This document shows positions 1-64,000 of a stretch of DNA of 64,000 nucleotides, in pieces. The notes under the pieces were generated by a model. The model was given only the letters and a program-made list of their open reading frames with translations. It was not told the DNA's origin and ran no database searches. The DNA is from Bryoerythrophyllum caledonicum (lineage: Eukaryota > Streptophyta > Bryopsida > Pottiales > Pottiaceae): the NCBI GenBank assembly GCA_963971425.1, contig OZ020514.1, positions 29,060,569 to 29,124,568 of the forward strand, given 5' to 3'. A program made the position numbers and the translations under genes. How positions within the stretch are numbered: position 1 is the first letter of the stretch; each line of letters starts with the position of its first letter.

Positions 1-1030
1 ACTTGATCATGTTCTATCATTGATTAGATTCTCGTTATGACTGTATAGTGTTAGTGGTTATGTTTTGATCATATCAACTGGATTTGCTATGTACGTATAC
101 TATCAAATTGATGCGTGATCAACTGGATAAGTCGGATTATTGGAGTTGTCTGGTCTCACCTATAACACATCAACTGGATTCGCTAACTTGCATACACTCT
201 GACTACAAAAATCTACTTGATATTGAAAGTCAGGGATAAGGGAGTATGTGGAGTCGTAGTTGAGGAGGGTGTTAAGGAAGTCGAGGGTTAAAGTTATCAA
301 CTGGATGAGTGAGAGTGAGAGATCAAGTTGATAAGGGAAAGTCCAAAAGAAGTCCAAGGTTGCTTGAGAGTTACAGCCGTGACTATCTACTGGAATTAAA
401 TAAGTTAATTGTAGAGATGACGATCCTACAATAGCTAAGACTTGAGTTTTCTATCAATTGGAGTTAAGTGTAGGTTGCTAAGTATGAGAGTAATATACAT
501 GCTTCAAATTATAACATAGAAATACAAAGTCGCCAGGAAATGTGAATGATTGATTGAATAATGTTCTAATGGAAATGTGTTCGGCCAACCATATCCACTA
601 GATGATTTACTGAATGATCTGACATACAAAACTATTAATCTGATTAAGAATAATCTACTTGATAGGAGGTATGCGCAACCTTCATCCAATAGAATATTAT
701 AACTATAATTAGAATTAATTGAGTCTTTGTAATTAAGGAAGATCAGAATGGTAAATTGATGTGTGAGAATTCATGAATTGTGATCAAGGCATTTGACATA
801 TATAAGGTGATCTCAATGGAGGATTGAGATCAAATTACAAGAAGTAAAGATGGAGTAAAGAAGAACGAGAGAATTGCATGAGTTAAGTATCAAAACCCTA
901 ATTTCAATTACGCAATACGGCATAATACCATTCGTAATATGGACTAAGGTAAAGGAATTTACAATGTTATGACTATCAAATTGATCATTAATACATCAAC
1001 TGGATACTAAGGTTACTATCAGTTTGATTG
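1..1030. repeat. AT-rich region with a cluster of ATCAACTGGAT-like motifs
   Basis: The 11-mer ATCAACTGGAT or close variants (ATCAAATTGAT, ATCAAGTTGAT, ATCAATTGGAG) occur about a dozen times in both orientations, for example near 73, 102, 118, 169, 297, 330, 451, 974 and 992. Spaced short motifs of this kind resemble the subterminal repeats of DNA transposons. No terminal repeat or transposase for this motif is visible, and no gene is supported here. Confidence 0.5.
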
Positions 1031-1759
1031 GACTAAGAATGTTCGTGGAATAATAATTAATTCCTTAAAGAAGTGTACTTTTGGTTAATTCAATAACAAA
1101 CACAATTACAACCTCCATGTGACCTTAAGCTACTTATACATTAAACGAAAAGATCCATTCCCCATAGAAGTTCCTAGAATTGAATTGCATGGAGTGATTT
1201 TGAAGAGTTCAATGAAAGATCAAATTTTTATACTACACTACTACAATGTACAACTTAAAATTTTTAAGTTTCCTTTAGAAAGGATATGTTCAATTATTAT
1301 GTACAAAAGGGGTAGTATAAGCGTCCAATAAAAAGGAAATGTACAAGTTCCCAAACAAAATGGGTGGTATAAGTTTCCAATAAAAAAGAAATGAATAAGT
1401 TTGCAAGAAGAAGGAAATCTATAAGTCCAATGAAAATAAATTCTTTAAATTTCTAAAAAACTAAGAACGTACAACTTTCCAAATCGCGAGGATTCTATAA
1501 GCGATTATTTGAAAAGAACATTCCACTATAATCAAAATTGATATCATAACATCATATCATATTGACATTCATTAATTCTTATCAAACATGAGTAGATCCA
1601 TAAATCACACATCCAATATCAGGGAAAATATACATTTCAATTTATATATAATTCATATTATGCAACATGTTATACAAAATTAAGAAAATTTGTGACATGC
1701 TAAGTGCTTTAATGTTGTCCAAAAAATATAACTTGCTACATCAACAACTTTTAAATACA
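1031..1759. other. AT-rich DNA without a recognisable gene
   Basis: The open frames here are short and have no protein-like composition. Loosely repeated phrases around 'aagtttccaataaaaa' occur between 1260 and 1470, suggesting a decayed short tandem repeat. I see no RNA gene or regulatory element I could defend. Confidence 0.4.
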
Positions 1760-2045
1760 CCTAGTCACTAGTCTCTATTGTTAAGTGCTCCAATCGCCTT
1801 TAAGGTGGACAAATCCACTCTCTTGTTCAACTTCACCACCGCATGGATACGCCGCGCAATGAAGAGATTTACTTCATTTTGTTTGACATTGGAGACATGT
1901 ACAAGACCTCATATACTTCAATGCTTTGATTATTGAATGCCTTGTCAGTGCAATGTTTCAATTTTTCCTTGGAGAAGCGTCGATGATAATTGTGCCGCAC
2001 TTGTGTGAAAGCCTTGTCCATGTGGCACTGGGTGAACGCACACTA
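1760..2045 (-). pseudogene. Relict of the RING gene A family (N-terminal domain)
   Basis: The minus strand matches 16150-16390 of RING gene A almost continuously: the region encoding the H-I-D-K-A segment, the cysteine-rich middle and the valine-D-W-S motif. Both copies keep the same order of landmarks, including the 'aagagatttacttcatt' stretch. Only the N-terminal domain is recognisable, and no RING finger or coiled coil is visible nearby. This is an old truncated copy outside the palindrome (as seen here), which shows the family was dispersed before the arms formed. Confidence 0.7.
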
Positions 2046-2679
2046 CGGTTGTACGAATTTGTAGTCACGGCAGAATATCAGGCCCAGGTACAAGTTTGGA
2101 CTCAATTTTAGACTAGATTTTGTTATATTTTGGAGAAAATTATTAGTATGTATAGTCCTACACCTTGCATTCATTGAAGAATAGAAATCAAAATAGTCAT
2201 TGCATAAAATGAAACCCTTAAAATGAGTACAAACATAAAATATTGGCATTGTCACAGGTTCAGATTTCACATGTTTGTACTCATTATGATGATTATTAGA
2301 TATCTTTTATACATTTTAAATAGCTATATATGATCCCCTATTCTTTGGCTACCACGCCTTGCTATTTGTATAGATAAAATAATAGCCGATAAATAATAAA
2401 TGTATCAAATGTGGCTTTTCTTTCGGGGTTCCAAAACATGAATTTACAGTCATTTTTTTCTATTTTTTTTAAAGATTGGCGTTCAGGGACTATATGTCTA
2501 GGGCAGCCAATAAATGAATTTTGAAAATAACAAAATCTCCCTCTTCATTTTTTGTATCGAAGATTTAGGTCTACATATTGCCTTAGTTTTTCTAGAATCC
2601 TCATACATTCCTCTCTAAAACGCTTTGTACAATGCGTACTTGTTGTACTATGTGGACCAATCAGAGGAGCCCATTTTGC

Positions 2680-2920
2680 TTTAAATTTTGGATTTAACTG
2701 ACATCTCCACGTTGTCAGTTGTTGCCTTTTCAACAGGAATTTCTCTTGAATTACCAAAATCTGAAAGACGGCAAAAGTCTTCTGTCGCTTGCAAGTTATC
2801 CACACATAATGATGTTGTCATCCTTCTCCAAGTACCTTCTCAAAATTTTGAAGCAACCTTCTTGGAGTTGCTCCACTTTGGAGCTTGAATTGGACATGTC
2901 AAAACAACCTTTGCAAGTGA
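2680..2920 (+). other. Possible coding exon, unidentified
   Basis: Two overlapping open frames cover this stretch, and an AA|GTGAGT sequence near 2915 would make a reasonable splice donor. I do not recognise the product, and nothing shows which frame is real. It may be a remnant of the same decayed gene as 3190-3622, or chance. Confidence 0.2.
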
Positions 2921-3189
2921 GTATGGTTTGATTCACGTTTTATATTCTTTGAATGGTTACTTCAATGTTTTCATGAATGTTCACTTGACTAGGCAGAGGG
3001 TTTTGTTTCCAACTTAAAGAGGTTCAAGGTAACTTAGCTAGGGTTGTATGAAATGTACGAAGTATAGTACAAAAGTATTGTTTGGTACAAAATGTACTAT
3101 TTGCAACGTGCTAATTAGATCTGCGACTTGCTGATTTATCCTTTTCTCGCTATCCATACTTCCTTTGTCATTATATTTCAGCCCGTGCC

Positions 3190-3622
3190 ATGGACTTTAA
3201 ACATGGGACAGATTTTCAAGGAGATGATTGTTGGTGATGTTGGAGTAACAACAACTAAGGTGCTAGTGAGGTGGACCTAGTAGCGGCCATGAATGTTATC
3301 GTAGAAATGGAGCTTGAAGAACATATCAAGTTAAAAGAAGAAACTACAGAGTTTGAAAGACTCCAAAAGCTGAGACACGAAGGTGCAGTACCTCAAAAAA
3401 CGAAGAGAAGAGTCTGTTGAGTTGGAATTTAAAAGTGAGGCATCAATACGAATAAAGGTGGCTTGGGCAGTGATGAAGATGCTACCTTTGCCTCTCCCAC
3501 CTCCTATTGATGCTGAAAATGCAACAAATCAAAAGACTAGAAGTGAGCTTGCCGATGAAGCTAAGGAGGCAGAAGAAGCAAAGAAGAGAAACAAAAGATA
3601 TAAGAAGAATCCACGTGGATAG
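3190..3622 (+). pseudogene. Charged, coiled-coil-like coding fragment, unidentified
   Basis: From about 3383 to 3622 one frame encodes 79 residues rich in K, E and R, with a short proline run (LPLPLPPP) and a C-terminal E/K/R stretch typical of a coiled coil or nuclear localisation tail. Upstream, about 3290-3420, another frame encodes a similar E/K-rich stretch (MELEEHIKLKEE), so the region looks like one coding sequence with a frame change. Family unknown. It lies just downstream of the possible exon at 2680-2920, on the same strand. Confidence 0.35.
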
Positions 3623-4185
3623 GATAATTTCTATGGAATGTAGTTTGGGTGGTGGGGAGTAGAGTACTTTGTGTTAGACGCCACATGTACTCTTTAGATA
3701 GGCTTTCAACTCCCCAAATGAACAGGGCCAATATCCATACTGGGCCCGTCATTCCAATGTTAATTCTTTTTCTATTATACTTTGCAATATTTTTGATTTT
3801 TTTCTATCAGCATATTAAGTACACTAAAATGCATTACATTATTTGAAATGTATATAGAGGTTTACAGATATATATATATATATATATATATATTTAAAAT
3901 ACATCAAGATTATAATATAACATTTTATCTTTTTTTTTTGATCACTTTGTAATATAATATATTTTTTCTTTCTTTTTTGTTTCTAAGTAATATGAGCACA
4001 TTGATTATTATATATAAATATATATATAAACATTCATACACTTAAATGAATATATATTGAAGAGAAAATCAAAATATTTTATTGTATTAATTCATGCATA
4101 TATTTCTTGTAAACTGAAAGAATTAAAAATAAAGTATAAAATAATCCAAAAGCTCATATTAGCTTGACCACACTGAAACCAATTC
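3623..4185. other. AT-rich spacer with TA microsatellite
   Basis: An uninterrupted (TA)n run lies at about 3868-3892, followed by poly-T and TATATAA tracts near 4010-4030. No gene is supported. Confidence 0.6.
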
Positions 4186-4189
4186 TATT

Positions 4190-5010
4190 TATTTATCTAT
4201 CTTAACCCCTAAAGGACCACGACCACTTTTGCTCTAAAACCAGTCCAAAACTGCCATTGCCAAAAGAGACATGAAAATCACATTTTAAAGTGCGTTTGGA
4301 TTTTCAACACCGTAAGATCTTGAAAAAGACTTCTAAATAAACATGTCGTATATTTTTGGGTGCAATCCACCGCACGGATTGATAGATTTTAGTGTTTAAA
4401 GTCAAAACAATGGTTCATTTTCTTCTCTGCGTTGAGTAGACCAGCAAACTTTGACTTCACTTTGTATCAAATTTTTGCATTGTACAAGGTCTAAATCTTT
4501 TACCACTGTCTTAAGCATAATGTTATTTCCCAACGCACCAATTTTTAGAGGCATAAAAGGGATGTAGCATATTCAAAACAAGTGTGCAAGGAGTGGAGGT
4601 TCAAATATTTCTATTTCACGTTTTATTTTTTTTGTGAACTACGTATGTATTCGAATGATAATCCAAACGGTCAATAAGAAGGTTTTCACCACATATTGTT
4701 GTTAAGAAAATAAAAAGTGAAAAATATAAAGATCTCTAGGTTTTATGTAGAAAGATGAACCTTTTTTCCCCCGTTGCCCGACAATGTGTGAAAATGTTTG
4801 ACTTGGAATAAAATGCCTTTTTACACTATAGACAAGAATTTTTTTTGGAATTTTCCAAAGAAGGAAATTTCCTTTATATGTGTGAAAAATCTCAATGTCA
4901 ATAGAAACTTTTGTCAAAAATTTTGGAGGTGCCCGGAGGCCCTACTTTTGGCTTTAAGTGGTACTAACTTTCAAACCAAAAATCCAAAAAATAAAATAAA
5001 AATACCTTCA
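4190..5010 (+). repeat. Interspersed repeat R1 (unclassified), copy outside the visible arms
   Basis: About 820 bp with the landmark order also seen at 25830-26620: CCTAAAGGACCAC, a CACGGATTGATAGATTTTAG stretch, ACCAATTTTTAGAGG, GTGGAGGTTCAAATA, CCAAACGGTCAATAAG, and a purine-rich end before TCCAAAAAA. It has no convincing coding capacity. The family is repeated in both orientations through the window. Terminal repeats and target duplications were not identified, so the class is unknown. Confidence 0.7.
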
Positions 5011-6129
5011 CGAAGATCTTATTAGAGGCTATCTTGTATAAAATTTTCATTTAAAAAGGATTTTCCTTCGAATTGTAGGTACATGCCTAAAATCCAATTT
5101 GACCCCGGGGGGACGTTTGACCCTTTAGGGGTTAATAAAAGTTTACAAATTGTCCTTCCATTTGTCCTACAAACGATATCCATAACTTGAAAGATTCAAT
5201 TTGTTTACTTTGATACTTTTAGTGAAAAACAATTTAAGTTAAGTTACAATTGTAGATACGATCATAGTTGTAGTATGGTTAGGTGAAGTTACTCTACCCT
5301 GTTGGAAACAATGGATCCTCTAAAATCTCTTCATATACAAAATAAAATGGGTGAAAATAAGACTAGTGATAACATGTCGCAGATACAAGACAAAGGCTTA
5401 AGTGGAAGATAACTGGGAGATATTTCCAACAAGAATGATTGCGACTTAAATTGGGTCAAAGACTTAAATTTTTTTTTTAATTTATACAATTTTAGTTAAT
5501 CTTACCCAAACTAACATTATTTGTTAGAAACAACGGGATTTTTTTTTTTAAAAATTAAAAATTAAATAAATATATATATATATTCCTCTTAATAAAAGGA
5601 CAACGATGAACTGGTGATGACATGTGGCTCGTAGTGGATGGGGAATTAACTAGAATATAATTGGAAGATAACTGTGAGGAGAAGGACAAAGACTAAATTT
5701 TTACTTTCACTTTACAAACTTAGTTAACACATTTAAACTTACATTATCTATTGGAGACAACGGATGAATATACTAGTTTATATATAATACTAATATATAC
5801 AGTACATACGTTATACCAATGCAAGTATTGAAACTTAATACTAAATAAACTTCCACTAATATATAGTATAAATAATATATGGTACTATGTCGTACAAATA
5901 GTTTTATAACATGAAATTAAATGGTTAAATTATTACATATTATAATTATTTTAATTTGTATATAGAATACAATGTATAATTAGTATGTGATATGAATAGT
6001 ACAATTGGTACCTATTTAACTAGTATATTGGACAAGTAGTTTAAATAGTATATAATGTAAATGGTATAATTGATATATAGTGATATTTTATAAATAGTAC
6101 ATAATATAAATAGTAGCTTGTATAAATAC
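5011..6129. other. AT-rich spacer crossing the visible outer edge of the arm
   Basis: No gene is supported. At 5400-5470 and 5610-5700 two related phrases recur (GGAAGATAACTG, AAGACTTAAATT, a run of T), suggesting an old short duplication. From 5770 to 6120 the DNA is a run of ATAGTATAT-like words. The last 8 bp, ATAAATAC, flank the hAT-type terminus at 6130. Confidence 0.5.
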
Positions 6130-6640
6130 CAGATTACCAATCTAACGTCCTTGGGGGTCTAGGAGGGTCCTGAAACGTCGTTTGGACGTCTCGTCAACCG
6201 CATCGTCTAGGGGATAAAAACCATTTACGCAAGGCTCTGGTAAGTTTTCTGAACCATTGAATGCGCTGAAGCTCCACACCGCTGCATCGCGGCCGACAAA
6301 TACCGATTGGCTGTCTGATTAATCTCTACCGCTCGCTTGATCGGACGGCCGGCGGACCGATCCGACGGCCGCTATCTGATCGCGTGGGCGTGCGACGGCC
6401 GTCCGATCGGTTGAATGGCCCGTCCACCGTCTGATCGAGCGGCTGTCCGAGCAGTCGTTCAATTGGCCGTTCGATCGGTCGGCCGATTGGCGGACAATCG
6501 ATCGGCCGTCCAATCGGATGATCTATTGAAGGATGGCGGTGGTGGCGGTCGGCCTCACGGCCGTCTGCCAACCTTTAAAAGGCCTTCCGCTCTCCATTTT
6601 TCTCACTTTTTTTTTCCCTCTCTATTTTAGAGTGGATGCG
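6130..6640 (+). mobile_element. hAT-type terminus with GC-rich subterminal/promoter island (kinase gene 1)
   Basis: It begins CAGATTACCAATCTAACGTC, matching the terminus at 30029 (CAGGGTTACCAATCCGACGT), and the following 120 bp also align (CCTTGGGGGTCT, ACGTCGTTTGGA, ACCATTTACG, AAGGCTCT). From 6340 to 6550 about ten copies of a CGGCCGTCCGATCGG-like motif lie in both orientations. A TATA-like CTTTAAAAGG at about 6571 precedes kinase gene 1. hAT elements are known for CA(G)-starting inverted repeats and subterminal motif arrays. The partner terminus was not found, so the element is probably truncated on its other side. Confidence 0.72.
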
Positions 6641-6908
6641 GAGTGGCCTTGGCTAGACAAAATCCATTTATAGGCTCCTCATCTTTGGGAGAAAAGAAGT
6701 GATATTATTTGAGGGGGAAGTTTTTTCAAAAGTTTTTTCAAAAGTTTTTTTTAAAACTTTTGAGGAATTCAAACCATTCTTTACGAATTTTAAAAAAAAC
6801 TTTAAGGAATATATAACCAAACTTGAAGTATTTTTTCTAAAAACTTCTAGCAAGTTTACCAACAATCTTGAACTTGTTCTTTTAAGAACTTCCAGTGATT
6901 CTATCAAG

Positions 6909-8331
6909 ATGCCAAAGGACAAGAAGAAGTAGAAGGTTGCAAAGGGTGCTACGCCGAAGTTGCATGCCGTACATGACATTCCATCAGTAAGTTGTAAGAA
7001 TTTTCTCATTGAATTTATTGTAAAATTCTATGAGGATAATCCTCTTCAAGCTTTGGAGAGCAAGTATATCCGATATCGTAACGAGGGCCGGATAAGTTTG
7101 AGATGGAGATGACACAACAGATGATGGATCTTCTTCATGCTCCACAGTGGTATGCAAAGACCGGGAAGAAGGGTTATTTGAAGTTTTTGGATGCCAGAGT
7201 GCACAATGCACTTTGGAATGCCAATAACTTGTTGGCAAAATTTGGAAGACAACATCACGCAAATGATGAAGCTTTCAACGACGTGCTGTTGAAAGCTTAT
7301 TTGTTTGTTGCTCAGATGCAGCCATTTGCCAAAAATAGGAACCGGCATGGATCCGTGGGGTGGTGGAATTCGGAATGGCCCATTTGATTGCCATTCCACC
7401 GATGGTGAGGATCATTACCGTTGACAATGAGTCACGGAGAGGTGGGTATGCCACCATTTGCAGAGTTCGTATTGATGGAGCTCCTGGCATTGAAGCAATT
7501 TGGGAGTTTGCCGCTAAATTGTCCAACCAATGGCAAAAGAGGCCGGACGTGGCAAAAGTGGAGCACCATGATGAGTCAATGGCAGTGAGGATTCCACATC
7601 CGGGTGTCATTCGATTCGTAGCCATTCATGCCGATAAATACGAAGGCTATATCTATTGTTGGAATGGCGGGACTTTGCGAGAGATGTTGAACCGTGATCA
7701 CGAATATGGAGACGATATGTTCATACATCTTCACTACGGGGATTTTCCGGACAATGAGGTCATTCGAGCTCATCACCTAGTTTGTTTTCGCAGAAAATGT
7801 ACCGAGCTCGAGTGGGCATTGTTGCGCATAATGAATGAAGTACACAAGAGCAAAAATCTTTATAATGACTTGTCTCCGGACAATATCCTCTTCCATTTTC
7901 CACTCGTTGAATCGCGGGTGAACATTGGAGTATGCGATCGGGGCATGACAACGAAGGCAACCGAATCAATGCAGTTACTCTATACGTCCACTAATGCTGA
8001 ACAAATGGCCGTGACTATGCGGAGGCGTTGGTGGGTGAATCCTAGAGTTGTGTATTTGCACAAACAAGGTGCAGATGTTCAGATCATTTCCAAGTTATCA
8101 AGGGCTTCGGAGGAGTATGCCACTGCTCGGATAGCGCTACGAATCAACGGCAAGACCATGTCCAAGGACTTCAAGAGGTTACAATGGGACTCTCAAACTT
8201 CCGTAGTATTCTCGAATGGAAAATTTGCGAATACATTTCGCTTGTACATGGACAAAGTGGTCAATCAAGGCAGAGAGGGCATTGGCGGGCTTTCTTATAT
8301 CATCACACGCTTCAGCGACACGTACAATTGA
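6909..8331 (+). pseudogene. Kinase-like gene 1, near-intact kinase core
   Basis: The start (ATG at 6909, MPKDKK) is chosen because kinase-like gene 3 has a matching start at 30568 after the same promoter. An N-terminal domain of about 150 residues (FLIEFIVKFYEDN..., ALWNANNLLAKFG, FNDVLLKAY) comes before the kinase core. The core is open from 7360 to 8331: glycine-rich loop RGGYATICRV (residues 27-36 of that frame), lysine in AAKL (53), catalytic YNDLSPDN (D170, N175), and C-D-R-G in place of D-F-G (193). A stop sits just after the start, and frame changes occur near 7095 and 7375 unless introns remove them. The end at 8331 (TGA) aligns with a tryptophan codon in gene 3, so the ancestral end was probably 8368. 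Substrate unknown; gene loss is likely but not proven. Confidence 0.7.
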
Positions 8332-9587
8332 CCTACGCCACATGAGCATTTTCGGACCACGTATTAGTAATACCACGGACAACTTTTGATTACTTCTCGC
8401 ATTGGTAGATTGTATAGAGTAGCATGCATGTTTCAAAATAACTACAGTTGTAGTCCTAGATTTCTATGATTTGTTTGAAATTTCGACTCGATAAATTAAA
8501 AAACTATTTTTCATATACTTGTGCAAGGACATACATTTCTTTTATTCAATTATATTCCTTTTTATATGGGTTTGCTTGTGTGATGATTCCGGCATTCGAG
8601 CTTATCAATATTCTGTATTTCATGATTATAACTTCTATTAAATTTAGGAGTCCTCGTCATAGTAGATTGTACCAATTTACATAAAAATATCAATACACAC
8701 TTCTTGTCTTTAATAAAAGATCTAATTCCAAGCAAAGTCAAAACCTTTTACATGTTTTTTAGTAGGATAAAAAAAACCATTAATGATATTAACAGAATCA
8801 CGGATGGGTGTGGGTTTTGTTTTACTATGCGATATATGTACTACTATCAACTATTGGGATTATCATTTCATGACAAATCATATTCACCAAAATAAATTAA
8901 AAATTTAATTTAAAAATAAAAATTTAAAAAAATTTTAAATTTTAAAAATTTTTAAATTTTTAAAAAATTATATATATATATATTTTTAATTTATTTATTG
9001 TGATAGTATATGAACTCCTATACATTCCACAATGTTTTTGAATATTTTGTATCCTTTAATTTTTCTTTGATTTTTCTTGCAAAAATGAACTAACATTCTA
9101 AATCAAATTTTTGCTCAAGATTTGATCCTAAATTCATGCACACAATTGACATCTTAAGAATTCAAAGAGAGATGATCCACCAAATACATGGAAGAGAAAA
9201 TTAGAATTTTTTTTGGAAAAAAGACTTATCTTTTGCTTCAATCTATAAAATCTCTCCATCTGTTTCATCAACTTTTGTGAAATTTATGAAGCATGTTATT
9301 TTAGATATATTGTTGGGAATATTATGGTCAGCCACTAAATGCCCAATGCAATTTTCCATCAAAAACACTCCAGAACTACTATTTTCAATGCATTCAACAG
9401 AAAATCATACGTAATGTTATTTCAAAGAAGTTAACCGTAGGATCTTGTCCTAAAGTTGTATGAGACTGAGTTGTGAGTAGTTTGATATATTTGACCTTAC
9501 GGATTGAAAGATATCAACCTTTGAAGTGACACATGAACTCTTTTCGATATGTAATCCCTACACATTTCCAATATGATCCTATTGTGT
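8332..9587. other. AT-rich 3' spacer with low-complexity tract
   Basis: No gene is supported. At 8885-8990 there is an A/T tract made of AAATTTAAAATTT words ending in (TA)n, able to fold on itself. At 9420-9560 a weak minus-strand resemblance to repeat R1 appears (CCGTAGGATCTTG, ACGGATTGAAAG). Confidence 0.5.
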
Positions 9588-10160
9588 TCATACATGCGTT
9601 CTACTAGGATACCTTGGACAAAGGTTCCATAAAACTCCTAAATAAATATCATAAAAATTATGACTACCAACACGACCTCAATATTATATCTCAAATTTTC
9701 CATCATACCAAAAATGGGCAAGCTACCTAAATAATGAAGTATTAAAGTTTTTTTGCAACAACTATGCAAATATGGACTCACAAGTACACCTTTTTAGGAT
9801 ATCATAGATTATGCTAATATATGGCAAATGCTTGTAGACCAATTTTTTTAATTTGGGAGTAGAAAGATATCCAACTAGAATATGTCCCATTTGTAACACT
9901 ATAGGATCATTAACATGGATACATGTCTTACTTAAATGTCAACAAGACCATATACACTCATTAATTGTCAAAAGACAGAACAAAGCAATCTAAGAAATGA
10001 AACGCAAGTAATAGTGTCCTCAACCAAATCTTGCTACCTCATCTTCATGTACGTTGGTAACTTCAACAATAATCCACAAAAAAACACAATCCCCTCATGG
10101 TTATTACCATTTACATGTAGGTCCCCAAAATGCCATTGTAATGCTTGACATACTATGCAT
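9588..10160 (+). mobile_element. LINE fragment, C-terminal and 3' part (older copy)
   Basis: It parallels the downstream LINE copies: a conserved stretch starting GATACCTTGGACAAAGGTTCC, then a Cys-rich knuckle (CPIC), HVLLKCQ, HIHSLIVK, and a C-terminal motif N-F-N-N-N-P-x-x-N-T-I-P-x-W-L-L-P-F-T-C, then C-H-C-N-A. The frame is interrupted several times, and it is more diverged than the copy at 11150-12054. No reverse transcriptase core remains. Confidence 0.7.
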
Positions 10161-10164
10161 TTGC

Positions 10165-10750
10165 GGTTTATCATCCAAAAAACTCCCACCCACCATTTGC
10201 AAAGAGTGTGTCATCCACCAACAATTTTTTGTTTTATCAACCATGGAGTGTTTTTTTATCCAATGACGATACACAACATCCTCGGATTGTTTTTTCATCC
10301 ATTTATTGATTTTTCATCCATAGAATTTTTTTCCATTGTTGGACTGTTTTTCATCCGCAGTGGATTAAACTGTAAGTTAGGTAGAATCTATCAACTGTGA
10401 GTTAATATCTCCCAAAATAATCATTATTTTTGAATTTTGACTTTGGATTTGGGCTCCCTAAGGGGGTTATTAACTAACAGGAAGAAACAAGCTTGCGTTG
10501 AAGGTTTTTCAAAAACCACATTGGTCTGAGTGTTTAAACATTTTTTTAAAAGATAAGTTCTATGCCTAACTTTGTAGATACATTGCTAGGGCATTGCTAT
10601 TTGGTTTTCAATATCCATAACAATATGAATCAAAGAAGTGTATACAATGATTTATACAAACATGGATACATTAAAATGCATAGGCATCCAAATATAAATT
10701 ACAAAGATACTTATAGAATGTTTTGGTTGCATTCATTGATATTGTAAAAT
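10165..10750 (+). repeat. Interspersed repeat X, copy 1
   Basis: About 580 bp alignable with 33230-33725. The first part holds about five spaced TTTTCATCC / GGACTGTTTTT words. The second part is a shared unique block (AAAATAATCATTATTT, GGCTCCCTAAGGGG, TTCTATGCCTAACT, TGCATAGGCATCCAAATA, TTCATTGATATTGTA). In both places a LINE fragment on the same strand follows. The class is unknown. The next 400 bp (10751-11150) hold nothing I recognise. Confidence 0.7.
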
Positions 10751-11149
10751 GCCTCAATTGAGACAATGACATGAATGATGATGATAGGCACCTAAAGAAT
10801 ATGGTTGGATGAAAGGGATATTTGCAAAAGCATGCATAAATTCAAACATGTAGAGTTTGAAGCACACTCTTAGCTTTTCCATCCACCGAGTTCACGTGTA
10901 ATTAAATATAGGAATTTATATGACAATGTCATGTAACTTTTGAACCATAGGTCGGATTTTTACGAAACTTAAGTCCATGCGAAGCTAATGAAAACTTTCC
11001 AATTCAATGATAGGTTTCAGAAAATAATATCTAGAATTGAGGACGTGGTACACTACCCAAACTCAAAATGTCCTACTAGGGGAATCTTGGGCATTTTAAG
11101 GTTGAAGTAGAGCTTTGGCTTTTTCCCCCCTTGTTTCTTATTGCACAAA

Positions 11150-12054
11150 GTAAATGTACATTCTTTGTGTTTTAACATTTTCCTAGAACAACTTTCCGAA
11201 CTCACATCCATAGCAAATATTCTAAACATACATCGCCTATACACAAAAATGGCCTCACCACCAACTATACAAACCACCGTAAACCAAAGCAAAAGGTGGT
11301 CAAAACTAAACTACATCAATAACACATTAGATTATCTCATGATACCTCCACCCCTCCCAAACAACCAAAGATAACCCTACCAAAGTTTAACCCAACACGT
11401 AGCTATCATACCGATGGTTCCTTCAAACCACCAAAACAAATTAGCCTGGGAAACTGGCGCAAAGAAAAAGCTGGCTATGGCATATGTAATCCTATCAAAG
11501 AAATTAAATTAGCCAAAAGACTCCATGGACTACAAAATATCCTTAGATCAGAACTTATGGCCATACACAATACACTACAAATCATCACAACAAAATACAA
11601 CAATGAACCCATACACAAATTCACAAATTTTATCAATGCACTTTATCTACTAAACACCCAAATAACACACCTTACCCTCCACAATAGCCACCACGACCAA
11701 ACAATATTAATATCAATGGTCCAAATGTTACAAAACCGAATACAAATGACAACCCTTCACAAAGTTAGAGCCCATGCCAATATCCATGGAAACGAACAAG
11801 CAGATAAACTTGCTAAAGAGGGCCGCAAAAAATCGCATAAAAATGCCAAAGACTCGTACAAACATGCACATGCTACTCCATACTACTTCCAAAAAGAAGA
11901 ATGGCCTTCTAAAGAAGATACCCCCGACAAAGGCTCGATAAGATTCTTGAACAAATATCTCAAGAAACAAGACCTCTATAACAACCTTGACACAATCACA
12001 AAAACTTCCCTAATGAAGAAAAATGGGCAGGCAACAACAAAATAGACAATGAAC
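11150..12054 (+). mobile_element. LINE fragment with RNase H domain, cut by a hAT insertion
   Basis: A region following the reverse transcriptase (HRLYTKMASPP, NNTLDYL) leads into an RNase H domain: H-T-D-G-S near 11410, G-Y-G-I, S-E-L-M-A-I, and V-R-A-H-A-N-I-H-G-N-E-Q-A-D-K-L-A at about 11765-11810, the usual end of a LINE-type RNase H. The second acidic position looks like N (F-I-N-A-L). An open stretch of 162 codons runs from 11557. The copy stops abruptly at CAATGAAC (12047-12054), next to a hAT-type terminus. The missing 3' part begins with the same 8 bases at 30028, on the minus strand. Confidence 0.82.
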
Positions 12055-12420
12055 CAGAGTTGTCAGGATACTCGACGTCAATGACGTCCGATCGTCCAGA
12101 CAGAGGACCTCCTCGGCTCCATGAGGACGTTCGGTGAACTAACGACTTTGGTCAATTTACCCGGGGATAAACAACCATCTGCTACCCTGGCCGACCGCCC
12201 GACATGCGGAGCCGAGCATCCAACGGCGGAGGCGACCACGCTACAGACGACCATTCCATACGCTTGGGACGACCGCACGGCCCTCCGCCGTTTGCCGAGG
12301 CAGACGGGCCTCTCCCAATCGCATGGCGGACCGCCGAGCGATCGCCGTTTCGCTGTCGGCCTCGCCGACCGCTCCCCCGACCTCGTCCGTTGGTAGATTG
12401 ACATCCTCCCGTCTCACAAC
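12047..12420 (+). mobile_element. hAT-type terminus with 8-bp flank CAATGAAC and GC-rich subterminal region
   Basis: CAATGAAC (12047-12054) ends the LINE. The terminus then starts CAGAGTTGTCAGGATACTCG at 12055 and runs into GACGTC and a GC-rich island to about 12400, rich in CGGTC/CCGACCG words (GGCCGACCGCCCG, CTCGCCGACCGCTCC). The same 8 bp abut the terminus at 30029 in the opposite orientation, which is what a hAT target-site duplication would give. The transposase pseudogene starts about 590 bp inside, so this is taken as the transposase end of the element. Confidence 0.8.
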
Positions 12421-12640
12421 GGTCATAATCACCGTGGGTATTAAAAAAACAACACATGGAGCCTCATTTCACTTCTGAACTTTTGTTTCCCAACAACTTT
12501 GAGCTGCACTATGTATCCATTGCCGGGTAATCATCGAGTTTGGAAGTCTTCAATATCAAAGTTTCTTTAGGAACTCATGATATTTTCTTCCACATACTAC
12601 CTATCACGTTTGTTCGTTTCTAGATATTATACCCATCAAA

Positions 12641-13499
12641 ATGGCCACCAAACCTTGGTCTCCTTGGTATACGGAAATCACTGAAGTACAAGGTAGAAAG
12701 ATCGCTTCCCTTCAATGCAATCTTTGTCATCTCATTTTGGCAAAAAGGCTAGAACGACAACTTAGTCATCTTAGGTACAAAGAACTCCCTGGCAAGCGCA
12801 ATAGCGGTGTTGGCCTCTATACCAAATTGACAACCCGCGTACAGACTTTATTTTAAAATTGTCGTGGCCACTACCCGAAACATAATGGAGAACTTTTTTC
12901 CGAACATTGCCCTACCCCACCATTGAAATTTGCGTCTGCCTCAGAATATAGCACGCCCAAGTCCACTGGTAGAGACTATTGTGTAGAATCCACTCAAGTT
13001 CCTCCCATGATTTTACCATCAATTATGGTTGAACCGACCTCCACCTTCCATGACTCCACCAAACAAGGGAGTGTAGGTGGCACCTTCCCCAGATTGGTGA
13101 GGCAATCTGTGATCGAAAAAGGCTTTTAAGAAGTGGAGCGGCAGAAGCTAGACAAAGTGTGGGCAAAGTTTTTCTACGAAGAAAACGTGCCGTTTGTTGT
13201 AGCACGGAATGCAGCGTTCAAGGAAGCCGTGACGGAGACTGCCTCTTTCAAAAAACCATATATCCCACCTTCTTACCATGACATTCGGACAAGGTTGTTA
13301 GGACAAGCGAAGGCTGATTTAGAAGCACAACTTAATAATAGAGTGTTCGAGAGTGTTTGGAAGTTTGGAGGAACTCTAGCCTTGGATGGGTGGACATCTG
13401 TGACTAGTTGCCCTTTGTGCAATGCAATGCTTGTGTCTCCCGCTGGAGAGCGCTTCTTGGGAGTCGTAGATACTACGGGCAAAGAAAACAATGTCAAAA
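12641..13499 (+). pseudogene. hAT transposase, N-terminal half (BED finger + DUF659)
   Basis: One reading frame runs from ATG 12641. A BED-type zinc finger region begins with C26-x2-C29 and H43. A linker follows, then a DUF659 block that includes LDGWTSVTSCPL, SPAGERFLGVVDTTG (about 13380-13485), the hallmark of hAT transposases. Two in-frame TAA codons (12854 and 13127) interrupt it, but no frameshift is seen, so it is a pseudogene or has unrecognised introns. Homology ends near 13495, where a copy of repeat R1 begins. The catalytic second half and the hATC dimerisation domain are absent from the window. It lies inside the terminus at 12055 and points away from it, as expected for a hAT element. 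Confidence 0.85.
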
Positions 13500-14180
13500 A
13501 TAAAACGGGCAAGGTACCAAAAACAAAAACGTCTTACCACATAAAACTTAGAGATTTTAACTTTTTATACTTTTGATTTTTTCCACAACAATATGTGGTG
13601 TAGACCTTCATATTGACCGTTTGGATCATCAATCTAAAACATATCAAGTATCTAAAAAATAAAACATTAATTGCCCATTTTTGAGCTTCCACTACTAGCA
13701 TAGTTGACTTGAATAAGCTACACCCTTTTTCTACCTCTAACAATTGGTGTATTAGGAACTAACATCATCCTAAACTACCATTAGTAATGGATTTAGGCTT
13801 TATCTAGTGCAAAAATTTAATAACAAGTAGTGAATAGCATGGGAGCTATGCAAGCCTTTCAATCCATGCGGTTAAAATTTATGAAATTTTGTGGGGACAT
13901 TAACAAAGAAGTGTTTATTGAGATCCTACGGTTAGATGTAGAAATAAAAAGGTTTTGTCTCCCTTCTTAGGCATTATACTATAGCCGGGCAGTTTTGAAG
14001 TGTTTTTGGTGCAAAAATGCCTTGGTCCTTTAGGGATTAAAAATGTTTGGAGGTTTAAAACTTGGTCCACACCATTTTTTTTTATACAAACGCACAAATC
14101 CTTATGAAGCTTAAGTACATCCATAATCACACCACTATTATCAAGTAGAATGTAGACACTACTATTCATATTTTTTTAGT
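13500..14180 (-). repeat. Repeat R1 copy interrupting the hAT transposase
   Basis: The minus strand carries the R1 landmark order (AAAGGACCAAGGCATTTTTG, CGCATGGATTGAAAGG, CACCAATTGTTAGAGG, CAAACGGTCAATATGAAGG, GGTACCTTGCCCG). Its outer end abuts the point where transposase homology stops. Its other end lies about 100 bp from the end of RING gene A, so R1 or a linked deletion probably removed the 3' half of the transposase. Confidence 0.7.
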
Positions 14181-14279
14181 ATGCATAATGTAGTACGAAA
14201 ATGGAAAAATACATTCAATGCTAAAAGATGAGGCATTGTAAGAAAAATGACTCTTGGTACCGCAAAAACAAAAATACAC

Positions 14280-16564
14280 CTAGTCAATATTCATCGGGCT
14301 ATTAGTAGTGCCACTTGCCCCTACCTCATTGTCATGTGCCCCTACGTGCATAGGGAGGTCTTCATCTGAGCCCAATACAAGTCTACGAGACGCCAATCGT
14401 GTTCTCCTTGCTGATTGATCTTCATCCAACATGGCCCTTAGGATTTGGAATTGCATGAGCTGGTCGAGCGCTTGCCGTATCCCTAGACTGTGCACATCGA
14501 GCAAGAAGTCCATTCCGTCATTTCGGAAAATTTCTTTCCACTCTGATTCCGATAATTGTCTTAGTTCTTGCGAGTCCGGTTGGTCAACGTCGTGAGAAAT
14601 GCGATCCCCGTTGTCGTCTGTGATGCGAACTCCGTCAACGGCCCACAACCATTGCCGTGGATGAGGTCCGAAACAAAATTGCTCCCCGTTCTCGTCTCAA
14701 TGGCCATTAAAGCATTGGTAGAAGAAATTTCGTTTTCCTTGACCGTATTTGTCCTTTAACGGGATCAAATTCTTGCACACCCGGACAATCTGTTCCGGGT
14801 CCCTTTCCCAACCCCACTCGTTTGAGAGGAGCATCTTATCCAACGAGTGCATCTTCAATTTCCAGCTCCACACCAAATCCTTTCCCCACATCTATGATTA
14901 ATCATGAGCGTTCATCGCATAATACTCCCAATGCGGGGGCATGTATGGAACTAATCCAAAAAGTTCGTACAATCGCTCGTGAAAAGGGGCCTCGCACAAT
15001 GTGCACCGCCGGCGTACAACCATCAAGCTAATCAAGCAAAATGGATGGTACAAGTGCTCACAAGTACCTAGATGCATCCCACCTTCTGGACCAAATGGGT
15101 TTAGACAAATTGAGCAAGTCGTACCGTCGGATACAAAGCTCAAAGGTTATGGCCACAATAACATGGGGTTGCCCCGATGATCGAGGGTGGATGAAACCTC
15201 CTTTTTGATATCCCAATTGTAACGGGACCAATCGATGATTGTTTGCCCACCGGCGGTTTTCACCATCGCCATTTCATCCATCCTGAAAAGATCATCTACG
15301 AGGGCCCACGACGTCAAACCAAACACCCTCTCCTGGTTGTTTTCGGTATAGTTGTTGTCGATTTTTTCGAATTCCGCCAGCAATTGTCGGGACCGATCGA
15401 CCGTGAAGACCCAGGCCAACTTCCATTGATAGTAATGTTCTACCAACAAATCCAAGCGACTTTGTAGTCTTGAATTCTCTTCAAGCGCTTTAGCGAGCTC
15501 TTTGTCGCCGTCACCCGCCGCACCCTCTTCTTTGTTGACCATAGCTTTGTCTGCATTGGTAGGGGCCTCATCAAACAATAATTAATCGTCATGGGTTGAC
15601 ACGTGTACAAGCCCTTCCTCCTCCCGTCGTGGATTCCGATCTTTTGTGGTCATTGTATTCGCTTGTAGGGCAAGTCGGAGCTCCTCCATATCACGTCGTT
15701 GCTGGTCAATAACAATGTTTTTATCATTGACTTCAACTCTCAACTTGCAAACCTCATCGCGCAATGACAATAGTTTTGTCGTCTTCCCTTCCAATTGGTT
15801 CAACAAGGTTTGGATAGTCCTGGCAAAAATAACACCAATAGAGGCTTCAAACGTTCGATCAACAACCGCGGGGGATCGTACTTGAGCTACAACTTCATTA
15901 ATGGTATCGTTAACGACTACGTTAACCGTCTATTTTGCCCTCCTTCGTTTGGTGCGTGCTTGTGTCCTTTGGCTCCTTGTGATTGGAATGTGGGATCCAT
16001 CAGAGTCTGTATCCGTGTTTGAGGGATCGGTCTCGTACGTGTCGACCGGTTCAGTCTTCGCCATCAATTTGCCCAATCCGCCTTCTGGATACCTCCGTGC
16101 CTCCATTGGAATCAATCCATTCGCCGGAGAAGGAACTCTTATGCTATCTCCCATGGCTTTCAACGTGGACCAATCCACCGTCTTGACCAATTTTACCTCC
16201 GCGTGGACACTTCGCGCAAGAAAGAGATTTACTTCATTGCGTTAGATATAAGGGATGTCGTACAAGACCTGGTATACTTCAATGCACCAATTTTTGAACG
16301 CCTCGTCGGTGCACTTCCATAAATTTGCCTTGCAAAAGCGTCGGTGATAATTGTGTCGCTCCTCTGGGAAAGCCTTGTCGATATGGCACCACTCGATCAA
16401 GTTTGCGCAATCTTCAAAACTCCATGGCTCCGAACTTCTTCCCAACCTTTAAAAGTCAATTTAACAGGATTCCGAAGCACATGCAACCTCTTCGGCTGTT
16501 TGTTTCCCGATCGTAGTCGACTCTTGTCTCGTTCTTCTTTATTCATTTTTACCGGCGTGGCCAT
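14280..16564 (-). pseudogene. RING gene A: unrecognised N-terminal domain, coiled coil, RING-H2 finger
   Basis: The start is ATG at 16564 (MATPVKMNKEER), chosen because gene B also begins MAT after its promoter. The N-terminal domain shares with gene B a C-x3-I/K...H-I-D-K segment, W-K-C-T-D, E-V-Y-Q-x-L and V-D-W-S. A coiled coil follows (LLSLRDEVCKLRVEV), then a RING-H2 finger at 14994-15116 with spacing C-x2-C-x14-C-x-H-x2-H-x2-C-x10-C-x2-C, which suggests ubiquitin-ligase activity. A C-terminal module has F-F-Y-Q-C-F-N-G-H and F-C-F-G-P. After one frame change near 16400, a single frame holds to 14280 with about eight in-frame stops and no further frameshift. It is divergent from kinase-like gene 2. 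Confidence 0.72.
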
Positions 16565-17035
16565 GGGTGGGGAAAATCTGAATAATGTATGTGATGCGAA
16601 TGGATGAAGCCCTCACACGACGCCCACAACCAACTCAATTAAGAGGTAGATGAAGAGGGAGTATGTGAGGCGGGGACAATTAGGGGTGTGCACGATATTA
16701 TATAGCCAATAGACAAAGCACTAGTCTAGGTCCCCGGGTAGGGGCGGGGACATCTCCGCCCTACCCCGGGCAGGGCAGAGACGTCCTCGCCTCTGCCCAA
16801 GTAAGGCCGGCACGTCTTCGCAAAAAAACCCTAAACCACATAAATAGGGGACTTTTGTCCTTATTCTCTGCCAAGTCCACTCCCTAGGCCTCACGTGTCA
16901 GTTTGCTTTGCGGCCTGAAAGTGAGTTTGGTGGGTGGTCGGGCTGGGCCCATTTATTGCACCCAAGCTCTTTGCGGTTTTTTATTAAAACCATCAAATTG
17001 GAATTTTGACCACGGTAGGGAGTTGACTATCACAT
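16565..17035. promoter_or_regulatory. Bidirectional GC-rich promoter between RING gene A and kinase-like gene 2
   Basis: 472 bp separate two divergent starts. Minus-strand TATATAA lies at about 16698-16704, some 135 bp before the RING gene ATG. Plus-strand CATAAATAGG lies at 16839-16848, some 190 bp before the kinase ATG. Between them, 16735-16825 is a GC-rich island with a GGGGCGGGGACATCTCCGCC motif and two decayed repeats of it. The same motif recurs near 18730-18780. The arrangement suggests shared control of both genes. Confidence 0.6.
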
Positions 17036-18315
17036 ATGGCGGGAGAAGGAAGTAGGTCGATGGAGAAGTGCCCCCAATTTATGGATTTGGATGATGTTGG
17101 TGAGACGGTGCTTCCGTCCACCCACACGGAGTTGACTTTGGGATCATTGAATCCGTCGTCATCGAGCGGGAAGAGGCGGAAGAAGACACCAAATCCGAAC
17201 ATGCCACCGCACAAATACTAGTGGCGAAGATGAGGATGATCCAGGGCTTCGTTCAACAGTACTCTTCTTCTCGTAAGAAGAAACTAGCTCCTTGGAAAGC
17301 GACTATTGAAGAGCAAATTTTGGCTCACTACGTCGGTGGAACTTTCAAGTGGCTTGAAAGTTGCGCTAAGGTGATTCCAATGTCAGGACAGAAAGCGGTG
17401 GGTGGCTATGGGGCTGTAGGGAAGGTGATGATAACCAAATTGGAGAACATTCCAAGTTGGATTTACTTCGCCGGAAAGACTCTGACCAACACCAATGAGA
17501 GGGAAAAGCGTTGAAACATCATCAATGAGGCTGGAGGGTGTCCGGTGGTGCATCCAGGGATCATTAGACTTGCGTACATCCACCCGAAAACTATGGAAGG
17601 GTACATGCTCTGGTGGAATGGGGGATCTCTCTATAGTTTTTGGTCCAAGTTTGACTCGAAAGTGGACGAAGCATTGCCGTTTGAACGAATTGAGATGCAT
17701 CCGAATATCGGGTTGTCGATCCAAGAGCTTCGGTGGGTAAAAACTTACCGCCAGAATCGAGTGAACCTCGCGCTATCGTTGCTTGTCTTTGTAGGGAAAC
17801 GCCACGACGCGAATTATATACACAATGACATCTCTCCATCGAATGTTTTGCTCCACTTTGATGAGTGGAAACCCGATACGGTGTACATCGGAATTTGCGA
17901 TTGGGGGCTTTCTAGTCGGGTTGTGGAGAATGAGCCATCAAGGTATGGTTATCAATTCAAGGAGGAGCTTCACCAAAAGAGAGAACGGCAAGGGTTTGTG
18001 GCACCAAAACTGTTCTATGTTTTTGGGCCGCATGACTCCACCAACTCGCTTGAAGTCATGCAACGGTCACACCTCTACTCCAAGGCAGCAGATGCATTTG
18101 CGGTGGGTTGGATTTGTGAAAAAATTTGGAAAGAAGATTGGGACACTTTGTATTTCACCACCAAAAACACGGAGCAGTATGTAAACCTGAAGCTGAAATT
18201 TACAGCGTTGCATACACAACTGCTCGAAGAACGGTCTTCTGTGCCAGATGTTTTAGACACATTAATGAAACCCCCCCACAATTGGACTATGCCTCTATGT
18301 TGTTACCGACAATAG
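17036..18315 (+). pseudogene. Kinase-like gene 2, best-preserved kinase motifs
   Basis: The start is ATG at 17036 (MAGEGSRSMEK). The frame changes near 17165-17220, and from there one frame runs to 18315 with a single TGA at 17512, so this is nearly intact. Motifs: glycine loop GGYGAVGKV (about 17401-17427), lysine in F-A-G-K-T (about 17476), WWNGGSL hinge region, catalytic I-H-N-D-I-S-P-S-N (about 17815-17844) and C-D-W-G replacing D-F-G (about 17896). Lysine, both aspartates and asparagine of a working kinase are kept, but the usual catalytic-loop lysine is serine. It is divergent from RING gene A. I recognise a plant kinase-like fold, not a named family. Confidence 0.75.
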
Positions 18316-18720
18316 TTTTTTGTTAATTAGCTCCATTGGTTTCGCATGTGGTGGTTAAATAGGCAATATGGCATCTTCGTAGAAGAATATGTGTACTTGG
18401 CAATTGCCATACGTTATTTTTTAATCAATACTGGATACGTCCAAATCTTAAATTTTCAGTCCGAGATTTGCATTTGTTCAAGCACAAATAATTATTGATA
18501 CACTTATGATACACTAAATGTGCACAAGTGAAAGAAATCATTTTAATATTCTTACCAAAATTGACAAATAGTGTAGTAAATGGCATTTAGTGTCCGGTTA
18601 TGTCACTACACTAAGTGCCTCATTTGCAATTGGTGTATGGGTTCACTTTCAGTGTATATTACACTAAACATAAATTTTAGTGTACCAACATATTGTAACT
18701 TTAAACACTATAATCTAACT
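18316..18720 (+). repeat. 3' flank of kinase-like gene 2 with clustered TACACTAA motifs
   Basis: Between 18500 and 18715 the words ACACTAA / TTAGTGT occur about ten times in both orientations (for example ATACACTAAATG, AATAGTGTAG, CTACACTAAGTG, TTACACTAAAC). The spacing is irregular. This resembles the subterminal region of a DNA transposon, but no terminal repeat of its own was found. No coding region. Confidence 0.5.
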
Positions 18721-18724
18721 CATG

Positions 18725-19001
18725 AAGAGGCGGGGACGTCCCCGCCCCTTTACGGGCAGGGGCGGGGACGTCTCCGCCCCACCTCCCTCTTAGCATTAGT
18801 CCCCGCCCCTACTCAAACATGACCCTGTCCTACGTGGCTGCGATGTGGTGCCAACATGGCTACCACGTGGCCTGTTTTTTACCTTGCGGATAAGTCAACC
18901 CTGTGTTGACTGTATCGGACGGGCGAGAGCTCTACTGGACGGGCGAATCGGACGAACGGGCGAACCAGACGTCCGTCCAATATGACAACCCTGGCTCCCA
19001 T
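18725..19001 (-). mobile_element. hAT-type terminus with GC-rich subterminal repeats
   Basis: Read on the minus strand from 18993 it begins CAGGGTTGTCATATTGGACG, close to the terminus at 12055. Next come about five CGGACGGGCGA-like words (18915-18970) and, at 18728-18785, two GGCGGGGACGTCCCCGCCCC-like palindromes. The outer 8 bp, GCTCCCAT (18994-19001), do not match the flank at 12047, so 12055-18993 is not a simple element even though its ends face each other. It abuts a coding fragment. Confidence 0.68.
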
Positions 19002-19206
19002 GCATCCATTTGTTCGCGCGAGACCTAGTAATCCCACTAATGTCATTGAAACTTGCAAGAGATTCAAAACCATTCAAACATTGTCGATCAAACGGAGAAT
19101 CAAACAAGAAGCCACCACCGATTATGAAGACGATCCTTCGGGATCTAGTGGAGCTGAAATCGAAGGAAAGAGCGATTACAAACTTCCTACCGACGTGAAT
19201 GAGTAG
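18994..19206 (+). pseudogene. C-terminal coding fragment cut by a hAT terminus, unidentified
   Basis: One frame encodes about 70 residues ending ...SDYKLPTDVNE before TAG at 19204, with an acidic serine/glycine tail (DYEDDPSGSSG) that looks like a genuine protein C terminus. It starts abruptly at the transposon end, so the upstream exons were left on the other side of the insertion or lost. Family unknown; a transposase tail is possible. A possible polyadenylation region with AATAAAAA lies near 19356. Confidence 0.4.
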
Positions 19207-19826
19207 GAAAATTTTGTCCATTTACGTAGTATGCGTTCACCGCGCTTATTTTTATTGCAAATAGTGTAGTTCAAGTTCATGGAACTTTATAGTCATATCG
19301 CGGATGCATTGAAAGCTTCTATTGTTTCAATTGAGTTTTGGATTTATTCCGAATATTAATAAAAAAATTTCATATATGCACAAGTTTTATATCCATCTCT
19401 TTTGCTATTCTATTGTCTTGTGGTTTGTGTATGGATTTAGTCATCCCCTACGAAATGACTTAAACATGAGATTCTTGTTGTGTACCGAATGTACTTAGAG
19501 TTTGCAAACTTCTATTTATTTCACTACTTCGCATGCACCTGATGCACTACAACATTTCTAACATCCACATACAATTGAAGAATTAACAAGTGGACAAAAT
19601 ATCTTACAAATTGTAAACCTTTATTTCAAAAAGTATGCTCCACCACGGCATGCTTCGAACTTCTTGCCACACCATTCCTTCAACAACAACTACGCTAAGC
19701 TTTACGTTCATCTACCCCATTCTACTACCTTGAAGAAGAAGGCTCGTTCGTATGATCCGTTCGTATGCTACTACGAGTCTGCGGTCTCTGACTTGGCCTA
19801 TCAATCCTTCCACCCTCTTTGTATTC
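19207..19826. other. Spacer between the cut fragment and RING gene B
   Basis: AT-rich 3' flanking DNA, nothing recognised. From about 19640 the minus strand regains the composition of gene B's 3' region, but no protein feature extends there. Confidence 0.4.
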
Positions 19827-22800
19827 TCAATCTACGGCTGCAATTTCCCTATGCATCTCTGACCCCCAACTATCGTCGTTGTCATTGCCATCATCCTTCT
19901 TCCGCTTCTCGCCAGGATCCACCTTCTTGGCCGCAAAGATTTCCATGGCCTTCTCAATTCATTCCACCACCTTGTTCACAAAAGCGTCATTCTCAGGGAA
20001 TGACACCAATAATTCCCCTTGGGGCTTCTGTAGCACATTCCGCCAATAGCCAATGATGTCTCCAATCCTCCGATCAAATGCTTGCACGGCATCCTAATAA
20101 GAACATTCTTCATCTTCAAAAGAAGTCTCTTTTGTTGAACACCTTTGTTTTGCGGCCTCTTCCAACTTTGCAAGGCCCAGGGCTCTTCCAATCAAGGTAC
20201 GATTGTACTTCTTACACTCTCCCAACTCAATGCCATCGTCTACCTCATGCTACACACCATTTTCTCTCTTCTCAGCACTCCTTGGAGGAAATCGGAAGAA
20301 ACTCTTGTGGTCAGTGCTCCAATGCCCCCCAAAGTTGCGGCAAAACAACTCTTGTTGCTCGCCATCTTCAATCTCTCGCGCCTTTATCTTCACCTCATAG
20401 TTTTGAGTCATCCAAAAGAATGGATCACATTCGATCCCATACTCCTCGTATAGTTGGTGACAAGAAAACTCACTATTCTAAATAAGTGATTTTCCCTAGT
20501 CACGATAGTTATGGGATTTATTCAGAAGTTGATCCAAGGGTAGATTTCATCGGTTGAACTCGTGCCCCAGTGGCATAACATCTCATATCTCCATTACTCC
20601 ATTGAATCTTGTGCTAAATGGAGAGCGACACATGGGACACACCGATTGTATTATAGAACTTGCGGATATGCAAGTAATATGAAAGTTATGGCCACATTGG
20701 CCCAACGTATAAGCTCCCTCCGGACCTGAATGTTTTTGGCACAAGCTGCATTTATCGTTAAGGAATGCCGGGACATGGTTGCAAGTATGATTACTCTTCG
20801 CTCTGATTCCACAAAATGTGATGGGAAGATATTGTAGGGCACCCATCATTCCTCCACTTCCAAAGCCCAGTCAATACCATTGCTCTTTCTTTTCCGATGA
20901 TAGTTTGTGCGGTCCATCATCTCCGATACATCACCCCAAATAGTAACTTTTGTGGGCTCATGTCCACGTTGTCCAATGAATTTCTTGAATCTCTCCAATG
21001 AGGTATCCAAGAGTTCACATGATTCTTGTAATTCGGCGGCAAATTTTTTGAGATCATGTTGTGCTTTTGAGACCATGGTCTCTCTATCTTGTAGGCGATG
21101 AACCCAACCCAACCAAGGCATTGTGTTAGCGTTGCATGGTGTGTCGTCCACCGATCTCAATGTCCTCTGCAATGTCTCTGGTTCGGCTCGTGCCTCAATC
21201 CTCTCCATATTTGCTACCACCAACTTCTCTGACACCAATTCCGTCTCCCTTCACATTCCACTATCGCCTTTCCTTTTCCGTGCGCTTCTAGCCGTACTTG
21301 ACTACTCTCAACTCATACTGCCAATTCAACAAATGAAGGCTCGGCCGGTCTGCTAGATTTGATTGGTGAGGCATCCTCTCCATCATTCCTTTCAAACTTG
21401 GAAAGAAAAAAGTCGTTTGAAGTTTCGGCGTTGCCCTCAATGACTACCACATCCACCTCAAGTACCGGCACATTCATCTTCTCCGACATCTTTTTAAGGT
21501 CTCTCCTACTTGCCTCCACATGCCGCTTGTTCCCTTCCAATTCACATTTTAGCTGTCTAGTGAGGGCATCATTTTTATCGGCCTCTTTCTCTAATTCTGT
21601 CACTACATGTAATAGCGCGATCCTTCCTTCTAACATTGGCGTTATACATGAAGCCAATGTGTCGAAGCTGATAGCGGCTCGTAGCACACTCGGAGTTATA
21701 CTTGAAAATGCATGAGCCATATCTAGAAGAGAAGGAGCCATTGCTGCAAGAATTTCGGCCCCGTCCATCAAATTACATGCCACTCTAACTACTCCTTTTA
21801 TTTTGGCCGCCTCGCTCCAATCACTTTGCAGTTCGGCTGGAACACCAAATTTCGTTGTTTGAACGCATGTTTAAGTCCACTTAACACTCAAGTTGAGCAA
21901 CTCTTTGAACTTATCCTTATTTGGCATTGTTCGAAGCATTTCTTCAATACCGGAAATTATACCCTTGTTAATCATCGGGTCATTGGATTTGGTTCCAATG
22001 TTTCCCACGTTGAAGTGCTTAGCCCGACATCCATTGTCTCTGCTGCCATGCCTTCCAAAGTTTGAACGTTTAGAACAGCGGTTTTTTCTCCATCCGTATT
22101 TTCCCCCTCGTTCTGCATTACCATTGTCTTCACCTCCTACCATCACAATATTTTGAATATCCGATTGTATGGGGTCTTCTATCGTCCTTTCATCCAAAGA
22201 GTCTTCGGGGATTATAGTTGACAATATATTGTCGACCACAATGTCCAAATGCTTTTCAGACTCCATCACAACAACAACCTCCTCTACCAAACGTTGTATT
22301 TTTGGCATGGTATCCACCGCGGTCATCCGACAAGGCCTTTTCTTCAACTCCTCTAAAACACCCTTTGTCAAGGCCAATTCAGGATTGAATAAATCAAGAA
22401 TATGCTTATGATTTTGCCCAATCCTAAGCAAATATTGTGTAGTAGTCAGAAACGTGCTCCAATCCACCTTTCGTTTGAACACGACCTCGGTGTATATCGT
22501 TGATAGTAGGCTGTAATTGAAAAACCCTTTGCTTCTTGGACGATTCCCAAACAAAGCCTGCCAAACCTCCTCCGCACGATAAATGAAGTGGTCATCTTCG
22601 CACATCCACGGCTTGCAAGCAAAGTACGTCGTATAACTTATGTGGCAAACTCTTGGCCAAAGTTTATCGATGTGGTACATCTTCACATATTTCTTGCATG
22701 TCTTGGATATCCAATAATCCTTTGTTTCAGCCTCCCAACCTCCCTCCGCTTGAATGTCTTCATTGTCCAAAATCTCCCACCATAGATCATGAGTAGCACA

Positions 22801-22881
22801 TTTTTGTTTGATCTTTTTCTTCGACCCTCCCGTTCTAATTTCACTCACATCCTCCACCATGATCCCCTTTTCCGTTGCCAT
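19827..22881 (-). pseudogene. RING gene B: unrecognised N-terminal domain, coiled coil, RING-H2 finger
   Basis: The start is ATG at 22881 (MATEKGIMVEDV), preferred over an upstream in-frame ATG because gene A also starts MAT. About 335 codons are open, with the shared domain: K-K-Y-V-K-M-Y-H-I-D-K-L-W-P-R, W-M-C-E-D-D, E-E-V-W-Q-A-L, Y-T-E-V-V-F-K-R-K-V-D-W-S-T. Next come a basic, glycine-rich stretch, a coiled coil (ELEKEADKNDALTRQ), a second coiled coil (TMVSKAQHDLKKF), and a RING-H2 finger at 20628-20750 with the same spacing as gene A. The C-terminal part has LFCRNFGGHWS and a lysine-rich end before TGA at 19827. In-frame stops lie at about 21871 and 21313, with frame changes near 21240, 20850 and 20580 and two more stops downstream. 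Confidence 0.72.
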
Positions 22882-23235
22882 GGTAATGCTTGTTTTTAAA
22901 AAAACAAGCGCCAACACTCTAGTATTTATTCGAGAATGAATGGTTTGGCAAATTTAGAAACAAAATATCCGGTCACAATAAAAGGACCCCATCTCCTCAC
23001 CTAGTAAGAGCAAGAAGTACAAAAAAATTGAAATTGCAACACATCCGACTCGGCATGAGAGGAGAGGAAGTGGGAAAAAAACAAGCGGCCGTCCGCTTGT
23101 ATACGCGGATGGCCGCCTAACCTAACCGGGCGGCCGTCCGAACCGGCGGACGGCCATTGGGTCGGCCGTCCGAACCGGCCATCGGCCGAGCCTGGCCGAC
23201 CGCGCCGGCAGGCCGTCAAGCTCGCGTCCACCTGT
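22882..23235 (-). promoter_or_regulatory. GC-rich motif island upstream of RING gene B
   Basis: At 23080-23230 about eight CGGACGGCC / GGCCGTCCG words lie in a 150-bp GC-rich block inside AT-rich DNA, like the islands before kinase genes 1 and 3 and gene C. Between it and the ATG is AT-rich leader with a possible TATA-like AATAAATACTAG near 22925. No hAT-type terminal repeat was found beside this island, so this copy may have lost its end. Confidence 0.55.
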
Positions 23236-23479
23236 TTTTTTTTTTTTATCTTCAAAAAAAGTAATGAAAGGCACAAGGACATTCATTTTTTTTTCCAATT
23301 TAACCCCTATTAGCCCAAGTGTACCTCCAGGGTACAGAAATGTACACTTTAACAAGCAATTAGCTTTCAATTCGTACAGTCAAATTCACAAAATTTTGAC
23401 GACATTATCTCATATGAAATTAGAAGGAAATCCTATGGTTACAATTTCAATGAGTTCTTCTTTGTAGTTTTTAATCAAC
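23236..23479. other. Short spacer beyond the gene B promoter
   Basis: AT-rich DNA with a T run at 23237-23246 and no gene seen. Confidence 0.3.
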
Positions 23480-24190
23480 GAAGTAGAGATTAATCTAAAA
23501 TAGCTTGGAGCATTAGGAGTTAAAGGAGTCGAGAGGATTTTTTTTTTAAATTGGGAAAAAAAACAAATAAATAAATGAAGAGGACAAAAGGAAGAGAGTG
23601 ACAATATACAAAATTCCAGATCTGAACTAAAACGGAAAGAGAAGGGAGGGAGAGAGAAAGGGACATTTACAAATGTAGATCTCATTTAATTTAGATGGAG
23701 TGAGTGGAGAAGGGAGAGATGGACAATCGTTCAAGAAGATCCTAGTTAAATTAGAAGAAGAGGATCCAAGGCAAAAGAATTCCATTTTTTTTATTTGGAA
23801 GGAGTGGAGAAGAATGCAAAAAAATATAAATAAAAGTAAAGAAGGTTCTTCAAAAAACAAAAAAATATTTGGAGGCAGAAGGGAGAGAGGGACAATTATG
23901 AATGAAGTCTTCATTAAATTACAAAGGAAGGAAGAAGGTTTAGGCTTTAGGGACAATTATTGATTCAGATATTAAGTAATTTAGAAGGTGTGAGTTTGGG
24001 GAAGAAGATCCCAATTTTTTTTAAAAAGACAAAAGGAAGAGAGGGACAACCAAATAATAATGGAACTCTCAACTAATTTAACTAGAAGGAGAAGAGAACG
24101 AGAGAGAGAGGGACAATAATAAATGTACACCTTATTAAATTTGTCACATCTTGTTTTCTCTTGTACAAGATGTGTTATAAACCTTCTCAT
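23480..24190 (+). repeat. Degenerate purine-rich tandem repeat
   Basis: The phrase GGGAGAGAGGGACAAT... followed by an AAG-TCT-ATTAAATTA-like block and GAAGAAG recurs about six times (near 23645, 23715, 23885, 23950, 24040 and 24100) with spacings of 60-170 bp. The copies are strongly diverged. It runs straight into a minus-strand copy of R1. The small open frames are purine-rich artefacts. Confidence 0.55.
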
Positions 24191-24860
24191 TGATTGTTTG
24201 GATAAACATTCTAAAAGATATTTGGTGCACAAGAAAATGAAATGTGAATTGGCCTTGTTTGAACCTCCACTCCTTGCACAAACTTATTTGAATATGCTAC
24301 TCTCGTTTTTTACCTCTATAAATTGGTGTATATGGAATTAACATCATGCTTCACAGAATAGTATAAGATTACAAACTTTTGGATTGTAAAAAGTTTATAG
24401 AAAGCAAAGTCAAAGTCTAGGATTCCAGTCAACGATGGAAGAAAATGAACCATTGTTTTTATTTTACACACTATAATCTATCAATCCATTTGGTGGATTG
24501 CAACCATAAGAGCATGGTGTGTTCAAATAGAAGTCTACTTTAGGATCTTACGGTTGAAAATCTAAAGATGACTTGAAAAATGTGATTGCTATGCCTCTTT
24601 TTCAATGTGACGGTTTTGGACTAATTTTTTAGCAAAATTGGCCGTGTTCCTTTAGAGTTTAAGACAAGGGTAAGAGGCCTAGACCTTGCATATTACATAA
24701 ATATGATACGAAGTGTTGTCAAAGTCTCATTGTCTCATGAATATGGATCAACGGAGGGAAGAGAATGAGTTGTTGTTTGGATTGTAAACACCATGATTTA
24801 TCAATCCGTGCGGTCGATAGGAAAGAAATGTATATGGCATCTTCAAATAAATGATGTTAT
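24191..24860 (-). repeat. Repeat R1, one copy plus a partial second
   Basis: Minus-strand R1 landmarks: CACCAATTTATAGAGG, TAATCTTATACTATTC, ACAATGGTTCATTTTCTTC, CAAATGGATTGATAGATTAT, CCGTAAGATCCTAAAGTAG. From about 24660 the order starts again in part (GACCGCACGGATTGATAAAT, AACTCATTCTCTTCC), so a second truncated copy follows in tandem. Confidence 0.65.
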
Positions 24861-25829
24861 TAGTAGTACAAAGTTGGTAACGTGTCTATAATACATTATA
24901 ACATAAACATAGGTTACATTCTTATGCAAATATCATACGTGTATAAGATTTCTATATATTTCTCAAATTGTCTCTGAATACAAAATATTGTATAGAGTTT
25001 TTATTTTTATTTGTACACGACATCCTTTATGTACATGATGTATTAAGTTTTACTTATCAATGGATGCAAGTTGTATGTGGCTCTTTTTAGATGAATATTA
25101 GATATTTTTCATATAAAATCTAGGGTCTCGTATTTTTCTGATGGAGTTTCACATGTGGAATTCCTAATTTTTATTTTATTTTTTTGACGCAAGGAAAATA
25201 CTGGAACAAAATTGAAAAATTGATAAATTTTCTTGTAATCAACATGGAAACTCAAAACAAAATTGAAAATTACGCGGTGACCCTATACCTTATCTCTTCT
25301 ATTCGTCAAATTGCTACACTTTCAAATGGTTTTGTTTGCTAAAATCTCAAAGAAAGAAGGCTATGCGCCATTGCTTACATACAAATTCTCAAAGTTATTG
25401 GACAAGATTCACATGAATTCCCAAGGATTTTTATGAAGCTCATCATATTTTATTCATAAAATGAGAATCGCCAAATTAAAAATGAAAATATTCATTGCAT
25501 TACACACGAATCAAAAATAAGAAATCCCACATATGTGAAAAGGTCTCATTCTCTCTTGGATTTTATATACAATACATTTTAGTTTTCATGTTCATGTAAA
25601 TTGAAACTTTCAGATTTGTCAATTTTATGTTTTTTGGGCGCTTCAAAGTAAATTTGTACTATTATCAGCATGAAAAAATCCAAAATCCATGGAAACTTTT
25701 GTCATTGTTGTTGGAGGTGCTCGATATCCAACCCTTTATTGTATAACGGTCCATTCTATAACCACATTATCTTCCCACAAATCTTGTAGAAGGCCCATCC
25801 ATGTTTGATATTCCACAAAATGGCATGGA
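24861..25829. other. AT-rich spacer, no gene recognised
   Basis: No sustained coding signal on either strand and no clear relation to the repeats named elsewhere, apart from isolated words near the R1 copy that follows. Confidence 0.4.
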
Positions 25830-26620
25830 TGGTGTTTTAACACATAAAGGACCACAGAGCCTTTAGCTCGAAAACTAGTCCGAAACTGTCACTTTCAAAA
25901 AGAGGCAATAAATCACATTTTTAGATTAAGTTCGGAATTTCAACCATAAAATCTTAGAAAAGACTTCTATATGAACACGCCATACTCTTTAAGTTGCAAT
26001 CTACGGCACGAATCGATAGATTATAGTGTCTAACGTGAAAACAATGGTTGAGTTTTCTTCTTGAGTTCGTCGACTTTGACTTCACTTTCTATGAAATGTT
26101 TAAAGTACGGAAGTTCCAAATCTTTTACCATTTTCTTAAGCATCATGTTCATTCCCAATACACCAATTTCTAGAGGTAAAAGAGGGGTGTAGCATCTTCA
26201 AAAAATTTGAGCGACATGTGGAGGTTCAAGAATGGCCAATTCAGGTTACAATTACTTGTGAACTAAATATCTTTTAGAATGCTTATCCAATTGGTCAATA
26301 AAAGGATGTACAACACATCTTTTGAAGAACAAAACAAGAAGTGAAAAATATAAAAATTTGTAAGTTTTATTGAAGAAAAGAAGAAGTTTTATTGCACATT
26401 GCCCGAAAAATGGTGAAAATATTTTACTTGGATTAAAATGCAAGTTTACAATAAAGACGATCATTTTTTTTGGAAATCTTTTAAAGAAAGAAATATTCTT
26501 CATGAGTATGAAAACCCTCAATGTCAATAGAAAATTCTAGGAAAGGTTTTTAGATGCCCGGGCTCCCCATTTTCCAATATGAGTGGTACTAAATTTGGAA
26601 CCACAAATCCAAAAAAAAAA
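25830..26620 (+). repeat. Repeat R1, full-length-looking copy
   Basis: Collinear with 4190-5010 over almost 800 bp: CATAAAGGACCACAGAGCC, CGGCACGAATCGATAGATTA, ACAATGGTTGAGTTTTCTTC, ACCAATTTCTAGAGG, GTGGAGGTTCAAGAATGG, CCAATTGGTCAATAAAAGG, ATGTCAATAGAAAATTC, TGCCCGGGCTCCCC, GAGTGGTACTAAATTTGG. This pair best defines the limits of the family. Confidence 0.72.
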
Positions 26621-27169
26621 TTAATACATTCAAATAGCTCTTCCCAGGGACAATCTAACATTAAATTTTCAAAAGTTGTTTTTTTTTTTTTCAAATACTA
26701 GAAACCTGCCCAGAATTGAAAACTCGCCGCAAAAGAGATTTAGTCATGTAGAGGCCAAAAATCCTCCCATACAAAGTTATGCCTATGCCGTGGGCAATGT
26801 ATCCTTGGCCCTTGGAACATTGTGCTCGTGGGCCATTCCAATTTCCTCCTGGTTCGTCAAAGATAAAAAAAAAGGATACGAGCATCTCTCATATGTTATG
26901 TAGGATATTTTGAGCGGAACCATTCTTAAGAAATTATATAATTCATATGCTTCCACGCGCACCATGGAATATCCATGTGTAAGCGCATAAAATCTTCCCA
27001 ACATTCCTCTGACCAATAATGCACGTGACTCTATCTCCTAATTAGGAGTGCACGTGCAATGTCAACCGTCCCAGAAAAGGAAGTGGAGGACAAGGGAAGG
27101 GAGTTGGGAGGGGAGAGAGTTGGGAGGGGAGGGAGCGTAGAGAAGTGGATGAGCGTAGAGAAGTGGACG
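26621..27169. other. Unassigned DNA upstream of gene C
   Basis: A short GC-richer patch at 26780-26850 (TTGGCCCTTGG, GTGGGCC) may be regulatory. At 27090-27170 there is a purine-rich run with two copies of GAGGGGAGAGAGTTGG-like and two of TAGAGAAGTGGA. No gene supported. Confidence 0.35.
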
Positions 27170-27483
27170 AGCGCAGAGGGGAGGCCGTCCGATCGGACGG
27201 CCACGATTGTCAGTGGCAACAGCGCGCTGTTCGATTGGGCGATGCCCCCAAGGCCGTCCACCATCGGACGGCCTAGACAATTCCCCGACCGCCCGCCTAT
27301 GCCGTCCGCCATCCGCGGTCGGCATAAAAGGCGGACGGTCCACCATTCTCCCACACTTTAGTGGGCAAGCTTGTTGCTTAGGCATTTTCTGCCTTTTTGC
27401 TTGCACCCCCTCGAGTGCACTCATTAATTTTTATTTCATTGAATTTTTTAAATACATTTAATTGTTTGTTCTAATTGGGGAAG
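27170..27483 (+). promoter_or_regulatory. GC-rich motif island and TATA region of gene C
   Basis: GGCCGTCCGATCGGACGGCC (27181-27200) is a perfect 20-bp palindrome, followed by three or more related words up to 27345. CATAAAAGGCGGACGG (from about 27324) combines a TATA-like box with the motif, the same layout as CTATAAGAGGCCGTCCG before kinase gene 3. The ATG of gene C follows 160 bp later. Confidence 0.6.
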
Positions 27484-28461
27484 ATGCCAAGGTCTAACCG
27501 CCCCGTTGCTCCAAAGGGGAAAGCCCCTGAGATGGATTAGGACGCAACGGACGATCCAGATGTTGTCGCAAAATATAGATGGCAGGATGAGGAAAAGAGG
27601 CTCTAGACTTGCACCATGTGCAAGAGGTACGTGAAGATGAAGCACCTCATGAAGTTGTGGCCGAGGGCACAAGCGAGGATATCAGGGCCGCGGCGCGAAG
27701 GTCTAGCAAGCAGTTGTCACAGCGCCCATTCCCTGCATCGATATCATAAAGCCACAGTTGCGGTGGGTGTGCGCAACTCGAGGCCATAGATCATGTTGTA
27801 TTCGAACCTGGCGATGGTTTGGACAGAAATTGTCCTACATAAGGATGTGGATTGGCGCACCGTGGCGGGTCGTAATGTCAGCCTCTTGGATCGAAGCCAA
27901 CATTTTATACCAACCACCTAGAATCAATCGAGTGATTGTTGGCCACGTTGGTCAAAACGAAGATCCGGGGACGATCCTGATGCCCAACAACAGCGGTGGA
28001 CACCTCCACAAGAGTATGAGGGCCATAACTACAATGACTACAACTATGGCAATGATATGGGTTCCGCGCGAGTATCATTTGGTGGAGGAAGTGTCGGCCC
28101 TTACTACGAAGGCCAAAAATGTGGTACAAGAACCGACATCCCTCAGAGCTATACGTCAACGCATCCAAGGGATACGTACGAGTCTTGTCGTAATTCCCTG
28201 GGAAAAGAGGAAGAACACCACACCCCAAACTATGCACCCGTCTCGTACGATGGATATGGCCGGAGCACATATGAGAGTGACAACACACCTCCACCAACGT
28301 TTGGACCTCGTGAGGATGAAGATGCCAAGTTCGAGAGACAAATGCGTGGAGCCACAATACAGAGCCAGGAAGAGTACATCCGTAGGCTTGAAGATGAAAC
28401 CCGCTTCATGCACAGGCAGTACAATAACTTGTATGATGTTTATTCAAGCGGGCGGTACTGA
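27484..28461 (+). pseudogene. Gene C: N-terminal domain shared with RING genes, tyrosine-rich tail
   Basis: A single frame from ATG 27484 (MPRSNRPVAPKGK) to TGA at 28459 contains four in-frame stops, all TAG (about 27538, 27604, 27787 and 27919), and no frameshift. It shares with gene B C-K-R-Y-V-K-M...L-M-K-L-W-P-R and W-T-E-I-V...K-D-V-D-W-R-T. One of the TAG codons aligns with a tryptophan in gene B. The C-terminal half is rich in tyrosine, glycine and proline (NYNDYNYGNDMG) and ends in a predicted helix (SQEEYIRRLEDETRF). No RING finger is present. It may be a shorter relative of the A/B family or an amber-riddled pseudogene; function unknown. Confidence 0.62.
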
Positions 28462-28874
28462 AGTGGGCTAGGCCAAGTCAAAGACGTGATACTGACTCAA
28501 ATGAAGATTAATCATACATGGGCACGTTGTGATGTAATCCATGTGGATAATGTCTTTGTGCAAGAACAATATTGACTATTTTATAAATTTAGAAGGTTAT
28601 TTTTAAAGATCTTCAAATGGATGTTTATTAAATATTTCTACGTTGCGGCCATGTCAATGTGAACGATGAATGTACAATGCATGTTATGCGTTTCCAAATG
28701 AATTTTATTGATGGTTTTTTAGTATAAGTGGATGTGTGGAATGAGGAATTTTTATACATTCCAACTTTTTTAACACCTCATATAAGTTCAAGGGAATTTC
28801 GTATCATTATATTTTTAACAAATTTCTTTTTACAACATGTACTCCTAAAATTCCTTGAGTATTTCTCACCAAAA
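28462..28874. other. 3' flank of gene C, nothing recognised
   Basis: AT-rich DNA without sustained coding signal. It contains ACAATGCATG words but no identifiable element. Confidence 0.4.
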
Positions 28875-30028
28875 GTTAAAGAAAGAAGAAGAACGCCAGT
28901 CCCCAAAGGGGTCGGCGTGAATAAAGGGTTTGTTCGCTCCACCACTAAGACCATGCCCACCAGATAAGGAATTAGTGGTATGGAACTACTTCCCCCTTTC
29001 AAAGGTAGACACTATGTACCAAGTAACCAAAATACACAAGTAACCAAAGAGCACAAGTAACCATCAATATATAAAAAGTATCAAAGGAAAAGGAGAGAGG
29101 GGGAAAAAGAAGAAGAGATCAAAAAAGAAGAGGGGAACATTGGGGGAGAGTGTGTTTTCAATGTGGAAGGTTTTAGAAGTTTTAAAGATAAGTAAGTAAT
29201 GGGTAATGCTATAAAAGGTTTTGTGTATCCGGGAGGGCTTGGTTGTTTTCAATTTTGTGTTTGTGTAGCAGGATGGACATAGCATGTTCAATGGCAATGC
29301 TGTTAATGTTGTTGAAAGTGTGTGAAATTGTTTTGATGGAGATTTTAAAGGTATCTTCAAGGATTTTTATAGATGGAATAAAGGTGGTGGCACGAGCACT
29401 AGTTGTGATTACAATAAGGGGGTCCACTTTCCATCCCAAGGCAATGATGTCATCAATAAGGGGGTTGGTATTTATTCATTTTGTTTTCAATTGTTTATGG
29501 GGAGAATCTATCATTACAATATATGAATTTGATGAATTGAATGGTAGTCTTGGTTAATGTGCTCGGGTGTGGGGTCAATGTATGGCAGGCCTCGAATGCA
29601 AAGTATGTCTGCTTTGAGTCTAGCGTTACAGTGACAACGCTAAATTGTGCATGTACATGGGAGTAGCCAAGGGGGGACCGTATTTCCTTGTGGGTTGTTA
29701 TTAAAGGTGCCGGCATTCATGAAGATAAAGTATCGTGATTTGTTATGGGAGGTTATTAGTTTTCGAGTTTGCCATACCGCTTTGTTAGGTCTTCTGACGA
29801 TCAAGGAGTGTATGTGATGGTTTTGGCATTTTGAGTAGAACATAGAGCCATTTGTCGGGGTCTGTGAAAGTGCATATGGGGCATGTTATAGATGGGAATC
29901 TTTCTATTCCAAAGAATAGTTGTTTTCGTGCATTTCCCATATATTGACCGGTACGGAATTTGATGAGGCATGTTATTTGTGAGTTGGAGATGCTGGGATT
30001 CTTCCTGGAATTTGCTGAGAGTTCATTG
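28875..30028 (-). mobile_element. LINE 3' fragment spanning the inner edge of the left arm
   Basis: On the minus strand from 30028: a Cys-containing block (CPICT) near 29865-29880, then H-I-H-S-L-I-V-R-R-P-N-K-A-V-W-Q, F-M-N-A-G-T-F-N-N-N-P near 29700, W-L-L-P-C-T-C, and an open C-terminal stretch (GWKVDPLIVITTSARATTF) at 29209-29439. A 3' region follows with three TTGGTTACTTGTG-like repeats near 29030-29060, a common trait of LINE tails. It starts with GTTCATTG/CAATGAAC at the hAT terminus, so its 5' half is elsewhere. Some frame changes are present. Confidence 0.8.
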
Positions 30029-30420
30029 CAGGGTTACCAATCCGACGTCCTTGGGGGTCTGAGAGCGTTCTGAGACGTCGTTTGGAAGAGGATGTCCGGA
30101 CGTCTCATCGGACGCACTGTCTGGGGGGTAATAACCATTTACGGAAGGCTCTCGTTAGTTTTTCTGGACCGTTGGATTCGCCAAAGTGCCACGCGGCCGG
30201 ATTGCAGCTCTCAAGTATCGATCGGCCGTCCGATCGATCGCTGCTGTCTGCCCGATCGGACGTCCGACAGATCGATCCATGGGCCGCGATCCGATCGCGC
30301 GGACGCACCGTGGTGGCAGTCGGCCTCATGGCCGTCCATCACCCTATAAGAGGCCGTCCGCCCTCCTTCCTCTCTCACTTTTTTCCTCTACTCCCTAAAA
30401 TATATTTTTGAGTGGGTGCG
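30021..30420 (+). mobile_element. hAT-type terminus with CAATGAAC target duplicate and motif island (kinase gene 3)
   Basis: The 8 bp GTTCATTG (30021-30028, CAATGAAC on the minus strand) flank CAGGGTTACCAATCCGACGT starting at 30029. The subterminal region to 30170 aligns with the terminus at 6130. At 30180-30310 there is a dense set of CGATCGGCCGTCCGATCG-like motifs, then CTATAAGAGGCCGTCCGCC at about 30343 as TATA region. The exact 8-bp duplicate shared with 12047-12054, at the same point of the LINE, shows that this is a true transposon end. Confidence 0.8.
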
Positions 30421-30567
30421 GAGTGGCTTTGGCTGGCAATTTTCTATCCATCAGCTCCTCATTTCTGGGAGGAAAAAAGTGATTTACATTGGGAGGGGAG
30501 GTTTTGTTGTTTTTTTTGAAGTTTTCTAAAACTTGTACTAGTCTTTTACGGCGTACATTGAACGAAG

Positions 30568-32158
30568 ATGCCGAAAGGTTGTGGACTGCGGTCCAAAGCT
30601 TCATCCCATCCGCGACATTCCATCTAAGCCCTGCAAGATTTTTCTCATAGAATTGATTGTCAAATTCTATGAGGAAAATACTCTTCGATCCTTGGAGAAC
30701 AAGTACGCCAGATATTGGGATGAGGGCCCCAAAAAGTTCCGGAGGGACATGTGGCAGCACATGATGGACGCGCTTCAAGCCCCGGTGTGGAATACTGAGA
30801 CCCATGAGCGGGGGTTTCTGAAGTTCGTGGATGACAGAGTGCACGATGCACTCTGGAATGCCAAGAGCTTATTGATCAAGTTTGGGAGATTTAATCGCGT
30901 GGCTGATGAGGATTTCAACGACGTGTTGTTGTAGGCTGATTTATTTCTTGCCTAGATGAAGTCGTTCGCCAAAAATAAAAAGAGGCGTGGCTCCGTAGGA
31001 TGGTGGAACTCAACGGAGGGGCTTTAAGTGGACTTGCTGTAGAAAGCTAATCTGATTGCCATTCCGGTAACGGCAACGATTATACGGATTGACAATGTCA
31101 ATAGGAGAGGTGAATACGCCACCATTTGCATAGTCCGCATGCGGACATGTTGCGGAAATGTTGCGGAATGCTCATTTGATTGCCATTTTGGCAACAACCA
31201 CAGTTATACGGATTGACAATATCAATCGAAGATGTGGATACGCCACCATTTGCAAAGTTTGCATTGAGGGTGCTCCAGGTATTGAAACATTCTGGGAATT
31301 TGCTGCCAAATTGTCAAACCAATTAGAGACACGGTCAGACTTGGCAAAAGTGGAACATCAGAATTAGTCGATGGCGGTGAGGATTCCACATCCGGGTGTC
31401 ATCCAATTCGTAGCTATTCATCCGGACAAGTATTATGGCTATGTGTATTGGTGCAATGGCGGGACCATTCAAGAAATGTTGAACCAGGATTTCGAGTATG
31501 GTAATGATGTCTATGTACATTTGAACTATGGAAATTTCCTCGAGGATGAGGTTATTTGAGCTCATCAGTTGGTTTGTTTTTGCAAAAAACGAACCGAGCT
31601 TACGTCGGCCTTGTTGTGCATCATGAACGAGGTCCACAAGAGCAACAATCTTCACGACATGTTGTCTCCAGACAATATCCTCCTCTACCTTCTTCTAGAT
31701 GAATTGTGAGTGTATATTGTAGTATGCGATTGGGGCATGACCATTAAGGTTTCCAAACCAATGGAGTTTCTTTATACGTTCACAAATCGTGAAGACATGG
31801 CCAAGACTTTGCGAAGGCGATGGTGGGTGGATCCACGGGTTGCGTACTTGCACAAACCAGATGTGGATGTGTTAATGATTCCGAAGTTATTGATGGCTTT
31901 GGGAGAGTAGGCTACGGCCCGGATAGCGCAACAAATCAACGGGCGGACAATGTCCATGGATTGCAAGAAATTGCAACGCGAATCTCGAAGTTCCGTAGTA
32001 TTCTCAAATCACGAATTTGCGAATACATTTCATATATACATGGACAGAGTTTGCAACGAAGGTCGAGAGTCGTTGGAGGGTTGTTTCATATCATTACACG
32101 CTTTAGCGACACATACAATTGGCCCACGCCTCATGAGCATTTTCGATCCACGTATTAG
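30568..32158 (+). pseudogene. Kinase-like gene 3, decayed
   Basis: The start matches gene 1 (MPKGCG at 30568). The N-terminal domain is open from 30581 to 30934 (FLIELIVKFYEEN, ALWNAKSLLIKFG). The kinase core is recognisable as RRCGYATICKV, F-A-A-K-L, V-R-I-P-H-P-G-V-I, W-C-N-G-G-T-I, H-D-M-L-S-P-D-N and V-C-D-W-G. At least six in-frame stops replace residues kept in gene 1 (Q, K, E, R, R, Y), and an internal duplication disrupts the glycine-loop region. The last block reads past the TGA that ends gene 1 (DTYNWPTPHEHF) to TAG at 32156. Clearly a pseudogene, older than the arms' last homogenisation. Confidence 0.78.
31051..31262 (+). repeat. Local tandem duplication inside kinase-like gene 3
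   Basis: The block beginning ATTGCCATTCCGG...GATTGACAATGTCAATAGG (31056-31140) is repeated with differences at 31179-31262 (ATTGCCATTTTGG...GATTGACAATATCAATCG), a period of about 123 bp. It duplicates the glycine-rich loop coding region. The divergence between the copies shows it is not recent. Confidence 0.7.
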
Positions 32159-33229
32159 TAATACATATTACATAGGTTTTATTTGATTCCTTCCGGCATT
32201 ATTAGAATGTATTGGATAGCATGCACGTTTTAAAGTGATTATAGCAATAGTCTTAGAATAATATGTCCTGCATGACTTTGAAATTTGAGCACGACAAGTA
32301 AAAAACTTTTTTTCATATAGCCGTGCAAAGACCGACATTTATTGTATAACATATGGTTAGTTTGTGGCATAGTTCCGATTTTGTAACTTATCAATGTGTT
32401 CTATTTCATAATTGTTGTAGAAAAAAATCTAAAAGAAAATCACTTCAAAATATCCAATTCCAACCTTATGATGATATTTTCCTACATACCAATTTTTAGA
32501 GGTAGAGAAGAACTGTAGCATATTCAAAACAAGTGCACAAATATCGGAGTTTAAAAAATGCTATTCCACGTTTTATTTTTTTGTTAACTAAATTTGTTTC
32601 CAAATGATAATCAAAACTATGAATAAGAGGGTTTTTACTACATGTTGTTGAAAAAGAAAAATGTGAAAAATATGATGATCTCTAGGTTTTATGTAGAGAA
32701 GACGTATTTCAAATTTTACGAGTTTGGGTTAAATTTTTTTTGACAGTGCCCATGGCACTAAATCATACATAACCTCAACCATTTTATGCTTTTTCAATAT
32801 AATTTAGCATTCCTAGAAATTACTCCCATTTGAAATGCCTCCTTAGTCCCTACTCATACAACATGTCTCCTATATACTTACTTGCCTTAGAAGTTAAATA
32901 TGCGTACTTCAACATTTTTACTCTGTCAAAATATACAATTTTTTTGTCTTTTTATATACTTTTCAATACACATCTAACTATACAAGAATTTGGTCTACTC
33001 CATGGAGTAATTTCCACACCCATTTGCATCTATAGGAGTTCAGTAGCGGTTTGCACTTGCATTGCAATGCATTAAAACAACCATTTTAATGCGTTTCCTA
33101 TATTACAAAATAATTTTTAAAATTATTCATTTAAATCTTTTTTATAGAAAATTGAAAGAGTAGAGACCGAGCGGATTACAAACATTAAGTGTTTGTTAAT
33201 AGTGTTGGTGATGATTCTTAACACTTAGA
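32159..33229. other. AT-rich spacer with a partial R1 copy
   Basis: R1 landmarks appear at 32480-32720 on the plus strand (ACCAATTTTTAGAGGTAGAG, CATATTCAAAACAAGTG, TCTAGGTTTTATGTAGAG). TTTGGTCTACTCCATGGAG near 32990 recurs with small changes at about 33726, a short local duplication. No gene is supported. Confidence 0.5.
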
Positions 33230-33768
33230 TATAGTCATCCGCGGACGATTTGTTCATCCGGAGACTGTTTTTTGTCCACGGACTGTTTTTTCAACCGCGG
33301 ACTGCTTTTCCATCCGCAGACTATTTTACATCCGTAGTGGATGAAACTATAATTTGGCCAAATTATATTAAAAGTGAGTTTATATCTCCTAAAATAATCA
33401 TTATTTCTGAATTCCGACTTTGGATATCGGCTCTCTAAGGGGGGTTTCATTTAGTAGAAAAAAAAATGCGTAGAAGGTTTTAAAAAAACTACATTCTTGT
33501 GAGTGTTTATAACTCATTTAAAGGAAGTTCTATGCTTAACTCTGTAGGTAGATTGCTAGGACATATTTACTTGGTTTTAAATATCCATAACAATTTGAAG
33601 CAATGAAGTATATGCAATGACTAATACAAAGATGCATACATTAAAATGCAGAGGCATCCAAATATGAATAGCAAAAATGCTTATAGGAAGATTTTGTTGT
33701 ATTCATTGATATTGTATAATGTATTTGGTCTACTATTTAGTGTATTCTATGGAGTAATTTCCACACAC
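33230..33768 (+). repeat. Interspersed repeat X, copy 2
   Basis: Aligns with 10165-10750. It opens with about five spaced words of the type CATCCGCGGACTGTTTTT (33237-33345), then AAAATAATCATTATTTCTGA, CGGCTCTCTAAGGGG, TTCTATGCTTAACTCTGTAG and GAGGCATCCAAATATGAA. The same LINE family follows on the same strand, as in the arm. Confidence 0.68.
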
Positions 33769-34418
33769 TAAAACATCCTTAGAAGCAGAACTTATGGCCA
33801 TACACAAAACACTACAAATCATTACAACAAAATACAACAATTAACCCGCACACAAATTCACTTGCAAAAGAGGGCCGCGAAAAATTGCATAAAAATGCCA
33901 AAGACTCGTACAAACATGCACATGCTACCCCATACTACTTCCAAAAAGAAGATTGGCCTTCTAAAGAAGATACCCTCGGTAAAGGCCCGGTTTTATTCTT
34001 GAACAAATATCTCAAGAAACAAGACCTTTATAACAACCTAGATACTATTGCAAGAAACTTCCCTAATATAGAATAATAGGTTGGCAACAACAAAGTAGAC
34101 AACGAACTCTCAACGAAATTTTGGAAGAATCCCAGCATCTTCAACTCACAAATAACATGTCTCATCAAATTCCGTACCGGTCAATATATGGGAAATGCTC
34201 GAAAACAACTATTCTTTGGAATAGAAAGATTCCCATCTATAACATGCCCCATATGCACTTCCACAGACCTCAACAAATGGCTCTATGTTCTACTCAAAAT
34301 GCCAAAACCATGACATACACTCCTTGATCGTCAAAAGACCTAACAAAGCGGTATGGCAAACTCGAAAACTAATTACCTCTCATAACAAATCACGATGCTT
34401 TATCTTCATGAATGCCGG
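33769..34418 (+). mobile_element. LINE fragment, split by an LTR-type insertion
   Basis: It starts at AAAACATCCTTAGAAGCAGA (compare 11533), has an internal deletion, resumes at CTTGCAAAAGAGGGCCGCG, and runs through the post-RNase H region into the Cys-rich domain up to AATGCCGG (34411-34418). The LINE resumes at 39542 after the inserted fossil. Unlike the arm copies it is not cut at CAATGAAC (here CAACGAAC). It is the nearest relative of 29716-30028, at roughly 94-95% by eye. Confidence 0.8.
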
Positions 34419-34654
34419 TGTCGTAGTACGTGTTGGCAACTATTCACATCTTAACACAAAGATACCCTTAAGGTAATCGTTCCCAGAGAGAATCACCGAG
34501 AACTACAACGACTAACAACTCATCTATATGTTCACCACGTTACCTAAATCACAATAATTACATCAAAAGAAAGAAAGGAAAAGGGTTAGATTACAACGCC
34601 GGGGCGTTTATCTACAGCCACCATCCCATTCTCCGTACGAGTGCTTCCCCCGTG

Positions 34655-34972
34655 TAGGGACCTACCTCGTCGGAAGGTAGGGACCTTCGGGTAAGGACCT
34701 ACCTCGTCGGAAGGTAGGGACCTTCGGGTAGGGACCTACCTCGTCGGAAGGTAGGGACCTTTGGGTAGGGACCTACCTCGTCGGAAGGTAGGGACCTTCG
34801 GGTAGGGACCTACTTCGTCGGAAGGTAGGGACCTTCGGGTAGGAACCTACCTCGTCGGAAGGTAGGGACCTTCGGGTGAGGACCTACCTCGTCGGAAGGT
34901 AGGGACCTTCGGGTAAGGACCTACCTCGTCGGAAGGTAGGGACCTTCGGGTAAGGACCTACCTCGACTTAGT
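34655..34972. repeat. 38-bp tandem repeat array inside the LTR-type fossil
   Basis: About eight copies of a 38-bp unit containing GGACCTACCTCGTCGGAAGG and TAGGGACCTTCGGGTA. Each unit holds an inverted pair (GGACCTACC / GGTAGGGACC), so each can fold. The copies are nearly identical. Confidence 0.92.
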
Positions 34973-37900
34973 CCCGGTTAAGGGAAGGGGGGGGATTATC
35001 TTTACAGCTATACACACTATAGACATCCGGGGTACATGAGTACCCGGATACAAATTATATCACCACGGATGGTAGTCTGTGGACTCGCAGAGATTTTAGT
35101 GTTTCACACAAGTAACAGCTACTCTACCTCCCATTCTCTCCTTCTAACTCTATGCACTCACTTGGATGGTTATGGTGTGACTGAGATCCCCCCGAAGAGG
35201 TGTTAGACCCGTATTTCCGAGGCTGCGAGCGGCGTAATGTAAGTGAGCAAGGGGCCTACCCGCCCACTATCCGTCCTCCTCTCAGTCTCCCTCCACTTCA
35301 GCTGCAGCTGGAGGTAGGATATTTCAGGGATTGGTACGAGCCTTCACAACCGACACGAATCGGTACGCCGGAAGGTCACTCAAGACTCGTTAGGATCCTT
35401 TTCACATCCGTCACTCCCCCTCATCCTCTTCTAGACACATACAATCTCACTTGTTATTCCCATCCACCCCGACTAATCTACTTGATGGAACAAGGAAACA
35501 ACTGTACGGTTAGAGTTAGAGTCACGCCCCTACTAGCTATCTTCTCACCTCACCTGTTATTCCCATCCACCCCGACTAATCTACTTGATGTAACAAGGAA
35601 ACAACGATTAGACAGTTAGTATAGACTTGAGGAGTGGACTACTTGAAATGGCACTCACAGTCATGTATGCAATCCGAGCTCTCCAACCATCGAAGGTCTT
35701 CTCAGAGTGTAGGTTTAGAATTAAACTGAAAGCAAATATACACATCAAGCAGTGAAGAGAGAGGCCACGGGACTCCTCTCTTATACCGCGAAGGACTCAC
35801 ACAAGAGTCCAAACCCAAAGATACCTTCTAACGGTGACATTAACTACTCTTGGCGGCGGTGGCTGCCACTCCACACGACGTGCACCATCAGAGGTCACTT
35901 ATTACACAAAACCCAAGGCAAAGCCAAGTCAAAACCCAAAGTCAACGTGGGGCCTAGTCCGCAAATGAACAGTGACCTATCAACTAAGATTTTGACCCTA
36001 CTTCCGGGCCAACTCCTCAAGTCTTCTCTTCTCTTCCCTCCTCTTCCGCTTCTTCGAACTCTTGCTGGAAGTCGGGTGCGCCGCAGTCTTCGCGAGTGTC
36101 ACAAGTGGTGATAACAGATCCGTTGATGAAGAGGGTGCTGATCCGGCCATGGATGTCCTCGGCAAGGCCTCCATTGAATTCCCGGAAGCACCTGGGCCAC
36201 CCGAAGTGAGTAGCACGGAAGTCGTGCTTTGGTGGGGCTCGGTTCGGGGTAGAAGGGTCGGTACGAGGCTCGGAGTCCCCATGAAGGTCTCCGGTTCGGA
36301 GGTGTGGGCCAGTTTGACCTCATCCCGTACTGGAAGGTGCAAGTAAGCCGAACTCTCGCTCGTGGTCTTCCCAAACGGAGACATACCCTGCAAAGGAGTA
36401 ACAGTCGGTGTTGCGCGAACGGGGTCACCAAGGGAAAACTGTCGGAGGAGAGTCGCGCACGGAGGCTCCATCGGAGCATCCAAGCTATCATTCCTTCCAC
36501 TTTGTACCTGCGTGGTGAGATCTGAGGGAGAAAGACAAACGGTAACGCCCTCAGGGGGAATTCGAGAAGGAAGGACAGGACTATCGAGGTCAATCACTCC
36601 CTTGCCTGGCGGCAGTCCTTGGTCACCCTTCTCCGAATCCACATCCGAACCCAAGTCATCATCCTTGTCCGAATCCTCCACAAACTGGGGTAGGATATGG
36701 GTGAGGTTGCTTACCAACAACCTCATGTTGGCATACGCCTCTTCGATTTTCACGGTTTGCTCCATCATGAACACGATCAACTTCTTGCTGGAAATGTGGC
36801 CGTCCCTCTCCAACCTTGTGTCAAACATCTCCGCCTTCATCACTGCCTCCGCCGGGACGTGTAAGGCCTCCTCCACTTGTTGCAACGCCACGGTCGAGGC
36901 ATTGGCTTGGAGGAGAGCCTCCTTGTAACTCCGTTCTGCCTCCAACGCCCGGCTCTTCATCTTGGTCACCTCCAAGGTGAGTTGGTTCACCTTCTGCTCC
37001 ATAAGGCGGAGGTCACCAACTCCTCCCATCTTCTCCTTGGCCGCCGTAACCAGTCCTTGGTAAGAGGTATTGCCGAGGAGACTACCCAACTGTCCCAAGG
37101 TCTTGTCCACATCCTCGACATACACTCGAAGAGCCTCTACCAACTCGGAGGCACGGTAAGACTTCCCTCCGAGTTGAGCCAATCCCGTAGCGGCTGCCCG
37201 GGCAGCAGCTCGAGTTCGGGTGGAAGGTGCTCCTCCATGGCTCGGTCGTTGGCGCTTGGGAGGTGGGGGTGCTTCTCCCTCTGACTGCGATGAGCTACTC
37301 CCTCCTTCTGATCCGGGTTCGGACTCCGACTCCGTCCCCTCGAACTTCTTCATCATCAATTGCGTGCCGTACGCCATGGCTTCCTCCGGAGTGGTCTCCT
37401 TGAAGTGGTGATAGAGGTGGATGAGGTAAGGGCAAATGGGAGAGCGCCTTGTGCTATTGACGCTCTTCGTCAATCTCATCACTACCTCTTTCATGATAAG
37501 AGCCCAATTCACCATTCGCTCTCCCAAATAAGCACCATACAAGGTGTTTAGCCATAGTAATCGTGACTCGGGTGGGCTTCTCCGGGTGCAAGATAGGTAC
37601 GAGGAAAGCGAACACTCTCTTCGCGCGAGGGTCTTGGCAATCTTGCAATGCATAGCCATTCTTGGCATCCTTAGTACCAAAGAGTCCCTTCGCGTATTCC
37701 TCCTTCTTCAAACTCGTGAAACCCGCCCCCTGTCGCGGGAAACCGTACACCTCTTGCCATCTTCCCATGGTCCAACGGTCCGGGCAAGCTCGTATGCTAC
37801 TCCCCTCGGGCTCTGGTAACGGGTCTTGTCGTAGCTCCTGCACCGTGGAATCCACACAAAAACTCCAGCAGAAGTCGAGGAGCGAGAGACAACCCATCCG

Positions 37901-38099
37901 AAGAAGATCCTCCTTTAATTCCGTGAGTTCAAGTGGATCCCTTGGAAGGACGGGTGAGATGTCTCTTGTGGTGGAGGTCATGGTGAATCTGGTGTGGACC
38001 TCCTCCCTCGGCTGTGTGTGCTCGGACCTACCCGTGGGGTGTGAGTGTGCTTCCCTGTTAGCCTTGCTCTCTCGTGAGATCCTCCACTGCTGGCCTTGA

Positions 38100-39110
38100 T
38101 CGTGATGCTCCTCCTTGGCTGGCCTTGACCGTGATGCTCCTCCACTGGTGGCCTTGGTCGTGAGCTAGTCCCGCTCAGAGCTACCTCCCTTGTCCAGCTC
38201 GGAGCTATCTCTCTAGTCCAGCTCGGAGCTACCCGTGAGTGTGCTCGGACCTACCCGTGGGGTGTGAGTGTGCTCCCCTGCTGGCCTTGATCGTGATGCT
38301 CCTCCACTGCTGCTGACCTTGCTCCTCGTGAGATCCTCCACTGCTGTCCTTGATCGTGAGCTAGTCCCGCTCGGAGCTACCTCCCCTGTCCAGCTCGGAG
38401 CTACCTCTCTAGTCCAGCTCGGAGCTACCCGTGGGATGTGAGTGTGCTCGGAGCTACCGGTGGGGTGTGAGTGTGCTCGGACCTACCCGGGGGGTGTGAG
38501 TGTGCTCGGACCTACCCGTGGGCTGTGAGTGTGCTTGGAGCTACCCGTGGGCTGTGAGTGTGCTTACCCTACTGGCCTTGATCGTGATGCTCCTCCACTG
38601 CTGCTGACCTTGCTCCTCGTGAGATCCTCCACTGCTGGCCTTGGTCGTGTTGCTCCTCCTCGGCTACTGGCCTTGGTCGTGATGCTCCTCCACTGATGGC
38701 CTTGATCGTGATGCTCCTTCACTGCTGGCCTTGGTCGTGAGCTAGTCCTGCTCGGAGCTACCTCTCATGTCCAGCTCGGAGCTACCTCCCCTGTCCAGCT
38801 CGGAGCTACCTCCCCTGTCCAGCTCGGAGCTACCTCTCTAGTCCAGCTCGGAGCTACCCGTGGGGTGTGAGTGTGCTCGGACCTACCCGTGGGGTGTGAG
38901 TGTGCTCGGAGCTACCCGTGGGGTGTGAGTGTGCTCCCTTGCTGGCCTTGATTGTGATGCTCCTCCACCGTTGGCCTTGATCGTGATGCTCCTCCACTGC
39001 TGTTGACCATGGTCGTGATGCTCCTCCTCGGCTAGCCTTGATCGTGATGCTCCTCCCGCTCGGAGCTACCTCTCTAGTCTAGCTCGGAGCTACCTAAGCT
39101 GCTTGCTTTG
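38100..39110. repeat. Complex higher-order repeat inside the LTR-type fossil
   Basis: Three word families alternate: CAGCTCGGAGCTACCTCTCT, ACCCGTGGGGTGTGAGTGTG, and GGCCTTGATCGTGATGCTCC(TCC). They recur many times in changing order, producing a mosaic about 1 kb long rather than a single-period array. It lies upstream of the element's coding region on the minus strand. Confidence 0.88.
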
Positions 39111-39149
39111 TGTGGTATAGAGCTCTCCCATGACCGGTTCCTTATACTA

Positions 39150-39312
39150 GGGCCTTGGGGGGTTTCCTTGCCGTTGCCGGTGGGGTTTCCTTGTCGGTGC
39201 CGATTGACCTTCCTTGTCGGTGCCGAATGACCTTCCTTGTCGGTGCCGTTTGACCTTCCTTGTCGGTGCCGATGGAGCTTCCTTGTCGGTGCCGGTGGAG
39301 CTTCCTTGGGGT
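39150..39312. repeat. 23-bp tandem repeat inside the LTR-type fossil
   Basis: Five or more units of TTCCTTGTCGGTGCCGATTG plus three bases (23 bp), with variation only at the last few positions. Because 23 is not a multiple of three, antisense frames rotate through the array, which argues against its being coding. Confidence 0.88.
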
Positions 39313-39541
39313 AAGGTCCCTCCGAGCTCTCGATCCACCCGTTTGACAAGGGTGTTAGGATCCGGTGTTAAACCACCACTTATCCCTATTAGCACCTCCC
39401 TAGGGTCTTATTCCTTTCCTATCCTAATTCTCCCTAAGAGCCATTACTAGGTGTCTACTTTCCTCTAAACTTAATAAGGTGGTACGGTGATACACTTCCT
39501 TAGTAACTATTTACAAAAAATTTGAAATTTGGGGTACGACT

Positions 39542-40381
39542 GCCGGCACCTTTAATAACAACCCACAAGGAAATACGGTCCCCCCTTGGCTACTCCCATG
39601 TACATGCACAATTTAGCGTTGTCACTGTAACGCTAGACTCAAAGCAGACATACTTTGCATTCGAGGCCTGCCATACATTGACCCCACACCCGAGCACATT
39701 AACCAAAACTACCATTCAATTCATCAAATTCATATATTGTAATGATAGATTCTCCCCATAAACAATTGAAAACAAAATGAATAAATACCAACCCCCTTAT
39801 TGATGACATCATTGCCTTGGGATGGAAAGTGGACCCCCTTATTGTAATCACAACTAGTGCTCGTGCCACCACCTTTATTCCATCTATAAAAATCCTTGAA
39901 GATACCTTTAAAATCTCCATCAAAACAATTTCACACACTTTCAACAACATTAACAGCATTGCCATTGAACATGCTATGTCCATCCTGCTACACAAACACA
40001 AAATTGAAAACAACCAAGCCCTCCCGGATACACAAAACCTTTTATAGCATTACCCATTACTTACTTATCTTTAAAACTTCTAAAACCTTCCACATTGAAA
40101 ACACACTCTCCCCCAATGTTCCCCTCTTCTTTTTTGATCTCTTCTTCTTTTTCCCCCTCTCTCCTTTTCCTTTGATACTTTTTATATATTGATGGTTACT
40201 TGTGCTCTTTGGTTACTTGTGTATTTTGGTTACTTGGTACATAGTGTCTACCTTTGAAAGGGGGAAGTAGTTCCATACCACTAATTCCTTATCTGGTGGG
40301 CATGGTCTTAGTGGTGGAGCGAACAAACCCTTTATTCACGCCGACCCCTTTGGGGACTGGCGTTCTTCTTCTTTCTTTAAC
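39542..40381 (+). mobile_element. LINE 3' fragment at the inner edge of the right arm
   Basis: Mirror of 28875-29714. It is also the continuation of the LINE fragment that stops at 34418 on the other side of the LTR-type insertion. One base differs from its mirror copy (39707 versus 29549). Confidence 0.82.
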
Positions 40382-40794
40382 TTTTGGTGAGAAATACTCA
40401 AGGAATTTTAGGAGTACATGTTGTAAAAAGAAATTTGTTAAAAATATAATGATACGAAATTCCCTTGAACTTATATGAGGTGTTAAAAAAGTTGGAATGT
40501 ATAAAAATTCCTCATTCCACACATCCACTTATACTAAAAAACCATCAATAAAATTCATTTGGAAACGCATAACATGCATTGTACATTCATCGTTCACATT
40601 GACATGGCCGCAACGTAGAAATATTTAATAAACATCCATTTGAAGATCTTTAAAAATAACCTTCTAAATTTATAAAATAGTCAATATTGTTCTTGCACAA
40701 AGACATTATCCACATGGATTACATCACAACGTGCCCATGTATGATTAATCTTCATTTGAGTCAGTATCACGTCTTTGACTTGGCCTAGCCCACT

Positions 40795-41772
40795 TCAGTA
40801 CCGCCCGCTTGAATAAACATCATACAAGTTATTGTACTGCCTGTGCATGAAGCGGGTTTCATCTTCAAGCCTACGGATGTACTCTTCCTGGCTCTGTATT
40901 GTGGCTCCACGCATTTGTCTCTCGAACTTGGCATCTTCATCCTCACGAGGTCCAAACGTTGGTGGAGGTGTGTTGTCACTCTCATATGTGCTCCGGCCAT
41001 ATCCATCGTACGAGACGGGTGCATAGTTTGGGGTGTGGTGTTCTTCCTCTTTTCCCAGGGAATTACGACAAGACTCGTACGTATCCCTTGGATGCGTTGA
41101 CGTATAGCTCTGAGGGATGTCGGTTCTTGTACCACATTTTTGGCCTTCGTAGTAAGGGCCGACACTTCCTCCACCAAATGATACTCGCGCGGAACCCATA
41201 TCATTGCCATAGTTGTAGTCATTGTAGTTATGGCCCTCATACTCTTGTGGAGGTGTCCACCGCTGTTGTTGGGCATCAGGATCGTCCCCGGATCTTCGTT
41301 TTGACCAACGTGGCCAACAATCACTCGATTGATTCTAGGTGGTTGGTATAAAATGTTGGCTTCGATCCAAGAGGCTGACATTACGACCCGCCACGGTGCG
41401 CCAATCCACATCCTTATGTAGGATAATTTCTGTCCAAACCATCGCCAGGTTCGAATACAACATGATCTATGGCCTCGAGTTGCGCACACCCACCGCAACT
41501 GTGGCTTTATGATATCGATGCAGGGAATGGGCGCTGTGACAACTGCTTGCTAGACCTTCGCGCCGCGGCCCTGATATCCTCGCTTGTGCCCTCGGCCACA
41601 ACTTCATGAGGTGCTTCATCTTCACGTACCTCTTGCACATGGTGCAAGTCTAGAGCCTCTTTTCCTCATCCTGCCATCTATATTTTGCGACAACATCTGG
41701 ATCGTCCGTTGCGTCCTAATCCATCTCAGGGGCTTTCCCCTTTGGAGCAACGGGGCGGTTAGACCTTGGCAT
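40795..41772 (-). pseudogene. Gene C, right-arm copy
   Basis: Identical to the left-arm gene C, including all four in-frame TAG codons, so the decay predates the last homogenisation of the arms. Translates with the same shared N-terminal motifs and tyrosine-rich tail. Confidence 0.62.
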
Positions 41773-42086
41773 CTTCCCCAATTAGAACAAACAATTAAAT
41801 GTATTTAAAAAATTCAATGAAATAAAAATTAATGAGTGCACTCGAGGGGGTGCAAGCAAAAAGGCAGAAAATGCCAAAGCAACAAGCTTGCCCACTAAAG
41901 TGTGGGAGAATGGTGGACCGTCCGCCTTTTATGCCGACCGCGGATGGCGGACGGCATAGGCGGGCGGTCGGGGAATTGTCTAGGCCGTCCGATGGTGGAC
42001 GGCCTTGGGGGCATCGCCCAATCGAACAGCGCGCTGTTGCCACTGACAATCGTGGCCGTCCGATCGGACGGCCTCCCCTCTGCGCT
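41773..42086 (-). promoter_or_regulatory. Motif island and TATA region of gene C, right-arm copy
   Basis: Mirror of 27170-27483, with one substitution (41876 versus 27380) in the leader between the TATA-like box and the ATG. Confidence 0.58.
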
Positions 42087-42635
42087 CGTCCACTTCTCTA
42101 CGCTCATCCACTTCTCTACGCTCCCTCCCCTCCCAACTCTCTCCCCTCCCAACTCCCTTCCCTTGTCCTCCACTTCCTTTTCTGGGACGGTTGACATTGC
42201 ACGTGCACTCCTAATTAGGAGATAGAGTCACGTGCATTATTGGTCAGAGGAATGTTGGGAAGATTTTATGCGCTTACACATGGATATTCCATGGTGCGCG
42301 TGGAAGCATATGAATTATATAATTTCTTAAGAATGGTTCCGCTCAAAATATCCTACATAACATATGAGAGATGCTCGTATCCTTTTTTTTTATCTTTGAC
42401 GAACCAGGAGGAAATTGGAATGGCCCACGAGCACAATGTTCCAAGGGCCAAGGATACATTGCCCACGGCATAGGCATAACTTTGTATGGGAGGATTTTTG
42501 GCCTCTACATGACTAAATCTCTTTTGCGGCGAGTTTTCAATTCTGGGCAGGTTTCTAGTATTTGAAAAAAAAAAAAACAACTTTTGAAAATTTAATGTTA
42601 GATTGTCCCTGGGAAGAGCTATTTGAATGTATTAA

Positions 42636-43426
42636 TTTTTTTTTTGGATTTGTGGTTCCAAATTTAGTACCACTCATATTGGAAAATGGGGAGCCCGGGC
42701 ATCTAAAAACCTTTCCTAGAATTTTCTATTGACATTGAGGGTTTTCATACTCATGAAGAATATTTCTTTCTTTAAAAGATTTCCAAAAAAAATGATCGTC
42801 TTTATTGTAAACTTGCATTTTAATCCAAGTAAAATATTTTCACCATTTTTCGGGCAATGTGCAATAAAACTTCTTCTTTTCTTCAATAAAACTTACAAAT
42901 TTTTATATTTTTCACTTCTTGTTTTGTTCTTCAAAAGATGTGTTGTACATCCTTTTATTGACCAATTGGATAAGCATTCTAAAAGATATTTAGTTCACAA
43001 GTAATTGTAACCTGAATTGGCCATTCTTGAACCTCCACATGTCGCTCAAATTTTTTGAAGATGCTACACCCCTCTTTTACCTCTAGAAATTGGTGTATTG
43101 GGAATGAACATGATGCTTAAGAAAATGGTAAAAGATTTGGAACTTCCGTACTTTAAACATTTCATAGAAAGTGAAGTCAAAGTCGACGAACTCAAGAAGA
43201 AAACTCAACCATTGTTTTCACGTTAGACACTATAATCTATCGATTCGTGCCGTAGATTGCAACTTAAAGAGTATGGCGTGTTCATATAGAAGTCTTTTCT
43301 AAGATTTTATGGTTGAAATTCCGAACTTAATCTAAAAATGTGATTTATTGCCTCTTTTTGAAAGTGACAGTTTCGGACTAGTTTTCGAGCTAAAGGCTCC
43401 GTGGTCCTTTATGTGTTAAAACACCA
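42636..43426 (-). repeat. Repeat R1, right-arm mirror of the full-length copy
   Basis: Reverse complement of 25830-26620. No difference noticed. Confidence 0.7.
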
Positions 43427-44395
43427 TCCATGCCATTTTGTGGAATATCAAACATGGATGGGCCTTCTACAAGATTTGTGGGAAGATAATGTGGTTATAG
43501 AATGGACCGTTATACAATAAAGGGTTGGATATCGAGCACCTCCAACAACAATGACAAAAGTTTCCATGGATTTTGGATTTTTTCATGCTGATAATAGTAC
43601 AAATTTACTTTGAAGCGCCCAAAAAACATAAAATTGACAAATCTGAAAGTTTCAATTTACATGAACATGAAAACTAAAATGTATTGTATATAAAATCCAA
43701 GAGAGAATGAGACCTTTTCACATATGTGGGATTTCTTATTTTTGATTCGTGTGTAATGCAATGAATATTTTCATTTTTAATTTGGCGATTCTCATTTTAT
43801 GAATAAAATATGATGAGCTTCATAAAAATCCTTGGGAATTCATGTGAATCTTGTCCAATAACTTTGAGAATTTGTATGTAAGCAATGGCGCATAGCCTTC
43901 TTTCTTTGAGATTTTAGCAAACAAAACCATTTGAAAGTGTAGCAATTTGACGAATAGAAGAGATAAGGTATAGGGTCACCGCGTAATTTTCAATTTTGTT
44001 TTGAGTTTCCATGTTGATTACAAGAAAATTTATCAATTTTTCAATTTTGTTCCAGTATTTTCCTTGCGTCAAAAAAATAAAATAAAAATTAGGAATTCCA
44101 CATGTGAAACTCCATCAGAAAAATACGAGACCCTAGATTTTATATGAAAAATATCTAATATTCATCTAAAAAGAGCCACATACAACTTGCATCCATTGAT
44201 AAGTAAAACTTAATACATCATGTACATAAAGGATGTCGTGTACAAATAAAAATAAAAACTCTATACAATATTTTGTATTCAGAGACAATTTGAGAAATAT
44301 ATAGAAATCTTATACACGTATGATATTTGCATAAGAATGTAACCTATGTTTATGTTATAATGTATTATAGACACGTTACCAACTTTGTACTACTA

Positions 44396-45065
44396 ATAAC
44401 ATCATTTATTTGAAGATGCCATATACATTTCTTTCCTATCGACCGCACGGATTGATAAATCATGGTGTTTACAATCCAAACAACAACTCATTCTCTTCCC
44501 TCCGTTGATCCATATTCATGAGACAATGAGACTTTGACAACACTTCGTATCATATTTATGTAATATGCAAGGTCTAGGCCTCTTACCCTTGTCTTAAACT
44601 CTAAAGGAACACGGCCAATTTTGCTAAAAAATTAGTCCAAAACCGTCACATTGAAAAAGAGGCATAGCAATCACATTTTTCAAGTCATCTTTAGATTTTC
44701 AACCGTAAGATCCTAAAGTAGACTTCTATTTGAACACACCATGCTCTTATGGTTGCAATCCACCAAATGGATTGATAGATTATAGTGTGTAAAATAAAAA
44801 CAATGGTTCATTTTCTTCCATCGTTGACTGGAATCCTAGACTTTGACTTTGCTTTCTATAAACTTTTTACAATCCAAAAGTTTGTAATCTTATACTATTC
44901 TGTGAAGCATGATGTTAATTCCATATACACCAATTTATAGAGGTAAAAAACGAGAGTAGCATATTCAAATAAGTTTGTGCAAGGAGTGGAGGTTCAAACA
45001 AGGCCAATTCACATTTCATTTTCTTGTGCACCAAATATCTTTTAGAATGTTTATCCAAACAATCA
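44396..45065 (+). repeat. Repeat R1 copy and partial copy, right arm
   Basis: Reverse complement of 24191-24860, with the same tandem arrangement of one copy plus a fragment. Confidence 0.63.
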
Positions 45066-45776
45066 ATGAGAAGGTTTATAACACATCTTGTACAAGAGAA
45101 AACAAGATGTGACAAATTTAATAAGGTGTACATTTATTATTGTCCCTCTCTCTCTCGTTCTCTTCTCCTTCTAGTTAAATTAGTTGAGAGTTCCATTATT
45201 ATTTGGTTGTCCCTCTCTTCCTTTTGTCTTTTTAAAAAAAATTGGGATCTTCTTCCCCAAACTCACACCTTCTAAATTACTTAATATCTGAATCAATAAT
45301 TGTCCCTAAAGCCTAAACCTTCTTCCTTCCTTTGTAATTTAATGAAGACTTCATTCATAATTGTCCCTCTCTCCCTTCTGCCTCCAAATATTTTTTTGTT
45401 TTTTGAAGAACCTTCTTTACTTTTATTTATATTTTTTTGCATTCTTCTCCACTCCTTCCAAATAAAAAAAATGGAATTCTTTTGCCTTGGATCCTCTTCT
45501 TCTAATTTAACTAGGATCTTCTTGAACGATTGTCCATCTCTCCCTTCTCCACTCACTCCATCTAAATTAAATGAGATCTACATTTGTAAATGTCCCTTTC
45601 TCTCTCCCTCCCTTCTCTTTCCGTTTTAGTTCAGATCTGGAATTTTGTATATTGTCACTCTCTTCCTTTTGTCCTCTTCATTTATTTATTTGTTTTTTTT
45701 CCCAATTTAAAAAAAAAATCCTCTCGACTCCTTTAACTCCTAATGCTCCAAGCTATTTTAGATTAATCTCTACTTC
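45066..45776 (-). repeat. Degenerate purine-rich tandem repeat, right arm
   Basis: Reverse complement of 23480-24190, so pyrimidine-rich on the plus strand (TTGTCCCTCTCTCCC words). Confidence 0.55.
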
Positions 45777-46020
45777 GTTGATTAAAAACTACAAAGAAGA
45801 ACTCATTGAAATTGTAACCATAGGATTTCCTTCTAATTTCATATGAGATAATGTCGTCAAAATTTTGTGAATTTGACTGTACGAATTGAAAGCTAATTGC
45901 TTGTTAAAGTGTACATTTCTGTACCCTGGAGGTACACTTGGGCTAATAGGGGTTAAATTGGAAAAAAAAATGAATGTCCTTGTGCCTTTCATTACTTTTT
46001 TTGAAGATAAAAAAAAAAAA

Positions 46021-46374
46021 ACAGGTGGACGCGAGCTTGACGGCCTGCCGGCGCGGTCGGCCAGGCTCGGCCGATGGCCGGTTCGGACGGCCGACCCAAT
46101 GGCCGTCCGCCGGTTCGGACGGCCGCCCGGTTAGGTTAGGCGGCCATCCGCGTATACAAGCGGACGGCCGCTTGTTTTTTTCCCACTTCCTCTCCTCTCA
46201 TGCCGAGTCGGATGTGTTGCAATTTCAATTTTTTTGTACTTCTTGCTCTTACTAGGTGAGGAGATGGGGTCCTTTTATTGTGACCGGATATTTTGTTTCT
46301 AAATTTGCCAAACCATTCATTCTCGAATAAATACTAGAGTGTTGGCGCTTGTTTTTTTAAAAACAAGCATTACC
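46021..46374 (+). promoter_or_regulatory. Motif island upstream of RING gene B, right arm
   Basis: Mirror of 22882-23235. It reads here as GGCCGTCCG / CGGACGGCC words between 46030 and 46175 followed by an AT-rich leader to the ATG. Confidence 0.55.
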
Positions 46375-49300
46375 ATGGCAACGGAAAAGGGGATCATGGT
46401 GGAGGATGTGAGTGAAATTAGAACGGGAGGGTCGAAGAAAAAGATCAAACAAAAATGTGCTACTCATGATCTATGGTGGGAGATTTTGGACAATGAAGAC
46501 ATTCAAGCGGAGGGAGGTTGGGAGGCTGAAACAAAGGATTATTGGATATCCAAGACATGCAAGAAATATGTGAAGATGTACCACATCGATAAACTTTGGC
46601 CAAGAGTTTGCCACATAAGTTATACGACGTACTTTGCTTGCAAGCCGTGGATGTGCGAAGATGACCACTTCATTTATCGTGCGGAGGAGGTTTGGCAGGC
46701 TTTGTTTGGGAATCGTCCAAGAAGCAAAGGGTTTTTCAATTACAGCCTACTATCAACGATATACACCGAGGTCGTGTTCAAACGAAAGGTGGATTGGAGC
46801 ACGTTTCTGACTACTACACAATATTTGCTTAGGATTGGGCAAAATCATAAGCATATTCTTGATTTATTCAATCCTGAATTGGCCTTGACAAAGGGTGTTT
46901 TAGAGGAGTTGAAGAAAAGGCCTTGTCGGATGACCGCGGTGGATACCATGCCAAAAATACAACGTTTGGTAGAGGAGGTTGTCGTTGTGATGGAGTCTGA
47001 AAAGCATTTGGACATTGTGGTCGACAATATATTGTCAACTATAATCCCCGAAGACTCTTTGGATGAAAGGACGATAGAAGACCCCATACAATCGGATATT
47101 CAAAATATTGTGATGGTAGGAGGTGAAGACAATGGTAATGCAGAACGAGGGGGAAAATACGGATGGAGAAAAAACCGCTGTTCTAAACGTTCAAACTTTG
47201 GAAGGCATGGCAGCAGAGACAATGGATGTCGGGCTAAGCACTTCAACGTGGGAAACATTGGAACCAAATCCAATGACCCGATGATTAACAAGGGTATAAT
47301 TTCCGGTATTGAAGAAATGCTTCGAACAATGCCAAATAAGGATAAGTTCAAAGAGTTGCTCAACTTGAGTGTTAAGTGGACTTAAACATGCGTTCAAACA
47401 ACGAAATTTGGTGTTCCAGCCGAACTGCAAAGTGATTGGAGCGAGGCGGCCAAAATAAAAGGAGTAGTTAGAGTGGCATGTAATTTGATGGACGGGGCCG
47501 AAATTCTTGCAGCAATGGCTCCTTCTCTTCTAGATATGGCTCATGCATTTTCAAGTATAACTCCGAGTGTGCTACGAGCCGCTATCAGCTTCGACACATT
47601 GGCTTCATGTATAACGCCAATGTTAGAAGGAAGGATCGCGCTATTACATGTAGTGACAGAATTAGAGAAAGAGGCCGATAAAAATGATGCCCTCACTAGA
47701 CAGCTAAAATGTGAATTGGAAGGGAACAAGCGGCATGTGGAGGCAAGTAGGAGAGACCTTAAAAAGATGTCGGAGAAGATGAATGTGCCGGTACTTGAGG
47801 TGGATGTGGTAGTCATTGAGGGCAACGCCGAAACTTCAAACGACTTTTTTCTTTCCAAGTTTGAAAGGAATGATGGAGAGGATGCCTCACCAATCAAATC
47901 TAGCAGACCGGCCGAGCCTTCATTTGTTGAATTGGCAGTATGAGTTGAGAGTAGTCAAGTACGGCTAGAAGCGCACGGAAAAGGAAAGGCGATAGTGGAA
48001 TGTGAAGGGAGACGGAATTGGTGTCAGAGAAGTTGGTGGTAGCAAATATGGAGAGGATTGAGGCACGAGCCGAACCAGAGACATTGCAGAGGACATTGAG
48101 ATCGGTGGACGACACACCATGCAACGCTAACACAATGCCTTGGTTGGGTTGGGTTCATCGCCTACAAGATAGAGAGACCATGGTCTCAAAAGCACAACAT
48201 GATCTCAAAAAATTTGCCGCCGAATTACAAGAATCATGTGAACTCTTGGATACCTCATTGGAGAGATTCAAGAAATTCATTGGACAACGTGGACATGAGC
48301 CCACAAAAGTTACTATTTGGGGTGATGTATCGGAGATGATGGACCGCACAAACTATCATCGGAAAAGAAAGAGCAATGGTATTGACTGGGCTTTGGAAGT
48401 GGAGGAATGATGGGTGCCCTACAATATCTTCCCATCACATTTTGTGGAATCAGAGCGAAGAGTAATCATACTTGCAACCATGTCCCGGCATTCCTTAACG
48501 ATAAATGCAGCTTGTGCCAAAAACATTCAGGTCCGGAGGGAGCTTATACGTTGGGCCAATGTGGCCATAACTTTCATATTACTTGCATATCCGCAAGTTC
48601 TATAATACAATCGGTGTGTCCCATGTGTCGCTCTCCATTTAGCACAAGATTCAATGGAGTAATGGAGATATGAGATGTTATGCCACTGGGGCACGAGTTC
48701 AACCGATGAAATCTACCCTTGGATCAACTTCTGAATAAATCCCATAACTATCGTGACTAGGGAAAATCACTTATTTAGAATAGTGAGTTTTCTTGTCACC
48801 AACTATACGAGGAGTATGGGATCGAATGTGATCCATTCTTTTGGATGACTCAAAACTATGAGGTGAAGATAAAGGCGCGAGAGATTGAAGATGGCGAGCA
48901 ACAAGAGTTGTTTTGCCGCAACTTTGGGGGGCATTGGAGCACTGACCACAAGAGTTTCTTCCGATTTCCTCCAAGGAGTGCTGAGAAGAGAGAAAATGGT
49001 GTGTAGCATGAGGTAGACGATGGCATTGAGTTGGGAGAGTGTAAGAAGTACAATCGTACCTTGATTGGAAGAGCCCTGGGCCTTGCAAAGTTGGAAGAGG
49101 CCGCAAAACAAAGGTGTTCAACAAAAGAGACTTCTTTTGAAGATGAAGAATGTTCTTATTAGGATGCCGTGCAAGCATTTGATCGGAGGATTGGAGACAT
49201 CATTGGCTATTGGCGGAATGTGCTACAGAAGCCCCAAGGGGAATTATTGGTGTCATTCCCTGAGAATGACGCTTTTGTGAACAAGGTGGTGGAATGAATT

Positions 49301-49429
49301 GAGAAGGCCATGGAAATCTTTGCGGCCAAGAAGGTGGATCCTGGCGAGAAGCGGAAGAAGGATGATGGCAATGACAACGACGATAGTTGGGGGTCAGAGA
49401 TGCATAGGGAAATTGCAGCCGTAGATTGA
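46375..49429 (+). pseudogene. RING gene B, right-arm copy
   Basis: Identical in every translated stretch to the left copy. The plus-strand reading is easy to follow: N-terminal domain 46500-46810, basic region 47150-47230, coiled coils 47650-47780 and 48170-48290, RING-H2 finger 48506-48628, C-terminal LFCRNFGGH near 48910, end at TGA 49427-49429. TAA at 47383 and TGA at 47941 keep the frame; later changes shift it. Confidence 0.72.
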
Positions 49430-50049
49430 GAATACAAAGAGGGTGGAAGGATTGATAGGCCAAGTCAGAGACCGCAGACTCGTAGTAGCATACGAACGGA
49501 TCATACGAACGAGCCTTCTTCTTCAAGGTAGTAGAATGGGGTAGATGAACGTAAAGCTTAGCGTAGTTGTTGTTGAAGGAATGGTGTGGCAAGAAGTTCG
49601 AAGCATGCCGTGGTGGAGCATACTTTTTGAAATAAAGGTTTACAATTTGTAAGATATTTTGTCCACTTGTTAATTCTTCAATTGTATGTGGATGTTAGAA
49701 ATGTTGTAGTGCATCAGGTGCATGCGAAGTAGTGAAATAAATAGAAGTTTGCAAACTCTAAGTACATTCGGTACACAACAAGAATCTCATGTTTAAGTCA
49801 TTTCGTAGGGGATGACTAAATCCATACACAAACCACAAGACAATAGAATAGCAAAAGAGATGGATATAAAACTTGTGCATATATGAAATTTTTTTATTAA
49901 TATTCGGAATAAATCCAAAACTCAATTGAAACAATAGAAGCTTTCAATGCATCCGCGATATGACTATAAAGTTCCATGAACTTGAACTACACTATTTGCA
50001 ATAAAAATAAGCGCGGTGAACGCATACTACGTAAATGGACAAAATTTTC

Positions 50050-50262
50050 CTACTCATTCACGTCGGTAGGAAGTTTGTAATCGCTCTTTCCTTCGATTTC
50101 AGCTCCACTAGATCCCGAAGGATCGTCTTCATAATCGGTGGTGGCTTCTTGTTTGATTCTCCGTTTGATCGACAATGTTTGAATGGTTTTGAATCTCTTG
50201 CAAGTTTCAATGACATTAGTGGGATTACTAGGTCTCGCGCGAACAAATGGATGCATGGGAGC
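50050..50262 (-). pseudogene. C-terminal coding fragment cut by a hAT terminus, right arm
   Basis: Mirror of 18994-19206, with the same acidic serine/glycine tail and abrupt start at the transposon end. Confidence 0.4.
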
Positions 50263-50531
50263 CAGGGTTGTCATATTGGACGGACGTCTGGTTCGCCCGT
50301 TCGTCCGATTCGCCCGTCCAGTAGAGCTCTCGCCCGTCCGATACAGTCAACACAGGGTTGACTTATCCGCAAGGTAAAAAACAGGCCACGTGGTAGCCAT
50401 GTTGGCACCACATCGCAGCCACGTAGGACAGGGTCATGTTTGAGTAGGGGCGGGGACTAATGCTAAGAGGGAGGTGGGGCGGAGACGTCCCCGCCCCTGC
50501 CCGTAAAGGGGCGGGGACGTCCCCGCCTCTT
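50255..50531 (+). mobile_element. hAT-type terminus, right arm (mirror of 18725-19001)
   Basis: The plus strand begins CAGGGTTGTCATATTGGACG at 50263, preceded by ATGGGAGC (50255-50262). CGGACGGGCGA-like words (here reading TCGCCCGTCCG) and GGCGGGGACGTCCCCGCC-type palindromes follow to 50525. Confidence 0.68.
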
Positions 50532-50940
50532 CATGAGTTAGATTATAGTGTTTAAAGTTACAATATGTTGGTACACTAAAATTTATGTTTAGTGTAATAT
50601 ACACTGAAAGTGAACCCATACACCAATTGCAAATGAGGCACTTAGTGTAGTGACATAACCGGACACTAAATGCCATTTACTACACTATTTGTCAATTTTG
50701 GTAAGAATATTAAAATGATTTCTTTCACTTGTGCACATTTAGTGTATCATAAGTGTATCAATAATTATTTGTGCTTGAACAAATGCAAATCTCGGACTGA
50801 AAATTTAAGATTTGGACGTATCCAGTATTGATTAAAAAATAACGTATGGCAATTGCCAAGTACACATATTCTTCTACGAAGATGCCATATTGCCTATTTA
50901 ACCACCACATGCGAAACCAATGGAGCTAATTAACAAAAAA

Positions 50941-52220
50941 CTATTGTCGGTAACAACATAGAGGCATAGTCCAATTGTGGGGGGGTTTCATTAATGTGTC
51001 TAAAACATCTGGCACAGAAGACCGTTCTTCGAGCAGTTGTGTATGCAACGCTGTAAATTTCAGCTTCAGGTTTACATACTGCTCCGTGTTTTTGGTGGTG
51101 AAATACAAAGTGTCCCAATCTTCTTTCCAAATTTTTTCACAAATCCAACCCACCGCAAATGCATCTGCTGCCTTGGAGTAGAGGTGTGACCGTTGCATGA
51201 CTTCAAGCGAGTTGGTGGAGTCATGCGGCCCAAAAACATAGAACAGTTTTGGTGCCACAAACCCTTGCCGTTCTCTCTTTTGGTGAAGCTCCTCCTTGAA
51301 TTGATAACCATACCTTGATGGCTCATTCTCCACAACCCGACTAGAAAGCCCCCAATCGCAAATTCCGATGTACACCGTATCGGGTTTCCACTCATCAAAG
51401 TGGAGCAAAACATTCGATGGAGAGATGTCATTGTGTATATAATTCGCGTCGTGGCGTTTCCCTACAAAGACAAGCAACGATAGCGCGAGGTTCACTCGAT
51501 TCTGGCGGTAAGTTTTTACCCACCGAAGCTCTTGGATCGACAACCCGATATTCGGATGCATCTCAATTCGTTCAAACGGCAATGCTTCGTCCACTTTCGA
51601 GTCAAACTTGGACCAAAAACTATAGAGAGATCCCCCATTCCACCAGAGCATGTACCCTTCCATAGTTTTCGGGTGGATGTACGCAAGTCTAATGATCCCT
51701 GGATGCACCACCGGACACCCTCCAGCCTCATTGATGATGTTTCAACGCTTTTCCCTCTCATTGGTGTTGGTCAGAGTCTTTCCGGCGAAGTAAATCCAAC
51801 TTGGAATGTTCTCCAATTTGGTTATCATCACCTTCCCTACAGCCCCATAGCCACCCACCGCTTTCTGTCCTGACATTGGAATCACCTTAGCGCAACTTTC
51901 AAGCCACTTGAAAGTTCCACCGACGTAGTGAGCCAAAATTTGCTCTTCAATAGTCGCTTTCCAAGGAGCTAGTTTCTTCTTACGAGAAGAAGAGTACTGT
52001 TGAACGAAGCCCTGGATCATCCTCATCTTCGCCACTAGTATTTGTGCGGTGGCATGTTCGGATTTGGTGTCTTCTTCCGCCTCTTCCCGCTCGATGACGA
52101 CGGATTCAATGATCCCAAAGTCAACTCCGTGTGGGTGGACGGAAGCACCGTCTCACCAACATCATCCAAATCCATAAATTGGGGGCACTTCTCCATCGAC
52201 CTACTTCCTTCTCCCGCCAT
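50941..52220 (-). pseudogene. Kinase-like gene 2, right-arm copy
   Basis: Same protein text as the left copy throughout, including the glycine loop, F-A-G-K-T lysine, I-H-N-D-I-S-P-S-N and C-D-W-G. The single TGA between the glycine-loop exon and the rest of the core is also shared. Confidence 0.75.
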
Positions 52221-52691
52221 ATGTGATAGTCAACTCCCTACCGTGGTCAAAATTCCAATTTGATGGTTTTAATAAAAAACCGCAAAGAGCTTGGGTGCAA
52301 TAAATGGGCCCAGCCCGACCACCCACCAAACTCACTTTCAGGCCGCAAAGCAAACTGACACGTGAGGCCTAGGGAGTGGACTTGGCAGAGAATAAGGACA
52401 AAAGTCCCCTATTTATGTGGTTTAGGGTTTTTTTGCGAAGACGTGCCGGCCTTACTTGGGCAGAGGCGAGGACGTCTCTGCCCTGCCCGGGGTAGGGCGG
52501 AGATGTCCCCGCCCCTACCCGGGGACCTAGACTAGTGCTTTGTCTATTGGCTATATAATATCGTGCACACCCCTAATTGTCCCCGCCTCACATACTCCCT
52601 CTTCATCTACCTCTTAATTGAGTTGGTTGTGGGCGTCGTGTGAGGGCTTCATCCATTCGCATCACATACATTATTCAGATTTTCCCCACCC
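52221..52691. promoter_or_regulatory. Bidirectional promoter of kinase gene 2 / RING gene A, right arm
   Basis: Mirror of 16565-17035. TATATAA lies at about 52552-52558 for the RING gene (plus), and CCTATTTATG at about 52408-52417 for the kinase (minus). Confidence 0.6.
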
Positions 52692-54976
52692 ATGGCCACG
52701 CCGGTAAAAATGAATAAAGAAGAACGAGACAAGAGTCGACTACGATCGGGAAACAAACAGCCGAAGAGGTTGCATGTGCTTCGGAATCCTGTTAAATTGA
52801 CTTTTAAAGGTTGGGAAGAAGTTCGGAGCCATGGAGTTTTGAAGATTGCGCAAACTTGATCGAGTGGTGCCATATCGACAAGGCTTTCCCAGAGGAGCGA
52901 CACAATTATCACCGACGCTTTTGCAAGGCAAATTTATGGAAGTGCACCGACGAGGCGTTCAAAAATTGGTGCATTGAAGTATACCAGGTCTTGTACGACA
53001 TCCCTTATATCTAACGCAATGAAGTAAATCTCTTTCTTGCGCGAAGTGTCCACGCGGAGGTAAAATTGGTCAAGACGGTGGATTGGTCCACGTTGAAAGC
53101 CATGGGAGATAGCATAAGAGTTCCTTCTCCGGCGAATGGATTGATTCCAATGGAGGCACGGAGGTATCCAGAAGGCGGATTGGGCAAATTGATGGCGAAG
53201 ACTGAACCGGTCGACACGTACGAGACCGATCCCTCAAACACGGATACAGACTCTGATGGATCCCACATTCCAATCACAAGGAGCCAAAGGACACAAGCAC
53301 GCACCAAACGAAGGAGGGCAAAATAGACGGTTAACGTAGTCGTTAACGATACCATTAATGAAGTTGTAGCTCAAGTACGATCCCCCGCGGTTGTTGATCG
53401 AACGTTTGAAGCCTCTATTGGTGTTATTTTTGCCAGGACTATCCAAACCTTGTTGAACCAATTGGAAGGGAAGACGACAAAACTATTGTCATTGCGCGAT
53501 GAGGTTTGCAAGTTGAGAGTTGAAGTCAATGATTAAAACATTGTTATTGACCAGCAACGACGTGATATGGAGGAGCTCCGACTTGCCCTACAAGCGAATA
53601 CAATGACCACAAAAGATCGGAATCCACGACGGGAGGAGGAAGGGCTTGTACACGTGTCAACCCATGACGATTAATTATTGTTTGATGAGGCCCCTACCAA
53701 TGCAGACAAAGCTATGGTCAACAAAGAAGAGGGTGCGGCGGGTGACGGCGACAAAGAGCTCGCTAAAGCGCTTGAAGAGAATTCAAGACTACAAAGTCGC
53801 TTGGATTTGTTGGTAGAACATTACTATCAATGGAAGTTGGCCTGGGTCTTCACGGTCGATCGGTCCCGACAATTGCTGGCGGAATTCGAAAAAATCGACA
53901 ACAACTATACCGAAAACAACCAGGAGAGGGTGTTTGGTTTGACGTCGTGGGCCCTCGTAGATGATCTTTTCAGGATGGATGAAATGGCGATGGTGAAAAC
54001 CGCCGGTGGGCAAACAATCATCGATTGGTCCCGTTACAATTGGGATATCAAAAAGGAGGTTTCATCCACCCTCGATCATCGGGGCAACCCCATGTTATTG
54101 TGGCCATAACCTTTGAGCTTTGTATCCGACGGTACGACTTGCTCAATTTGTCTAAACCCATTTGGTCCAGAAGGTGGGATGCATCTAGGTACTTGTGAGC
54201 ACTTGTACCATCCATTTTGCTTGATTAGCTTGATGGTTGTACGCCGGCGGTGCACATTGTGCGAGGCCCCTTTTCACGAGCGATTGTACGAACTTTTTGG
54301 ATTAGTTCCATACATGCCCCCGCATTGGGAGTATTATGCGATGAACGCTCATGATTAATCATAGATGTGGGGAAAGGATTTGGTGTGGAGCTGGAAATTG
54401 AAGATGCACTCGTTGGATAAGATGCTCCTCTCAAACGAGTGGGGTTGGGAAAGGGACCCGGAACAGATTGTCCGGGTGTGCAAGAATTTGATCCCGTTAA
54501 AGGACAAATACGGTCAAGGAAAACGAAATTTCTTCTACCAATGCTTTAATGGCCATTGAGACGAGAACGGGGAGCAATTTTGTTTCGGACCTCATCCACG
54601 GCAATGGTTGTGGGCCGTTGACGGAGTTCGCATCACAGACGACAACGGGGATCGCATTTCTCACGACGTTGACCAACCGGACTCGCAAGAACTAAGACAA
54701 TTATCGGAATCAGAGTGGAAAGAAATTTTCCGAAATGACGGAATGGACTTCTTGCTCGATGTGCACAGTCTAGGGATACGGCAAGCGCTCGACCAGCTCA
54801 TGCAATTCCAAATCCTAAGGGCCATGTTGGATGAAGATCAATCAGCAAGGAGAACACGATTGGCGTCTCGTAGACTTGTATTGGGCTCAGATGAAGACCT
54901 CCCTATGCACGTAGGGGCACATGACAATGAGGTAGGGGCAAGTGGCACTACTAATAGCCCGATGAATATTGACTAG
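52692..54976 (+). pseudogene. RING gene A, right-arm copy
   Basis: Easiest copy for checking the frame. From 52811 to 54976 all recognisable segments lie in one reading frame, broken only by stops at about 53012 (TAA), 53324 (TAG), 53534 (TAA), 53672 (TAA), 54107 (TAA), 54356 (TAA), 54362 (TAG) and 54557 (TGA). The RING-H2 finger is 54140-54262. The TGA at 54557 aligns with a tryptophan in gene B. Confidence 0.72.
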
Positions 54977-55075
54977 GTGTATTTTTGTTTTTGCGGTACC
55001 AAGAGTCATTTTTCTTACAATGCCTCATCTTTTAGCATTGAATGTATTTTTCCATTTTCGTACTACATTATGCAT

Positions 55076-55756
55076 ACTAAAAAAATATGAATAGTAGTGT
55101 CTACATTCTACTTGATAATAGTGGTGTGATTATGGATGTACTTAAGCTTCATAAGGATTTGTGCGTTTGTATAAAAAAAAATGGTGTGGACCAAGTTTTA
55201 AACCTCCAAACATTTTTAATCCCTAAAGGACCAAGGCATTTTTGCACCAAAAACACTTCAAAACTGCCCGGCTATAGTATAATGCCTAAGAAGGGAGACA
55301 AAACCTTTTTATTTCTACATCTAACCGTAGGATCTCAATAAACACTTCTTTGTTAATGTCCCCACAAAATTTCATAAATTTTAACCGCATGGATTGAAAG
55401 GCTTGCATAGCTCCCATGCTATTCACTACTTGTTATTAAATTTTTGCACTAGATAAAGCCTAAATCCATTACTAATGGTAGTTTAGGATGATGTTAGTTC
55501 CTAATACACCAATTGTTAGAGGTAGAAAAAGGGTGTAGCTTATTCAAGTCAACTATGCTAGTAGTGGAAGCTCAAAAATGGGCAATTAATGTTTTATTTT
55601 TTAGATACTTGATATGTTTTAGATTGATGATCCAAACGGTCAATATGAAGGTCTACACCACATATTGTTGTGGAAAAAATCAAAAGTATAAAAAGTTAAA
55701 ATCTCTAAGTTTTATGTGGTAAGACGTTTTTGTTTTTGGTACCTTGCCCGTTTTAT
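55076..55756 (+). repeat. Repeat R1 copy at the transposase break, right arm
   Basis: Mirror of 13500-14180. Confidence 0.68.
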
Positions 55757-56615
55757 TTTTGACATTGTTTTCTTTGCCCGTAGTATCTACGACTCCCAAG
55801 AAGCGCTCTCCAGCGGGAGACACAAGCATTGCATTGCACAAAGGGCAACTAGTCACAGATGTCCACCCATCCAAGGCTAGAGTTCCTCCAAACTTCCAAA
55901 CACTCTCGAACACTCTATTATTAAGTTGTGCTTCTAAATCAGCCTTCGCTTGTCCTAACAACCTTGTCCGAATGTCATGGTAAGAAGGTGGGATATATGG
56001 TTTTTTGAAAGAGGCAGTCTCCGTCACGGCTTCCTTGAACGCTGCATTCCGTGCTACAACAAACGGCACGTTTTCTTCGTAGAAAAACTTTGCCCACACT
56101 TTGTCTAGCTTCTGCCGCTCCACTTCTTAAAAGCCTTTTTCGATCACAGATTGCCTCACCAATCTGGGGAAGGTGCCACCTACACTCCCTTGTTTGGTGG
56201 AGTCATGGAAGGTGGAGGTCGGTTCAACCATAATTGATGGTAAAATCATGGGAGGAACTTGAGTGGATTCTACACAATAGTCTCTACCAGTGGACTTGGG
56301 CGTGCTATATTCTGAGGCAGACGCAAATTTCAATGGTGGGGTAGGGCAATGTTCGGAAAAAAGTTCTCCATTATGTTTCGGGTAGTGGCCACGACAATTT
56401 TAAAATAAAGTCTGTACGCGGGTTGTCAATTTGGTATAGAGGCCAACACCGCTATTGCGCTTGCCAGGGAGTTCTTTGTACCTAAGATGACTAAGTTGTC
56501 GTTCTAGCCTTTTTGCCAAAATGAGATGACAAAGATTGCATTGAAGGGAAGCGATCTTTCTACCTTGTACTTCAGTGATTTCCGTATACCAAGGAGACCA
56601 AGGTTTGGTGGCCAT
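55757..56615 (-). pseudogene. hAT transposase N-terminal half, right-arm copy
   Basis: Mirror of 12641-13499, with the BED finger near 56530 and the DUF659 block near 55775-55880. The two in-frame TAA codons are present here too. Confidence 0.85.
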
Positions 56616-56835
56616 TTTGATGGGTATAATATCTAGAAACGAACAAACGTGATAGGTAGTATGTGGAAGAAAATATCATGAGTTCCTAAAGAAACTTTGA
56701 TATTGAAGACTTCCAAACTCGATGATTACCCGGCAATGGATACATAGTGCAGCTCAAAGTTGTTGGGAAACAAAAGTTCAGAAGTGAAATGAGGCTCCAT
56801 GTGTTGTTTTTTTAATACCCACGGTGATTATGACC

Positions 56836-57209
56836 GTTGTGAGACGGGAGGATGTCAATCTACCAACGGACGAGGTCGGGGGAGCGGTCGGCGAGGCCGA
56901 CAGCGAAACGGCGATCGCTCGGCGGTCCGCCATGCGATTGGGAGAGGCCCGTCTGCCTCGGCAAACGGCGGAGGGCCGTGCGGTCGTCCCAAGCGTATGG
57001 AATGGTCGTCTGTAGCGTGGTCGCCTCCGCCGTTGGATGCTCGGCTCCGCATGTCGGGCGGTCGGCCAGGGTAGCAGATGGTTGTTTATCCCCGGGTAAA
57101 TTGACCAAAGTCGTTAGTTCACCGAACGTCCTCATGGAGCCGAGGAGGTCCTCTGTCTGGACGATCGGACGTCATTGACGTCGAGTATCCTGACAACTCT
57201 GGTTCATTG
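56836..57209 (-). mobile_element. hAT-type terminus with flank CAATGAAC, right arm
   Basis: Mirror of 12047-12420; the terminus starts at 57201 on the minus strand. Its orientation relative to the terminus at 30029 is the one expected for the two ends of a single insertion into one LINE: both ends face inward over 27.2 kb, with identical 8-bp flanks and LINE halves outside. Confidence 0.8.
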
Positions 57210-58106
57210 TCTATTTTGTTGTTGCCTGCCCATTTTTCTTCATTAGGGAAGTTTTTGTGATTGTGTCAAGGTTGTTATAGAGGTCTTGTTTCTTGAGATA
57301 TTTGTTCAAGAATCTTATCGAGCCTTTGTCGGGGGTATCTTCTTTAGAAGGCCATTCTTCTTTTTGGAAGTAGTATGGAGTAGCATGTGCATGTTTGTAC
57401 GAGTCTTTGGCATTTTTATGCGATTTTTTGCGGCCCTCTTTAGCAAGTTTATCTGCTTGTTCGTTTCCATGGATATTGGCATGGGCTCTAACTTTGTGAA
57501 GGGTTGTCATTTGTATTCGGTTTTGTAACATTTGGACCATTGATATTAATATTGTTTGGTCGTGGTGGCTATTGTGGAGGGTAAGGTGTGTTATTTGGGT
57601 GTTTAGTAGATAAAGTGCATTGATAAAATTTGTGAATTTGTGTATGGGTTCATTGTTGTATTTTGTTGTGATGATTTGTAGTGTATTGTGTATGGCCATA
57701 AGTTCTGATCTAAGGATATTTTGTAGTCCATGGAGTCTTTTGGCTAATTTAATTTCTTTGATAGGATTACATATGCCATAGCCAGCTTTTTCTTTGCGCC
57801 AGTTTCCCAGGCTAATTTGTTTTGGTGGTTTGAAGGAACCATCGGTATGATAGCTACGTGTTGGGTTAAACTTTGGTAGGGTTATCTTTGGTTGTTTGGG
57901 AGGGGTGGAGGTATCATGAGATAATCTAATGTGTTATTGATGTAGTTTAGTTTTGACCACCTTTTGCTTTGGTTTACGGTGGTTTGTATAGTTGGTGGTG
58001 AGGCCATTTTTGTGTATAGGCGATGTATGTTTAGAATATTTGCTATGGATGTGAGTTCGGAAAGTTGTTCTAGGAAAATGTTAAAACACAAAGAATGTAC
58101 ATTTAC
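57202..58106 (-). mobile_element. LINE fragment with RNase H domain, right arm
   Basis: Mirror of 11150-12054. On the minus strand its break point continues logically into the LINE 3' half at 30028-28875. Confidence 0.82.
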
Positions 58107-58505
58107 TTTGTGCAATAAGAAACAAGGGGGGAAAAAGCCAAAGCTCTACTTCAACCTTAAAATGCCCAAGATTCCCCTAGTAGGACATTTTGAGTTTGGG
58201 TAGTGTACCACGTCCTCAATTCTAGATATTATTTTCTGAAACCTATCATTGAATTGGAAAGTTTTCATTAGCTTCGCATGGACTTAAGTTTCGTAAAAAT
58301 CCGACCTATGGTTCAAAAGTTACATGACATTGTCATATAAATTCCTATATTTAATTACACGTGAACTCGGTGGATGGAAAAGCTAAGAGTGTGCTTCAAA
58401 CTCTACATGTTTGAATTTATGCATGCTTTTGCAAATATCCCTTTCATCCAACCATATTCTTTAGGTGCCTATCATCATCATTCATGTCATTGTCTCAATT
58501 GAGGC

Positions 58506-59091
58506 ATTTTACAATATCAATGAATGCAACCAAAACATTCTATAAGTATCTTTGTAATTTATATTTGGATGCCTATGCATTTTAATGTATCCATGTTTGT
58601 ATAAATCATTGTATACACTTCTTTGATTCATATTGTTATGGATATTGAAAACCAAATAGCAATGCCCTAGCAATGTATCTACAAAGTTAGGCATAGAACT
58701 TATCTTTTAAAAAAATGTTTAAACACTCAGACCAATGTGGTTTTTGAAAAACCTTCAACGCAAGCTTGTTTCTTCCTGTTAGTTAATAACCCCCTTAGGG
58801 AGCCCAAATCCAAAGTCAAAATTCAAAAATAATGATTATTTTGGGAGATATTAACTCACAGTTGATAGATTCTACCTAACTTACAGTTTAATCCACTGCG
58901 GATGAAAAACAGTCCAACAATGGAAAAAAATTCTATGGATGAAAAATCAATAAATGGATGAAAAAACAATCCGAGGATGTTGTGTATCGTCATTGGATAA
59001 AAAAACACTCCATGGTTGATAAAACAAAAAATTGTTGGTGGATGACACACTCTTTGCAAATGGTGGGTGGGAGTTTTTTGGATGATAAACC
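58506..59091 (-). repeat. Repeat X, right-arm copy
   Basis: Mirror of 10165-10750. Confidence 0.68.
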
Positions 59092-59095
59092 GCAA

Positions 59096-59668
59096 ATGCA
59101 TAGTATGTCAAGCATTACAATGGCATTTTGGGGACCTACATGTAAATGGTAATAACCATGAGGGGATTGTGTTTTTTTGTGGATTATTGTTGAAGTTACC
59201 AACGTACATGAAGATGAGGTAGCAAGATTTGGTTGAGGACACTATTACTTGCGTTTCATTTCTTAGATTGCTTTGTTCTGTCTTTTGACAATTAATGAGT
59301 GTATATGGTCTTGTTGACATTTAAGTAAGACATGTATCCATGTTAATGATCCTATAGTGTTACAAATGGGACATATTCTAGTTGGATATCTTTCTACTCC
59401 CAAATTAAAAAAATTGGTCTACAAGCATTTGCCATATATTAGCATAATCTATGATATCCTAAAAAGGTGTACTTGTGAGTCCATATTTGCATAGTTGTTG
59501 CAAAAAAACTTTAATACTTCATTATTTAGGTAGCTTGCCCATTTTTGGTATGATGGAAAATTTGAGATATAATATTGAGGTCGTGTTGGTAGTCATAATT
59601 TTTATGATATTTATTTAGGAGTTTTATGGAACCTTTGTCCAAGGTATCCTAGTAGAACGCATGTATGA
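59096..59668 (-). mobile_element. Older LINE 3' fragment, right arm
   Basis: Mirror of 9588-10160, with the N-F-N-N-N-P...W-L-L-P motif near 59120-59165. Confidence 0.68.
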
Positions 59669-60924
59669 ACACAATAGGATCATATTGGAAATGTGTAGGG
59701 ATTACATATCGAAAAGAGTTCATGTGTCACTTCAAAGGTTGATATCTTTCAATCCGTAAGGTCAAATATATCAAACTACTCACAACTCAGTCTCATACAA
59801 CTTTAGGACAAGATCCTACGGTTAACTTCTTTGAAATAACATTACGTATGATTTTCTGTTGAATGCATTGAAAATAGTAGTTCTGGAGTGTTTTTGATGG
59901 AAAATTGCATTGGGCATTTAGTGGCTGACCATAATATTCCCAACAATATATCTAAAATAACATGCTTCATAAATTTCACAAAAGTTGATGAAACAGATGG
60001 AGAGATTTTATAGATTGAAGCAAAAGATAAGTCTTTTTTCCAAAAAAAATTCTAATTTTCTCTTCCATGTATTTGGTGGATCATCTCTCTTTGAATTCTT
60101 AAGATGTCAATTGTGTGCATGAATTTAGGATCAAATCTTGAGCAAAAATTTGATTTAGAATGTTAGTTCATTTTTGCAAGAAAAATCAAAGAAAAATTAA
60201 AGGATACAAAATATTCAAAAACATTGTGGAATGTATAGGAGTTCATATACTATCACAATAAATAAATTAAAAATATATATATATATAATTTTTTAAAATT
60301 TTTAAAATTTTTAAAATTTAAAATTTTTTTAAATTTTTATTTTTAAATTAAATTTTTAATTTATTTTGGTGAATATGATTTGTCATGAAATGATAATCCC
60401 AATAGTTGATAGTAGTACATATATCGCATAGTAAAACAAAACCCACACCCATCCGTGATTCTGTTAATATCATTAATGGTTTTTTTTATCCTACTAAAAA
60501 ACATGTAAAAGGTTTTGACTTTGCTTGGAATTAGATCTTTTATTAAAGACAAGAAGTGTGTATTGATATTTTTATGTAAATTGGTACAATCTACTATGAC
60601 GAGGACTCCTAAATTTAATAGAAGTTATAATCATGAAATACAGAATATTGATAAGCTCGAATGCCGGAATCATCACACAAGCAAACCCATATAAAAAGGA
60701 ATATAATTGAATAAAAGAAATGTATGTCCTTGCACAAGTATATGAAAAATAGTTTTTTAATTTATCGAGTCGAAATTTCAAACAAATCATAGAAATCTAG
60801 GACTACAACTGTAGTTATTTTGAAACATGCATGCTACTCTATACAATCTACCAATGCGAGAAGTAATCAAAAGTTGTCCGTGGTATTACTAATACGTGGT
60901 CCGAAAATGCTCATGTGGCGTAGG

Positions 60925-62347
60925 TCAATTGTACGTGTCGCTGAAGCGTGTGATGATATAAGAAAGCCCGCCAATGCCCTCTCTGCCTTGATTGACCACT
61001 TTGTCCATGTACAAGCGAAATGTATTCGCAAATTTTCCATTCGAGAATACTACGGAAGTTTGAGAGTCCCATTGTAACCTCTTGAAGTCCTTGGACATGG
61101 TCTTGCCGTTGATTCGTAGCGCTATCCGAGCAGTGGCATACTCCTCCGAAGCCCTTGATAACTTGGAAATGATCTGAACATCTGCACCTTGTTTGTGCAA
61201 ATACACAACTCTAGGATTCACCCACCAACGCCTCCGCATAGTCACGGCCATTTGTTCAGCATTAGTGGACGTATAGAGTAACTGCATTGATTCGGTTGCC
61301 TTCGTTGTCATGCCCCGATCGCATACTCCAATGTTCACCCGCGATTCAACGAGTGGAAAATGGAAGAGGATATTGTCCGGAGACAAGTCATTATAAAGAT
61401 TTTTGCTCTTGTGTACTTCATTCATTATGCGCAACAATGCCCACTCGAGCTCGGTACATTTTCTGCGAAAACAAACTAGGTGATGAGCTCGAATGACCTC
61501 ATTGTCCGGAAAATCCCCGTAGTGAAGATGTATGAACATATCGTCTCCATATTCGTGATCACGGTTCAACATCTCTCGCAAAGTCCCGCCATTCCAACAA
61601 TAGATATAGCCTTCGTATTTATCGGCATGAATGGCTACGAATCGAATGACACCCGGATGTGGAATCCTCACTGCCATTGACTCATCATGGTGCTCCACTT
61701 TTGCCACGTCCGGCCTCTTTTGCCATTGGTTGGACAATTTAGCGGCAAACTCCCAAATTGCTTCAATGCCAGGAGCTCCATCAATACAAACTCTGCAAAT
61801 GGTGGCATACCCACCTCTCCGTGACTCATTGTCAACGGTAATGATCCTCACCATCGGTGGAATGGCAATCAAATGGGCCATTCCGAATTCCACCACCCCA
61901 CGGATCCATGCCGGTTCCTATTTTTGGCAAATGGCTGCATCTGAGCAACAAACAAATAAGCTTTCAACAGCACGTCGTTGAAAGCTTCATCATTTGCGTG
62001 ATGTTGTCTTCCAAATTTTGCCAACAAGTTATTGGCATTCCAAAGTGCATTGTGCACTCTGGCATCCAAAAACTTCAAATAACCCTTCTTCCCGGTCTTT
62101 GCATACCACTGTGGAGCATGAAGAAGATCCATCATCTGTTGTGTCATCTCCATCTCAAACTTATCCGGCCCTCGTTACGATATCGGATATACTTGCTCTC
62201 CAAAGCTTGAAGAGGATTATCCTCATAGAATTTTACAATAAATTCAATGAGAAAATTCTTACAACTTACTGATGGAATGTCATGTACGGCATGCAACTTC
62301 GGCGTAGCACCCTTTGCAACCTTCTACTTCTTCTTGTCCTTTGGCAT
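60925..62347 (-). pseudogene. Kinase-like gene 1, right-arm copy
   Basis: Mirror of 6909-8331 with one substitution, 61788 versus 7468, which changes arginine to cysteine just after the glycine loop (I-C-R-V-R-I versus I-C-R-V-C-I). Gene 3 also has cysteine at this site (I-C-K-V-C-I), so cysteine is probably ancestral and the left arm carries the newer base. Confidence 0.7.
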
Positions 62348-62615
62348 CTTGATAGAATCACTGGAAGTTCTTAAAAGAACAAGTTCAAGATTGTTGGTAA
62401 ACTTGCTAGAAGTTTTTAGAAAAAATACTTCAAGTTTGGTTATATATTCCTTAAAGTTTTTTTTAAAATTCGTAAAGAATGGTTTGAATTCCTCAAAAGT
62501 TTTAAAAAAAACTTTTGAAAAAACTTTTGAAAAAACTTCCCCCTCAAATAATATCACTTCTTTTCTCCCAAAGATGAGGAGCCTATAAATGGATTTTGTC
62601 TAGCCAAGGCCACTC

Positions 62616-63134
62616 CGCATCCACTCTAAAATAGAGAGGGAAAAAAAAAGTGAGAAAAATGGAGAGCGGAAGGCCTTTTAAAGGTTGGCAGACGGCCGTG
62701 AGGCCGACCGCCACCACCGCCATCCTTCAATAGATCATCCGATTGGACGGCCGATCGATTGTCCGCCAATCGGCCGACCGATCGAACGGCCAATTGAACG
62801 ACTGCTCGGACAGCCGCTCGATCAGACGGTGGACGGGCCATTCAACCGATCGGACGGCCGTCGCACGCCCACGCGATCAGATAGCGGCCGTCGGATCGGT
62901 CCGCCGGCCGTCCGATCAAGCGAGCGGTAGAGATTAATCAGACAGCCAATCGGTATTTGTCGGCCGCGATGCAGCGGTGTGGAGCTTCAGCGCATTCAAT
63001 GGTTCAGAAAACTTACCAGAGCCTTGCGTAAATGGTTTTTATCCCCTAGACGATGCGGTTGACGAGACGTCCAAACGACGTTTCAGGACCCTCCTAGACC
63101 CCCAAGGACGTTAGATTGGTAATCTGGTATTTAT
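62616..63134 (-). mobile_element. hAT-type terminus and motif island of kinase gene 1, right arm
   Basis: Mirror of 6122-6640. The terminus starts at 63126 on the minus strand, with the motif island at about 62705-62920. Confidence 0.72.
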
Positions 63135-64000
63135 ACAAGCTACTATTTATATTATGTACTATTTATAAAATATCACTATATATCAATTATACCATTTACA
63201 TTATATACTATTTAAACTACTTGTCCAATATACTAGTTAAATAGGTACCAATTGTACTATTCATATCACATACTAATTATACATTGTATTCTATATACAA
63301 ATTAAAATAATTATAATATGTAATAATTTAACCATTTAATTTCATGTTATAAAACTATTTGTACGACATAGTACCATATATTATTTATACTATATATTAG
63401 TGGAAGTTTATTTAGTATTAAGTTTCAATACTTGCATTGGTATAACGTATGTACTGTATATATTAGTATTATATATAAACTAGTATATTCATCCGTTGTC
63501 TCCAATAGATAATGTAAGTTTAAATGTGTTAACTAAGTTTGTAAAGTGAAAGTAAAAATTTAGTCTTTGTCCTTCTCCTCACAGTTATCTTCCAATTATA
63601 TTCTAGTTAATTCCCCATCCACTACGAGCCACATGTCATCACCAGTTCATCGTTGTCCTTTTATTAAGAGGAATATATATATATATTTATTTAATTTTTA
63701 ATTTTTAAAAAAAAAAATCCCGTTGTTTCTAACAAATAATGTTAGTTTGGGTAAGATTAACTAAAATTGTATAAATTAAAAAAAAAATTTAAGTCTTTGA
63801 CCCAATTTAAGTCGCAATCATTCTTGTTGGAAATATCTCCCAGTTATCTTCCACTTAAGCCTTTGTCTTGTATCTGCGACATGTTATCACTAGTCTTATT
63901 TTCACCCATTTTATTTTGTATATGAAGAGATTTTAGAGGATCCATTGTTTCCAACAGGGTAGAGTAACTTCACCTAACCATACTACAACTATGATCGTAT
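63135..64000. other. AT-rich outer end of the right arm, cut by the window
   Basis: Mirror of 5256-6121. No gene. The match to the left side is perfect up to base 64000, so the arm end is not seen. Confidence 0.6.

Follow-up and report, generated by a model that had tools for sequence, protein, structure and literature searches.

Elements U and T and the features of the window

The window, the whole 64,000-nucleotide stretch of the Bryoerythrophyllum caledonicum genome that was analysed, corresponds to C1:29060569-29124568, and the genome searched comprises 437 Mb in 894 contigs. The PDB entries that best match its Rubisco are land-plant Rubiscos, ranked above those of Chlamydomonas, in keeping with a green plant host. 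Two elements of one hAT transposon family with a kinase-like gene (kinase-1) were identified in it, U and T, as well as a nested element with a gene of a second kinase family (kinase-2). The features are listed below by window position; F1 and F2 are further copies of the U and T family.

6130-12054, + strand: element T, an older member of the family, present as its left half and interrupted at 12054/12055 (mirror 57202-63126)
6337-6517: motif island of T (9 hits, shuffle mean 0.03)
6909-8331, + strand: kinase-1 of T, with an open frame only at 7339-8331 (mirror 60925-61917)
12055-29718, - strand: right-hand portion of U in mirror copy, with the right end at 12055, in a 99.96% identical inverted repeat
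30021-30028, + strand: left copy of the 8-bp target duplicate GTTCATTG
30029-57201, + strand: element U, a decayed, nested, two-ended hAT of the kinase-bearing family, with both ends and collinear with F1 and F2
30218-30305: subterminal island of CGGCCGTCCGATCGG-like motifs of U, upstream of the kinase (4 of 5 hits)
30564-32158, + strand: kinase-1 relic of U with in-frame stops, 82-84% DNA identity to the F1 kinase region (end estimated from the list of open reading frames)
40785-41804, - strand: ORF2 (zinc-finger-like) relic of U, 84-87% identity to F1
46375-49543, + strand: relic of a RING-finger gene in U (approximate limits, from F2)
50072-50262, - strand: 3' tail of the U transposase, severed from the 5' part by a nested insertion (limits estimated from F2)
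50264-55761, + strand: nested element of the second kinase family, with terminus CAGGGTTGTCATATTGG at 50264 (limit set where homology to U resumes)
50941-52223, - strand: kinase-2, with an approximate 5' limit (mirror 17515-18315 and upstream), dN/dS 0.32 to locus L053 with 1 stop skipped
52692-54976, + strand: RING-like gene of the second family, with stops, divergent from kinase-2
55683-56675, - strand: 5' part (DUF659) of the hAT transposase of U, 87.7% identity to F1 over 55765-56871
57202-57209, + strand: right copy of the 8-bp target duplicate GTTCATTG

The left termini of T (window 6130) and U (window 30029) read CAGATTACCAATC and CAGGGTTACCAATCC, and about 150 bp from these termini align with each other and with three further copies. 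U ends at 57201 with ..CCTGACAACTCTG, and the perfect 8-bp duplicate GTTCATTG on each side of the unit confirms its target site duplication (TSD). Relics of all four genes (kinase-1, ORF2, RING, and transposase) occur in U in the order found in F2. The stretch 46039-50262 has 86.7% identity to F2, where the frame matches zf-RING_2 (7e-7), and the DUF659 match of the U transposase (55683-56126; 4.1e-7, 30.2 bits) lies below the cut-off of 34.7.

T was split by the insertion of U. The parts that remain beside U are 57202-63126 and at least 29719-30028, and the two T pieces join at a single F1 point (~8616-8621). Neither a right end nor a target duplicate of T was found within the window, where the only right-type ends, 12055 and 57201, are those of U and its mirror. 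In the kinase of T, an open frame covers just the C-terminal two thirds. An inverted repeat of 24,463 bp (5256-29718 / 39538-64000) is 99.96% identical and extends to the right end of the window; because it mirrors the termini at 6130 and 63126, these represent one element. Its inner edges fall on homologous transposon DNA. Since kinase-2 has an additional 100% identical copy at C1:29038497, the inverted repeat is interpreted as either a recent duplication at this locus or an artefact of the assembly.

Two other features were observed. An insertion of ~5.1 kb in U (34419-39537) has a duplicated edge of ~9 bp (34410-34418 / 39538-39546), a 569-codon frame (35998-37707, - strand), and repeats near 34651-34965 and 38000-39100. 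An RNase H-like frame occurs at 11323-12045 and 33860-34418 (Pfam 1.5e-9). The region 11534-12054 is homologous to F1 8098-8621, and the frame looks like an apparent retroelement relic retained within the hAT family.

Nine places with at most three mismatches from CGGCCGTCCGATCGG are present in 6130-6630 (mean 0.03 in 200 mononucleotide shuffles) and five in 30029-30400 (shuffle mean 0.02), and TATA-like boxes were recognized by eye at 6572 (CCTTTAAAAGG) and 30342 (CCTATAAGAGG). The order reported by the initial annotation for the two loci (terminus, matching subterminal DNA, motif island, TATA-like box, and inward-reading kinase) is therefore shared, and the 8-bp duplicate that it placed at the outer flank of 30029 has its second copy just past 57201. 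Motif clusters in the window lie near the starts of kinase-1, ORF2, and RING. This suggests that they may provide a common regulatory input, though no CGGCCGTCCGATCGG-like motif was found in the last 400 bp ahead of the right end of U.

Termini, gene content, and frequency of the kinase

All five units with both ends read, namely four fetched elements and U, are flanked by a perfect 8-bp TSD (GTTTTCGG in E03, GTTAGAGT in E14, AATCCAAG in E12, AGTTCAAT in F1, and GTTCATTG in U), which the initial annotation had proposed to check for complete units. In addition to 8-bp TSDs in 5/5 units, the family has two other characters of hAT elements: short terminal inverted repeats (TIRs) with a CAGGG start (CAGGGTTACCAAT / CAGGGTTGTCAGG), which are inverted repeats over only about the first 7 bp, and a C-terminal dimerization domain in the transposase (Dimer_Tnp_hAT, 8.6e-9, 35.5 bits, cut-off 21.4). 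The transposase translation shows, by eye, a C..C..H pattern that may belong to an N-terminal BED zinc finger, and a Pfam BED match was absent at E <= 1.

The left-end pattern occurs at a minimum of 392 places in the genome (at most two mismatches) and the right-end pattern at a minimum of 219 (at most one mismatch), with no occurrence of either reversed control. Right ends may be under-counted because 200-N assembly gaps sit in or near GC-rich right subterminal stretches (L021, L023, L024, L025, L026, F1, and F2). Large contigs contain 94 exact right ends, and 14 of these have a hAT domain 2.1-4.9 kb inward (among the matches listed); right-end/hAT pairs within 6 kb always share orientation (14/14). 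Both exact ends were found for 22 units, including a C10 pair of 6,164 bp. Seven of these measure 0.4-1.2 kb, in which a kinase gene would not fit; the other 15 measure 5.0-23.7 kb, and in 10 of them a kinase lies just inside (among the kinase matches listed). Three pairs of left-type termini were seen 0.8-2.7 kb apart (C2:33397979/33400236, C6:7341603/7342412, and C9:8859321/8861995), with the termini oriented face to face in two pairs and back to back in the third; they are possibly nested copies or units bearing two left-type ends.

F1 is 15,034 bp long with one 200-N gap, and has both ends and a TSD. It encodes kinase-1 (526-codon frame, 494 amino acids from the ATG), ORF2 (413-codon frame, - strand), and a transposase (885-codon frame, - strand). 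The transposase frame is open, convergent with the kinase, and matches DUF659 (1.2e-33) in addition to the dimerization domain; DUF659-type transposases are known from hAT superfamily elements. F2 has the F1 gene order with an extra RING-finger frame (29.8 bits, cut-off 27.3) and a fragmented transposase frame, and a search for its right end did not find one. E03 (10,546 bp), E14 (9,304 bp), and E12 (9,644 bp) each have both ends and a 200-N gap. They keep the kinase and ORF2, and when read end to end save for the gap they contained no match to the transposase. These three were among six loci that were extended; assembly gaps or a break hide the right ends of the other three (E13, E09, and E04). 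All six contain ORF2, E04 only part of it.

A genome search for the Pfam hAT dimerization domain gave 150 places scored from 1150 candidates. Among the matches listed, 13 pairs of a kinase and a hAT dimerization domain lie within 30 kb; in 12 of them the two converge from a distance of 10.0-17.5 kb, the kinase lying upstream. On large contigs, convergence was seen in 9 of the 10 pairs spaced by at most 20 kb, whereas 1000 random placements gave a mean of 0.34 and never more than 4. The element is organized as TIR, motif island, kinase-1 (rightward), ORF2 (leftward), hAT transposase (leftward), and TIR, between 8-bp TSDs, and our confidence in this structure as a whole is high. A hAT cut-and-paste family has very probably taken a protein-kinase-like gene as its own standing gene. 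Elements of the hAT superfamily are usually described as one-gene transposons, and a set of kinase, zinc-finger-like, and transposase genes is unusual for such an element.

The kinase was also approached from the gene side, using a 330-aa frame as the query (121 places scored from 1835 first-look candidates). Most listed places have ~70% identity, and many have a 526-codon open frame. Twenty loci were fetched with 4.5 kb per side, 19 of them with a stop-free open frame of 508-529 codons, plus L020, which was already known from the terminus search; the choice of open frames for 19 of the 20 favours intact copies. A terminus (at most three mismatches) lies 1.33-1.56 kb ahead of the kinase match in 20/20. 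L001-L019 have 94-99% identity to L002 or L013 from the terminus inward, with indels, and L020 is more divergent (~76%). Approached from the termini, the first 100 exact matches listed include 29 with a same-strand kinase 1.27-1.52 kb inward (among the kinase matches listed), and in a random 20 of the other 71 a kinase was found six times in a 600-bp stretch 1.3-1.9 kb inside. For the 14 sampled termini without one, the stretch was all N in one and contained other element parts in four (two reversed); three had none because their units of 398, 406, and 1181 bp (C4:22860693, C6:3736621, and C8:28906040) end before the stretch; and six, neither all N nor short units, showed nothing recognizable. 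From the 29 of 100 and the 6 of 20 of the remainder, about half of the exact termini lead straight to a kinase. These counts indicate that the kinase is common in the elements and not universal.

A host kinase family beside which a transposon was merely inserted would agree with the very large number of first-look candidates (1835 for kinase-1 and 1998 for kinase-2), and plant kinase families are often very large. Copy identity ending exactly at the terminus and TSD already refutes it, and the narrow distance between terminus and kinase in 29/29 termini and 20/20 loci leaves this explanation with next to no probability. The claim of the initial annotation that the kinase belongs to the mobile unit is thus largely right, and its proposal to list what lies inside the termini did return a recurring kinase. 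It had named kinase copies mostly without termini, or termini mostly without a kinase, as observations that would count against mobility. The former is contradicted by the fetched loci, none of which lacks a terminus (0/20); as to the latter, some of the sampled termini with no kinase directly inside belong to short units or lead into other element parts. The term "cargo" understates the place of the kinase, because a complete unit, as the initial annotation had not seen, also bears a hAT transposase and a third gene.

Kinase proteins, selection, and a second family

The kinase frame of T (7339-8331) matches Pfam Pkinase with an E value of 1.7e-4, below the curated cut-off, and an intact kinase-1 homologue has 1.5e-5 and 25.0 bits, below the curated cut-off of 31.7. 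The catalytic Lys, HxD..N, and DxG motifs are present in the kinase-1 alignment. N328-D329, N334, D352, and G354 are invariant in 12 aligned rows, as is K212 in the 11 rows covering that site; H327 is replaced by Tyr in the window T copy. A structure prediction of the window kinase from a two-row alignment (P0001 and P0002) gave a pLDDT of 32. A profile of A1 matched kinases in the PDB at best at 2.5e-4, kinase-2 alone had no PDB match at E <= 1e-3, and the 24 pattern matches that the kinase alignment picked up in viral contigs all went unconfirmed, so that no relative was found there.

Kinase-1 may be an active kinase or a pseudokinase. Retention of the fold as a non-catalytic binding module is rather unlikely. 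It would account for the motifs that, by eye, depart from the canonical kinase pattern in kinase-1 (GGYATI where a complete glycine loop would stand, no recognizable APE, and DRG for DWG in 2 of 11 rows, L008 and the window T copy), whereas kinase-1 conserves the Lys (FAAK), HND/YND...N, and D-x-G, and kinase-2, also as read by eye, retains the whole series GGYGAV, AGK, HNDISPSN, DWG, and APE.

The pooled pN/pS of kinase-1 is 0.35 over 190 pairs from 20 copies (F1 and L001-L019), with L020 left out (two stops). These copies contain zero in-frame stops and a one-base gap in L010; because 19 loci were picked for open frames, the informative value is the ratio and not the lack of stops. At deep divergence, dN/dS is 0.16 for F1 versus L020 (dS 0.91), and 0.20 for F1 versus T (dS 0.85). 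The relic of U has 0.33 with seven stop codons skipped. The transposase has values of 0.52 (F1-F2) and 0.35 (versus U), and ORF2 has 0.74 (F1-F2) and 0.41 (versus U, five stops skipped). Among the six extended loci, ORF2 values range from 0.19 to 3.0 over 15 pairs, of which four exceed 1, with few changes in each comparison. Kinase-1 is under purifying selection at short and long divergence, and by the comparison of dN/dS across copies its constraint is at least as clear as that of the transposase; that of ORF2 is weaker.

Two further readings concern why an intact kinase is kept. Under a Pack-hAT reading, non-autonomous elements would have captured host genes passively, and the gene would do nothing for its carrier; the family resembles Pack-hATs in having gene sequence inside plant hAT elements (PMC8903248, in the excerpt consulted). 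Only 13 of 121 kinases have a hAT domain within 30 kb (among the matches listed), E03, E14, and E12 are without a transposase, and the seven short two-ended units cannot hold a kinase, all of which such capture would explain. Pack-TYPE elements are non-autonomous, carry a captured fragment, and have no transposase (same excerpt of PMC8903248), whereas F1 is an autonomous copy that combines an open transposase frame with an open, selected, and recurrent kinase at the same place. Purifying selection on the kinase between elements at dS ~0.9 also weighs against passive capture, as does the occurrence, in a separate terminus family, of another kinase family whose partner protein is related. Passive capture is already strained by an autonomous element whose intact kinase has a dN/dS far below 1, and we regard it as highly improbable. 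The kinase could instead be a passenger that benefits the host, with selection acting on the host and not the element. Persistence of kinase and ORF2 in the transposase-less E03, E14, and E12 would fit a passenger, but hundreds of dispersed, nearly alike copies would exceed what a host needs, and we consider it very unlikely. The preferred reading is that the kinase would serve the element and not the host, because selection spans copies at unrelated loci.

The kinase-2 frame (17515-18315; mirror 50941-51741) has 31% identity to F1 kinase-1, and 144 places were scored from 1998 candidates. In the window the kinase-2 insertion sits in the transposase of U and starts with CAGGGTTGTCATATTGG at 50264; its far end was not recognized in the window. 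The second-family kinase lies inside a separate CAGGGTTGTC terminus, beside a RING-like gene. The CAGGGTTGTCATATTGG terminus was found at no fewer than 534 places (at most three mismatches). With 100 termini and among the matches listed, 27 of 28 terminus/kinase-2 pairs within 3 kb have one geometry, the terminus lying 648-976 bp past the 3' side of the match. One locus of this family, read over 6 kb, contains an intact kinase of 526 aa, which scores 35.5 bits against Pkinase (cut-off 31.7), and a divergent RING-like frame (24.0 bits, below the cut-off of 27.3). The terminus is what assigns the second family putatively to hAT, because the far end and TSD lie beyond the 6 kb read and a hAT domain occurs within 30 kb of 7 of 144 kinase-2 places, with no fixed geometry (among the matches listed).

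ORF2, the RING gene of U, and the second-family RING-like gene have an N-terminal region of ~105-130 residues in common (pairwise BLASTP E values of 4e-17, 1e-12, and 1e-3), for which no Pfam model scored above its own cut-off. A speculative reading, somewhat less likely than not, is that plant hATs have evolved or exchanged a dedicated two-part module of a kinase and a protein with this shared N-terminus, which may end in a RING, and that two families within a single genome use it to overcome host control or license their own expression.

Proposed function and relation to known systems

The transposase would act in trans to mobilize every copy, as other hAT transposases do, and the kinase and its zinc-finger/RING partner would be trans-acting helpers of the element. 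By analogy, their likeliest role, though itself below even odds, would be in transcription or silencing at the GC-rich motif islands upstream of the element genes; phosphorylation of the transposase or transpososome by the kinase is less probable still, and we think it unlikely. An anti-silencing role would be modelled on VANC of the VANDAL elements, which recognizes short non-coding motifs of related copies and relieves silencing (PMC13317346, in the part of the article consulted). Points that count against the main reading are the kinase-1 score below the Pfam cut-off and the unrecognizable APE motif of kinase-1, the low pLDDT of its model, the choice of open frames among the fetched loci, the roughly half of termini with no kinase directly inside, and the noisy ORF2 ratio.

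Comparison with known systems draws on excerpts of the cited articles. The nearest precedent in them is the TET-bearing IS3EU DNA transposons of rust fungi, in which an alpha-kinase gene and the transposase have opposite orientations (PMC12730594); DNA transposons with a kinase are thus already known. The likeness extends to the kinase as a standing gene, opposite to the transposase, with another accessory enzyme gene between; IS3EU differs in being fungal and having 6-bp TSDs and an alpha-kinase (PMC12730594), whereas the present family is a plant hAT with 8-bp TSDs, a Pkinase-like gene (ePK), and zinc-finger/RING-like partners. TET-bearing hAT7 of Puccinia likewise combines a hAT transposase with an accessory enzyme in a hAT element, but has 7-bp TSDs, and the excerpt mentions no kinase for hAT (PMC12730594). 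VANDAL/VANC and KIU (Ulp1) MULEs are multi-gene plant DNA transposons; they are non-TIR MULEs, the word "kinase" is absent from the text of that article, and anti-silencing is reported there and is an analogy here (PMC13317346). Among the matches listed in open-licence PMC titles and abstract openings, no kinase-bearing hAT was found. The suggestion that kinase cargo is undescribed therefore stands for hAT elements within that literature and does not extend to DNA transposons, given IS3EU, and an ePK-bearing plant hAT has possibly been described elsewhere.

For annotation, transposon kinases can pass for host kinase families of hundreds of members. A family with a selected kinase and zinc-finger/RING-like partners would offer a natural system in which to study how transposons deploy signalling or ubiquitin-type proteins against the host.
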